Assembly: GCA_905250025.1 (NCBI GenBank)
Contig: CAJNOJ010000094.1
Coordinates: forward strand, 254,193-318,192
Reading direction: 5' to 3'
Source of the DNA: Adineta ricciae
Lineage: Eukaryota; Rotifera; Eurotatoria; Adinetida; Adinetidae
DNA length: 64,000 nucleotides
The notes below the pieces were generated by a model. That model had not been told where the DNA came from. It was given only the letters and a program-made list of their open reading frames with translations, and searched no databases. The position numbers and the translations under genes were made by a program. How positions within the stretch are numbered: the first letter of the stretch is position 1; every line of letters starts with the position of its first letter. Below are positions 1-64,000 of this stretch, piece by piece.

Positions 1-922
1 GCTGTACCATCGCCACCTGATTCTAAAACTAAATCATCCATTTCGTTTATGTTATAAAAAATAACAAGTATATTGATTTCAGTATGTCTTCTTACATCGC
101 TTCAAGCTGGTGCTTAATTTTTTAATTCCTTCATTTTTTTCCAATAAAGATCTGTTTAATTGTGCAATCCGACCTATATTTTCCCGTGAAAGGCTTTGCG
201 TGTCTTTATCATCATATTTCTTGTAGAGATGGATAATCCAAAAGCTTTCAGCGATAACAATTGCTAATAAAACCATCGATATCGAAATACATAACAATTG
301 ATATTTCTTCTCCTTTGATGATCCAACACTTTCCCCAAAGCAAAGTTTTCTCTTCACATATTCACCCGGTGCCATGCATTTGCTATTCAGGTTTTTGCCG
401 TTCCCTGTCATGCTCTCATAGTTGAAACCTTCGAAAATAAGCGCATCGAACACCGTTCATTTACATTGTTCGCTCTCTTTCTCTCGACTTACGTGTATTT
501 ACAGTTACTTTGTCGATATCCTCTTGATCATCGGTCAACGCCTCAAACTTTGAAGTCGTTTGTATTATCTGAGCTTCTGTCGACTCAGTCACAACTCCAG
601 TCGATCGTACTGACTGCATATATTCTAAACACAACAATCAAACATCTTACATCAATGTGCTCATCATACCTTGCAGATCTTTAGCTGGACCCATACAGTC
701 AATATCTCTGAATGCAGAGATCAACACTGTCACGTCGCTTTCGTTGATTTTGCCTTGATCAAACAACGATTGCCAGAGATCAAGAGTACCGTGGATTGTC
801 GTGTCATCTTGAATAGGTCGAGTAACAGTATCACCAAGAAGAAAATGAAGTCGTTTGCGAGATTCATTACTAAGACGATCGCCGACTTTCAGCAGAACTT
901 TTCTTAGGTCTTGATTATTCAT
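1..922 (-). CDS. DED-like transmembrane protein, copy 1 (partial, runs off left edge)
   Basis: Exons read at 670-922, 493-624, 96-428 and about 1-16; the 3' end lies beyond position 1. Exon 1 codes for a complete death-effector-domain-like fold: MNNQDLRKVLLKVGDRL opens helix 1, KRLHFLLGD matches the DED 'FL' region, and the LxLWQSLFDQGKI and DVTVLISAFRDI helices follow as in the first DED of caspase-8. Exon 2 is a polar linker. Exon 3 holds a KEKK stretch followed by one membrane span (about residues 173-197) and then a coiled-coil-like stalk. The basic residues before the span suggest N-in/C-out, with a cytosolic DED and an extracellular C-terminus. The few residues seen of exon 4 read CGDGT, so a cysteine-rich ectodomain probably begins here as in copy 2. 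A role in apoptotic or immune signalling is inferred from the DED only. Confidence 0.72.
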
Positions 923-1273
923 TAGATGTAGAGATTCAAATGGCTAATCTGAAAAGAAAACAGTCGATGATATAGAGGGAAAAGTAGATGATAGTGCTGG
1001 GAGATTTCGATGCAGTTGTACATTAGAAAATCTCGTCTATTGTAAATGAATACAGGAGAGGGTGTATGTGTGTTGTTTTTCTCTTGAAAAACATAGTCAG
1101 AGAGAAGAACACGAGGAAAATAGAGAGTAGGGCGATGAAGAATGACGCAGAAGAGACAGAACGAAAGAAAACAGTATTTTGCTAGTAGCATACCAAAACA
1201 GACAAACGCATATGAGTAATGGAGTGACACGAGGAAGAATCGTCACAAAAGCGGAGTAGAAAAAAGAACGAAA
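428..1273. repeat. Copy A of a near-identical duplicated block (partner 12427-13272)
   Basis: Offset is a constant 11,999 bases. Reading both copies side by side I count about six mismatches in 846 bp. The block covers exon 2, exon 1 and about 350 bp upstream of the start codon. Identity drops abruptly at about 1273, and on the other side falls to clearly diverged sequence within exon 3. Confidence 0.93.
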
Positions 1274-1893
1274 TACGATTTTGATCAAATAGTACCAGGA
1301 CAGAATGAGAACTAGAGTGATTAAAATAATAAAATTACAATGATACTACATAAAAGCCAGAAAATCCTACAATCGTCTGATTTCTCGCATTTTTCATTTT
1401 GAAGTTCGCTATAAATAAATAGGATCACTCATACACAAGTATTTGGTAACTGTAAAAATTTTAAAAAATGGAATAAATTCAATTCCAGGGACTGTGCTTT
1501 TATCGCTATGTTATCCATTGACATTTCATTCATATTATATTCTAACCTGATATGCTACGTTTTCACTTTGCATACGTCAGTCAATTCAATCCACGAGTAG
1601 TCAATACTGACTTTCCATAAGACATAATTTACGATTCACATTACGTCAAAAAACATTGATCAATCTGACGTCGCTCTGAACTGAACTGCATGTAAACCAA
1701 GATGCAAATTCTTCATAGTGAGAGTATCTATTACAATGCGATTTGTAGAGTACTGCACACACGACATCTTTTGAGTTTGTTTTTCACAGAACATTTGAGT
1801 AATTCTTCTTGTGAATATTGTTTTTTTGTTTTCATCATTCTTGGGTTTTTTTCCATACAACGCAGTACGTCAATTTCTTCAAGTCAATTCCAT
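1274..1893. other. Intergenic, no gene recognised
   Basis: AT-rich sequence between the divergently transcribed DED gene and the helicase gene. Small open frames on both strands (for example 1702-2007) have low-complexity translations, and the last one overlaps helicase exons 1-2 in another frame. It presumably holds both promoters. Confidence 0.6.
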
Positions 1894-3360
1894 ATGGCTC
1901 TGAATCTGGAAGACATGGTATGTCTTCTCCCAATGTTTCGTTTTACAAAAACGCTTTTGTTTAGAAGCGGACATCTCGATTCAATACGTTTTCATCGCGT
2001 GTCTTAGAAGAATTGCATCACTTTATTATTTATCCTCATCAGCGTGATGCTTTGTTGGCACTACGAACATGGTATAACAACGACTGTACTCGTATAGGTC
2101 TCGTTGTTATTCCAACAGGTGGTGGAAAATCAGGAATCGCTGTTCTTGCTCCGTATGTTCTGAATACCACTCGTGTATTAGTCGTAACACCATCATTACA
2201 GATAACGAATCAACTAGCCGCAGATTTCGGGTATGAAAATCGATTTCGAGTAGATTGAGAAAAAGAAGATTTTTCTGTAATTGATTTCAGACGACAACCA
2301 ACGAAAAGTTTCTATGTAAAACAAGGAATTGTGACTGGAGATGCAGCAGATATGTTCGTTGAGCCAGTTCGTATTGTGAACGAAGGACGAGATCTCGGAG
2401 ATCTGGCTGAGAATTTAGTTATCGTAAATGCGCATAAATTTGGAACAAATTCAAGTGTTGATTGGGAAAAACTGAATCAAAAAGCTTTCAATCTTTTAAT
2501 CGTTGATGAAGCTCATCATTTTCCCGCACCAACATGGAGCAAAATTGTCTCGCATTTCAAATGTAAAATTGTATTTCTCACTGCAACACCTTTTCGGGGA
2601 GGACAACCCATACTGGATAATCAAGATGGACGAATTTGTTTCGAAATTAGTCTAAACTCATTGATGAACAATGGAATCATTCGTCGAACACAGTTTCTAG
2701 AGATAGGAAATCATGTCGATTCAGGCGTTGAACGAATGCATGTGAGCAGATCGTGTATTTCCTCTCCGAACTTCATTTTTCTTTGATATTAGTTGCTGAG
2801 TAAAGAAATTCTCCGAATATTAGATAAACACGATCAATGTGATAACGTTGTTCAACACCAGGCAATGGTTCTCATGAAGGAAAAGAATGACACGACAAGT
2901 TTTGCTACACAACTCAATAAAATCAGCCCAAATAGCGCCGCGTCATATACAGGTGACACGAAGAATTCGAATTCTGTCCTTCAACGATTTGAAAATGGTA
3001 AACGAGAAGCTTAAGTTAAACTTATTTATGAATATGATACTTTTCGTAGGACAGCTTCGAGTTTTGGTCGTTTGTGGTAAACTTCTCGAAGGATACGATC
3101 GAAAACAAGTGAGTTTATGCGTTATCGCTCGGAACGTTCAACCGCAATCAAAGGTTTGTTCTTAGTTGGGATGAGACAGTGTCGTTAGGATATTCATTTA
3201 GGTTTTATTCACACAATTTGTTGGTCGTTGTCTGCGAAAAATTCGACCTGACGATCCAGTAGACGGAACAATTCTTACGCATGTGTTTTACAACCAAAGG
3301 CAAAATTACGAAAATCTGAACGAAATAGCAGAAGAGGATCCTGACGATGAGCAAGACTAA
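1894..3360 (+). CDS. Superfamily 2 DEAD/DEAH-type helicase, helicase core only
   Basis: Start ATG at 1894. Exon 1 is only 24 bp (MALNLEDM), followed by a GTATG...TTTAG intron, and five more exons lead to TAA at 3358-3360. The joined protein is about 400 residues. Motifs in order: a Q-motif-like YPHQRDALLALRTW, Walker A PTGGGKSG, motif Ib region VTPSLQITNQL, Walker B DEAH, motif III TATPFRGG, then a C-terminal RecA lobe with VLVVCGKLLEGYD and motif VI QFVGRCLRKIR. The pattern matches ResIII/type III restriction-subunit-like helicases and ATP-dependent nucleic acid unwinding. There is no nuclease, RNA-binding or protease domain and the tail is acidic (EEDPDDEQD). The substrate cannot be told from sequence. 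The family look is prokaryote- or phage-like, but the gene is spliced like its neighbours. Confidence 0.85.
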
Positions 3361-3421
3361 CCATTGAATTTGTACTGAATGTAATCGACAGCAGTGAATG
3401 TGTATTATTGCACTGTTTATT

Positions 3422-3427
3422 AATAAA
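3422..3427 (+). terminator. Poly(A) signal of the helicase gene
   Basis: AATAAA lies 62 bp after the helicase stop codon and just before an A-rich tract. Confidence 0.5.
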
Positions 3428-3483
3428 AAAAAGCTTAACGTTGAATAGAAAAGTGTAAATTAAAAAAAAAAGAAAAGATCAGA

Positions 3484-5087
3484 TCACTTTATTCCATTGG
3501 TGTATCGATTACGAAACTGTCGTCTTTGGAATGGTTTCTTTTGCTCCGTCATCGTATGATGATCGTGCTGCATGACTTGACCAGGAACTGGGCCATTCGG
3601 TGGCGGAGGAATTCGAAATGCTTCACTGGGTATTTTATCAACATTGAGATCCTAAACGCGAAATTGGATTTCTCTTGTTTTCATACAAACATCACCTACT
3701 TGATTTTCACTAAAATAATAATGTGGAGGTCCTGCACTTTGGCAAAACGGAACATCTAACAGATTATCGTCATTAACCCAATACATCATATAGAAATTGC
3801 ACATTTCGTCATCGCCAGTAGGACTAAACAGAATTCCAATAAATGCAAAAGCATCATCTCCGGAACGATAAACCTACCCGACTCGGACAACGTGTGATCT
3901 TGAATTGAACATTGTGCAAGCGATGGCGATGTAGTCACCTTTTTTAATTGTTAAATTACCATGAATTGGGTAGAACATTTGCGGTAATTGAGGTGAACGA
4001 CGACCGATTTCTCTCCATTCTTGTTCGTTTTTTTCACCGCGAACGCGATAAGCCGAATTGACTAGACCCAACTTGTGAGCGTGAACTCGAAATGCAAATG
4101 GATGCATTTCGATATTTTGTTCAATTTGACAAGCAGCTTCGAAGATCTCTGTGAAAAACAAAGAGCACAGCTTGGAATTGATTGCGTTTTATATTGATAT
4201 ACCTTCAGAATTCGGTTCGATTTGACCGCCAGTGCCGGCAAAAAAGACACCAGCGCGCTTAGGTGTACTAAAAGAATAAACAACAGATAAATATCATGTG
4301 TTTTCAGCTGGTTTAGTTACGGATTAGGCGTTGTTGTTAAAATCAAACCAGAGCGATCCGTTTGACCAGCTATCGAAAAGAATAACTTGAACAAATTTTA
4401 TCTTTAATCCCTCAATTACCTTTGAATTTATCAATATTAGCATAATGCACTTGTAAGACAAGGTATTTGATCGGTGTTGTCGCACCGATTTTGAACGCCA
4501 CATCTGAAACCCAATATTAAACAGCATCGACTCACATCGGCACTTTACCTTTTGGCAATTCAGTTTTATCAGCATCCAAAGCCCATGCATAGACAATCGT
4601 CGAGCCTGACGCACATGTTGGTCCTGTTTCATATTTATTCGATGCTGAATCCGATGCTTGAGACATTTCACCACAATTCCTAAAAAGTTTTAAATAGATC
4701 TTTGGAAAGGAAGTAATTGTTTACCGACCAAACTTTCTTCTCACTTCCGGGTTCTGTGCATCCATAAAGTAAAATATGATGCGCGTCGTTGGAAGTTGCA
4801 GATGGATTAAATGCCGCTAAAATCACCCATTGAAATCGATCTCTCTGATATGTAACCGTTCTTACTTATATAAACTGGCTTGTCATGATCCAATTCAACT
4901 GATGTACAAAGATAATCATCGACCTAAGAAACAATACTCGAAGTTTTCTTTAAATAGATGATGAACATTCTCGTACATGATTAGCAATAACATCAGGCAT
5001 AAGAACAGCTAATGTATTCGACGCATCTTCACTAGCGAAGCTGAGTAATATCGAGGAAAAGACAAGAATGATTGACAATAGCATCAT
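3484..5087 (-). CDS. Peptidylglycine alpha-hydroxylating monooxygenase (PHM)
   Basis: Copper- and ascorbate-dependent hydroxylation of C-terminal glycine in neuropeptide precursors, the first step of peptide amidation in the secretory pathway. The start MMLLSIILVFSSILLSFAS is a signal peptide. CuA ligands are seen in DAHHILLYGC (HH pair) and LQVHYAN (third His). CuB ligands are seen in FRVHAHKLG (HxH) and the Met of CTMFNS. DEMCNFYMMYW and other conserved Cys fit the two PHM lobes. The gene has about nine exons with short introns. It ends after the PHM core in a proline- and basic-rich tail (stop 3484-3486) with no lyase (PAL) domain, so the second amidation step must come from another gene. 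Start chosen as the first ATG before the signal peptide, about 45 bp downstream of a TATA box. Confidence 0.92.
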
Positions 5088-5131
5088 TCTTGGAAAATAC
5101 GAATTCTACGAGGATCGACAACAAGTCTTTG

Positions 5132-5141
5132 TATATATATA
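5132..5141 (-). promoter_or_regulatory. TATA box of the PHM gene
   Basis: TATATATATA read on the minus strand about 45 bp upstream of the PHM start codon. Confidence 0.55.
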
Positions 5142-5891
5142 GTCGAAAACAATCACGAATCAAATGCTTTCGCCGCAGACAACGATTTCATCTTTATTTT
5201 GTTTTCCTTTCTGTAATATATAGTTGTCGTTACTAACACAAACAGTTCTGGACAAAAACACATACGTGAAATGTAATTTGGTTGATATGTCACATTACTT
5301 ATTCAATGGAATAGTCTCACAGAATTCACCGAGTCAGACAAAAATTTATGATGATTACTACTTCACAGGTCACGCATGTTATATAATCAATATTGTATCG
5401 CTCGTATGATTATTCAGTTGGAAGGAGAAGGAGAGAATTCGTTGCTATTGAATCAATTCTAGAGCGAACAAGACTCATGTATATGCGTGTATTCGCTGAT
5501 CAGACGAACTAACGGTTAAAGAACAGGTAAAAAAAAGAAAGAGGTGAATTGGTCGAGCCAGATAAATCCTCATCGATGCTTCATTCTTATTCTGCAGCGT
5601 GTGTGCGTTTAGTAATAATATATGACATTTTATGATGTATGTGCACATTGACATTTGACCGCTTGACAAAGAAGAATGAATTAAGAAAGAAGAATTCGAT
5701 TTTACTTGTTACAAATTCTACTCGTATCGAATAATGGCATTATTAATCTTTTTTTCTATTATAGAGAATTATTATCAAAAGAACTATCTTCTGTGGCAAG
5801 CGCGTCTTCTCTCTCTCTCTCTCCTGTTCTTTGAGCATTATAGGACTTGGAAACGAATAGAAAAAGAGGAGATAAGAAACACGTTACAAGA
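5142..5891. other. Intergenic between PHM and the hexosaminidase-like gene
   Basis: No convincing gene. It contains a short CT run at about 5808-5823 just upstream of the hexosaminidase-like start. Open frames at 5224-5409, 5475-5669 and 5759-5971 lack family resemblance. Confidence 0.6.
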
Positions 5892-7790
5892 ATGATTCCA
5901 TTTCGACGGCTGACACATTCGTTGATCGTTGTTTTCGTTTTAAGCTTTGTACTCATTTTATCGGTATTCACGAAGATCTTCTTTCAAGCGGATCATCATC
6001 ACGTAAATGTAAGTATTTGAAAAGTACTTGAACTTTACCTCCGAACTTCTACTTCTAGTCTTCTCATTCCGCAATTGTTGAAAAGATTCTTGATCCGAAT
6101 GATCAACAGCTCGATGTCATTCAAATCGACAATCATCCATTAGCATTTTATGTTCATTTCGATCTGAAAGGTGCGGCACCGAAAGTGTCCTATTTCAAAA
6201 AGTTATTTCCTTTGCTGCATCAATGGGGCGTGAAAGGTATCTGCATGGAATACGAAGATATGTTTCCGTTCGATGGAATTGTCCGTTCGATCAAACACAA
6301 GCAAGCCTACACGAAAGATGATATCGAAACTATCAATCAATTAGCGAAAGACAATCGATTAGACGTTATGCCGCTACTACAAACTTATGGTAAAGATGAA
6401 AATCACCAGTGATCAGAAAGATCTCGTTGTTTTCTTTAGGACATTTGGAGTTTTTGTTGAAGTTGAACGAGTTCAGCGATTTGCGCGAGAATCCAAAATA
6501 TCCACAAGTGATAACGCCGTGCGTAGATCGAACGTATACTGTTCTATATTCGATGATTGATCAGTATTTAAAACTTCATCCTGACATTCGTTTCTTTCAT
6601 ATTGGTCATGATGAAGTTTATTATTTTCTAACGCATCCTGCTTGTGCAGAGTTTCAACGTGCAACTGGAATTCATAACCAATACGAACTATTCGCTTATC
6701 ATTTAAACAAAATTGTTAGTTATATCAAACAACGATCTCCAAACATTGAACTGCTCGTTTGGCATGATGTTTTGCAAAATTTAAATTTACAAATGCTGCA
6801 ACGGTATAACTTCCTCAATTCAATTCATCCGGTTCTCTGGTCATATCGTGAGGACATGCAAGTCGAAGGGTTCGTCATTGGTTCTCAAGCTGACCTCTTC
6901 GGACAATACAAATCACTGTGGGGAGCAACTGCATTCAAAGGAGCAACACATGAAATTGCCACGATTAGTGATGTGAAACATTACTACGAAAGTAAAGAAT
7001 AGTTTTAGCATCGTGCTGTTTATATTGCTTGGCATTTAGATCAAGTGTCTTGGATAAAGCAGCTGCAAATGTATCATCGAACAAAATGGCGAAATTTTCA
7101 CGGAGTTATTTTGACTGGCTGGTCGCGTTATGACCATTTTCTTTCCCTATGCGAGCTTTTACCTTATTCGATTCCGTCGATGTTATTTTCAATTGCCGCA
7201 TGGCACAAGCAATTTCAAAATCTTCCTCGGAATCAAAATATACCTCATCAGCTGCAAAACTACGTTCAACAGCAATTACAATGCTCATCAGCACTTCATT
7301 TGAATACTCAGGATCATTTTTCGACAAAACCGATACCGAAGTTAGTTTCACGTTTCTCACCTTATTTTATTTTGCTTGCTGATGTAGATGCCAATTTCCT
7401 GGGGCGGGTGTGTACGAATCAATGATTTCTTTGGGACGTATTTGGAACCAAGTTGAACAAGCAGAATCGTTCGTAAATAAATATGTTACTGATCTTCATG
7501 TAAAATACAATTACATTCATGTCAAGCGCGGAGAAGAATGCTTAGAAATCCTACGACCTGCGATTCATGCCTTACAAAGCTTTATTAACTTGTTTATTCA
7601 TTCTATGAATGAAGTTTTTCCTGAGCAAGTGGCAATTGAATGGCTTGAAACGTATTTTATGCAACGGTATAATTTAGTTCATCGCCGATATGAATTCATT
7701 CAACGTGCAGTTCGTGAACAGAAGTCATGGGGCACTCGGCCAATACCGAATATAAACAAACTAGAGGCGAATTTGACAAATGCGAGATGA
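5892..7790 (+). pseudogene. Hexosaminidase D-like (GH20) gene with two lesions
   Basis: The N-terminus MIPFRRLTHSLIVVFVLSF is a signal anchor. The next exons carry a GH20 catalytic barrel like hexosaminidase D (HEXD): HPLAFYVHFDLKG, WGVKGICMEYEDMFPF, and the catalytic Asp-Glu pair in FFHIGHDEV. Conserved landmarks FKGAT and [10 protein letters not shown] follow, and a helical C-terminal region ends at 7788-7790. Introns at 6010-6058 and near 6391-6438 join cleanly. Two defects follow. First, after DVKHYYE at about 7000 the frame meets two in-frame TAG codons inside GTAAAGAATAGTTTTAG before continuing as [10 protein letters not shown]. Second, at about 7400 (CTGGGGCGGG) one G appears missing, so the frame shifts between ANFLG and VYESMISLG. 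It is either a recent pseudogene or affected by assembly errors; coding flavour is intact elsewhere. Confidence 0.78.
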
Positions 7791-7906
7791 TACTTTTATT
7801 TGCAGAAGAAAATTTGTGATAAAAGTCTGTGAATTTTTGAAAATATTTTACGTTTTGAAATTATGTTTGTTTTGTGTATGAAAATATGCTTAGATAATGA
7901 TTAGAA

Positions 7907-8386
7907 TTAATATTTTCCTTGTGGTGTTGTTTCAGAGACGACTGTCGTGTATGTAGGAGGTGCATCCTCGCGCATGCAGTGAACAGGAACAGCTACTGGT
8001 CGACCAGTAGCAAAGTTATTAGTAAAAGAATGGACTTGATACACAGGCTGTCCAGGAGCTGGTGTAAAGACTGGAACTGCTTGTGGAACTCGTCGATTAT
8101 TGACAGTATTCAAGTGTATACAACAGCGTATACAGATTGATAGAATGACAATGCATGCCGAGACGATTCCGATAATTGCGTATGTTGGTAAACCGCGACA
8201 ATCTCCATAGTACGTGCCACAGGTTTGACCAGCTAACAAAGCATATTATTAAGAATGAATCCAGAAATACGAGTCGAACTTACAATAGCAATAATATGAG
8301 CTGTAACCGCTGTAACACCAGTCAGCAGATATTGCACTGATGGATGATAATAGGATAAACAAAGTGAAACTTTTTGATCGAAACAT
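7907..8386 (-). CDS. Small Cys-rich single-pass protein with PPxY tail (Shisa/VOPP-like)
   Basis: Two exons joined by a GTAAGTTC...TTTGTTAG phase-1 intron give about 140 residues. It has a signal peptide (MFRSKSFTLFILLSSISA), a short Tyr/Cys-rich ectodomain (WCYSGYSSYYCYSG then TCGTYYGDC), one membrane span (YAIIGIVSACIVILSICI) followed by RCC, and a Pro-rich cytosolic tail ending DAPPTYTTV near the C-terminus. The layout resembles Shisa, VOPP1 and WBP1 adaptors, whose PPxY motifs bind WW domains of NEDD4-type ubiquitin ligases. That partner is inferred. The longer open frame at 8233-8427 in another frame is a shadow of exon 1. Confidence 0.7.
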
Positions 8387-8900
8387 GCTTTAATTGCGAC
8401 GTGATGTTTATCTTGGAAGTGAAGCAAAATAGCTGAGAAGATCTTTGATTAAATAGAGACCGATATGATGTCATTGATAAGACGGAGCAAACAGGATTTT
8501 TTTCGCGTTACTACGATAAATGTGAGTCAGAATTCTAAGCATTAGAGATGTGTCCACGTGTGTCAGAAAAAAGCGAAATGTTCGCTATTTAGAATCGAGA
8601 TACAGGTATACGTAATAAGAGTATCATTCCGGTTGCTTTTTTGACATGAGTGCATTTTGAAGAACGGCCGAAATACTTCATCGTATCTCAATTCTGATGC
8701 ATCATAAAAGCAGCGTTTTCAATCTGTCATCAAGTTTTTCAAACATCATATTCTTTATTGCAACTTCGTAACAACGAACAATTCCACATGACTGGTTTAA
8801 AACAAAGTTGATACGAGGATTTACAATATTGTCATGCTCGAAGTAATTCATTGTGTTGTATTCACATCTAGTTACATTCTTTTCACTCGAAAATCGTATA
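8387..8900. other. Intergenic between two minus-strand genes
   Basis: Promoter and 5' UTR of the PPxY protein plus the 3' end of the DED gene. Part of a minus-strand open frame (8702-8989) reads across the true stop of the DED gene in another frame. Nothing else is supported. Confidence 0.55.
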
Positions 8901-10041
8901 TCATGAACAGATACAAGTGTATCCATCGCCACAAATTCCACCGCATTTATGAGCGTACGTTCGACACCACTGATCGCAAGTACATGCATGGCCTAAAACC
9001 ATACGAGATATCAATCAAAAGACTCTGGTTACATTGATTTACCTTACCGATAGAATCATATGGAATAAATTCATTGCGACAGACACATGCATGACCATCA
9101 GCACACACTCCAAATGATGAATTGCGTTCCTTACACCATTGTTGACAACCACATGTCGATCCTTCGGTAAACTCTAAAGTAAAAAATGTTTATTTTTGAG
9201 AAAAATGCGCGTATCTTGTTGTATTCTTCACTCGAACGTTCTTTGTCATCATCGAATCTTTTCTGTGGAATTGCAGATGTACTTAGTTGAGGAATATCTT
9301 CCGTATTTCCCCACCGATGACTATTCGAATTATTCGCATTCCGATGATTCATCATTTGACCAAGTTTTACATGAAGACATACTATCCATACACACTCAAC
9401 AATAGCGATTATCAATAGAATTAACAATATGATATTCCATGGTAATTTAGACACTTGCGTCTTCGCACAAGAATGATATGATTGTTCAGAATGTGCGAGA
9501 AGTTTTCTCTGTATATTATTTACAGGTATCGTTGGTATATGATCAATACAATCATTTTTATTATTCATTTCATCGACAAGTTCTAAATGACATATCTTCA
9601 ACTTTTCACACGCATGGCTAAAAACCACTTACTAGTCCTGATCGTGACGTGATCTTCGTCATCTTGCATCAATCGATCGATGAGCGATGGCATGAGTTCC
9701 GATAGACTTCGTGTTGGTTCATTCGTATTATTCATATGTGCTAGAAAAGAACTCAATTGTTAATCAATTTGCCTCCTTAAGCATTTACCTCGTAGACATC
9801 GGGCAGCATCAAAGCATCCGATCTGTTCGAATGCTCTAATCAGCAATGTCACATCAGTTGGAAGAATCTTTTCTTGATCGAACAAGCTTTCTAAAAGACT
9901 AAGAGTTCCACCAAGTGATTGATCATCTCGAATACGGCGAGGGACATCATCAGCAAGAAAGAAATGGAGACGTTTTCGATCGTCATCACTAAGACGATCT
10001 TGAAGATTTAGGAGTATTCCACGCAAACGGAGATTATCCAT
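8901..10041 (-). CDS. DED-like transmembrane protein with two defensin-like modules
   Basis: Exon 1 (9789-10041) is 253 bp, the same length and phase as in the two sister genes, and encodes the DED-like fold (KRLHFFLADDVPRR, TLSLLESLFDQEKI, DVTLLIRAFEQIGC). Exon 2 is 9633-9740. The third coding block (9232 to at least 9453) has the membrane span NIILLILLIIAIVECVWIVC. Exon 4 (9048-9173) carries CGCQQWC, GVC and CVC; exon 5 (8901-8992) carries CTCDQWC, GGIC and CIC and then the stop. Both fit CxxxC...GxC...CxC, the cysteine-stabilised alpha-beta pattern of defensins, with an unusually short first loop. Splicing between exons 2 and 3 is uncertain. The strong donor at 9632 and the obvious acceptor 15 bp later do not keep frame; a join to 9453 does and gives about 266 residues, but skips open sequence resembling sister exon 3. 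A frameshift there is possible. Confidence 0.68.
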
Positions 10042-10971
10042 TGAACAGCTAGCTCATAATATTGTAAATATCTGAGAATCAAAGGATAGAATGCATACTT
10101 TGTGTCGGTAGAAAAAAAAACACAATATTGACCGTCTATTGAAAGGTATTATTCATAAATATGTACTCGAATGCATGAAACGTCTATACTCTCAGAATAA
10201 TTCGATATAAAAATCAACATGCTGTCGTCCAATCAACGAAAATTTCAAGCGATGACAATACTACAATGTGAAAAAATGTATTATTGTCAACAAATGGCAA
10301 CTAGAGGTCTGGAGAAAAGTAAGTCACATAGAAATTCACAGAGAAAAACTAATTATATCGACGTGGTCTTTAATGGTTAACATCTTTGTTATTCACATGG
10401 ATACGAAAAACCTGAAGGTGATGGTGAGGATGCTTGAAGATTTTTTTTAGATTATGACAAAGACCCCTGCCATCTACAGATGTTTACTTTAATTTGTACA
10501 CAGGTAGAAGCCACATAAGTGTTTTTCAGAAAGTTATTTTTGTTCGGGGAAAAATCGACAAAGCAATTCTCATGCGTATTTTTTCAGTCCTAAAGAAAAT
10601 CAAAACACAATTGTTTGTCAAGCCAAACAGTTGAAAATACGTTTACTCTATGGCGCAAAAAGCGACCAGGTAATTCTGGGTGTTTCCGTTTATTTCTCAA
10701 CTAATGATCTTTGATACTAATCACATGAAGAAGCTATTTGTCACGCAACTAATATATAAACAAAATGTCGAAAGACAGTGTCGATGTTTCAATACGCATT
10801 CGAAAAATCCGACAGTGTTAACCGTATTTTTCTAAGGAGGATATAAAATGTACTGAGAAAAGATCAAAATAAGTGCGAGCCGTCTTAGAGCATGTATCGA
10901 TTCGATCACCGAGCATTTGATTTTCAAGATTTGAATTCATTGTAACTTGTTCGTTCCATAGAAAGATTCAA
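10042..10971. other. Intergenic with possible orphan exon fragments
   Basis: Mostly featureless. Plus-strand pieces flanked by splice-like sites occur at about 10450-10502 (YDKDPCHLQMFTLICTQ before GTAGAAG) and about 10588-10669 (PKENQNTIVCQAKQLKIRLL region, before GTAATTC). They may be relics of a gene continuing into the broken B-box gene, but I do not recognise them. Confidence 0.3.
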
Positions 10972-11442
10972 ATGACATATGACGAAAGAGAAACACTAAC
11001 CTCACGTCGAATTTGTGCTGAATGTTAAAAGAAACCACCGCAAGTTCAGTGTCTCCATTGTTCACAATTCGTCTGTCTTGAATGTGCTCAGAAACATGTC
11101 AATTTAGTGGCATTAGAAAGCGAAGGTGCAATGCATTTCTTAAATGAGAAACTTGATATTCTTGACCAGATCGCTGCCATCACTCGACAGAAGATAATGC
11201 AGGAGCGTGATATGATTGTACGGTATGCAGATGAAGAACGTGATCGATCGTTTATGCAATTGGATCGAATGATCGACGTAGAAAAACAACAAGTGCGTTA
11301 TAAAAGTCAAGAATTGAATGCAATCCCGGTGTATATTCGAGAATTAAAAGCTGAACTTCAATATTTAATTACCGAAAAAAACGATTTAATCAATGTTAGT
11401 AGTACAGCAACGTGGCTCACAGCGGAAATTTGTTTAAGATGA
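10972..11442 (+). pseudogene. B-box zinc finger / coiled-coil (TRIM-like) fragment with premature stop
   Basis: From ATG 10972 the frame reads a B-box-like finger: RRICAEC, then CLHC, then CLECAQKH, giving the C-x2-C...C-x2-C...C-x2-C-x2-H spacing. An in-frame TAA at 11026-11028 falls directly after the first CAEC. Downstream a coiled coil runs from NEKLDILDQIAAITRQ to about ELQYLITEKND and stops at 11442. There is no RING, NHL or SPRY domain. Without the stop it would be a B-box plus coiled-coil adaptor of the TRIM kind. No intron that removes the stop is evident. It sits between two DED receptor-like genes. Confidence 0.6.
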
Positions 11443-11831
11443 CGACGACAACATTTTCAAATGAATTCATTTTTGCACGAGCTCGTGCTTTCCTTTCGAG
11501 CAACATTTGTAATCTAATTCGCTGCTGTATGGAGCAAACGTTACTGATTTTTCTTATGCAGCAATTTTCCATACGATCATAACATAAAAGTATCAGTGAA
11601 AATGTGTAGCTTTTATACTTCAGCAAGATCATACGTCATTCTCTTTTACGAAACGTACAAGTTCAGTCTGACATGCTTTCATTTGATTAAACTAAACAAG
11701 TTCATAATACAAAAAAGAACAAATTAAGTTTCTATAAAACTCCCTGGACATTTTGTCTATTATATATAAGTAAATTTACATTTCAATCTTTCATTATTTT
11801 TGGATTTCGTTGAGCACATATCTCGTGTTCT
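11443..11831. other. Intergenic
   Basis: AT-rich 3' flanks of the B-box fragment and of DED copy 2, which converge here. No gene recognised. Confidence 0.55.
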
Positions 11832-12921
11832 TCATCGCTCACCGTCTGAAAGTAGAACAAAACTATAGGGTGATTTTGGCACTAATACAGGTTTCCTTTA
11901 CCGTACAGATTACCACTTTGTCGGTTTTCGTCACATTTACAGTGCCCATCTGATACCCCAGTCCAATAGTGACAAAATTTATTGGTACCAGAGCAGCACT
12001 TCGAACCCCCGCCTTCCAACCCTAAAATCAAGTCATTATTTTCATTAATGTTATCTAATATACCAAATATAATAATTCAAGCATGTTTTCTTACACCATG
12101 AGACGTTTGTATTTAAACTTTCCATTTCTCTTTCTTTTTCCAGTAAAGATCTGTTTAATTGTGCAATCCGATCTATATCTTGCAATAAATGATTCCGCGT
12201 ATGTCTACCATCATATTTTATATACAACCAACAAATCCAAATACTTTCAATAGTGATAATTGCTAATAAAACCATCGATATTGAAATACATAACAATTGA
12301 TATTTCTTCTCCTTTGATGATCCAACACTTTCCCCAAAGCAAATTTTTCTCTTCACATATTCACCCGGTGCCATGCATTTGCTATCTAGATGTTTGTCGT
12401 TCTCCATCATGCTCTCATAGTTTAAACCTTCGAAAATAAGTGCATCGAACACCGTTCATTTACATTGTTCGCTCTCTTTCTCTCGACTTACGTGTATTTA
12501 CAGTTACTTTGTCGATATCCTCTTGATCATCGGTCAACGCATCAAACTTTGAAGTCGTTTGTATTATCTGAGCTTCTGTCGACTCAGTCACAACTCCAGT
12601 CAATCGTACTGACTGCATATATTCTAAACACAACAATAAAACATCTTACATCAATGTGCTCATCATACCTTGCAGATCTTTAGCTGGACCCATACAGTCA
12701 ATATCTCTGAATGCAGAGATCAACACTGTCACGTCGCTTTCGTTGATTTTGCCTTGATCAAACAACGATTGCCAGAGATCAAGAGTACCGTGGATTGTCG
12801 TGTCATCTTGAATAGGTCGAGTAACAGTATCACCAAGAAGAAAATGAAGTCGTTTGCGAGATTCATTACTAAGACGATCGCCGACTTTCAGCAGAACTTT
12901 TCTTAGGTCTTGATTATTCAT
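11832..12921 (-). CDS. DED-like transmembrane protein with Cys-rich ectodomain, copy 2
   Basis: Five exons are inferred: 12669-12921, 12492-12623, 12095-12427, 11902-12021 and 11832-11845. They sum to 852 bp and 283 residues, and all four introns are phase 1. Exon 1 is the DED-like domain, identical to copy 1 at protein level. Exon 2 is the linker. Exon 3 has the basic KEKK stretch and a membrane span ending in WICWLYIKYD. Exon 4 is a compact cysteine module with the order CC, six residues, C, ten residues, C-x-C (SKCCSGTNKFC then HCKC). Exon 5 adds a few residues before TGA. Topology is inferred as cytosolic DED and extracellular cysteine module. The stalk and ectodomain differ from copy 1 although DED and linker are almost unchanged. 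Confidence 0.78.
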
Positions 12922-13272
12922 TAGATGTAGAGATTCAAATGGCTAATCTGAAAAGAAAACAGTCGATGATATAGAGGGAAAAGTAGATGATAGTGCTGGG
13001 AGATTTCGATGCAGTTGTACATTAGAAAATCTCGTCTATTGTAAATGAATACAGGAGAGGGTGTATGTGTGTTGTTTTTCTCTTGAAAAACATAGTCAGA
13101 GAGAAGAACACGAGGAAAATAGAGAGTAGGGCGATGAAGAATGACGCAGAAGAGACAGAACGAAAGAAAACAGTATTTTGCTAGTAGCATACCAAAACAG
13201 ACAAACGCATATGAGTAATGGAGTGACACGAGGAAGAATCGTCACAAAAGCAGAATAGAAAAAAGAACGAAA
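12427..13272. repeat. Copy B of the duplicated block (partner 428-1273)
   Basis: About 99% identical to 428-1273 over 846 bp, including non-coding DNA upstream of the start codon. Homology ends sharply at about 13272, after which the two upstream regions are unrelated. Confidence 0.93.
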
Positions 13273-13757
13273 CTATTTTTACAGAGGAGAGTACGAGCGT
13301 AAAATGAGAACTACACTAATTGGAGTACCATACCATATATTATCAGAACAAAACGTGAAAAAGAAATTGGATTTTACATTTTTAGAAAACTCAAAAAAAA
13401 GCGGACAACTTTTTTCGTAGTCTTTCACTTTCTTTCTATTTCAACATTTGAATTAGTCTCCAATTTCACATCTATTTTCGTGATACTTGTTGTCGAACAG
13501 ATATGAATAATGTATGAGAAAGAAAACTTTCCCATGAAATTATAAAACTTGCAGAACGCTGTGTATGTAACAGGTAGATAGTTTCGGAATGAATCATATC
13601 TATAAATATCTGTCTATAAGTCATCCATGGGAGATTTCAATAATTTCCCTTTCGATAAAACTAACACAGATATGTTTGAATCATGATACGAAGAATCTTT
13701 TCGTAGGAATTTTATTGGCAAACTAATTATTAAAAAAAGAGTATCTTCAAGTTTGTC
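13273..13757. other. Intergenic
   Basis: Unrelated to the flank of copy A. AT-rich, no gene recognised. Confidence 0.6.
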
Positions 13758-14930
13758 CTATTTATCGTTGAGTCTATTGTATTTTCTTAATATTTGTTTT
13801 AAAGTTTCATGCGATAATGCATCGACTTTTAGTCCTTTATATCCAATCATTGTTTCTGCTGCTATCATCGAATTCACAATTGCTTCTTCAACGCATTGAA
13901 TTGTTGCCTCAAATAACGGATTCATCGCGTCATTGATCATGAATTCTGCTTGTTTTGTCGTTGTTGTTTGGTTGGAGAACTCAGCTGTTGAGAATGCTAA
14001 GAATATCTCCCCAGACGAATCTCCAGCAATGCCTCCAAGTCTTGCTATCCCAAGTGAAGCACGGACGGCTAAACGTTTGAGTTGATGCGGTAACAAAGGT
14101 GCATCAGTTGCAATAATAACAATAATCGAACCGACATCTTTGTCCGGAACTTTCGTGTTCACTCTTTCCATTTCTAAGATTTCTTCGCCCACAGGAATAC
14201 CGGCGATAATTAATTGTTTTTTTCGTCCAAAATTCGACTGTACTAATACTCCGACTGTATAATTCAATTCTGGAATTACCCTTGAACTTGTTCCTGTTCC
14301 TGCTTTAAACCCGAATGTCATCATTCCAGTTCCACCACCCACATTGCCTTCTAGAACCGTTGTTCCCGAACCTTTCGCATTCTCTAGTGCTTCGAAAACG
14401 TGTTCTTCCGTCACATGAAATCCATGGATATCATTCAAGAATCCATCCCACGTTTCGGCAACCACTGGTAAACTTGAATCGACAATATTGCCCGTCTGAG
14501 GGATGACATTTTTCTTAACGAACCATTTCATTAATGATTGATGGCAAATTCCAACCGCATTTGTATTCGTAATCAAAATCGGTGTTGTTAGAAAACCGGA
14601 TTCGGTCAGCCAATGAATTCCTGTCATTTCACCATTACCATTCAAACTAAACCAGTTGGCAAAACAGAGCTCGTTGTTTAAAACTCTTTCCGGTGCACGC
14701 GGAAAGATTGCTGTGACACCTGTTCGTACAGAATCGCCTTCGATAATCGTACTAAATCCAACCTCGACCCCTTGAACATCAACGATCGAGTTCGATTTAC
14801 CCGGAACGCCACTAAACGGAATGCCTAGATCACGAGCACGAGGCTTAGCTTTGTCCGAAGTACTCGACATATTCGCATCAACGTAATAGAATGACAAGAA
14901 GAAGAACAGATTTACAACTTTGGTTATCAT
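13758..14930 (-). CDS. P1/S58-family peptidase (DmpA / L-aminopeptidase D-esterase type)
   Basis: Single uninterrupted exon of 390 residues. After a hydrophobic leader (VVNLFFFLSFYYV) the mature part opens RARDLGIPFSGVPGKSNSIV, the usual S58 N-terminus. Conserved blocks are GVTAIFPRAP, ITNTNAVGICHQ, EGNVGGGTGM, and KDVGSIIVIIATDAPL with the Gly267-Ser268 pair where these enzymes self-cleave to free the catalytic serine. RLGGIAGDSSGEIF near the C-terminus fits the family's GGxxGxxSGD-like block. Members cleave N-terminal residues from peptides. The family is mainly bacterial and fungal; the absence of introns and the added leader suggest acquisition by transfer and export from the cytosol. Start chosen at the first ATG, about 32 bp from a TATA box. 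Confidence 0.93.
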   Translation of the reverse strand: MITKVVNLFFFLSFYYVDANMSSTSDKAKPRARDLGIPFSGVPGKSNSIVDVQGVEVGFSTIIEGDSVRTGVTAIFPRAPERVLNNELCFANWFSLNGNGEMTGIHWLTESGFLTTPILITNTNAVGICHQSLMKWFVKKNVIPQTGNIVDSSLPVVAETWDGFLNDIHGFHVTEEHVFEALENAKGSGTTVLEGNVGGGTGMMTFGFKAGTGTSSRVIPELNYTVGVLVQSNFGRKKQLIIAGIPVGEEILEMERVNTKVPDKDVGSIIVIIATDAPLLPHQLKRLAVRASLGIARLGGIAGDSSGEIFLAFSTAEFSNQTTTTKQAEFMINDAMNPLFEATIQCVEEAIVNSMIAAETMIGYKGLKVDALSHETLKQILRKYNRLNDK

Positions 14931-14961
14931 ATTTGCACTTTATGACCATCGTTATCTGCAA

Positions 14962-14970
14962 ATATATATA
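14962..14970 (-). promoter_or_regulatory. TATA box of the S58 peptidase gene
   Basis: TATATATA about 32 bp upstream of the start codon on the minus strand, a normal spacing for a very short leader. Confidence 0.5.
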
Positions 14971-15080
14971 CATAGTCTTGTTGATAAACTTTGCCTACTA
15001 CTTAACGATTTCTTTTAACATTTGTGTGATACATCCTTGTGATTTATTTTAAAAAAATACATTTCACATCAAGGTTATTT

Positions 15081-15995
15081 TTAAAGAAGAGTGTGGTATT
15101 GATTTGTTTCGTTATTTTGTTGCAGACATAATTTAGTTAAGAACTGAAGTTTGCGATGAATCACCGCTTGTTTAAGTTGATTTTTCTCTAGAGCTTCTTT
15201 CAACGAATCGATCTGTTCTTCCAACTGATGTTGATTTGCCAACATGCGCGTTTGGATCAGTAAATGAAATTGTCGCCATTGTTTTTCAAATTCATTCAAT
15301 GTAATAGATGCATTCGGACTGGAAAACTGCTCGGACGAATTTGATAAGGTTTGAGAGGAGAGATTTTGCGAAATCAAATGATAAATTTTATGATGACCTA
15401 AGCGTCGAGCTAATTCAATGGGCAATTCATGTCGACCATTTCGAATATTCAACGAAGCATCAGCATGAATCAATATTGCTGTACAGCCTGCATGTTTATA
15501 ACGAATAGCAGAATGCAATGGTGTATCGCCATCACGATTGACTGGATTTAAATTCGCACCAGCATAGATTAACAGTCGGCAACATTCATTATGACCGAAT
15601 TTACAAGACATATGTAATGGAGTATTGTTATCATAGTCGAAATGATCGACATGAGTTTCATACTCGAGAAGGAGAGTTAAGATTTGACTGTAACCATAGG
15701 CAGCCGAAACATGTAGGCACGTTTTACCATCTCGATCGTAGAGTGAAGTGTTAACTCCTTCTTTTAACAAACGTCGTACTACTTCGGTATGGCCGAGGTA
15801 AGTTGCCGTATGGAGAAGTGATCGTCCATTTAAGGGATCGATTGAACTGATCGAATAACCAGCACGAATGAGAATTTGCAATGTGTGTGGATCGTTGGCT
15901 TGCACTGCGGCAAGAACAGGATCTCCGTGTCCATCAGTTGTTGCTGATAGTGGTTGAAGAATTGATTTGAGTTGTGAATCGAATGCAGTCGACAT
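15081..15995 (-). CDS. Ankyrin-repeat protein with C-terminal coiled coil
   Basis: Intronless, 304 residues. Five to six ankyrin repeats span about residues 25-205; typical cores are GRSLLHTATYLGHTEVVRRL, GKTCLHVSAAYGYSQILTLL, NTPLHMSCKFGHNECCRLLI and GDTPLHSAIRYKHAGCTAIL. After a Ser-rich spacer, residues about 230-290 form a predicted coiled coil (LEEQIDSLKEALEKNQL). The repeats mediate protein-protein contact. There is no death, kinase or DNA-binding domain. The repeat block resembles IkB/BCL3-like proteins only in a general way, so no specific partner is named. Confidence 0.88.
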   Translation of the reverse strand: MSTAFDSQLKSILQPLSATTDGHGDPVLAAVQANDPHTLQILIRAGYSISSIDPLNGRSLLHTATYLGHTEVVRRLLKEGVNTSLYDRDGKTCLHVSAAYGYSQILTLLLEYETHVDHFDYDNNTPLHMSCKFGHNECCRLLIYAGANLNPVNRDGDTPLHSAIRYKHAGCTAILIHADASLNIRNGRHELPIELARRLGHHKIYHLISQNLSSQTLSNSSEQFSSPNASITLNEFEKQWRQFHLLIQTRMLANQHQLEEQIDSLKEALEKNQLKQAVIHRKLQFLTKLCLQQNNETNQYHTLL

Positions 15996-16663
15996 AATTC
16001 AATGTCGTGTATTGCATAAGAATGGTTTCAGTTTTTTTTTTTCATCATTATTATTGGGGACAGAGGAGGACAAAGATGAAGATTGAAACAGAACGTAACA
16101 TATTTGTCAATGTCGTTCTTTTCAAGTAGAGACACTTATATGTAAAAAAAAGGTTCGTTTCTTGTACGAAACGAAAAACTTTGTCGAAGTTCCAATGACA
16201 TTGAAGTATGAATCTATCCTGTATATGTTCTTCTTGATTATGACCTGAAGAAATTGTGTTGTAGATAGAACGAGATGTCTGAGCATGAATTTTAACACTG
16301 ATGAAAACGATCAACAACAGTTCCGATAAATCAGTTTATCAATCTTTCGCCTCTGTTCAAGCTTTTCTTCTTCCTTCCACGATAGTTATGTCAATATACG
16401 CTCTTTTCTTTTCCTTTACTCGTAATTATTCTTATTTGTGTTGGTCGGTAGTAAAGAAAAAGAAAATTTTATTTGTCTGCTTAATGTCAGCTCGACGAAT
16501 TCTTTTTTCTAAGATTCTCCGATGAATAAAGGTAAAAAAGCCCACAAAAACAATTATCGATCGGGCGTACCTTTTTATACGCTAAGCGAAATAAAAAAAT
16601 GTCATTCTTCCTTTTTCTATCAAATTCTACAACAGCAGGTACACTTGACTTCTCCACCTCAAG
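15996..16663. other. Intergenic (divergent promoters)
   Basis: Shared upstream region of the ankyrin and NAD synthetase genes. A T9 tract lies near 16033. Open frames here have no recognisable content. Confidence 0.55.
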
Positions 16664-17522
16664 ATGCAAGCGGAAAAGGTCGCTGATCATATCACTCAAT
16701 GGCTCAAAGATTATCATCAAACTAGTCATACAAAAGGCTTTGTTGTCGGTGTTTCCGGTGGAATCGATTCGGCTGTTGTATCAACACTATGTGCTCGCAC
16801 CGGCTTGCCTGTCTTAGTTATGGAAATGCCTATTCGACAGTCAGCGAATGAAATACGTCGAAGTCATGCGCATATTAATTGGTTGAAGTCAACATTTCCG
16901 AATGTACGCGCGGGTGAGGTCAATTTAACTGAGGTCTTCGAAACATTCCAAGCAACAGTCAAAAACAATGAATTGAACGAAACAAATTCTGCTACCGACA
17001 TCGCATTTGCCAATATGAGATCTCGATTACGAATGGTAAAGAACTTCTTTTCATGACAAAAAATTATTGTTCTATGTTCAGGTTAACTTGTATTACTTCG
17101 CGTCGATCAACAACTATCTCGTTGGTGGTACAGGGAACAAAGTGGAAGACTTCGGTGTTGGATTTTTTACGAAATATGGCGATGGAGGAGTTGATATTAG
17201 TCCAATAGCTGATTTATTGAAGTCGGAAGTACGTGCTGTTGCTGCTGCGCTGGGTGTTTCGAATGAAATCATTGCGGCACCACCTACTGATGGTTTGTTC
17301 GGAGATACACGAACTGATGAAGATCAAATCGGAGCAAGCTATGATGAATTAGAATGGGCGATGAATTATATAGATTCAGATAGAGCAAAACAAGATGCGA
17401 CAGCATTGACCGAGAGAGAAAAGAAAGTTCTGGAGATTTACAATCAACGACACACAGCAAATTTGCATAAGATGGTTGAAATCCCTCGTTGTATCATTCC
17501 AAAAGAGTTAAAAGGTCAATAA
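16664..17522 (+). CDS. nadE: Ammonia-dependent NAD(+) synthetase (bacterial NadE type)
   Basis: Final step of NAD synthesis: deamido-NAD plus ammonia and ATP gives NAD. Two exons, with a 46 bp intron GTAAAG...GTTCAG at 17037-17082. The pyrophosphate-binding loop is VGVSGGIDSAVV. ANMRSRLRM then continues across the splice as VNLYYFASINNYLVGGTGNKVEDFGV, as in the NH3-utilising enzymes. DISPIADLLKSEV and PPTDGLFGDTRTDEDQIG are further signatures. At about 270 residues it matches the bacterial length, and there is no N-terminal glutaminase domain of the usual animal NADSYN. A bacterial origin with later intron gain is inferred. Start chosen at the ATG giving the usual short N-terminal helix. Confidence 0.93.
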
Positions 17523-17650
17523 GAACTATTTTCGATCTTCAAAAAATTTCTTTATTTAATCGTACACAATATTGAACTACTTCTCATAGATTTTGATTGA
17601 TTCCGTGCATTTCGTCGTCAATAAAACTCACTTCCGTACTGTTCATCTGA

Positions 17651-18640
17651 CTAACGTTCAGCTCTTTTCTCTGCCGATTTCTTTACAGGCACAACCGTAG
17701 CGGTCGGCGATATTCGTATGTGGCGGTGTTTGTCTAATGACACAAAATTGACACAAGCAACAACGGGTAATGATAATGTCACACAATAAGTTGCGGTAAA
17801 TAAATATATTTGAATGCCAAAATCGACTGCTGGATCTTTGCCTTGAACCATCTGTACGAATGTAATGATAATCATTGGTAAATGAAGAAAGACATAAACA
17901 GCGGAGACAGATATCAATTGCATTGACATTCGCCGATGTTTTCGCCATTGAATCGGTTGTCTCAGTCGTTTCTTCTGACGAATTATTCGATAGAGTAAGG
18001 CGACGTTAAATGTAACAATAATCAATGTCGGAAAGACATTGTTAACAATCGTATCCCATATCGTGATGAAATTCATCGCGACATAACAAGGCGATGAGCC
18101 ACATTGAAGATCGGTGAAATCAAATAAGTTTTCACACGGCGGGAAGACTAAAACGTTTGTATGGAAACTAAATAGGTAAATTATGATAATCAATGGTGGT
18201 AAATAATGCAAGAGAAATTTTTGTTTTTGTGTCGTGATGTATCTGCTGTGAAAGATTAATAAATGACGTTCAATCGATGCCCATGCAAGAATGAAAGCTT
18301 GGATATTGTACAAACTATCATCAATCACCCACCACGTCAAGCAGAAACTCGTGGTTGGTATCGGGGGAGGTCCGACTTGATAGAGACTGATCAACATCCA
18401 GAGAACATCGGTAAAGATTAAAATAACGTTGGTCATGATTAAAAAGAGAATACTGTGATTGTGTAAACCATGACGCATTTTCCGATTGGATAAGAAACAG
18501 TAAATGGTAAAAGTTGAACAAATCAATGATAGGCCAGCGAATATAAGTAGAAGCCAGAATTGCAGAGTAGTTGAGAGATCGGGAGTATCCATTTCTCCTA
18601 CTCTGAGTTGATGTGAACGATTTAGTTTTATGGGTAGCAT
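17651..18640 (-). CDS. Orphan rhodopsin-like GPCR 1
   Basis: Intronless, 329 residues, seven membrane spans. TM1 is FWLLLIFAGLSLICSTFTIY, TM2 includes ILFLIMTNVILIFTDVLWML, and TM3 ends in ASIERHLLIFH, where ERH replaces the DRY box. TM5 is FPTLIIVTFNVALLYRIIRQ followed by a basic third loop, and TM6 carries SVYAVFLH-type helix residues. Cys in TM3 and loop 2 could form the usual disulfide. The ligand is unknown. It converges tail to tail with nadE, about 128 bp apart. An alternative start at MDTPDLS (about 18592) would shorten the N-terminus. Confidence 0.85.
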   Translation of the reverse strand: MLPIKLNRSHQLRVGEMDTPDLSTTLQFWLLLIFAGLSLICSTFTIYCFLSNRKMRHGLHNHSILFLIMTNVILIFTDVLWMLISLYQVGPPPIPTTSFCLTWWVIDDSLYNIQAFILAWASIERHLLIFHSRYITTQKQKFLLHYLPPLIIIIYLFSFHTNVLVFPPCENLFDFTDLQCGSSPCYVAMNFITIWDTIVNNVFPTLIIVTFNVALLYRIIRQKKRLRQPIQWRKHRRMSMQLISVSAVYVFLHLPMIIITFVQMVQGKDPAVDFGIQIYLFTATYCVTLSLPVVACVNFVSLDKHRHIRISPTATVVPVKKSAEKRAER

Positions 18641-18942
18641 TTTTGCTATTGTGCGTAATCGTAAATCAGATAAAAGTTCATCAAATAACTAGTTTGACGT
18701 ACGAACTCATCTGCCTTTTCCCCCCGTCAAGTAAACAGGAATCCGAGTATTTTACTTGGAAGATATGCGAAAAGGTTCAATCAGAAAACCTCACGTTTAT
18801 TTGAGAACTGAAATCAAATTACAACCTTTTCTTTCTAAGTCTCTAAACGCCTTTGTACCATGTTCTTGTTTATGTTCGAAATGAATAGATCTCATCATTA
18901 TAATACTTGAGAACAGTCACGACCAACTAGTCGTGACAAAAG
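18641..18942. other. Intergenic
   Basis: Promoter side of GPCR 1 and 3' flank of the GNAT gene. Nothing else seen. Confidence 0.5.
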
Positions 18943-19701
18943 TTAAATATTTTTTCTTAATAAATAACGTAAACTCGTTCCATGACGCTCAACGACTTCC
19001 ACCGTATCCAATGCCATTCCAGCTTTGCAAGCAGACTTCCAAGAAGCTTCATTATCAGTCCTTGCCGTCGACACAATTGCTTGCAGTGAATGACCATCTA
19101 CAGTATAACCATCTTGTTTCAATCGAGTGGCATATTGTACCAATGCACATGCTTCAATTGTTCCAACGCCCGAATAGATTTTTCGACCGATTGTATTCAC
19201 ACCTGCTGTAGTATTGTTCGACGAATGATTCCAACATTCTGTTCGATTTAAACGTGCCATTTCTGTCGTGCCTGGCTCGGTACCTTTGCCTAAAGAAGCC
19301 ATACCTATGAACATGTCCGTTTCAGCGTCCGTTACGATAAATCCGCTATAAAGATATAAAGGTGAGTTGCGATTTTCGAATCGACCGGCCAGCGTACGTA
19401 TTCTGGATGTAGTTTGTTCTAGAGAACATATTTGACCATTACTATACTTTGCTCGGACAGCAGGTTGACTGTTCAAATATGTGTGAACATCGTCAATATC
19501 TTTTTCTTCTACGGATCGGAAATGATATTGATTTCCGTTATGTTCGACGTCTATATATACTTTAGCCAGTTCATTCGATTCGATATCGATTGAAATATGT
19601 GCTTGGGGAGGGATAAAGTATGTTTGACTGGCAGCATATTGATTAAATTTGTTTGTTGCGGCATGGATTATACGCTCTAGTTCCTCATTCTCGCCTGCCA
19701 T
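18943..19701 (-). CDS. GNAT-family acetyltransferase-like protein
   Basis: Intronless, 252 residues. The central part follows a RimJ/GNAT plan: an N-terminal strand FRSVEEKDIDDVHTYLNSQP, then FIVTDAETDMFIGMASLGKG (beta strands with the substrate side), an acetyl-CoA side beginning RKIYSGVGTIEACALVQYAT, and VSTARTDNEASWKSACKAGM where GNAT enzymes have the N-x-x-S pair helix. The expected Q/R-x-x-G-x-G/A loop is weak (GRKIYSGVG), so catalysis is not certain. No eukaryotic extra domain is present. The look is bacterial, and transfer is possible. Confidence 0.68.
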   Translation of the reverse strand: MAGENEELERIIHAATNKFNQYAASQTYFIPPQAHISIDIESNELAKVYIDVEHNGNQYHFRSVEEKDIDDVHTYLNSQPAVRAKYSNGQICSLEQTTSRIRTLAGRFENRNSPLYLYSGFIVTDAETDMFIGMASLGKGTEPGTTEMARLNRTECWNHSSNNTTAGVNTIGRKIYSGVGTIEACALVQYATRLKQDGYTVDGHSLQAIVSTARTDNEASWKSACKAGMALDTVEVVERHGTSLRYLLRKNI

Positions 19702-20564
19702 TCTAGTTGAATCGTGTATCGATTAAATTTTTTCAATGCAAATAAAGCAACTTGCTGTTTCTAATCAGAAGGCCAACGATCGTCTACTAAATTCAATAAC
19801 TCACCTTACTCAACGTTCTGATTCTACTATTCCTTTATAAATACATCGAAGTTCTCAAGTGGAATAGTACTAATATTTGATTGATTCACATGTACTTCCT
19901 CGTCCGTATGTACCACTCAAATTGTTAACATAGATGTCGTGTAGTTTTACCAGGAAAAGGAAACGTTTATTTAAAAAAAAACTTCCATTCGCATTGAAAT
20001 ACCAGAAGGGCTACCTGACAAGTACACGTTTGATGGTTCGGAGGCAATGGAACACGTATTTCTCATTTTATTATCGACTCTATCCACGCAGCCTGATTGT
20101 GTTATGTCTCTGTGTACGAAAAATACATTCATTTTCTCATCAGGTTTTATTTTGTAAATGAATTTTCGCACATCTTTCTTCGCATTGTTTGCTCAATCAC
20201 AGCAGCTATTAATATTCGAGCGGGTCAATAGAAGTGACGGACGTCCAGTCTTGAATAATGACATTCACATGTCATGTACAGGTAAATTTTCTAGCTACAC
20301 TAGTATACTAACAGTATGAGTACCGGCAAAGCAATATTCTTCCACGTTTCACACACTACACTTTTGGATAAACTCATATTTGTCCGATGTAGTCTCATAG
20401 TCATTTTATAAAGCAAGAAATCAATTGTATGTTTGAATATATTGAATAGTTAGTCAATGTTAATGTTGTATTTTGAATTACTGAGTTAAAAGTTAGTTGA
20501 ATGCGAAGAGAAAAGGATTAGTCAAATGAAGTCGTGCGCTGAATTCCGGTTTGGAAAAAGCTCT
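19702..20564. other. Intergenic
   Basis: No gene recognised. Small open frames near 19934-20171 overlap on both strands and look random. Confidence 0.55.
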
Positions 20565-21348
20565 TCAAACCATTTGATAATTTTCCTGTGCTTTGAGTAA
20601 TTTTGACAATTTAAATCCAAAAAAGACCGATAAAATCTATTGAACAAATACAAAATGGCCTCTGGTCACGCAGAAACTCCCGTCCGAATAAAAAACTTAC
20701 CACAAGAATCGAAGAAATACCAACCACGACAATGATGATGATACTAGCAACAAATCCGCCGACAATATAAGTCGTAGTGATGGTCGAGGCAAGAATAGTC
20801 AATACTGTAATGACCAAAACAGCACCAATGAAGATCAGTTGAATCACACCCAACCACGTGACCTAAGCACACGCTCAACGATAAGAAACAACTGTAACAA
20901 ATCAAACATACAACAAGAATTGGAATGCGGAGATGAAGCGTGACGAAAATCAGAAACAAAATCACATAAACTATTGAAATAACACCTAGCAAAAACGTTT
21001 CTGCGGACAATCGTCTTTTCAAAGAGCGAAAATCATACCGCCGATGACTCCGGCAGTATATAAAGTGCCTGATGTATGGTCGCGCATATCATATGACATA
21101 TTATTGTATCGTGTGAGGTAAACACTTTGCTGAATCAGGTAGATGATTGAGAGGATCTAAAAGAAAAACAAGACTCAATGATATGAATTGAAAAATCTCG
21201 AGAGAAACATTTTTACCAATTGAATTACTAAAACAACAATAAGAATTGTTCGAGTTCGTCGGATTTCTCGATTATCATTGAATCCCATCGGTTGCGACGA
21301 CTGCATAGGTGATATTGGAGCTTTTTCGTTAGTTGTCGCGTAACTCAT
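20565..21348 (-). CDS. Four-span membrane protein A
   Basis: Start at 21348 (MSYATTNEKAPISPM). About five exons with short introns join in frame and end at TGA 20565-20567 (LLKAQENYQMV). Spans: TILIVVLVIQLILSIIYLI, then after a polar loop (RYNNMSYDMRDHT) TFLLGVISIVYVILFLIF, LGVIQLIFIGAVLVITVLTI and YIVGGFVASIIIIVVVGISS. Both ends are cytosolic by inference. The layout is that of small tetraspan proteins (MARVEL-like), but the tetraspanin CCG motif is absent, so no family is assigned. Confidence 0.65.
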
Positions 21349-22498
21349 CGTCGAAAATAGTCGCTATCAATGTTTATATGAAACAAAATGAATGTACACT
21401 CATCAAAAGGAAAAAAAGAAAATAAATGCTTGGTTTTATCACTGATCGGCGAAACAGAACGACACGTTTCGTTATACATTTTTCGCGAGTTATGTCTCGA
21501 ATGTATATTTATATGAAATGCAATACACTATTACTGCTGTCACCCAGAGAGATAGGTGATTGTTGTCCTTTAGTTTTTGCTTTCGATATACTCGCTGAGA
21601 GGAGAGAAAACATTTGTACATGTTTTTTGGCAATGTGGGTGTCTATGATATGAATGCTTTGCTCTCTAGATAGGATAAACGGTGACGAAATGGCCTTTTT
21701 TTCACCTTCAAATGCTTTTCATTGGATGATGTGGAAAGGAATAGTTTATATATGAATTCTCAATGTTGTTATATTTGATCATGCGTAGTTCACATGTAGA
21801 AATAGAAATGAGTTTGGTAAACAGATGTTTTCAGCACTGCATTGTTGTCAATTATGAGCACTTATTGAATTCGATTTCCATAGATGTAGGCTGAAGATGA
21901 GATGACCTAATAAAAATGTCGATTCGTTGACACAGTTCACAAGAATAATACCGTTTCCTTAAGGGAGAGAAAATGCAGAAAAGTCTCCCTACATACTGAT
22001 CAGGTAAACATCAGTGAAGATTCGAATTTTATGCAACAAATTTTTGTTCGAAGTCTTGCTATGTGATTGATATGATTTGTTTTCATCACGTTAAAGTCAA
22101 GCGAAATCGAAAGTGCGAAGCAGAACATTTCCCCTACTTTCACGAAGGAATCTAACCCGCCGATCTGTCGGTACATGATATTCCTAGTCGCTTCGACGTA
22201 TTTGAAGGAAAGATTAATAAAACGCGTTTGTTTCAGTAGTTATTCGTGGGCACAATTAATTATCGCGACTCGACATCTGAAAAAATGTTTAACCAATGGC
22301 ATAGTGCAGAAAAGCATAGTGTAATTGGCTTTTTGATTAACTTCGGATGAATTGGAATATTATAGTCAGTATTCCCTTAGTTCTTTTGAACTGAGATTAT
22401 TTACGATAATTTCGTTTATTTCTTTCTCCATTAACGAGCCAAGAATATACTTTATTTCATAGGAAAAACATCGAAATTTATTTCAGTTCTCCATTAGT
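21349..22498. other. Intergenic between the two four-span genes
   Basis: 1.15 kb, AT-rich, no gene recognised on either strand. Confidence 0.6.
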
Positions 22499-23239
22499 TT
22501 AGCTAAATTCAATAAACATAAATAAATCGACGCCTAAAAACAGCAAAAAGAACATACTTTCCGAAGAGCAAATTATCCCTACCGATAGACCAATGATGAA
22601 CAAAGCTATTACGATATAAATTACATCGAGAATGATTCCAAATCTAACAGCATGTATCAAGGATAAGCTAACGACTGTTGTCATAATTGAAAGAACAAAT
22701 AAGAGAAACGCACTTGCTAATTGCACTAAAGTCAGACAGGAAAACTACGACGAACATATGCAAATCGTTTAGTGAAATATAAATGAGAACAATTTACCAC
22801 AGAGATTGCACGTGGGAAATATTCAGTTAACATAATGATGAAAGAAAGATTATAAACTACTAAAACACCGGCTAAAACGGAAAACTCACGGAGATGAAAT
22901 TTGTCCGAAACGAACTTACTGACGATCAATTCGATAATAATGCTCGTATCGACTTTATGCGATCCCGAATCGTCCAAAATAAAAGCGACAATTTGAAGGA
23001 TTACATAGCTAATCATCACGACCTAAATAGAGATACTTAAGTCATTGTCAACAATGTGTCGATTCATTCCTTACAAATTCAATGAAAAGATATGTGATTA
23101 TTTTGCGACGAGTTCTCTCAATAGCCGGTTGTCGTTGGAAAATATCACTGATGAATGGTCCATTCGATTGTAGTGATAGAATCGATCTTTTTTCTGTAAA
23201 TGATTCCATTTCCATGGTAGAATACGATGTGGAGGTCAT
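22499..23239 (-). CDS. Four-span membrane protein B
   Basis: Start chosen at 23239 (MTSTSYSTMEMES). Three exons joined by GTAAGG...ATTTAG and GTAAAT...GTCGTAG introns give about 210 residues, ending at 22499. Spans: TYLFIEFVVMISYVILQIV, FSVLAGVLVVYNLSFIIML, LTLVQLASAFLLFVLSIMT and VIYIVIALFIIGLSVGIIC, followed by the very hydrophobic tail MFFLLFLGVDLFMF. Size, span number and loop pattern match four-span protein A in the same orientation, suggesting an old tandem pair, although sequence identity is low. Function unknown. Confidence 0.62.
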
Positions 23240-25119
23240 GTTTGCCCCTAAATATCCATTGATATATGTTAGACGAGTACGTGTGATTAAAAGTGGAACG
23301 AAGAAGTACACAATTAAGTATCAATTTCGGAATATAAGTTCACGTTTATGATAGAACAACAAAGAAATGCTTTCGTGTCTCATTCGTATGGGTTTGAAGG
23401 GAGAAAAAAAAATCTTCGTTGTATGTGATGATGCGTATATCTCTACATGAGCTTTTGTCTGTTTGAATCTTTTCTCTTGGAAATTCTTTCGAGAGAACCA
23501 AATAAAGCAGCTTACTACTGCACTGCGTCAGTGAGAAACCCAAGAGAGAGATTATCGTTGGCTTTTGTTCTTTGAGATAATATATGGTAGATGTCAAGCA
23601 GAAGTCGAACGCCGAAGAATTTATTTGCGACAAATGAACAAAGACCGTGAAAATCTTTTGCAAGATATTTATACGAACTCCAAAGGAAAAAGTTAAGGTG
23701 TAAATATTAATTAAAATTTCCTAAGAAGAACACAACGTATTTCATTTCCTGCTCATTAATAACGGTCAACGAGCTCAATGGAAATAACGGATTCCTATTC
23801 GAGTCTTGTTGACCGTGATGAAAAATCAAAAAAAAAGTTCTAATCAGATTAGAATCGTTCGGATCTCGTCCGATCATTCGTGTATTACGACCGGATAAAT
23901 CTGCAATCAAGTAACCTATCTGCTCGGAGTTTTGACATCACTCGCATCTCATTATGCTCTGTTTGTCACATTTGTTAAACTGACAACAACGTAGGCGGAC
24001 CGACATCCACTTCTTCGAAAAAAGAAACGAACGAGCAAACGTCGAAGGAAGTTCGACAACGTGCATCAAGATAATCTTGAAACTACAGACATCGATTTCC
24101 TGTTTGACTACTACTAAAGAGAATGTCGTCATACAATCACATTGTATCTGAAAATGGAAAGACTGAATTTCTTCGAGCGTAAAGACGCGCAGCTTCTGAA
24201 ATGTAATGATATAAGCGGAGCTACATAAAAAAACATTTTATCTATCTGACGTCAATAGTATTTTCTATACATTGATGATTTCTCTCTAAGAACGTAGCAA
24301 TTAGTGTTTTGCTTGATACGGAAACACTACTAAAAAAGTATACTCAATGTCTGTTACACAATTGACAATAGTCTAATATTATAAACAAGTTGGTAAATCA
24401 TGCGTATGTTCCTTCGTTCTGATAATTATATATTACTAGTATATGAAGTATGTGAAATATCATAATGAATGATACAGGAGAGTGAACACTGTGAAATTCA
24501 TGATTTCGTCGTCGTTGATGATAGAAATCGATGTTGAGTCACAACAGAAATTAATCATTTCTTCCAGGGTAACATCCTTTCTTTTGTATCATGCAATCAT
24601 GTTCATCAACTGCTTATCTAGATCAACTGGTTCAAATCTCGGTTTCATATTGAATATGAGAGGCCACTTTATGTTTTCTTTTGACTGGAAATACATCTTT
24701 CGATTTTTTTCAAAAGTCATTTGATCTTTGCTGATTCCTTGTGCCCAGATAAATCACTCCTTTCGAGTGAGTACGAAATCCAAAGTATCGACTGGTGAAT
24801 TTCGATTGGTTACGATCAGCCATTTCTATTGCATATACATCTTTGTCACTAGCGACACATATAATCGAATGTTTCCAAGCCAATTAATATGACTTGATAA
24901 AATTTCTTTTTTCAAAACGACTTCTTTCGATTCAATCCATCTTTTACCTTGAACTCCACGGGTCTTCTTCCTAAATTTACGTCATTATTTCATCTTGTTG
25001 ATCGTTTCGTATGCGTCATCAACATCTCTTTGTGTTTTCTGATAATTAATCGTACATATTTGTTTACGTAAGACAGTTTTGTTTTCTAGATCGTTCTCAC
25101 CAACTTTCACGAAATCATC
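23240..25119. other. Intergenic, with possible gene remnants on the minus strand
   Basis: 1.9 kb without a firm gene. Two minus-strand stretches have coding flavour. At 23707-23910, ending at a stop, the frame reads IADLSGRNTRMIGRDPNDSN. At about 24700-24960, GKRWIESKEVVLKKEILSSH is followed, one frame over, by CVASDKDVYAIEMADRNQSK. Neither has a recognisable family or a complete exon structure. Confidence 0.35.
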
Positions 25120-26835
25120 ATGCCTGATAATAAACTATACGATTTACTTGGTGTTTCACGTAGTGCAACCGATCAAGAAATCAAAAAAGTAGATCATCTC
25201 GTGCTTGTTGAAAAATCAATTTGTTCGAATGTTTCTTTTTAGGCATACCATAAACTTGCCAAAACTCATCATCCAGACAAAAATCCAGAATCCGCTGAAA
25301 AATTCAAAGAAATCTCCTTCGCCTATCAAGTTTTAACAGATGAGAATAAAAGACATATTTATGAGTAAGAATATCGAGTCATTTAGGAAATCTTCAGCAT
25401 AGATTCTTTTTTCTAGCATGTACGGTCTAGAGGGATTGAAAGAGGGCGGCGGCGGTGGTGGTGGAGGTTTGCAGAGTTCAGAATAATGTAATGTTTAAGC
25501 TGTTAGGCTGTGTTTTCAGGTAGTATGGCTGATATTCTTGGTCAATTTTTTGGCGGCGGTGGCGGTGGTGGTGGTGATCCATTTGGCGGCTTTGGTGGAT
25601 TTGGAGGTTTGTTTGGTGGTCATATGGGTGGAGGAGGTCGAAATCGTCGACGCAAAGGTGATGATGTTGCTCACCCACTCAAGTAACTGTTCCTTACTTC
25701 AACATTCAAATTGTTTCATTTGAAAATTTTAGAGTAACACTCGAACAACTCTACAAAGGTGATACACGTTCACTTGAAATATCTCGTAAGGTTATCTGTC
25801 AGGCATGTAATGGGTAAGTCGATGACCCCGATAGAAATCTGACAGAAAACTCCTTTCGACTTAGTAACGGCGGAAAAGAAGGTGCCAAACAAACATGTGC
25901 ACCATGTCGCGGTCAAGGTATTCAATTTGTCACACGACAAATCGGACCAGGTATGATTCAACGAATGCAACAAGTATGCAAAGAATGTAACGGCGAAGGC
26001 GAAATTATCAATGAACGTGATCGTTGTAAAACGTGTAATGGACGAAAAACCGTCGATCAAAAGAAGAAACTCGAAGTTGTTATCTCGCCGGGTAAAAATG
26101 ATTGCGATTGTGATTGTCAACGAAAATAAAGCTGAATTTTCTAGGTAGTAAACATGAACAACAACTTCGCTTTCCTGGAGAAAGTGATCAAGCGCCGAAT
26201 ATGGAACCCGGAGATGTGATTATTGTTTTACAACAAGAACCTCACGCTACTTTCGAACGTAGCGGAGATAATTTGATCATGAAACATAAAATCAACTTAG
26301 TCGAATCATTATGTGGATTTCAATTAGTGGTTACACACTTAGATGGAAGAAAAATTGTCATTAAACATCCGCCAAATGATCCAATTGCACCAGGTGAGTC
26401 TTGTAACTTAAACGAAGACAAACATCATTGGCTTTGTTCGATTTGTAGAAACTTATCGATGTGTCAAAGGACAAGGTATGATCAACATGAGAACACATGA
26501 TACAGGAGATTTAATCATTCAATTTGATGTGGACTTTCCATCGGAAAAAACTTTTACCGAAGATCAATTGAAAGTAATTGTCTACCTAATTTCCTTGCCA
26601 AAACGCCGCAAATCTCGTCTTTTCTCTCCTTCAGCAATTAGAAACATTTTTACCAAAACGACCACATGTCGAAATACCTAAAGGTGAAAACGTTGAAGAC
26701 GTCTCCATGATCGATTTTCATACGACCAAATCAGCACATGATCATAGACATGGTCAACGCCGTGAAGCCTACGATGGTGGCGATTCGGATGACGAAGGTG
26801 GACAACCGGGTGTTCATGCATGTAGATCTCAATAA
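25120..26835 (+). CDS. DnaJ homolog subfamily A (type I Hsp40)
   Basis: Hsp70 co-chaperone that delivers clients and stimulates ATP hydrolysis. About eight exons. The J domain starts [19 protein letters not shown], with the HPD triad in KTHHPDKN. A Gly-rich linker includes [13 protein letters not shown]. Four zinc-binding repeats are seen: [23 protein letters not shown] and CKTCNGRK. The substrate-binding C-terminal domains are [20 protein letters not shown] and the [13 protein letters not shown] block. The protein ends CRSQ, a CaaX-type farnesylation site as in DNAJA1/2. Stop TAA at 26833-26835. An in-frame stop near 25480 lies inside an intron (GTTTGC...TTTTCAG). Confidence 0.93.
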
Positions 26836-27086
26836 TACCATCGATCAAAACTCGATTATTTTCATGGGAAAAACCAACATGTCCGAACAGAAAACCTCTT
26901 TTGTTCTCTTCTTTTTTTTCTTTCTTATTTAATTGAGTATTTTGCACTTCACCCGACGTCTATGATGACACTTTCAGTTTCGTTGAATAAAAGCAAATCT
27001 AGAGATGAAGCGTCCTACCGTTCGAACAATCTATCCTTTTTGCTAAAAAGCATCTTGACAACACATGTGATGTTCTTCACACTCGC

Positions 27087-27093
27087 TATATAA
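27087..27093 (+). promoter_or_regulatory. TATA box of the amidase gene
   Basis: TATATAA 65 bp upstream of the amidase start codon. Confidence 0.5.
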
Positions 27094-27157
27094 GTAAAAA
27101 CGGAGCGTGCAGCTTGTTGTTTTTCGTTTTGTAGAACAGATAAGTGTCATAGTTATC

Positions 27158-28872
27158 ATGTCCGTAGGCATGACTTGGCAAGAAAAGGCTCGAGAAAAAC
27201 AAATTGCATTGAAAAATTTAATTCCATCTGAATGGAAACTTTCTGAATCGATTATCGAAAATCTTCCGAAGAATTTAACAACAATTCCATCACAATGTGG
27301 GCTCCTTTCAGCACTCGACTTGGAGATAACCGAACTCGATGATATGGAAGAATTGGCACATCGGATAGCGCAAGGAAGATATTCCGCTAGACAAGTCACC
27401 GAAGCTTACTGTAAACGAGCATCGATCGCTCATCAATTAGTGAACTGTTTAGCGGAAATCTTCTTCGTACAAGCATTAGAACGCGCGGATTACCTGGATA
27501 AGTATTATCAGTCAACCGGTGGCAAAACAGTTGGACCATTACATGGCATTCCGATTAGTTTAAAGGATCAATTCGATATCAAAGGCGTTGAAACTGTTAT
27601 GGGTTACATTGGATATTTGGGAAATTTGGCTGAAAGAAACTCGATTCTTGTTGATATTCTTCTTTCGCTCGGCGCTGTTTTGTATGTTAAAACAGCCCTA
27701 CCACAAACGATTATGATCGGCGAAACAAAAAGTAATCTTCTAGGTCGAACGATAAACCCGTTAAATCGAGAGTTGAGTAGCGGGGGCAGTTCAGGCGGTG
27801 AAGGAAGTTTAATTGCAATGAAAGGCAGCATTTGTGGATTTAGCACTGATATTGGCGGAAGCATTCGTTTTCCTTCGGCTGTCAATGGAGTCTACGGAAT
27901 GAAACCATCCCATGGACGAATTCCTTATGGTTATTCAAAGAATTCTTTAGATGGTTTAGAATCGTTGATGAGCGTTGTTGGGCCAATGACACGTTCTCTA
28001 GCGAATATCCGTTTAGTATTTAAATTAATACTCGAAGCGAAATCTTGGTTAGTCGATCCACAGGTACATAACATTCCTTGGCGAGAACATTTGTATCAAG
28101 AAGGACAAAGCCCGAAGTTAGCATTCGGCGTGATCCTATTCGATCAGGTTGTTCAACTTTCGCCACCGGTCAAACGCGCGATGAACATGGCTATCGATGC
28201 ACTGAAACGAGCTGGACATGAAATTATCGAATGGGATACAAATGATTATCCTCAGGTGAGCTTTGTCAATGTTCTCGTCTTGATTCATTTAACGAAACAA
28301 CTCAGTAGGCGTGCGATATCTTTGTGAAAATGTGCACAGCTGATGGTGGAAAAGATGTTCAGAAAGCACTTGACTTAAGTGGAGAACCACTTGTCACTGG
28401 TGCTTTCATCGGATCGCCTGAGACGGAAATAAGTGTCTATGAAAGTTGGCAAGTGAACGTTGCTCGGCGAAATTATGCGCTTAAATACTACGAACAATGG
28501 AACCAAACAAAAGAGAGAACGTCCACAGGTCGACCTATCGATGGGATTCTGTCGCCTGTTTATGCACTACCTGCATATCCACACGAATACAGTCTCACTA
28601 TTGGTTATACGGGTGTTATTAATCTACTTCAATTGAGTTCGGTAATTCTGCCGGTTACTCGAGTTGATTTGAACTTAGATCAAGTTACTGAGGAATATCG
28701 TCAATCAAAAGTGTTAAATGAATTCGATGGTTTAGTGAAAGATACCTACAATGATCCGGCGAAGTTCGAAAACTGCATGGTGGGCTTACAAGTGATCTGT
28801 AGAAGATTAGAAGATGAAAAAGCTATTAGTATGGCCATGGTTTTAGAACGAGCATTACAGTCCTCGAACTGA
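27158..28872 (+). CDS. Amidase-signature enzyme (acetamidase / fatty acid amide hydrolase type)
   Basis: Serine hydrolase that cleaves amides to acid and amine. Two exons, with one intron at 28256-28309 (CAG|GTGAGC...CAGTAG). About 550 residues. The Ser-cisSer-Lys catalytic set is visible: Lys in PISLKDQFD, the Gly/Ser-rich SSGGSSGGEGSL, and the nucleophile loop GFSTDIGGSIRFPSA. LHGIPISLKD and GPMTRSLANI are further family marks. The N-terminus REKQIALKNLIPSEWKL resembles fungal-type acetamidases. No membrane anchor is seen, so it is probably cytosolic. Start chosen at MSVGMTWQEKA rather than the longer frame from 27107, which runs back toward the TATA box. It ends only 21 bp from the converging neighbour. 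Confidence 0.92.
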
Positions 28873-28893
28873 TTTATTTTTTCATCTTTTTTT

Positions 28894-29373
28894 TCAAGCT
28901 TTAACAGTAGACTCATATTGAATTACAACACCATAACGACTTAGACGTGTTGGCCCTTGAAATTTCAAAATAACTTGATAATTAGCATCCGAATCTTGCG
29001 TCAAGATCGGCTCACGTGTTGTCACATCGGTTTCTTGATCATCGATAATTCGATAAACATGTGACACAGCACCTTGTAATGGTTGAGTTTCAAGACTGAC
29101 TGTAAAACGTTGACGTTTTTGAGTGAATGGCGTTTCGATAACCAACGTCATGTTATTCAGAGGATATGACCAGAAGAAATTAACATCGGTACATTTCACG
29201 TACTCAGTATCACGGAGCTCGATCTTGCTTGAATAACAATCTCCTGAAAAGCTTATCGTACCTGCACAAGTACTAAGCTTATCAACATGAGACTCACAGG
29301 AATCATTGATCAACGTTTGTGCACCTGAAAATGACACTAGGCCAACAATTGCGAAGATAAAATAGTACAACAT
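28894..29373 (-). CDS. Small secreted protein, family unknown
   Basis: Intronless, 159 residues with signal peptide MLYYFIFAIVGLVSFSGAQ. The mature part has about five cysteines in its first half (DSCESHVDKLSTCAG, GDCYSSK, VKCTDVN) and alternates beta-prone segments (FTVSLETQPLQ, YQVILKFQGP, YGVVIQYES). It looks like a small beta-sandwich secreted protein. I do not recognise the family. A TATA box lies about 33 bp upstream. Confidence 0.75.
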   Translation of the reverse strand: MLYYFIFAIVGLVSFSGAQTLINDSCESHVDKLSTCAGTISFSGDCYSSKIELRDTEYVKCTDVNFFWSYPLNNMTLVIETPFTQKRQRFTVSLETQPLQGAVSHVYRIIDDQETDVTTREPILTQDSDANYQVILKFQGPTRLSRYGVVIQYESTVKA

Positions 29374-29405
29374 GATGAATGAAACAAATCGATTCCATAG
29401 GGGCC

Positions 29406-29413
29406 TTTATATA
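29406..29413 (-). promoter_or_regulatory. TATA box of the secreted-protein gene
   Basis: TATATAAA on the minus strand about 33 bp upstream of the start codon, implying a very short 5' leader. Confidence 0.5.
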
Positions 29414-29936
29414 CACCTCCAAAACAGCCGAAAATCGAAATCACGAAAGAAAACGTCATCATGATGTGTTTCTTTTTTTTTGCTTTATTGTCGATGATAT
29501 TGTAATAACTATAGTTCGAGCACTCTTTGTCCTTGACGGACGTGAAATAAATCATTTTCTTCGATTGTGTTACCGTTTATTGTTAACTATCATGCAATGA
29601 ATGAAATGTTTACATTTTCGACGAGGTACTGCAATACATTATTCAAGAACAATAGTGAGAACTGAAAAAAGGTCATACTATCGATGATGTTTCCTGTGTT
29701 TTTCTTCGTATAAATGAGAAAGCAATTTCATTTTGAAATTCAGAAGATCTCCGCTGAACTTTCTTAGAAATCATTTTTCTGCCCAGAACCATGCATAATG
29801 TGTTTCGGAAATAGTCGATATTATTAACGCATGAGTTTATCAAGTCGCGTGCTACTCTTTTCCTTTTTCTCGTCTTTGAATCAAGTAAGTTTGGAAATCT
29901 TAAGATAACATGATAGTTTTATTTAGCCAACAGCGA
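29414..29936. other. Intergenic
   Basis: Upstream of the secreted-protein gene and downstream of GPCR 2. No gene recognised. Confidence 0.5.
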
Positions 29937-31637
29937 TTATAGCTGAACAATTAGTCGACAATCTGATCGTGATCTTGACGATGAATCATCCGGAAACGGT
30001 CGCGAGCTCATTTCAATTTCACTTGTTCGTAGGCGATTCGTGTCGCTATATACGCTCGGACGATGTTCAGTTGGGAAATCTTGTTTGCTCAATGCACTCG
30101 AACGACGACGTAGGAAGAGAAAGGCGTATAAATGCCTGCGAAAGATTTGTCCGGTTAAAGTGTAAATGTAGAAGTGTCCAGCATAGTAGATCTGTTGTAG
30201 CGAAATGAGGACTACTTTTCGAAGCCAATACGGACAAGAAGATTCGTAAATAAGATAATTAAACGTATCGTTGATTTCAGCAGGCAAGCAAAGAAACAGA
30301 AATGCGAAGGATGTACCAATTAACATGCAAGATAGTTGAACATCTTTATCACGTAGTCGTGATTGTTTAACTAAAAAAAAGGCAGGAAAGGAATGTTATT
30401 TTTCATCAATTAGCAAGATTTCCTTTACTTCGAGAGTTCGAGCGAACATTTCGACGTGAGATGAGTATCTGATAAATAATTAATACCGAACAAATACTCA
30501 TAACAATGAATGGAATGGAAACAAAACATATACTTTCAATATAAGAATCATAGAAGAGAAAGAATTGGGAATAAAGAGCATTGTTGCTTGGAATAGTACA
30601 ATCGTAAAGCTCGAACGCGTCTTGTTTAAAGACAAGGACTCTTTCATAGCCGTATAAAATATGTCCACTGGAGAAAAAGACGACAATAATTACAATGGTA
30701 GTCAGCCATTTCGCCTTTTGGATGTTGCAAAAGTTTCGCGAACGCGACGGATAATAAATGAGGAGAAATCGGTCGCTAAAAACAAACACTCATTCTTTTT
30801 ATATTTAAACTTACAAAACAAAAACGACAGGATATTAAAAGCAATCTACATCATACATTACAAATTTCTTGTAATTACGTATGAAAACAATGGCACAGTT
30901 TAGCGAGTATTCTTTCTGATCAGACTTGGTCTCATTGAATCTCTACTGTTTCAAGAATCATAAATTACAACCCAGGGCTCAACCTTAATTATAGCACAAC
31001 ATGTCTTCGTCATACTGTGAAAACATGACTTTTAATTATGACTTTTCTCATGGCAGAAATTATTAATAAACGTTAGGTACCTACTTATAGATATTCGCTC
31101 TTCATTATTCTCATTTGAGATTTGCAAGAATTCATTTTTTACTCTTCTGACAATGCGCAACTCGTTGAATTATTCAGGTATGAGGGGGAAAATATGTATA
31201 ATTCACAATAAAAAGTACTTACATCGATGCTAAAGTTAGGATAATATTGGATAGATGATTAGAGAAATATATCAGAAATATGATGAGTTTACAAATGATA
31301 GAATGAATAATAACGAGATCCACTTGAAAAGCATATGGTAAATGCTCAATCGTCATCGTTGTTAAATGTATGGAATCACTAATAGCTAATATTAAAAAAT
31401 AGAAACAACAGGACTTCCGACCTAAAAGGTAAAGTATCCGTAAACAGTTCGGATTTTCAAAGAACGCAATAGCATACGAAGAGGTTTTCTGGTAAAGACT
31501 GCAATACTCAAAAGTGTTGAAATGATTCCAATAAAGAAGATGAAAGTCCCCAAATATCGAAAAAAGATTTCATTCGTTGACGTGCACTTGTGATAGCCAC
31601 TTTGATAAACACCCGACCAGTTAGTGGGATTGTCCAT
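29937..31637 (-). CDS. Orphan rhodopsin-like GPCR 2
   Basis: Four exons are inferred. TM1 (YLGTFIFFIGIISTLLSIAV) leads to a phase-1 splice at RKPL|R and then CCFYFLILAISDSIHL (TM2, with the conserved LAxxD). TM3 crosses a long intron of about 430 bp and ends ASIDRFLLIYYP, the DRY-box position. TM4 is WLTTIVIIVVFFSSGHIL and TM5 is FVSIPFIVMSICSVLIIYQI. The last exon carries TM6, TM7 (with YYAGHFYIYTLTGQIFRR) and a Ser/Arg-rich tail. The DRF motif and loop cysteines suggest a working class A receptor. The ligand is unknown. Confidence 0.8.
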
Positions 31638-33170
31638 AAGAAATTTCTTGAGTACACAGCAATGTTCTATTTAAGTGAACTGGAAATAGAAGAAAGAAAG
31701 AGAAAAAAAAGATTGTGTGACCATAAAGATGAAGAGCGAAGAAAAAATAATGAAATATCAGAGATATTCTCTGTTAACTAATGGGGAAAAAAACATTGCA
31801 TGATGCTTTTGAACTACGCTTCGAGAAAGTCTATTCAAATGTCAAACGATTGAGAAAATTTCATTTGCGAAATAAGATACATAAAACAGTCGTGAAATGT
31901 TCTACGTACGACGATGTTTTGGAGAGACAAAACTATTATGATCTATCATTGCTATAATGTGAATGCGTGAAATTAATCGCGATGTAAAATATGTGGTTCA
32001 CTATGCGTGTTTCCACTCTAACCGCGAGACGTCGAATGCGTTCTTCTTTCCTTTTTCTCTTCGCTATTCAAACTCATTCTTATTTGCTTTTTCAACATAG
32101 ATTGAAATATATTCAAGAAAGAACCAATAAAAACAGAAAACTCGTTATCGATAATATGTTCTTCTGATTATATCTCGCCTAATTCTGACATGTCAGTCAG
32201 ATCCAGCACTTCGTACTTGTTTTTGAGCAGTCGTATTAATAAACAAATTATTTGATGACTAGACACAAGCATGAACGAATCATTTTGCAATATAGACAAG
32301 TAGATTTGAATTGATGTAATATTACTAATCCGGTGTCTCATGTCAATGAAGCTTAGCGAAAGAAAAGCATCATTAGATTGCGAGCGCTCCACTTGTCTTT
32401 CTCGTGCGGGGGAATTTTACGGTGGTTCCCTTATTACTTTCGGACAGTGTGTTTCCTTCGGGTTATTGAATATAACAGTATGAACACGCACAGTTACTCA
32501 GACTTCCTGTTATCAGCACGACTTGTGGAGTAGAAATGGACTTAATGCTTGTCGGAAGGATAAATGTTATTCGATTACATACCATGGTCTAATGATCTAT
32601 CTTCAACGAAGGGAACTTCAACAAAACAAGCATTTCAGTTCTCAGATTTGACTTCTGATGTTTGCAGTTGCTTTTATAATTAAATTTCATGATGTTTGAG
32701 ACCAGACAGCATGTCTCGCTTTGAATAGAGCATCAAGCAGACTTCGACATTCCCTTCAACTTCAGCTACATAAGTTCTTTTATTGCGTAAGTAGTATTTC
32801 TATCAAAATTGACTCTTTGTACTTAAAATGAAAAAAGATTTCTAAAATCTGACATCATCTGGCACTTTGACAGACTTCAGCACTTCTAATTTGACCCGCC
32901 TGTTGACTGTTTTCAATGTTTAAATGCGTTTTTAGTGCTCGAGATGAGATAATGTCATTTTATTATTTCCTCTTTTCTCCGTTTCCCGTCCTAACTTAAT
33001 AGGATTATCTCTAAAGTACTTTCTCGTTCTCCTCTTCCTCGACTATCTTTATCACGATGATGCTTGATGGAAGAAATAAATGGATAGGCGTGAAAATCGA
33101 ATGAAAATTAACCAAGAAGGATTATTATATGCATATATCTATAAGCATTATACAACCTTGAGTGTCATCA

Positions 33171-33188
33171 ACACACACACACACACAC
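33171..33188. repeat. (AC)9 microsatellite
   Basis: Uninterrupted AC dinucleotide run. Confidence 0.95.
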
Positions 33189-34151
33189 GCATGCGCATAC
33201 AACGATAGACTACGATCTGTAGTGCTTGATTTTAACCATTCAATGTTTATGATCAATGTGGAGGAAACTTCGTGATGCTTGGTGTCATAAAGGTAATGTG
33301 CCGGTGTAACCTTTATTCTATCGACTAGTTCAATAGCTAGACGGAATGATTAAATCGAGTGGCGAGAGAAAGACTAAGAACAACAAACTTGTTTATACAA
33401 TCTGAATGCTAAAAGCTCTTCAACAATGAGATAAACAATCATCATTCTCACAATTGTTTTGTAATCATTCAAGGAACAAAAAATGTCTAACGAATGATAC
33501 ACATAAGCTGTCTTTCGCCCATGGACAATAGTACATCATGCAATCTCTTTAGACGAGGTCGATGATATGAGCAGACAGTAACGGCAGCAGTAGCAGCAGC
33601 TGATAATCCTATCTTTCGTCTATTAATCAATGACGTGTGCGGTCAAATTGTCTGTACAAACTGTTTCTCTTTCTCGAAACGCGATTCACGTCGAAAAAAT
33701 TCACAGCTTGGCCGTTCTTGTTTTGTTTTCAGACTAGTAATCGAGGTTTTTCATTAGTGTGTATTGCTATTGACATTCTCGTCGTCTGACGAATAACCTT
33801 GAGTAATTATTCTAATCAAATGTGGCAGGTCTTATCAATCAATTGGGTTTCTTCTGTTTTGAAGGACTTCTCATTAGACAAAATTTGATCATCGAAGTTA
33901 AATGTAACACCTTTGTACTCGTTGTCATTTTGAACGATACATTGCGATACAAAACATTTAGTTGATTTTTGTATGTAAAGAATGAGAGAAAAGAGAATAT
34001 CTCTCTACTCATCGACAAGACGATAAACTTTCATCAAATATTATATCTTTCTCTTTGCATGCTCTCTCTCGTTCTCTCATTTGTTCTCTTCCTATTACTT
34101 CCCATCTCGATTTGGTGTCGAGAGAACGGAAACGCTTGTTGCTTACTTTGA

Positions 34152-34175
34152 CTCTCTCTCTCTCTCTCTCTCTCT
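34152..34175. repeat. (CT)12 microsatellite
   Basis: Uninterrupted CT run about 85 bp upstream of the SH3-gene start. It may act as a pyrimidine-rich promoter element. Confidence 0.93.
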
Positions 34176-34259
34176 ATCCCTACCCTACTCACGCTTAACA
34201 CACTACTATTCATTCAATATCAACAAGTTCTACTCCGCTATTTTTGTATTCATCGAACA

Positions 34260-36270
34260 ATGTTGATGAAACTGATTGTCAACGTTTTCGAACGAGCGAA
34301 ATCCAAGTTAACATTAGCGCATTCGAATGAGAGGATTTCGTCAGGTTTGTAAAAACATCTTTCTACATCTGCTCATACGTTCCTCACATCTATGTACAAC
34401 TCATTCCATTCCACTTAGAATCCGATCTGGACAGCACTGATTTCGATTTCAAACCGAACAAGTACAAATCTTCGTCGGGAACTTTTTGCGTTCGACAACA
34501 ACCTCGTTCATCAGCTTCTAAATGGCTATGCACAACTCCGACAACAATCGATAAATCGGTGTGTACACAAACGCGAAAGTTTTTTTCTTGTTCGAGATTT
34601 CATAATCAATGATAAGGATGAAAACTAATCGTACTACGAGCTTTTATATGATGACAGAAATCAAAGGGCAACTAGATGTATAACTTCTCACAAGTGATTA
34701 AGACAACTTGAATGATGTTATCGGAGATTGTTTAAAGATATATGAGCCATTTCTCTCTTTTTTCCTACCAGTGAATATATTGCAATTGTTACCACATCGA
34801 TTTGAATGTGAGATAAGAAAAGAACAATTGCCTAATCGGTATGGTCAAAAGAGAAGGAAACGTAATGAACGTAACGATGATAATCATCGTGATAAAAGAA
34901 AAGAATGTTCAGTGAACGAATGACAAGAATTAACAATTATTATTAACCCGAAAGAAAAACAAATGACATGATCTAATTGTCATATCTAGATCCTATCGAC
35001 AAGATCAACAAGAGTACGTCGGAGTAGTTCATGGCGGTCGTTGAAAGAGCGCAGTACTAATCCGATTAGTTCAAGAACATTATCTGTTGATGAACTTCAT
35101 CGAAATCATAAACAATCTCACAAAACAAAACGCAACGATTGTAAGTTATCGCTTTGTTGATCATCACATATCAATCGACTATTTAGTTTTTCATTCTTCA
35201 ATCCTCGATGTATCGCATAAACGTCAGAAATCTCCAAATGGTGCTAAAAGTTCTATGCGTTTCGATCGTTTATCGTCTACGCTTGTTCAATACACCGATC
35301 CGAACAGGAAAACGCTTCGTCGCGCGAGTCGTCAACAAAATGACCAGCAAGGCTTCTCGACTTTGTCACGTTCGAGTGGCGGCGGAGACTCTGGCTATTC
35401 AGAAGAAAGCTTCGCTACACGATCATTTCGACGACCGTTGCACACATCGTGCCCACATTGTCACTGTGAACGACGTTCATCATTCAACAACTACAAAAAA
35501 TCGCGAGAGAATTCTTCAACTGAATCATCGCCATTCGATAAAGAAAACCTTTTAACTAGCCAATCTTACCCACATATAAAGCCCTTACCGAAAGTACCTT
35601 CGCAACCTCAGCAGAAACTTACGCGAACACTTGATGAAAAACGGCGACGAAATTTGTCATGCGACGGTTCACTTTGGACAAGACTGCCAACGCAAAAGAC
35701 AACGATGATGGTAAATAAAACAGATACGAGACAGTCATTTGATAATGACTGGATAAAATTGAGAACTTAATTGTCTTCTTGAATATGTCATCGTCATGTT
35801 TCTTTTAGACGTCATCTCCAGTTTTCTCCGAGCCAAATCACCAATTTACCACGATCGACATGTCATCATGTCATTCAAAAGTGCCTTCGCCACAAACGAA
35901 TCCAAATATGTTTGGTGAACTTAATTTGGCTGCTATTGAACTCGATTCGTTGCGTACATCACTGTCATCCTCGTCTTACTCATCTTCATCTTCGTCCTAT
36001 TCGATTAATAACGATAAACAGCTAAAACGTACGTTTCTCGTCTGGCACGGATATAAAAATTCTGCATTGCTGTCGACCACTCATGGGCCCAAGATCTTCT
36101 CCGTACGACGAGGCGATCAAGTTCGCTTATTAAAACGTATCGGTAAATCCACGTTATTAGTCGAAAAACAAGATGACGGCGTCATTGGTTTCCTTCCTCA
36201 GACATGTCTGGCACAGCATCAAATAAACTCGTTCTTATCTCTGAAAGGTTTACGCGAAACTGTTTTATAA
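34260..36270 (+). CDS. Disordered Ser/Arg-rich protein with C-terminal SH3-like domain
   Basis: Five exons were joined from ATG 34260 (MLMKLIVNVFERAKSKLTL); splices check in frame at SS|ESDLDS, RND|FFHSS and TMM|TSSPVF. The first 350 or so residues are low-complexity (SRSSGGGDSGYSEES, a Pro-rich HIKPLPKVPSQPQQK and polyserine SSSSYSSSSSSYS). The C-terminus is an SH3-like barrel: TFLVWHGYKNS, FSVRRGDQVRLLKRIGKS and GVIGFLPQTCL match the ALYDY, GD and G-FP-Y positions, but the usual WW pair and final Tyr are replaced. It is probably a scaffold or cytoskeletal adaptor. The SH3 may bind atypical ligands or none. Confidence 0.66.
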
Positions 36271-36938
36271 GCTATTTATACATATAATCAATGTGTGAGA
36301 ATAGATTTGATATGATTAGAGAAGATAAACAATCAGCATGATTAACGTTAAGAATCGCTGAGATAAAACCTTGCTAGTATAATTATTTTTGGACTACAGG
36401 CGATTAACAAAACTCGTTATGAGATTCACTCAAATGAAAAATATTCAGTTAGAAGATGATGTTCAACACAAGATGACGTAAGAATGAAAATAACTTCTAT
36501 TTTCACGACCTTGTTCAACCACGAGCGACTTGACGCTATACAACGATTATTCTGCTTTCGAATAAATCAATACTGATGATTACACATAGGAATAATATTG
36601 ATATAGATGATGTTAACATTAGTTCAATAACAAACGCGATCCGTGTTGTGAGAAAGTCGAGCTTTTCCTCCTTATCATCAATGCCCAACGGGTGTGAAGT
36701 GAGGACGAACGAGACATTTGCTGTTTGAGAGAATAATTCACTTGTGATTTATTTTGTTTACATTTACAGAGAATGTCTCACAAGTAACTCAATAAGAAAA
36801 TTGTTGTTTAAAGGTGAACAACTAAAAGAAAGGACCAGGTGGTGGTACACGCACAGACACGATACGACAATTAATTTCGAACAGAAATAGACGAATTTGG
36901 ACAAAGAAAAATAATTCAAGAAAAATCGCGTTTGGAAG
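36271..36938. other. Intergenic between converging genes
   Basis: 3' flanks of the SH3 gene and COP1. No gene recognised. Confidence 0.55.
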
Positions 36939-39837
36939 TTAAACTAGCTCCAAGACTTTGACAACTCCTTGACTGTTGGCTGCCAATAAGATGTTTTCAC
37001 GCTAAAAAACAACGAACACATCATTCGTTCGTTTCTGTAATTCAATTTACTTACATTACTCCAGCACATAGCGCTCACAAACTCCGAGCCGCCTTCCTCT
37101 TTCTTCACACGATCCTAAACAAACGAATTCTTTGAATTATTCATTCACAACTTTCTTCTTACTGTTGTGGTGGGTACTGTTTTGCTTGTGCCATTATTTT
37201 GATCATCGAATTTGTAACTTAGTAATGGTCGAGATATTTCACGTTGGTATAAATGCACTGTGTTCGTTTCACTACCTGAAAGCAGAAGATAATCCAATCG
37301 TGGATGGTTTGACCACACGTTCGTACGTACCACAGACGATATAACCCGACGAAACAGCCAATCCGACAAAGTTCTTTTCATTGACATGTCCACGATACGT
37401 TCGTAAACATTGTCCTTCTGTCACACGCCATAGTCGTAGTTGACTATCGGTTGATGCTGAGACAATTTCATTATTCGATAGGAAACGCGCATATGAGACT
37501 GCTTTCTTATGACCCTTTAATAGATTGCAAGGTTCACGTGTATTGCGTAGGTCAAAATAGTATAGGTTATGGTCAGCTGTGCCAAAGACGATGTTGTGTT
37601 GAGAGTCCGGTTTGAATTTCACGCAACAGACATTGGATTTCGCGTCGATTGTTGTAACGGAATACTCATTATGCATGGACCAAATCTTGACTAAAAATAT
37701 TCACGTAGATTCGAGCAATTTCATGGATTCATCATACCACGACAGTCATCTGAACACGATGCGAGTAATTTTGGATCTGATGAGCAAAAATCCACACTCC
37801 ACGAACGTTTTTCATGTTCCTAAACAACTCATTCTTTCTCTCAAGTAGAACAAAGAAGACTTCTTACTTGAAATGTTCGAACTTTCTGCGCGGTGGCCAT
37901 ATCCCAAATCGTAACGAATCCATCATAATCACTCGATGCCAAATAGTTTCTCAAATATGGATTCCAACTAATACAACTCAATTTAGCTGTACATGCGACT
38001 TCTTTCGACGGATAATGTAAATCAACTGAATTGTCCAACACCGATTGATATTCATACAACTTGAAAATATTGAAGTGGAATTTTGAAAAGAAATGCTTTC
38101 AAATCTTTACTTTAATCTTTTTCGATACACCAGCAACAGCGAAATGTTCATAATCACGATCGAATTCAATGCTAAAACAAATTCAAAATCGTGATTGTGT
38201 TCCAACTAATGAAAACTTACCTCGACACAATGCTCGCTTGTGCGAAGTTTTCTCCGACAAAATTCACGGTAGCGATCGGTTTACATCGCGAATATTTCGT
38301 TACTGCTGCAAGACTATCGCGAAATGTGCCCAAACCACTATCACCATTACACGAACCATCTACTCGAAAATACCAATGAAAATAAGTTGAAATTCAGTGG
38401 AAAACAATTTACCATTGTCAACAGTTAATCTTAGAGAGTTTCGTGTAGAAAAATAAATATTGGTCAAATCGTCCATGAATCGCATCATGATCTTCGTGCG
38501 ATTTTCGATATCGTCATATTGATTGGTTTCCTCTGGTACCTGAGAAAAACGATAGTGAGAAAGGAAGATTCGAAGGGAATTTCAACATACAACAGCACCA
38601 CTCGATACAATTCGCGCTGAAGTTGTTGCTGCTGTCGTTGTCGGTGGTAAATCTTGTTTTTCCGTTTTCATATCTGGTGTCGCACGGAGATCCTGGAAAA
38701 GTTATTCTTGACGATGGTTTTTCGTTCGAACGCAAGTTTTACCTGTCCTCCGGATTGAACCCAATTTGGAACAGTATCATTAACAATCGTGATATCGTTC
38801 GACGAAGACAATTCCTCTTTAATGTTATTTGCCGAGTCCGATGACGGTAAAGAGTCATCATCGATTGTCTGTTTCGAAGTTGGATTATTCGGTAAGCTGG
38901 CATTTGATGTTGTTGAACATTTTTGTCGTTTATTCATTTGTTTCAGATCTTTGTCAACAATATTCAATTCTTTGGAAAGAGACTCGATTGCCTAGCGACA
39001 AAAACAGTTTATTTGAATTTCAAGAAGACTCCTGTCTTACTCCGCTTCGCTCGTGATGAACGTGAGTTAGAAAGATTTCCAATAGACGATTATGAACATA
39101 TTCATTATTCTATGAAAAGAATTTTAAAAAACAGAGTCTTGAAAGAAATCGAATGAACAGAACATACCGAATCGAGTTTGTCCTTATGTTGACGAATGAC
39201 TGATATTAGTTTATCGAGATCTTGAGCATTTACTGTATGAACATTCGTTACCATGTCCGAAATATGATCAATAATGCTCTGAATGAAGTCTTATTTTCAC
39301 CAAGAATCCAAAGAAAATTATACTTACACCATATTTGGCAAATGTTTGTGGTAATGGACGTTGTTGGCGATATTTTTCAATAATTGCATTCACTAAGCAA
39401 ACAAAGACGGTAATGATTACTGTAGAAACACTTTCTCACAGGTATAATTAGGAAAGATGTCAGATGTTTGAAGGCTTAGTTGACATTTTGGACATCGCCG
39501 ATGTGATTCAACTGTCCGCTGCAGACATTTGTTACTAGATCACAACAACGAAAAGTATGTTCATGCGAAGTCCTTTGTGCTTTTCACTTACCAAAAACTA
39601 TGTCCACATCGAGAGACATATGCTTCGCTGATCAACTCGAAACAGATTGGACTAGAAGAGGAACTTATGAAAAACTTTTCGTTTCGTTTTCAATCTTTAC
39701 CATGTGTATTCTTCTTCGATAGTACTAACGAATGGTGACGCCGATGGTTCGACTTTTGGTGATCGTTCGGTTTTGATTGTTTCCAATTGACTTGACGGAA
39801 GTGTATCGTCAGGTCGGGTTCGTTTAATACCAGACAT
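36939..39837 (-). CDS. COP1: E3 ubiquitin ligase COP1 (RFWD2)
   Basis: Start at 39837 (MSGIKRTRPDDTLPSS). The RING finger is split over three exons: YTCPICFELISEAYVSRCGH, then FCNKCLQ and RRCPKCQ, in the C3HC4 spacing of COP1. A coiled-coil segment follows, then a seven-blade WD40 domain: VKFKPDSQHNIVFGTADHNL, KGHKKAVSYARF, SASTDSQLRLWRV, HVNEKNFVGLAV and CGSETNTVHLYQREISRPLL, ending ILLAANSQGVVKVLELV. These WD40 blocks match animal COP1 almost residue for residue. The ligase targets transcription factors (for example Jun and ETS types) and works with DET1-CUL4 complexes. About ten exons with short introns; all critical RING Cys/His appear present. Confidence 0.95.
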
Positions 39838-40804
39838 GATTGAAATATAGAGTAGAAGTCAACCTGTGCAAAGAGAAAACGGTTTGCTATCACAAGTCAA
39901 TAAAAAATATCCTTCTCACTTGTATCGTGAAATGTGCGTGAATGACAGAATATATACAACAAATGCACTGGCTCTCTCTTTCTCCCTACCGTTCGCTCGC
40001 TTGGTTCGTCTTTTTGTCTAACGATTTCTTTTATTTTCTTTCTAACTAAACAATAATGGCCTAGATTTTTCGTGAATGATACTCTTAACTCAGATGAGAA
40101 AATGCGGTGTAATAAAATGTAAATTCACCAGACTTTTATTATTTATATTGATATTTAGAAAATATATTTCTCAATTATTTTGAGTTACATGCAAGGAGAG
40201 CAGTAATCAAGATTTTCATTGGTCTTGAATGCAACCAATAGGATTACAGGGTTCTTATAATGAATAGAAAATCTCTGCAACTCAGTTTTAGACAGACTTT
40301 TGCAATCAGGAAGTGCAGAAAATCTCATAGTCGAAGAACAAGAATGATGATCATTTCAAAAGCACCCAATTAAAGTCCTATTTGACTTGATTTTCGAACT
40401 GCGAACGACTTCTCGTTTATCTCATTGGGAGGAAACTTGGATGAAATAATGATGATCCAAAATAGTAGAAGATAATTTTTCATCTTGAAAGATTGAATGT
40501 GATGTAAAATCGGCGAGCTCTTAAAATTTAACCACTTTGACAGATAGCGACATCTACGATACTCCGCCAATCTTCTTCGAAAAATCTTTTTTAATTAATA
40601 TTTAACTATCGAAACGTGATAATATCGTCGAATTCATCGATGAATTATGCGAGAATATTCGAATGACTTTGATTAAATTACAATCCAATCAAAATTTAAC
40701 TAAGAGAGACCGATAAACAACAAATGAAATCGTCTTTGCACAAAATAGAAAATTTTCAAGATAATAACTGAAAAGTTTTTTCTTTCAGATTTCTCTGTTC
40801 AGCT
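39838..40804. other. Intergenic (divergent COP1 / RPL23A promoters)
   Basis: A minus-strand short frame at 40370-40486 begins MKNYLLLFWIIIISS, which could be a signal-peptide start, but it is too short to call. A pyrimidine-rich TTTTTTCTTTCAG just before the RPL23A start looks like the 3' end of a 5' UTR intron. Confidence 0.45.
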
Positions 40805-41432
40805 ATGGCTCCCAAGAAAGATACCAAGGAGACCTCTGCTACAACCAAAGCAAAAGACACTGCAGTAAGTGCAAGTGCCAAGAAAACGACGAAACCAGCA
40901 GGTAGCGCAACAACAACGACTACCAAAGTCGTTACAAAAGAACGTAAAGAGAAGGTTCAAAGCAAGGCATTAAAAGCGAAACAACGAGTCGTTCGGTAAA
41001 GCTAATCAATTAATTTGCAATCCGAAAGTCATTTCTTCGCTCGTTTTTAGTGGTAACAAATTGACACGTAATCGTAAAATTCATCTCAAACCAACGTTTC
41101 GTCGTCCATTTACTCTTCGTTTACAACGTCAACCCAAATACCCACGACGATCAGTGCCCAAACGCAACCGGCTCGACCACTTCGCCATTGTTAAATATCC
41201 TTTAACAACCGAATCGGCCATGAAAAAGATCGAAGACAACAATACATTGGTCTTCATTGTCAACATCCGTGCCAACAAACCAATGATTAAACAAGCCGTC
41301 AAGAAAATGTACGATGTCGAAGCTGAGAAGATCAACACATTGATCCGTCCAGATGGTGAAAAGAAAGCTTACGTTAGACTCAAGGCTGATCACGATGCAC
41401 TCGATGTTGCAAATCGAATTGGTATTATATAA
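40805..41432 (+). CDS. RPL23A: 60S ribosomal protein L23a (uL23)
   Basis: Two exons; the splice CG|GTAAAGC...TTTTTAG|T rebuilds VVRGNKLTRN. The N-terminal third is the Lys/Ala/Thr-rich eukaryotic extension. The conserved uL23 core follows: [60 protein letters not shown], and the C-terminus [16 protein letters not shown]. It binds 25S/28S rRNA at the peptide exit tunnel and is a docking site for SRP. Length is close to other animal orthologues. Confidence 0.97.
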
Positions 41433-41527
41433 ATCACATTTATACATGTTCCAGTCGATACAAGAAGATACGAAAAAAGAAGATTTTTCCGTTGTTTATA
41501 CATGCTCAAATTGTTTTTTAATTAACA

Positions 41528-41533
41528 AATAAA
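41528..41533 (+). terminator. Poly(A) signal of RPL23A
   Basis: AATAAA about 95 bp downstream of the RPL23A stop, followed by an A run. Confidence 0.5.
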
Positions 41534-41786
41534 AAAAGAAAGATGGATTGAGCATTAAAGAAAAGTCCTGCGTCTGTTTATCTCATTCAGAAGTCTTGAA
41601 ATGGGCATGTGTGTGTGTATGATATTAGTTTTTCTTTTAAGAATCAAGATATAGTTTCATGTGAATAACAATAACAGTGAAAAGAAAAACAATGCTACAT
41701 ATAAATAAAAAAAAAGGAAACGAAAACCCAAAACGTTCTTTAATAATGCAAATCGATCATTAAACTTGTATGAATATTTTTCTAAC

Positions 41787-42391
41787 TCAAGTAGCTGGGC
41801 ATTTTAATGCTAAAAAGAAGAAAAGACTTTCAATGGATTTTCTTTCTTGTGCAACACGAACGTACCGAATGAAGATTTTAGTCGCACCATATGCAACAAG
41901 GATAAAAATAAATGAGCAAAGAATCATCAGTACTCGGTTGAGGCGTGGCATATTTGGTTTGTTTGTTTGATCGAGTAGAATAAAGCCAAGACCACCTAAT
42001 GTGAACATGAATGCAGCAGCGAGACCTTCCATGATATATTGCCCATTGATACGCCATGGCATGAAAGCTACGGGCTTGTGATGGCCATATTCATCAGTTG
42101 TGCTGCCTGTAAAAATTTTCATATGAAATTACAGTAGGGTGAATGAAGGATTCATACGAACCAACGCTTGGAGGTTCAACAATAATGTCATAAATAACAC
42201 CGGCTGTGACCAAGAAGTAAGAAACGAGCAGACCAAATAGAACGCTGTGCGATAAAAATGCGAGAGATAGAGATATTCGAGAGAGAAGAAACTTACGTTG
42301 TATTGGACGGTTTTCGGATCCATGATGGTTTCTTTAATTTTAGATTTGGACATTGAACAAAGTTGAATGGAAGTCGATAAAAGCTTTCCAT
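41787..42391 (-). CDS. OSTC: Oligosaccharyltransferase complex subunit OSTC (DC2)
   Basis: Three exons. Exon 1 reads MESFYRLPFNFVQCPNLKLK, the typical OSTC N-terminus, exon 2 adds TAGVIYDIIVEPPSVG, and exon 3 has INGQYIMEGLAAAFMFTLGG and LNRVLMILCSFIFILVAYGA. The three membrane spans and the EPPSVGS...DE.GH..PVAF segment are diagnostic. It links the STT3A N-glycosylation complex to the ER translocon. The C-terminus runs about 25 residues past the usual end (RKSIESLFFFLALKCPAT), which could be real or a missed intron. Confidence 0.93.
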
Positions 42392-42724
42392 GGTCTTGCA
42401 AGTTTAACTATAGAATAAAGCAAATCTACAAGCAATAAAATCAGCTAGTTGCAACCAAAAAAGTTCGTTCTTTTCTCAGCATTAAACCAATAGTCGTTGA
42501 TGACTTGGCAGCTAAAATGCTGGAAGAGAACGAATCAACCAATCGTATGCAAAATCACCAACACTGGCGTCTAACAGCGACAACTATTGAAACATACATT
42601 TCATAAAAGATATATGGATATTTCTTTTCTTTAACGAATGTATATGAAAAACGTCTATGCTGTGTATTCAGATGATACTTTTATTTTCAAAAAAATTGAT
42701 TCCATAAAACGGAAATTCTATTTG
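42392..42724. other. Intergenic
   Basis: OSTC promoter side and EF-hand 3' flank. No gene recognised. Confidence 0.5.
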
Positions 42725-43003
42725 TTAATAAGTAATTTCACCTCGATAAACTCTTGCCATGAAAGTCATATATTCGTCGTAACTGACTCGTCCATCTCGG
42801 TTGAAATCCATCTGAGATAAGACACGTTGAATATCCGCATCAGTGTATCCAATACGAAAACGCTGAAGACACTCGCGCATCTCATCACCGGTTATATAAC
42901 CATTATGATTCGAATCGATTTGATGAAATGCTGTTTGGAGTTCAAACAACTGCTCAGGACGAAGTCTGTATAGATTGGATTCGTTACCACCGCGTGACAC
43001 CAT
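42725..43003 (-). CDS. Short EF-hand calcium-binding protein
   Basis: Intronless, 92 residues with two EF-hands. The loop DSNHNGYITGDE (about residues 29-40) follows FELQTAFHQI, and DFNRDGRVSYDE (about 66-77) precedes YMTFMARVYRG. Positions 1, 3, 5, 7, 9 and 12 of both loops carry suitable oxygen ligands, so both probably bind calcium. It is half a calmodulin in size, like many calmodulin-like or troponin-C-like single-pair proteins. No targeting signal. Partner unknown. Confidence 0.9.
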   Translation of the reverse strand: MVSRGGNESNLYRLRPEQLFELQTAFHQIDSNHNGYITGDEMRECLQRFRIGYTDADIQRVLSQMDFNRDGRVSYDEYMTFMARVYRGEITY

Positions 43004-43765
43004 TATGTAGTGCTTGTATTTGATTACCTTTTTAATGAGTAATTTCTATATGAGAGTATATGAAAACAAAATAATCTTTTTATATTAATCAGGAAAAAAA
43101 CAAAACACCTCCGATTATGCGTCATGAGAAACATGTTTTTTCGTATTGCGCTATTCTCATCTGGCGAATTGGGCAAAAAAAGGAGGTGTATTTTATACTA
43201 GAGAAAACGATAAATATGAACCTGCCATTTCAACACATCGTATTGCAAGGAAGAGCAATGTAGTACAAAATTCACTTGTTCTGACATCATTTTCCATCGA
43301 TCAATTTCGGCGCAGATTAGCCTTCAGTAAGAGAAAAAAGCTTTTACGCTTGATTTCACGTCTCTCATTCGTGTGGTGAAAAAGAAACGAACAGTCAATG
43401 CGAGATAAATACACGAATCATAGCAAGAAATACAAAAACACTTAATCTGAATGTGCACAAATCGTACTCTGTTTGTAATTGGTTATCAATTGATATTATT
43501 ATCAAGATGAATATACTATAATACTATTTTATTCAAGTTTAATCATCAATCGGAAAAAATTTCGTTTCGTCATAGTTCCGTGCTCGGGGGAATGAATCTT
43601 GCCGTACGTTCTTCTTTTTCATTTGAGAAGAACAACTTGTTCTTCTGAAGAAATAATGAATAATACAGGATGCATCCATAAGAAATTTATAAGATGTGAA
43701 AAGAGACATTTTCACAAAAAGAAGAACATCAGCCATCTGATTTCTTCCCCATTACAAAACTAATA
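43004..43765. other. Intergenic
   Basis: No gene recognised. Open frames at 43146-43379 and 43539-43736 are unsupported. Confidence 0.5.
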
Positions 43766-44002
43766 TTAACGATAATAACTTTGCGATGAGGAACTTGGTA
43801 TATATTCGGTGGTAATATGCGTGTGTCCGTTGGCATAGGGATATTGGGATGTTGTATAATAATCGTATTTGTACACTTCCCAGTACAACGGTTGTTGATT
43901 TCGGCCCTTTATCAATGCCGTTACCACTTTCGCACCACCAGCGAAAACCGCACCGAACACCGCACTCGCGATGGGAACCACAATGGGAATCCATTCTGCC
44001 AT
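43766..44002 (-). CDS. Small single-span membrane protein
   Basis: Start taken at MAEWIPIVVPIASAV (44002) rather than further upstream, giving 78 residues. One span with small residues (IASAVFGAVFAGGAKVVTAL) is followed by a Tyr- and Ser-rich tail (YWEVYKYDYYTTSQYPY ... SSSSQSYYR). Intronless. A TATA-like TATATATA lies about 65 bp upstream. No family recognised; it could be a short regulatory membrane peptide. Confidence 0.5.
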   Translation of the reverse strand: MAEWIPIVVPIASAVFGAVFAGGAKVVTALIKGRNQQPLYWEVYKYDYYTTSQYPYANGHTHITTEYIPSSSSQSYYR

Positions 44003-44431
44003 TTGAATTTGAACTAATACAGTGCACAACGAATAAATGTGAAAGTACTAGTGAAATGGTGTCGCATATATATACATGTAGACAAGTTTTTCTTGGTATG
44101 TTCCAACAAAACTGGATAGTTGGAAAAATTACAATGTCATATGTTATATAAAAATGAGGAAATAGCGATAAACGTACCAACGTCACAAATCAGTTGACTC
44201 ATCGAACTTGTATTTATAACAATTGTCACTCTTTTGATTATTGATTACTCATTCAAAAGAACAATCATAGGAAGTCGGCTTTGTGCATCATTATCGCTAC
44301 AATTTTTGTTTTTCACCAAGAGAAACTCGTCCATGAACTGCATATTCAGTTTTATATTCTTGTTGAACGCCACTGAATCTCGATAATTTATTTTTGATCG
44401 ATAAAAGCAAAAGAAAGTTGATAGAGCACAA
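44003..44431. other. Intergenic
   Basis: Contains the TATA-like element of the small membrane gene near 44066-44074. Otherwise nothing. Confidence 0.5.
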
Positions 44432-44920
44432 TCACCAGCATTTTCTCATACAATGAAGCAAAATAAAGCACAACAGTATTATCTTATCTACACGATGATG
44501 GGATACATCACTCGACCTAGTAGTTCCCGTACTTGCTGTTGTCGATCCAGCAATCAGTGCCGCTTTTCGTACAGCTCGTCCACTACATTGTGACATTAAC
44601 GGATTGACGGCAGTAAGAGTGTTGCTATCGTTACTCAATAGAACGGTCAACTTCACTATACTTATTGATAAAGATAATGAATATCCAACCGGATAATCAA
44701 TCGAACTCGTGATTGAAGGTAGACCGAAACATTGACCTGATAAAGTTGCATTAAAAGTCAAGATATTTAGCGATGGACGAGTAAGAACAATGTCATTGAC
44801 TAGACAACAACAGGTACTGGTGATACATGTAGTATTCAGTTGATATATTCCAGCCCATGTTTGGCTTTGAGTCGTTGTCCAAAGAGTGGCGAATATGAAT
44901 AAAATTGTCAGATGTACCAT
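44432..44920 (-). CDS. Secreted, probably GPI-anchored Cys-rich protein
   Basis: Start at MVHLTILFIFATLWTTTQSQ, a clear signal peptide; an upstream ATG at 44998 gives a less likely N-terminus. 162 residues. The ectodomain opens TWAGIYQLNTTCITSTCCC and has further Cys (GQCFGLP, MSQCSGRA). A Ser/Thr-rich stretch (AGSTTASTGTTRSSD) is followed by a hydrophobic C-terminus (KIILLCFILLHC), the usual layout of GPI-anchor precursors, although it ends RKCW. Family not recognised. Intronless. Confidence 0.6.
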   Translation of the reverse strand: MVHLTILFIFATLWTTTQSQTWAGIYQLNTTCITSTCCCLVNDIVLTRPSLNILTFNATLSGQCFGLPSITSSIDYPVGYSLSLSISIVKLTVLLSNDSNTLTAVNPLMSQCSGRAVRKAALIAGSTTASTGTTRSSDVSHHRVDKIILLCFILLHCMRKCW

Positions 44921-46152
44921 TGTAGTTGTTAGTTGACTGAAGAGGAACAGTTTGATATGTAAAATAAATGTGGTGTTTCTATAGATGGAATGCAGCATTT
45001 ATTCGGTGTGAGAAATGGGAAAATTTAGTAACCGGTTGTTATATTTCCTAATTAAAGTTATTGAATTTATAATATCAACAAAATAGGGTTTTACAAGGAA
45101 TGGGAATAGCATCTGTCGATTGTTTTTAACATCCACTTTGCATGAAAATGTCTATTACAATACCAGCATAAACAGGCGTTTCCACATATTGACTGGCTGA
45201 GACGCATGAAGAGTAAATGTTCACTTACATCATTCCATATTTGCAGATGGAGAACGTACCTGTATGAGAACAACGAATGAAAACAAAAAAGTCATAAAGA
45301 GTATCTCGTCTAGATAATTCATGTACCTTATTGCTACACAAAAAACTACTAACAGAAGCATATAGAGGCATGGAACTTTAGTTTTTCGTTTAAACACTGG
45401 AGACAACGACGCTAATTGTTCATAGCTGCTAAAAGCTACTTATCTGTAGCCGTTTGAAAACATTTCCGCGGGTAATTAGATGTCAGTGACTTTTTTCCAA
45501 GGTGGCTTCGATCGCAGTTTTTGTTATAACTTAAATTAACGTCGGGTTTTCTTTCCCAATCAACGATATAACATAAGATGTGTATGTAATTCACAGCGAG
45601 CAGTATACTGTGTATACGGAAAACAGCCTATCTTCCATGTGCTTTCGATCGAGTGACTTGTTTTTCGTCTTTCAGCTATGCTTTTCTACTTCGGAAATCG
45701 GTCAATCGTATGAATTTCATAGTACAATTAGTTTTTTAGTACGACTTCGACTCGCTGCTCGATTTCTGTGTGAGAAAAGCAAACAAGCGCCTGCCATTGT
45801 GTCGTGTAATCCTTTTACTGAGTTTGCCTCTTGTGCTTAAGTTATAATTTGTATCTTCCACAAGAGCTGACGTTTGAAGTTCACCGGAAAAGCACGAAGC
45901 GTTTATCTCGTGCCATGGATGCGATTATTATTCTTTGAAAACAAGTCAGAATTGAACTTTATACTGCAATTTTTTCTCACAAATGTTTTCATTTTCTTTG
46001 TAAAAAGGAATAAAATAACGAATCTTTGTTTGACAAAAGACAATATCAATACAATCTGATAATAGTACTGGACTATGACGCATGTACTCCACAATGAACA
46101 AGGGGTCTTGTAATCGAGCTGATAGTTCATTATTACATAGACGGGAGCGGTT
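44921..46152. other. Intergenic 1.2 kb
   Basis: No gene recognised. Open frames at 45091-45273, 45580-45840 and 45874-46130 have no supporting motifs. Confidence 0.55.
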
Positions 46153-47205
46153 TTATGATTCGTTGTGTCTAATCGTTTTATCTAATCCAGACTGTGGCGC
46201 TATTTGGTTAATATATATTTTCTTTTGATGCCATTGACTCAACATTACATAACAAAATTGTCGCCGAAACCGCTCAGATACACAAAGGTAGATGTAAAAT
46301 GGACTCTAAAAACACGGACTTCGATCAATCGATCGTTTTTTCGGAAACTGTACACTTACTGCGAAGTATAAATAATACAAACATGTCATGATAAGATTGA
46401 TCAATTGCATTATCGCAGATATCAATGGATCTTTCGTTACATTTGTATACGATATAGTCGCATTGACAATAAACGAAGGCGTTATAGCGAAAAAAGTGAA
46501 AATCGCTTGAACTAGGACCATCGTTGTCAATTGCTTATCAAGTTCACGGCGAACGAGTGGAACTGTTCGGTAGCTAATCTGTTTAACATTACGATAAGCT
46601 AAAACAGCAAATACGAAAGTAATTGTAAGAGGAATCACTCTTCCAATGACAGGAGATAAAACATAACTGATATATTGTTGAAATATTAAATTCGTATTGA
46701 TACACGAAACGACACCGGTTGGGAGAACCACTTGATTCATGAAAACTAAATATAAAGATCCATGCAGATGCCATACGATAACTGATATAGCCGAAAGGCA
46801 GTATGCTAATTTGACGTTAGACCATTTCTGCCATTTCTGTCGATGACATGTTGCCCAATATTGATCGATTGTTGCGAGACAAATACTTGTTAATGAGATT
46901 AACATACAAGCTTGAAAAAAGAACGTTCTCCATTTACAGTAGAACAAGGAACTTTGCGTCCAGTCAATACCAAACCCGCCAAACGCTATTTGACGTAGTA
47001 AACCTGTTGCTAACTGACCGACATTACACACGGACATAACGAGCAAGTAAAATGCACAGGAACTTTCTCGAAATGTTCGCAGGCTAAGAAAGATCAGCAC
47101 ATTGAAACATCCTCCAATTACACCGACAATAAGTATCGCTGAACATACATAAATATTGATTTCTTTCGAGATCAAATTTAATTCGACTATCTCCGACGAC
47201 GACAT
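46153..47205 (-). CDS. Orphan rhodopsin-like GPCR 3
   Basis: Start taken at MSSSEIVELNLIS (47205). Exon 1 carries TM1 to most of TM7: AILIVGVIGGCFNVLIFLSL, FYLLVMSVCNVGQLATGLL, and TM3 ending SICLATIDQYWATCHR (DQY at the DRY position). An intron GTAAGTGTAC...TTTTTAG at about 46309-46366 removes an apparent early stop and adds FASPFYIYLCVSERFRRQFC, the NPxxY-like end of TM7 plus helix 8, then a tail to TAA at 46153-46155. Similar bdelloid-style receptors form large orphan families. Ligand unknown. Confidence 0.82.
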
Positions 47206-48243
47206 GTTTAGTATGATCCTTACATAAGCGAGAGGTAACTGCTTTTGAACCGGAATCACCACTCTCTCATTGTGTGTAACACTAAATATATATCTTTGTG
47301 TTATCCACGAATGAGCATTTATTAACGTTAATTAAGCATTTCTTTTATTAAATTAAATGCTCCTACGTCATTAAAAGTATTGAAGAGTAAACTACCCTGC
47401 AACCTATTATGAACCTGATGTAAGAAAAGTCTTTTTAAGATTATACCTTTTGTTATTTTTGAATTACAGACAAATGTCAGGCGAAACCATAAGTATTGGA
47501 ATTAAGGCGAAGGGACGGTTGTAGATTTTTAATTTATGAAATAATCATGCGGCGAGTATTTGAATCGAATCTTGTCGGTGCTTTTAATTAAGACGAATTT
47601 GACCTTGTTTTATCGGAGCAAGGAAGAGTATAGTGAACCAAGATTTTCAATTTCATCAGAAGCGATAGGTTCATTTGCAATGCATTTTTAATCAATACAA
47701 GATCCACGTGTATGAATAAGTATGCCTAGACGACTGAGAAACAAGCTGTAGGCAATTTATTCACAACAAGTAGCATGCAAATGAATTTATTAACGATCAC
47801 GCAAGGATTACCAATCTGTCATGTATTTTCCCTTGCAAAAATCGGTTTTCATTCGATATCAAGTCAGATTATTCGGTTGACAAGTGCAATTCCCCTCGTG
47901 TGGTTGTTATGCCATTGTCTCGGAGTAACACAGACAATAAAGAATTGTCTGAGACGTATTCATTCATTTATATCACGTTTTTCTTTTCTAACATAACTGC
48001 GAACGACCGAACGACAGGTCCTTATTGACATTTCTCGTCGGATATCTTAAGACGATCGATAAAAACTTTCCGATCATATTGTCGTCAATTGAAAGAAAAA
48101 GAAAGTGTTGAGTTTTTGAGAAAAGAAAACGAAAGACCGGATACAGTCGTTGTCCTTTGAAAGAAGAAATATATATTAAATATTCCTGTTTCCTATTCTT
48201 TTTTTATATACTGTAGTTAAAATGCTGTCAAGCGAAGAATTTA
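47206..48243. other. Intergenic 1.0 kb (divergent promoters)
   Basis: Between GPCR 3 and FANK1. A TATATATAT stretch near 47285-47294 could serve GPCR 3. No gene recognised. Confidence 0.5.
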
Positions 48244-49767
48244 ATGCCATTTGAAGAGAAGGAAAATATGAGTAGGAAGATGTTTTTCTTATTGCTTTTT
48301 TCTTTGAACTTTGATTTGATTTTCTTAGGTGGACGCTTGGAGAGACCATTGGCGCCTGTTTTTGTCCATTCTACGCATCATTCGATTGAACTAGAATGGG
48401 AACATGTGCGAGCTCAAGACAAATCTCGACCGGAGCATCGACGAATGTTCGATGAATCAGGGGCAGCACATTCCGGTTCCTTAATTTATTTACATAAACG
48501 TGATAAGAAATCGGGTGCAGTGTGGGAAAGCGTTTATAGGTATGTTTTGATTATTACGTCATTCTAATCGATTTCTTTATTCGAATCAAGTGGATCTGCC
48601 ATGTCGTGCAAAGTCGAAAACCTCAAGGCGAACACGCAGTATGAATTTCGCATTCAATGCAAATCGAATGTCAATGGAGGCGAACGTTCGGAATGGTCAC
48701 CGATATTACAAGCAGGAACAGCAGCAGAACCAATGACTGGAGAAACAGTCTACAAAGCAATTGCTATGCCAGGAAAAGATCATTTAGAAAAATTACTGGC
48801 GACGTTGTAGGTCTTAGACGATAACAGAGATATTTTACGTACGTGTGCTTTGTAGAGGTCCAGAACATCCACTGTTAGAACATCCGGATAAGGATGGGAA
48901 TTTACCGCTGATGCACGCGTGTGCTAAACTTGATCTAGCGTAATGGGCGATTGACAGAATTTTGTTTGTTTTTTTTTTTCATCCAAATTTCTGTTTTGTA
49001 GGAAAGTTGAATTGTTGATCAATGCTGGTGCTCAAGTGAACAGCATCATTAATCCGCGTAAAACAGCGTCAGTGGAAACCTTTCCGATGTTGATAAGTAT
49101 TTCTATAATTGAGTATTTTCAGGCTAATGGTCGCTGCCAGTACTGGTTTTAGCAAAGCTTGCATCATGCTTCTTGAACATGGTGCGGATGTGTATCATAG
49201 AGATCAGAATGGTAGATGAAATGACTCGAAATAGTGCAGTTTGCTCATATCACACCTGTTTAGATGTGTCGATACTGCATCATGCGATCAACAGCAAAAA
49301 TTTCGAGACCGTTTCTGTCATTGTTCGACAATTGAATGAAAATAAAGAATTAGAAATGAATAGAGAAGTTGGCATTCATCGATGGACGCCATTGTATCGA
49401 GCAGGTAATGCATTTTAATGACAAATGATTTTGAAATGAGCCTTTCTTTTCTATAGTTATACATGATTGCAACAAAGAAATTATCGAACTTCTTCTCAAT
49501 CATGGAGCCAATGCACAATGTGAAGATGCATCGACACATACGACTGCATTGCAAATGGCAATTATTCGGGGCAATTTGAATACAACACAGTTATTGGTTA
49601 CTCACGGTGCGGATACAAGAATATTAACTAAGGTTGAGTCGAAAAAAAACTGATTTTCCTGGTTTTAGACGATTCTTTTCAATTAGGGCGGTGGTAAATC
49701 ACTTCAACAATTAGTTATATCTACTCATAAAACGGTAGGAGCGCTATTGCAATGGACACACGACTGA
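48244..49767 (+). CDS. FANK1: Fibronectin type 3 and ankyrin repeat protein (FANK1-like)
   Basis: About eight exons from MPFEEKENM|S to TGA 49765-49767. An N-terminal FN3 domain (RPLAPVFVHSTHHSIELEWE, LKANTQYEFRIQCKSN, RSEWSPILQAGT) is followed by five to six ankyrin repeats (DKDGNLPLMHACAKLDLAKV, LMVAASTGFSKACIMLLEHG, HRWTPLYRAVIHDCNKEIIE, TALQMAIIRGNLNTTQLLVT). This FN3-then-ankyrin order and size match FANK1, a testis/ciliated-cell protein in animals. Role here is inferred. Confidence 0.85.
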
Positions 49768-50038
49768 TAGACAGAGGGTGCTGAAGGCAATCTTCTTTAG
49801 TAAAGGCAAAGACATTTTGTCAACATGCGAATAGATCGATTTCTTCTCTTAATAACAACAACGCTCGTGTTTTTTTCTTCTTCTATCTATTTAAAGGACT
49901 TAATCAATTATGTCAATTCATTGGTAAACATGCCAAAAAGTCAATGAGAAATCTCTCGTGACAATCAATCGTTTTTATTTCTATCGAATTATTCTAATCT
50001 AGATGAATGTATTTATCTATTTATAAATAACGTACATA

Positions 50039-51008
50039 TTATTGTTTTTTGTTTGACGATTTAACAGCAGATGATGTTGTACCTTGTTTGATTCTCGGAT
50101 AAATATTTCTATTAACTTTCAATGTTGTCGTTGTTGTTGTCGTTGTTGTCGATGTACCACGACCAAAAAATTTGATTTCCGAACATATTTCTGGCAACGC
50201 ATAACGACTCCATTGTCCATTGGGTTCACATCGTTTGCAGTGTGGCCCGAACGCAAATGCATAAATCGCAAAGATCGTCGATGGAGCGTAAAGTGCACCG
50301 CCATCTAATGGTTTAATTTCACCCCATTCAGTAACCAGACGTGGATTAGCTCGTAAAAGCTCGGCGTCACAACGAACTGTCTCACATACAGCTAATTCAC
50401 CCCACGAACCTAAACGAAAAAGCAGAAGAAAGGAAATTTTTAGAATAAAGGATATGTGACTGACCATCATGACAAGTACGGCAGAAGTGAACACCATCCG
50501 GATCTGAGCGACGTTCATAAACAGCGGTGGATAGATCGGGTACAGCTTCACGCGGATCATCATCGAGAAATTTTGTATAGTGATCAGGTTGTTCAATACG
50601 CAAACGACGAAATTCGAACGGAACCACCATGTATGTTTCGATTTCGTTCAATGACTGGAACGAACATGACGCATAGCTTCGTTCAACAACTGGTTCGACT
50701 AAAGCTTTTTTAAGAACCGATTCATCGAGGTCAATAAGTGGCGGTGTGGACGATACTGATGTCGACAATTGCTTGACGTCGATGTAGGACAGTGGGATCG
50801 GTTCGGCAACGAAATCCGGTGAACGTTGATGATCAAGCATGCGTAAATTTCGTAGAAGTATCGCTGATGACGAACGATTGTTGATTGACGAAGTGTTCTC
50901 TTCAGGTTGTTGAATGATATCCGTATCGATGATGATACATGTAGGAACGGCCGAAAGGCGATGCTCATAAATTAAGATTGTCAAGTAGAAATAGATTGGA
51001 AAGAACAT
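50039..51008 (-). CDS. Secreted protein with Thr-rich C-terminus, family unknown
   Basis: Two exons joined at CHDG|SWGELAVC (GTCAGT donor, GTTTAG acceptor). About 305 residues with signal peptide MFFPIYFYLTILIYEHRLSA. The middle is acidic and Ser-rich. The conserved-looking core has paired cysteines (ASCSFQSLNEIETYMVVPFE, HFCRTCHDG, VCETVRCDAE, HCKRCEPNGQW, EICSEIKFFG). A run of nine Thr and a basic tail close it. It could be an extracellular matrix or cuticle component; I do not recognise the fold. Confidence 0.68.
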
Positions 51009-51638
51009 GATGGAAATGAATGAGAAGTGAGTAATTCGCGTTGATTTATAAAGAAAAGCGAACGAAAGGGTAGGAGAGAAAAAGGTATTAAAAACGATAG
51101 ACAGAAGAGATTAACGCTAACGAATCATGTTCACCGATGTCACATTTTATGCAATCAATTGACGTGAGACAACAGTGAATGTAACGTTGAAGAGTTAATC
51201 TCTTTTCACTTGTTGTTACAAATCATACCAAGATGAGATCGAACACAAGTCCGATCAATATCTTTCTTTCCCGTCGGATCGAGATTTGACGTGCTTTGTT
51301 TCTTTTTCGATCGGATAGATTTTATTCGAAAACAACTACTGGGTCCTTAGCGAAACAGAAAACATTCATTTAAAGTTTCTCGAAAAACATCATATGACCT
51401 GATAGAATTACTAAACAACGAGCTTTTTCCGTACGCAGTTTCAATTAGGCAATAAAGACTTCTTTGGTCAAACTTTGCATAGACATTCGCACAAGTGTAT
51501 GACACTGATTGTCTACTAAGTTAGTAAAAGAAAAAAGTTCTTTTTTTTTACATGGGTTATTCAGTGAGAAAATGACAGAGCAAGAAGGTATATTGACTCT
51601 AATTTAATATAGATATCATATGGCAAAGTAAATGCGAT
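51009..51638. other. Intergenic
   Basis: Upstream of the secreted protein and downstream of the Ser/Arg-rich gene. Nothing recognised. Confidence 0.5.
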
Positions 51639-52414
51639 TTAATAATATTCAAATCGTGATGAATTAGGATAAGTTGGTGTACGCGGTGTTTGACGATAGT
51701 ATGGGAGGTCGCATTGATCGATAACTAAAGTTAAAATATGAGTAAGTGCGATTGAGTTATGTAGAATCACTTACATGGCTGTTGAACGAAGATTGTCATA
51801 CTTGATCGCTTACGTGTCGGAGGTTCTTAAAAAATTAAACAAGTAAAATATCGATGTGTTGTTCGACTTACCTCGCTTTGGTGGCCAGTTATCAGATGAG
51901 ATACGATTCTCCCGTCCTATAGTTAAAAATAACGCATTTCATTGAGATTTTTTTCTCGGAAAACAAACAAAAACTTACTCATAGAACTTTCGTCATGTTG
52001 TTTCATGAAACTTGATGAATAATCATCATTATCTGATTTCCTATACCGGCGAACGTTACTCGTCGATGAGATGCGTTGTATCGGTATACTTCTTGTCGAA
52101 TAATTATTCCATCGTCGATAGGTGATGGGAATCGGACGACCTAATCCATAATTATAATTAAACAAATCATTATCGAATCGCCAACGTAAACGATCGAAAT
52201 AGAACGGATCGTCGAAATCCGACTGCCATGCAAGTGATGGACATGAACAATCTCGTTCGATTAAACGAGTACTTAGTGGCCGATCGTCGATAAATGAATG
52301 AGAAGCATATGACGAACTGCATCCATTATTTGTGCTTGCAAGATACGAAGACGAACGAGAATAGTGCGACGACGAACGCGATTCTTTTGAGTAGCTTTTT
52401 GTTGAGAATGACAT
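51639..52414 (-). CDS. Ser/Arg/Tyr-rich low-complexity protein
   Basis: Four exons: 52414 to about 51979, then three short ones, with phase-1 splices at SSM|R, KRE|PP and QQP|FI, ending FEYY at TAA 51639-51641. About 205 residues. It opens MSFSTKSYSKESRSSSHYSR and continues Ser-rich, then Trp/Tyr/Arg-rich (FYFDRLRWRFDNDLFNYNYG, PITYRRWNNYSTRS). There is a weak resemblance to small heat-shock-type N-termini (SDFDDPFYFD), but no alpha-crystallin domain. Probably intrinsically disordered; function unknown. Confidence 0.6.
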
Positions 52415-55361
52415 ATCTAATCAAAGAAAAGAATGTGGATAAAATTTTTCGTTGATCAAAGAAAGAAAGACTTCTTCCAAGACAAATATAACCTTCATCC
52501 CTAACATATTGATCTCGTTCGATGCTATATCATTATCAGACAAGTATCCTATCGATATTGCAAAACGAAAGAGAGAAAGTGGTGAAGAGAAGAAAAACAA
52601 GAGTAGCACATCTTATTTTTCTCTTGCCGAAACATCTTCCTATTACGACAAGAACGTGTCCTGTGGTTTGCCGATTTCCTTCTCTTTCAGGAAAAAAAAA
52701 CGATCGATACTGTCATCAATAATCGACAGAAAATACCAACACAATAACAACAACAACAACTATACCTTACGCGACACTGACAACTACTTGCTCGGCACCT
52801 CGGTCTCTCTTTTTCCATCCTTAATTACCGATGGTACAGTTTGATGATAAGAGAATGATAGATGTGAGAAAGAATGAGACGATTAGGCTTTAGCTAACAC
52901 AGAGAGATAGGAAGTCAATGTTCGATAATCTAATGTTGAAACTACCATATATAATTATGCGAAGAACAAAACAACATATCTGTCAGCTCATAGGAAAAAG
53001 GGTAATTAACACAACCGGAAACAATTATAAGCTTAAATTATTATCAAAAAGAAAGTTAATGATAGTTGTCTGAAAATCATATGACGAAAACTGACTGTAA
53101 AATTTGTTGACACGTCCTTGATCAAACAAGTATAACATCGAGATGGAACTATACTCGATTCATCTTCACAAAATGGCAAGGAGATTAACAAAACAACGTA
53201 CAAGTATATAGCCGAACAAAAGAGAAAGTCAGAAAACATCAACATATTCCTTGTTTTTCTCTACTTACGTATACACATATATATAACACACCCCTCATTC
53301 TATCATTAGTGTCAATACTCGAATTAACCTATATCCAACGATGAAGTAAACACAAAAACGAAGAGTGTTTACTATTCTTGACGATTTCGGATGAAATTCG
53401 AATAGAGCCGAATCAGGCTAACCTCTGTCATAATGTCGATTCCGAAGAAGAAAAAAAAGAAGAAAATCATTTGCATGAAAATAGGGCATCTGTTTGTCTT
53501 TGGATTATTGATAATAAATATCGATAAGGCGAAGCTTGATTACGGAGTCGAGCCTTATGTAAACAATCAACAAAAAACATCTTTTGTCGAGTTTAACTTC
53601 AATGTGTTTTCATACAATTAAAAGCTTTTGATTGATCTTTGACGTATCCAATATCTGTTTGGATACCCAGAAGAGAAATCGAAAGTCTCACGATATAATT
53701 TCATATTTCTCCAAGATCGGATTTCTCGGAGAAAAACTAACAGATTTGTTACATTCTGTTAATTGAAAAACAGTCGATGGTTTGTCACATCATTTGGCTT
53801 AAGTTCATAAGAATATTATAAGAATTAGAATATGCTGCTCGACTTGGATAATAAAAGGAAATCGGATCGATTTTTCAGATTTACTCTAGACTCAATTAAT
53901 GACGGGAGTGATGATCATCACGCGATCATTAGATGCCTTTTCGGCGGATATTTTGACGTCGAATGTAAATATCGGGACAATTTTTTTTTTGTTTTCAGGA
54001 GCGTCGCTTCGAACGACGACAACAGAAAGTTAATCGCACACAATGACAGTAATAAGATGTTTAGTCGTAACGATAAAAAGCAATTGGCATTGTCAATGCA
54101 ATGGGATAAAAGTTGAGCAAAGGAAGAAAAAGAGACAAAAGAGAATGCTTGAGAGAATAAGCAACTATTATAATCAACAAATGGAAATAGAAAGAGAACG
54201 ACGCACCTCATTTATTTGCCTTATTATGACTTGAAGCAATAGGCAAAGCACTTCTTCTTTCATTAAACATCCAAGATAATTAGTTCTCGAGGTAAGTCAT
54301 CTCTTCTGTTTTTATCAGCACACACTCATGTTTGACAGCGAACAGCATTCATTCATTATTAACGAACTTGTTAGATATACCAATTCTATTGAAAATTAAA
54401 GATTATTTATTCATACGCTAGCAGTCATTCATTACACCAGTGTCATTCTTCTCGTTAAACAATAAGAGGAAAAAGTGCCTTCTTATCTAATGTAATCAAT
54501 GTCGACTTGCGAACAAATCGGTAATAGAATTTATCAAAATAAATGCGTTTTCCGATACAATCAAGTTTGAAAGTCGTTCCTGTCTTTTCTAATTAGGATA
54601 TTTGCGTTTTGAAAAAGACGACACCGACTGTAAATAATCATATATGGTAATGCCAATTTCAACTAGATTGCTTGCTCCCTATGAAAAATCATTTTCACTG
54701 ATTGAAGATTATATCCTGAGTCAATTGTTTGACTATTTCAAAGCATCCAATCGGAATTTATGGCATTTTTACAATAGATGCTGCCATATCATGCGAAGCT
54801 AGTTCAAATTCTTGGTCACATTGACTTTTCAGCAAGCGAACAATGAGGAGAATTGGTAATTTCATGGAACGGTTTACACCATGTTTATGACGTCTAGTAT
54901 TGCATATTCTGTGCCATCGCTCATTATAGATTAGTGAAAAACAAGAAGATTTTTTTTTCTATTGCTTCATTAGTTCTTATATAAATAAATGTCACTTTCA
55001 TGATTAAAACACACAGATGGGAAATGAATACATCGCATCATTTTTGTGACAAATGGAACATAATTTCCTATAAGGGATAAAGATAAGTATATTAGAGATA
55101 ATATCTCTTACTGAAATAACGTTCTCTCATTAGACTACACTTGTTGTTGCCTTTTTTTTCACGTTTCACATCTACTGTGTCTAAAAATATGACTATCCCC
55201 CGTTGTTATATATTTCTATCAATGCAAAGAATCAAATGAGTAAGAAGTATTCCTTAGAGAGTATGCTTTATGTTATATAAGTGTCGTGGTGAATTATTTC
55301 AATGCACATCGAACGTTTGTATCTTTGTAGAAACACATTTTTTTGCATGTGACTCTTTTAG
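52415..55361. other. Gene-poor 2.9 kb
   Basis: No convincing gene on either strand. It contains a short AAC repeat near 52746-52760 and several homopolymer tracts. Open frames at 52421-52844, 53433-53621, 53832-54234 are A- or Ser-biased and overlap each other, so are not called. Confidence 0.6.
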
Positions 55362-56735
55362 ATGAGTAATTTCTCAATATCAAATGAGTCGACGTGGACA
55401 TCGGATGATATTGATAATCTTTGGAGGAATATTAATCGTGCACCATCGGATCCTGTCGCCCATTGGGTGTCCATCGCGAGTTTTCTATTCGCTATTCTAG
55501 GTTTAATCAGTAATTCACTGTCAGTTATTGTTTTAACTCGTCTCAGTGCTCAATTATCGACATTTGTATATTTATCTGGATTATCTCTTTCGGATATGTT
55601 AACATGTTTGTCCATAGTGATGACTTATCTATTAGATTTACGTATCAGTACTCTTCGAAGTACGACCATGAGTATTATTCTTCGATATGTTGAGATCGTT
55701 TTCGGCGCAGTTGCTGCTGGCAGTCGGACGTTATCATTATGGATCTCTACAGCTGTTACAATGGACCGGTGGATTATGATCTGTCATCCGATCTACGCGA
55801 AAACATTCTGCACATTAAATCGTGCAAGAGTTATTACACGAACATTTTTTGTCATCGCTCTATTCTATTCTATACCATTATGTCTCGAATATGAAATCGT
55901 ACGTGTGCCGAATCCTTTTCCGACCTTGGATCTCGGTAATGAATCATTACTTACCATCGACGACGATCAAAATGTACTTATCACGAAAGGTTATAGCAAT
56001 TTGGCACGGTTGAGGCTTTACCGGTGGGCGTATGTTTTCTTCAATATCATTTTTGTCTATACGTTACCAACGATCACGATTATTGGCTTTAATCTACAAC
56101 TAATTCGCGCTCTACATCGTGTCAAATCTCGAGCCAAGCGTTTAGGTAAATCGAGCGGCATAAACGGTAAAGGTCACCGCAATCAAAGTCGTTCGAGCCA
56201 AGTGAAATACTCAGTGACATTGATGGTTATCACCATGGTTTTAACATTACTTTTGTGTCGAAGTCCGACGATTGTTCTCTGGCTTCTATGGTCGTTTGAT
56301 TTAACCATCAAAATCTTCTTTGACGCCTCATCAAGTTCACTTGTTCGACGGTTTCATAACATCGCGAATTTAATCGCAATTATCAACGCGGCGACGAACT
56401 TCTTACCGTTTTGTGTCTTCGGACAACTATTCCGTACGGAATGTCTGAACATTTACTGTTGTCGAAAGTTACAGCAGGGTTTATTGTCGCCATCATTGAG
56501 AGGCAGACGAAATATGAACAGTCATTGTCATGGAAAGACAGCGAATATCATCAATCAACAGTTGATCAGAGTTCGAAATGAAAATGAAGGAACCGTTGAA
56601 ACGAATTCTTGTTCTTCATCGAAAGACACAATCAGACTACATGACGTTCTATCCCCGAATACAAGATCCGAAGACGAACAAGCGACAAATGTTTCAGCAA
56701 CATCACAACTACTCCATCAAACAAATGGCCTTTGA
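55362..56735 (+). CDS. Rhodopsin-like GPCR 4, peptide-receptor type
   Basis: Intronless, 457 residues. The N-terminus has glycosylation sites (NFSISNESTW). Spans: SIASFLFAILGLISNSLSVI (TM1 with the conserved N), TFVYLSGLSLSDMLTCLSIV (TM2, LSxxD), TM3 ending STAVTMDRWIMICHPIYAKT (DRW plus CHP loop), TM5 VFFNIIFVYTLPTITIIGFN (with P), TM6 TLMVITMVLTLLLCRSP, TM7 LIAIINAATNFLPFCVFGQL (NFLPF in place of NPxxY). This is close to FMRFamide/myosuppressin-type peptide receptors of invertebrates. A cysteine pair after TM7 could be palmitoylated. Long Ser/Asn-rich cytosolic tail. Confidence 0.92.
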   Translation: MSNFSISNESTWTSDDIDNLWRNINRAPSDPVAHWVSIASFLFAILGLISNSLSVIVLTRLSAQLSTFVYLSGLSLSDMLTCLSIVMTYLLDLRISTLRSTTMSIILRYVEIVFGAVAAGSRTLSLWISTAVTMDRWIMICHPIYAKTFCTLNRARVITRTFFVIALFYSIPLCLEYEIVRVPNPFPTLDLGNESLLTIDDDQNVLITKGYSNLARLRLYRWAYVFFNIIFVYTLPTITIIGFNLQLIRALHRVKSRAKRLGKSSGINGKGHRNQSRSSQVKYSVTLMVITMVLTLLLCRSPTIVLWLLWSFDLTIKIFFDASSSSLVRRFHNIANLIAIINAATNFLPFCVFGQLFRTECLNIYCCRKLQQGLLSPSLRGRRNMNSHCHGKTANIINQQLIRVRNENEGTVETNSCSSSKDTIRLHDVLSPNTRSEDEQATNVSATSQLLHQTNGL

Positions 56736-56775
56736 TGAATAGTCGACATTCTCATTTTACCATGTATTAATTATG

Positions 56776-56781
56776 AATAAA
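56776..56781 (+). terminator. Poly(A) signal of GPCR 4
   Basis: AATAAA about 41 bp after the stop codon. Confidence 0.5.
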
Positions 56782-57329
56782 TATATCTTTCCAAGTTGTT
56801 GGAATCTCTTCAGAGAAGATTAAAAAGACTTGCCAATGGTTTCCATCAATTCACATTAGAAAAAGTCAATTGTGTTTGTCAAGCAATAAATGAGTTAGTC
56901 AATATTGTCGGAATAAGTTGACACGTTTGAGTGATGTGTACTCAGAAAGGGAAAACGCGCAGCATTCACACGTTTGTATATTTTGATCAAACAACTTGTT
57001 TTTCTATCGACCTTGGCATTTGCAGGTCTACTACATAATTCAATACGCGCAGTATGCATTCGAGGCTGTCATTTCCATATTGATTAACAATGACATTTTC
57101 TAGCGGTCATATTTAGCGCTCTTCTTAAGCCGAAAGGATTTTCTAATTTTGATCAGAGTTAATCTTGAAATGTGCGTGATATTTTTTAAAAATAAAGATT
57201 CTTGCCATCATCGCTTCGAGAAGAAGACTAATTTGACATCAGAGTCAACAACATGTATGTGAATACTCGCATTTTGCTAAAAGAACTATCTCAAATAAAA
57301 GACAACAGTGTTTTTTTTTCAAAGGTCAG
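56782..57329. other. Intergenic between converging genes
   Basis: 3' flanks of GPCR 4 and the GMC oxidoreductase. Nothing recognised. Confidence 0.5.
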
Positions 57330-59382
57330 TCAAGTGTTCGCATCTTGTAGAATCATATGAACAGCTTTTTCGCCGATGGCATAAGCAGGTGCTTGAGTGT
57401 GTCCACTGTTGAGCAAAGGCAGGATGGACACATCAGCGACTCTTAGATTTTTCACATGCCGAACACGAAGGCGATGATCGACAACACCCATGGGATCATC
57501 AGCATGTGCCATTTTACAAGTGCCACCAGAATGAAAACAACTTCCCGAGTTTACTTTCACGTGTTCTTTCCAACCAGCAATATCGTTTGGAAAAGATGCA
57601 CTTTTCGGCCATGGACCACAAATGATGTTTTTTGTTCCGGAACCTTTCATCAATACTTCATGAGCTAATCGACATCCTTCAGCTAGCACAGCAAGATCGA
57701 TTTCGTTCGAAAGATGAGCATGATCAATAACCGGTTTGTCAGTTGGTCGATTTGATGCAAGTCGTACAGTACCCCTTTGTAGTGCTCCACAGAGAAGAGT
57801 TATTAATGTAAAAGCAGCTTCATCCTTCTTTGGATAAATAGGATTCTCCTCTAGAAGAAAAGTCGTGAGCATAGTGGAACATTTAGTTAACTAACCTGTA
57901 TGTTGAAGATGAGGTGCACCGAAGTACTGTTCCGTACTCCACATTTCGATGTGTGGTTGATTCGGCAACTGTCCACTCGGATCGATAGTCGATTGCTTAT
58001 TATTCTCACACAAAGATTTCGCGTGTTCCCAAACCGGATCTTGAATTGTTTTGTCAATTCGCGTTAAAGCAAATGGACCGAAAGGAAATTTCCCGAGATA
58101 ATTGCTCTTCTTTTCATGCCATTCTCTGATGTAATATTCCAGACGATCAGCATCGTGAAACACATATTGATCAAATGTGAGACTACGGTCACAAAGTTCA
58201 TACGAAGTATACGTCTATAAAATATACACATTATTCAAAATTCCTGGTATACATCGATAGTGCTCATACGATTGGATGATCGAGAAGATTGTTACCAACA
58301 CCAGGTAAGTTCAACTTACACTCGATATTCACCTCATCAAGATGCTTCTTACAACCAATACCGGAATGCATTAACACCATTGGAGAATTATAAGCACTGA
58401 AATAAGAAAAAAAGAATTTAAAAAACAAAGAATATATTCACTGTTTGCTTACCCGGCACTGAGGATAATTTCTTTTCTTGCTTTAAAAATAAACGATTCA
58501 CCAGTGACATCGTCGTGAGATTCGACAGCAACAGCTTTATACGAAGGTTTATGTTCTGTATTACTGATTTGCTCCAAGATAATTCGATCGACAAAGATCT
58601 GTGTTCGAATGTTGAGATTTGCTTTTTCAGGGCTGCGAAGGAAATCGGCACTTGTAGTTCGTTTGCCATCATGAATCGTTCGTGTCGCATGACCAACACC
58701 TGAATAACTATTTGAAAAATCACATACTCACGAATACGACAACTAACCTTCAAATTCGCCTTGTGCAAACATATCTGGTTTATATTCATAACCTCGATCG
58801 ATAAACGATTGGAGAACCTTCTCGGAAATCGGCGCACCAAAATATGGTTCAGTATGTAAAGGTCCATTGGTACCATGAACGGACATATCTGCTTGATACC
58901 AGTCAGCAGGATGAAATGTCTCTGATATTTTGAAGAAAGGCAACATATCGTTCCAACTCCAACCAGGATTGCCTAAATCAGCAATTCGATCATAATCCGC
59001 CTTTGCACCTCGACACACCAGCGTGCCATTCATTGCACTGGATCCACCAAGAAGTCGACCTCTCGGGGCAATTAAAATCCTATCACCACATCCTTTTTGA
59101 GGTATAGTATCATAACCCCAGTCATATTTAGATTTCATCATGGCGAAATTCCGACCAGGTATTTGACTATCGAATACGGCTTCTTCACTTCAATCGCAAA
59201 CATGATTCGAAATGAAAATTTATCGTTAAATACTGATGAATTTACCTTGGACCTGCTTCAAGAAGGCAAACATCATAGTTTTCTTTGGCTTCGGCTAAAC
59301 GACGAGCCACAACAGCACCGCTCGTCCCGCCACCGATAACAATATAATCGTACACAGCACTGTTGTCGTTCATTTGCGACAT
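57330..59382 (-). CDS. GMC-family FAD oxidoreductase (choline/glucose dehydrogenase type)
   Basis: FAD-dependent alcohol oxidation. About seven exons. The N-terminal nucleotide-binding fold is YIVIGGGTSGAVVARRLAE ending CLLEAGP. GMC signature 1 is RGRLLGGSSAMNGTLVCRGA, and signature 2 lies around EIILSAGAYNSPMVLMHSG. The C-terminal substrate side has the catalytic His in GSCFHSGGTCKMAH and the second His in LPLLNSGHTQAPAYAIGEKA. Start taken at MSQMNDNSAVYDY; an open frame continues upstream to 59541 with a hydrophobic stretch (YSFAYYACLVSSRALYVLL), so a membrane-anchored longer form is possible. Substrate unknown. The best general resemblance is to choline dehydrogenase-like enzymes of bacteria and invertebrates. 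Confidence 0.9.
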
Positions 59383-60303
59383 TTTTCGATAAAATTGGCC
59401 GACTGATTCTATGATTAATTTCAAAAGTACATACAATGCACGTGATGAAACCAAACACGCGTAATATGCAAAGCTATATTTGGAAGTAGAAAAAGGTAAC
59501 CTTGCGATGAATGAGAAAGGAAAGACAAAATGGCGATGCACAAATCTGTGTGTAGTGCTACAATGGCAATATAATCGTTCTAGTTATTTGTGTTAAAATG
59601 TCTAATGCTTCTAATAGCACCAAGTATGTGAATGGAAAAGCGAGAAAGAAAAAGTTCAGGGATTTTCCATTTCATCTCCAAGAAGAAATTTCTGGTCGGA
59701 ATCATGCGAACAAATTTGTCATCAGATAAATTTTGCGAAGAAAATTCTTGCGTTTGTTCTATTATGTTATAGCATTAAAAAACAGAACAGAAATCTTTCT
59801 AATTAGAAACTTTTAGTGAAACTATATAAATTTGAAACATCTGTACATTCCGCATTAATGATTGAATCAAATAACAAGCATACGTATCTAGCAGAAAGCT
59901 ATAGCTCAAAAAAAAAAGAAAGAAGAGAACAAAAAAAGTCAATAACGGCTTTTTCCACAAACATTCGTTCATTCACTTCGTACAGATTTCGCATTAGTAA
60001 GCATATGAGAACAGGTGCAACGGAAGAAAAAAAAGACGACAAAGAAAACAGTTTCAATTTTGTATATATGTATGAGTGAGTGAGTGTGCGTAAAGAAAAA
60101 GATGAAGGCACCAAAAAAAGAGAAGAAAACGTGGGTCACCACACAGCAAAAGGAAAACATGAGTAAAAAAAAGATTGCACGCCAAAGTAGATAATACAAA
60201 AAAAAAGATTCTTCTAAATGTTCGTGCTGATTCGAATCTGATCGGTAAGAATAAAAGAAACTACGAAATAATCCTCTTGCCTTTCATTCTCAAGATAAGA
60301 TCA
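59383..60303. other. Intergenic, A-rich
   Basis: Upstream of the GMC gene and 3' flank of the MRCK gene. Many A runs. Open frames such as 59816-60079 are Lys/Arg-biased readings of A-rich DNA. Confidence 0.55.
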
Positions 60304-63300
60304 TCATTCAACAGGTTGATCACTATCGTCATCATCATCTTTAAATGAAAGTGATTGAGACGATAATGTCGAATTCCCACTACTCGTCACTTGCTGCTGT
60401 TTGACACTGTTCGGCTGTTGGTCATGAGAAGTTGATTTTTTATTCACCCCATCTATTTCATCATTATGGCCAATGTGAACTTGATGACGGAAGTTCATCG
60501 GCGCAGATATAACAGCTTTATTCGCCGCTGAATTTGTTGTTGTTAAATCCGACGCAAACGTTGAAATATCCGATGGGCCAATATGCCTGGAATAGATCAA
60601 AACGAATGAGTATGACTTCGAATGGCATGTCTACTCACGTTAAATGAACAAAATTCTGTGGACCAGATATTAACGATCGACGGTTAGTATTATTCAAAAT
60701 CGTTCCACTATTTCCATGAGTAATTGATGAGAGTGTATTGGTTGGACTAACTTGTTTTAAACCTGATATGATTTGTAAACCTTCGCCTTTGCCTAAATGC
60801 GATATGTGAGTGAAATCTTTTGGTCCTGATATGGGTGCGATTGATGTCGAGGTAGTTGACTTCATCGTACCACTAACACCACCGCCACCGCCAACGCGAA
60901 ATCTTCCGCCACGTGCTGCTAAACTTTTCGATGATGCACGTTCAGGTACATTCAAAGATGGATTCAAATTGGTTTTCTGAGTCAAATAGAGTAGTTTCGG
61001 ATGATGATTAAGAAGTTCAGGATCATGTGATAAACATATCGAACCATCGGGCATCAATGAGCGCGTACGTGATAATGGTAATGATTGTAACCATATACCT
61101 GATGGAACATCATAGATATCGATGGATTTATCCGTATATATCAATAGATATGGATCGCAAAAGCCCGTCGAGATGGGCAAAGCAGTCCACATTAATTCTT
61201 TATGGCGTGTTCGCATACCAGTCGATGAACTAACATAGATACCCAATTCACGAAATACAAGTAACAGTTCATTGACTGACGATGAAGCTAAATAAAAAAT
61301 CAACGATTCGACTCGGAAGGCAAGTTCTCAAATAAAACTATTTTACTTGTAACAGGCACAACACGTAATGCTTCAATTGGTCGATCCCGAAAGAATTGTA
61401 ATGTTGGATCTTCATCTCTCAATAACGAAACACTCGACGATTGTTGATCAAGTCGTTGTGCAACGAATGTTGACGGATAACCATACCATAAAATCTGTTG
61501 TTCCGATTGGTTAATATTAATCGTTGAAATTTCCAAATACGTGACATTCTGTATGATATTGAATTCTTTGATAAACGAGTAATGATACGGTTTTGGTGTT
61601 GAGAACAATTGGTAAACGAGAATACGATTTTTGATGGCAACAGCAAGGATCAATGACGCTGAATGAGCAGCAAATGTCGTCGCACCTTTCGTTTCAACAA
61701 TTTTGCTATCCGATGACGATGACGGATGATCGAGTAAAGCTTTTAATGATTGCAAACGAATTGTTCGCTGTTTACCAGATAAGGTTACCAGTAGATCACT
61801 ACTTGAAATCAACGAAAGTTGATGAACTTTCTTATCACTTAATTTCGTTGACGCTGAAATGAAATCGAACAGTCAAAATGTCATGAAAACAAAGTCGAAA
61901 AGTTCTACTTACTATCTTTAGAAACATCGAGTAAGTAGAGTCCGTCTTCACCACAAACAATCGCATGATCTTGATCTAAAGATTTCAATGCAAACAAAGT
62001 TCATCGTGACACAGACACAAGAAGAAAAGTAACGATTATCTTTTCTCTCCCAGATGGTTCTCATATCCTTCAGTTATTCCGAATAAACAACGCTTTAACT
62101 AGTTCTTAATTAATAGGCATTCTTTCGCAAAATGTTACTTACCAAGAATAACAGCAGCTGTTGCTTCTTTGAGACTCGATGTTTTCGATGTGTCGAATAA
62201 TTCTTTGGCAATAAAATTTGCACCACGCTACAAACAAGATGAATTCGAATCGGAAAGGCAACAAGCAAATGTGTTTGTACCGTAGCACCGTTTTGTTTCA
62301 ATGTTTTGACTTTTGTCGAAAGATCAGATAACATATTGACATATTGGTTTTTCTCCGTTTCGTTGTTTGTTAGTAGGAGTGTATGTTGAAATTGTTTCGG
62401 TGAAGATAGTTTCAATACGCTGATTTTAAATATGCTCGAAACATCTTTTTTGTTCGCATGATATGCATCCGATGATGTCACGGATGAAACAAGGAATTCG
62501 TCATCCGTGAGATCAACGATGAAGGCTGGCTGTGGCCAGGTGATTTTTTGATCTTTGTCCGATGATAGTTCATAGAAGAGTAGCTTCGTTTGGAGATTGA
62601 GCAATTGATATTTACTCCAGCCTTTCTTAATTCCACCTGCTTTCGGAATCTAAAACAGGCAATTTCTCATTCATTTAATGACTGATAAACCAATAATACA
62701 TACTCGAACGATATGTTGATCGAGTAGAATAGTTCGGCCTGAAACGGAAGATCAAATCACGAGAAAATGCAGCAGAAATCATTTACTTCGATCTTTGATT
62801 GATGGTCGACATGGTGTTGAGATTTTCTCCATGCAATCGGGATGGCAGATAAGTTTGCAACCTGAAAGCGAAGAACAGATTCGAAATAAAGTCTATGAGA
62901 TCGTCTTACGTTGACAAACGAAGCCTTGACGAACGATGCCGATTAACGCATTTTGACAATCATCACACATAGCTGTCACATGAAAATTAGCGATCATAAA
63001 ATCGTGTAAATCATTCTAAAGGAAACAATTCGAATCCAATTGAAGTCTATCATTCGCATTTTACTCGAAGTGGTATCAACGGACGTATTGTTTGAATCTT
63101 ATTATTCGATCCCGACATTGTTCGAGATGAATCATCACCACCCATACTACTTCCATCGTCAAATGTGCCCGATAAATCATTGTTCGTATCATTGAACTAG
63201 AACAGCAACAAATATTGCTTATTCCAATGTAAAACATCAACATACGATCGCCGGTGTATCAGATAATCCTGCAGTGACGTTTCGGAGAAATCGATCAATC

Positions 63301-64000
63301 GACGAGTTGTTATTCAGATTTGACATTTCATCTAGATGACACGGTATGCGAATAACAGACGTGTACATAACAATGTAACCTACCTGAAACGCTATGAGCA
63401 ACAGGTGATTTGACAGTTGGTTTCGATTGTTCATGAGTTAGTTGTTTTTGGAGTTTTTCAATTTCTTCTTTGAGACGCAGATTTTCTCTACAAAAGTGAA
63501 ATTCACTACCGAATAAATTTCTTTCAACAAACGTACTCCGCTTTGAGGATATTCTCTGCTTGTGATTCTTTCAATTCTTCCTGTATGCGTTGTTTTGCGT
63601 CGATTTCTTTTTGCAGCGATGTTTGCAATTGTTGAATTTCCATGTGTTTTAGTTTGACAGATCGGCCATGTTTCCAAGCCTGCAACGAAAACCAATCTCA
63701 CATTTCCTATCGATCATCAATCGTTTCATGAAGTGCATTCTCAGATTGACTGACAAGTTGTTGATGTCTCTGCTATCTCTCGTGACAGCATGATTTATCA
63801 ATACACACCGTGTTGTGTCCGAGACTTGTTCCAGCTGCATTCATTGATGATGAAGTGCTTCCTATGTTTAATAACGGACTTGTTGTTTCACGAATCTGAT
63901 CGAGTTCTTCGGCCATTTTGTTCGCTAAGCCTTTCAAATGTGATCGCGCACTTTTCTCTTCGTTGATCCATTTTAAGATATCGTACATTTGAGTTTCCCA
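60304..64000 (-). CDS. MRCK/Genghis Khan-type Cdc42-binding kinase, C-terminal half (partial)
   Basis: Runs off the right edge, so the kinase domain lies outside. In order from the edge: WETQMYDILKWINEEKSARS and QTSLQKEIDAKQRIQEELKE are the MRCK coiled-coil region. A C1 domain follows (HDFMIANFHVTAMCDDCQNA, GFVCQ, LICHPDCMEKISTPC), then a PH domain (KYQLLNLQTKLLFYELSSDK, PAFIVDLTDDEF), a citron-homology (CNH) domain (about 60990-61990, including GFCDPYLLIYTDKSIDIYDV), and a Ser/Gly-rich tail. The tail holds three CRIB-like motifs, ISGPKDFTHISHLG, ISGPQNFVHLTHIG and ISAPMNFRHQVHIG, where MRCK has one. These bind GTP-loaded Cdc42/Rac and steer actomyosin. About a dozen short introns. Stop at 60304-60306. 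Confidence 0.93.

What the first reader, a model, noticed from the sequence alone, without database searches (positions are those of the whole stretch)
8901..10041. Death-effector-domain membrane receptors with cysteine-rich ectodomains
Seen in sequence: three genes here pair a DED-like domain with one membrane span and a small Cys-rich C-terminal module. Established: DED proteins (FADD, caspase-8, cFLIP, PEA-15) are mostly cytosolic adaptors recruited to death receptors. A receptor that itself carries a DED and a small disulfide-rich outside head would bypass the adaptor. Inference: a direct extracellular-sensor to DED signalling family, perhaps immune.
Basis: partly seen in the sequence, partly recalled or inferred. 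Interest (0 to 1): 0.88.

Follow-up and report, generated by a model that had tools for sequence, protein, structure and literature searches.

The report
DED receptors with defensin-like heads
In a microscopic bdelloid rotifer, this gene appears to encode a cell-surface protein with a cell-death/immune signalling domain inside the cell and two small defensin-like modules outside, one of a family whose members carry different outside parts.

Summary
At 10041-8901 (minus strand) a five-exon gene encodes a 309-aa protein: death effector domain (DED, residues 7-78), one predicted membrane span (171-189) and two six-cysteine modules (245-269, 281-309). A public Adineta ricciae protein contains the whole model; Adineta vaga and one unnamed database protein keep the same order. 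Two neighbouring genes share the plan with a shorter Cys-rich tail.

Of 46 DED matches in the genome, 32 were read as DED plus ectodomain (31 with a predicted span between): 11 jacalin lectins, 8 NHL propellers, 3 TPR, 2 DM9, 1 GH18 chitinase-like, 2 double-module, 4 five-Cys tails, 1 other. Eleven are unresolved. All organism names shown for homologues are bdelloids. The modules resemble peptides of the same genome that look secreted.

Best reading: a type II membrane sensor family feeding DED signalling, perhaps immune. Topology, signalling and ligand are inferred. None of the 32 has the RxDL motif I recall as classical, and no DED-caspase or FADD-like gene was found. Predicted DED membrane receptors are known from oyster, so: new variant of a known kind.

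The parts
9789..10041 (-). Exon 1: start codon and death effector domain (residues 1-84; PF01335 match at 9808-10023)
9633..9740 (-). Exon 2: linker, cytosolic if the topology is as inferred
   Evidence: pN 0.024, pS 0.257 against the C98 counterpart
9232..9582 (-). Exon 3: linker, single predicted membrane span (residues 171-189, about 9433-9377) and stalk
   Evidence: AF2 helix at pLDDT about 97
9048..9173 (-). Exon 4: first six-cysteine module (residues 245-269), pattern C-x-C-x3-C-x8/9-G-x-C-x5-C-x-C
8901..8992 (-). Exon 5: second six-cysteine module (residues 281-309; a seventh Cys in this copy) and stop codon
9043..9047 (-). Five bases between two competing exon-4 ends (9048 or 9043); the longer form would put exon 5 in another frame. 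Public annotation and the A. vaga protein match the shorter form
11832..12921 (-). Neighbouring paralogue (copy 3), 283 aa: exons 12921-12669, 12623-12492, 12427-12095, 12021-11902, 11845-11832 (last two placed by hand); DED, one predicted span, tail with five Cys
   Evidence: DED exon 35.3 bits
1..922 (-). Neighbouring paralogue (copy 1), runs off the left end of the window: exons 922-670, 624-493, 428-96, then from 28 leftwards; DED, one predicted span, five-Cys tail
   Evidence: 93% identical over 1,256 bases to the copy 3 region

Best explanation
The gene encodes a type II single-pass membrane receptor. The N-terminal DED is in the cytosol; two tandem six-cysteine, probably CS-alpha/beta (defensin-like) modules are outside. 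It belongs to a bdelloid family in which one DED-linker-membrane cassette is joined to different ectodomains (jacalin, DM9, NHL, TPR, GH18, in A. steineri also GH16, and Cys-rich modules). Most likely mechanism: an ectodomain binds a surface ligand, probably a microbial or self glycan or peptide; receptors cluster; the clustered DEDs nucleate assembly with other DED proteins of the cell and start a defence or cell-death response without a separate receptor-adaptor step. SHOWN by sequence: gene structure, DED homology, ectodomain classes, conservation, similarity of the modules to peptides that look secreted. PREDICTED: the span. INFERRED: topology, disulfides and fold of the modules, ligand, clustering, signalling partner, immune outcome.
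For: Spliced model equals part of public protein P0001. DED: 27 of 27 exons match PF01335; their profile's best PDB hits are caspase-8 (E 2e-8), then cFLIP and FADD, and the 25 best of 37 hits at E<=1 are DED proteins. Domain order kept in A. vaga and P0003, with all twelve motif cysteines; a partial A. steineri protein, P0048, shows the double module but not the DED part. Receptor family: 32 of 46 DED matches; 25 of the 32 carry a Pfam-recognised ectodomain. Topology: no hydrophobic leader in the first 45 residues (best 19-residue mean -0.34; 0.55 in the longer P0001); N-glycosylation sequons after the span 91 against 67.7 +/- 7.3 in shuffles, linker 33 against 30.4 +/- 4.7, DED 3 against 7.1 +/- 2.5; Lys/Arg in the 15 residues before the span 80, after it 65, in 22 non-redundant models. 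DED exon pN 0.010, pS 0.135. The modules match a two-module peptide gene on C682 (E 1.7e-4 to 0.002 for one genome) with hydrophobic leader, dibasic site and acidic tail.
Confidence: 0.6

Rival explanations
1. Tethered antimicrobial effector: the double module is a membrane-held, perhaps shed, defensin-like peptide, and the DED only controls its placement or release.
For: The modules match peptides with hydrophobic leader, dibasic site and acidic tail. The finding's own stalk has a dibasic pair at 228-229, 16 residues before the first module Cys, and P0003 has two in its stalk.
Against: The receptor modules are near neutral (net -2 to +1 in 8 modules), while 5 of the 7 secreted-type modules listed are +4 to +6, counting dibasic residues. 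The A. vaga stalk has no dibasic pair. 25 of 32 receptors carry lectins, propellers, repeats or a glycosidase instead.
Confidence: 0.17
2. Organelle-membrane regulator: the DED proteins sit in the ER or another internal membrane and dampen death signalling by binding DED proteins, like BAR or BAP31 (recalled), with luminal heads in another role.
For: DED plus span is compatible; no surface localisation is known. Loss of exact RxDL in all 32 receptors could mean a decoy or non-nucleating DED.
Against: Diverse lectin, DM9, GH18 and NHL heads point to exposure to varied ligands rather than one luminal role; inference.
Confidence: 0.15
3. Developmental or self-recognition receptor, not immune: the ectodomains read endogenous glycans or the animal's own module peptides.
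For: The secreted-type module peptides are candidate endogenous ligands or competitors; glycan-binding folds do not imply microbes.
Against: Expansion with ectodomain replacement (10 changes of class on the DED tree, 7 the least possible) is more typical of defence genes (general knowledge).
Confidence: 0.15
4. Gene-model artefact: the DED exon and the membrane and Cys-rich exons belong to separate transcripts.
For: No transcript was seen here; two exon-4 ends compete (9048, 9043); public annotation may be automatic and its 5' end differs.
Against: Public annotation of A. ricciae, the A. vaga protein and P0003 all join DED, span and double module; canonical introns; coding constraint in the model frame; a first exon of 253 or 256 nt in 23 of 32 receptor models.
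Confidence: 0.03

Closest known systems
Crassostrea virginica Cys-rich ectodomain-TM-DED-TRADD-N proteins (Kaur et al. 2021, PMC8195603; section 10 and search passages read)
   Same: Predicted membrane proteins with Cys-rich ectodomain and an intracellular DED; lineage-specific expansion of about 50.
   Different: There the outside and the DED-TRADD-N unit are constant and the intracellular C-terminus varies; here DED and span are constant and the ectodomain varies, the DED is N-terminal (type II order), and Pfam found no TRADD-N at E<=1.
Vertebrate death receptors (TNFR superfamily) with FADD and caspase-8
   Same: Cys-rich ectodomain, one span, death-fold signalling.
   Different: Those are type I with a cytosolic Death domain and use FADD as adaptor (recalled; also introduction passages of PMC8195603). 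Here the DED itself is on the receptor and no TNFR repeat passes the cut-off.
Amphioxus direct-connector receptors such as TNFR-caspase (PMC2575513, passages read)
   Same: A predicted shortcut that fuses ectodomain and death-pathway domain in one membrane protein.
   Different: Caspase rather than DED inside; TNFR outside; other phylum; cDNA support is reported there.
CS-alpha/beta defensins and related toxins
   Same: CxxxC...GxC...CxC cysteine order; helix-strand-strand in two AF2 models; related genes look like peptide precursors.
   Different: First two Cys only one residue apart; no significant family match; here fused to span and DED.
DED-bearing RIG-I-like receptors of lophotrochozoans (PMC8998645, passages read)
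   Same: DED grafted on an innate sensor; A. ricciae also has DED-helicase genes on C210.
   Different: Cytosolic nucleic-acid helicases, not membrane proteins.
Rotifer secretory lectin survey (PMC8878817, passages read)
   Same: Surveyed A. ricciae among six rotifers, including jacalin domains.
   Different: It required secretion and excluded proteins with transmembrane regions; the passage seen reports a single protein with a canonical jacalin domain, in Didymodactylos carnosus.

Membership tests
Death effector domain (DED) proteins | Sequence match to the DED family | tested here: met
   27 of 27 DED exons given match PF01335; PDB profile hits caspase-8, cFLIP, FADD. The finding's own copy is under the curated cut-off.
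Death effector domain (DED) proteins | Six-helix death fold | tested here: inconclusive
   AF2 gives five helices in the DED at block pLDDT 76-84, with a stretch at 56-58 between the second and third; structural comparison did not single out DEDs.
Death effector domain (DED) proteins | RxDL motif near helices 5-6 (recalled) | tested here: not met
   Finding reads CFDA; of 45 DEDs read, 38 have Cys in place of Arg, 3 exact RxDL (one C210 helicase DED, C173, C128), 3 R-x-D with another last residue, 1 neither. Not required by the Pfam family.
Death effector domain (DED) proteins | Homotypic DED interaction or assembly | not testable with these tools
   Needs biochemistry.
TNFR-type death receptors | TNFR Cys-rich repeats outside and Death domain inside | tested here: not met
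   Full-length Pfam scan at E<=1 lists DED, not Death or TNFR; modules show only a sub-threshold TNFR_nem match, best E 0.42.
CS-alpha/beta (defensin-like) peptides | Six Cys in the order C..CxxxC..GxC..CxC | tested here: met
   All six invariant in 8 of 8 aligned modules.
CS-alpha/beta (defensin-like) peptides | Helix-strand-strand fold with three disulfides | tested here: inconclusive
CS-alpha/beta (defensin-like) peptides | Antimicrobial or channel-blocking activity | not testable with these tools
   Needs assay.
Oyster-type TM-DED-TRADD-N proteins | TRADD-N domain next to the DED | tested here: not met
   Not among Pfam matches of the 309-aa protein at E<=1; a distant TRADD-N could be missed.
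Type II membrane receptor | N-terminus in the cytosol, C-terminus outside | tested here: inconclusive
   No hydrophobic leader, sequon excess over shuffles after the span and mild Lys/Arg bias before it favour it; sequon density is as high in the linker. No topology program was run.

The most novel reading that the evidence does not exclude
Bdelloid rotifers have rebuilt cell-surface immunity around the DED: one DED-span cassette is combined with swappable glycan- and peptide-sensing heads, including a membrane-tethered relative of their own defensin-like peptides, and it signals through DED-only partners (possibly soluble DED proteins and DED-carrying RIG-I-like helicases) rather than through FADD and DED-caspases.
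Probability: 0.25. Interest if true: 0.88.

Novelty: new variant of a known kind. Interest (0 to 1): 0.72.

Why it matters
Bdelloids are long-lived asexual animals, and how they sense pathogens is, to my knowledge, largely open. A receptor family that couples varied ectodomains straight to a DED would give concrete candidate sensors, and a natural test of whether DED clustering at a membrane suffices for signalling when RxDL is replaced. The similarity between a receptor head and defensin-like peptides offers a testable origin for a receptor ectodomain.

Full report
WHAT IS THERE. The window lies in a 130-Mb assembly (G000, contig C94). The public protein identical to the gene is from Adineta ricciae, a bdelloid rotifer, on a contig of the same length. 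On the minus strand, exons 10041-9789, 9740-9633, 9582-9232, 9173-9048 and 8992-8901 join through four introns of 48-58 nt, all GT-AG and phase 1 by exon length, into a 309-aa protein. My simple splice scorer prefers an exon 4 that is five bases longer, but the public annotation and the A. vaga protein match the shorter one.

CONSTRAINT. Window 2-15160 has a 91-93% identical counterpart on contig C98. The finding against its C98 counterpart: pN 0.010 and pS 0.135 in the DED exon, pN 0.085 and pS 0.103 in the span and stalk exon, pN 0.040/0.027 and pS 0.117/0.053 in the two module exons; over all, ratio 0.36 in the model frame and 0.82 and 0.80 in the other two. Numbers per exon are small: in exon 5 alone (3 differences) the frames cannot be told apart. 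The counterpart keeps the six motif Cys in each module; the seventh Cys of the finding's second module is Ser there.

THE SPAN AND TOPOLOGY. One hydrophobic span at 171-189 (mean Kyte-Doolittle 3.25), an AF2 helix at block pLDDT up to 98; 3.61 in P0003 but only 1.92 in A. vaga. No hydrophobic leader in the first 45 residues, which favours N-inside; no signal-peptide or topology program was available. I tested 25 of the 32 receptor models (five Cys-type models, C822 and the spanless C481 model left out), 22 after near-identical pairs were removed: N-glycosylation sequons after the span 91 (shuffles 67.7 +/- 7.3), in the linker 33 (30.4 +/- 4.7), in the DED 3 (7.1 +/- 2.5). Per 100 residues this is 1.29, 1.57 and 0.16, so the raw density does not separate linker from outside; only the excess does. 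Flanking Lys/Arg: 80 before, 65 after; 10 of 22 models lean that way, 4 the other, 8 tie. Supportive, not decisive.

RELATED PEPTIDES THAT LOOK SECRETED. Searching the genome with each module found, besides the finding and its C98 counterpart, two places on C682 and two on C746, each with two modules in a row (12 matches, 9, at E<=10; a C16 match is unexamined). The C682 gene read (L064) encodes a hydrophobic leader, two modules, a dibasic site and an acidic tail; it is contained in public protein P0042, uncharacterised and 33 residues longer at the start, with relatives P0043-P0047 of broadly the same plan. Net charge by Lys+Arg minus Asp+Glu is -2 to +1 in 8 receptor modules (A. steineri P0048 included) and -1 to +6 in 7 modules of this type, counting dibasic residues; tails are -3 to -9 in 5 proteins. 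They look like antimicrobial-peptide precursors; activity is unknown. Both C746 places show a stop codon in one module.

THE FAMILY. I read the 46 DED loci with a simple gene model and gave 29 of the 89 exon pieces listed to Pfam. Result, recounted: 11 jacalin, 8 NHL, 3 TPR, 2 DM9, 1 GH18 with CBM5/12, 2 double-module (finding and counterpart), 4 five-Cys tails (window copies 1 and 3 and two on C98; for C98:186758 the tail was found by pattern, not by a spliced model), 1 other Cys-rich tail (C822): 32 in all, 31 with a predicted span between DED and ectodomain (none predicted in my C481 model). 3 matches lie in two DED-helicase genes on C210; 11 are unresolved. The first exon is 253 or 256 nt in 23 of the 32. 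In the protein database, 41 homologues and 126 with a profile, 120 listed, include A. steineri proteins with GH16 (P0062, P0064); the organism names shown are all Adineta or Rotaria. Many entries have no name, and the search only reaches relatives that share short words. The DED tree needs 10 changes of ectodomain class (7 is the least possible; shuffled mean 22.3), with well-supported branches forcing at least two for jacalin and for NHL; long branches and low support at many forks make this rough.

PARTNERS. 81 caspase-domain and 23 Death-domain matches were found in the genome. Of 61 DED candidates at E<=10, the nearest caspase match on the same contig is 11.9 kb away and the nearest Death match 159 kb. 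So no DED-caspase and no FADD-like gene is apparent; diverged or intron-split DEDs could be missed.

MECHANISM. Most likely: ligand-driven clustering at the membrane brings DEDs together, which recruit other DED proteins (C173 and C128, whose DEDs keep RxDL but whose gene models are unresolved, or the DED-helicases), giving a defence or death output. The first half follows from anatomy; the partners are a guess. The finding's stalk has a dibasic pair 16 residues before the first module Cys, so release of the head is also possible. Alternatives are listed with my odds.

COMPARISON AND NOVELTY. Predicted TM-DED receptors with Cys-rich ectodomains exist in oyster (PMC8195603), and direct-connector receptors in amphioxus (PMC2575513); DED-RLRs are known in lophotrochozoans (PMC8998645). 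The rotifer lectin survey excluded membrane proteins (PMC8878817), so it would have passed over this family. What is new as far as the held library and what I read of it show: a bdelloid family with a constant DED-span and a changeable ectodomain, and a head related to defensin-like peptides. I rate it a new variant of a known kind.

Noticed in passing
L009 (G000:C210:19500-29499): Two adjacent genes with N-terminal DEDs (two DEDs in one, one in the other) followed by helicase sequence (DEAD/ResIII matched in the second; the one post-DED piece of the first gene given to Pfam matched nothing): they look like RIG-I-like receptors with DED in place of CARD.
   Followed up: partly
L064 (G000:C682:25600-26700), ORF 208-672 minus: Two-module Cys-rich peptide precursor: hydrophobic leader, modules, dibasic site, acidic tail; a second copy of the modules lies 3.2 kb away.
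   Followed up: partly
L065 (G000:C746:19000-19900) and C746:25004-25250: Two further two-module copies, each with a stop codon inside one module; they look degenerate.
   Followed up: no
window 23-1273 and 12022-13272: Direct duplication, 93% identical over 1,256 bases, containing the two five-Cys paralogues; their DED exons encode identical proteins.
   Followed up: partly
window 1-15160: Homologous block on contig C98 at 91-93% identity, as expected of bdelloid homologous chromosomes.
   Followed up: partly
window 13758-14939, 15081-15998, 16649-17522, 17651-18688, 6400-7002, 2259-2786, 18943-19722: Neighbouring ORFs by Pfam: peptidase S58, ankyrin repeats, NAD synthase (two pieces), rhodopsin-family 7TM receptor, GH20, ResIII helicase piece, GNAT acetyltransferase; two further ORFs given (11029-11439, 7910-8245) matched nothing.
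   Followed up: no
L019 and L020 (C100 and C216), about 2 kb downstream of the DED exon: A second, weakly DED-like exon (E 0.15 and 0.35) followed by a 307-aa exon in both, perhaps a further diverged receptor.
   Followed up: no
P0049 (Rotaria sp. Silwood1): The same Cys module joined to a ricin-type lectin domain in a short protein.
   Followed up: no
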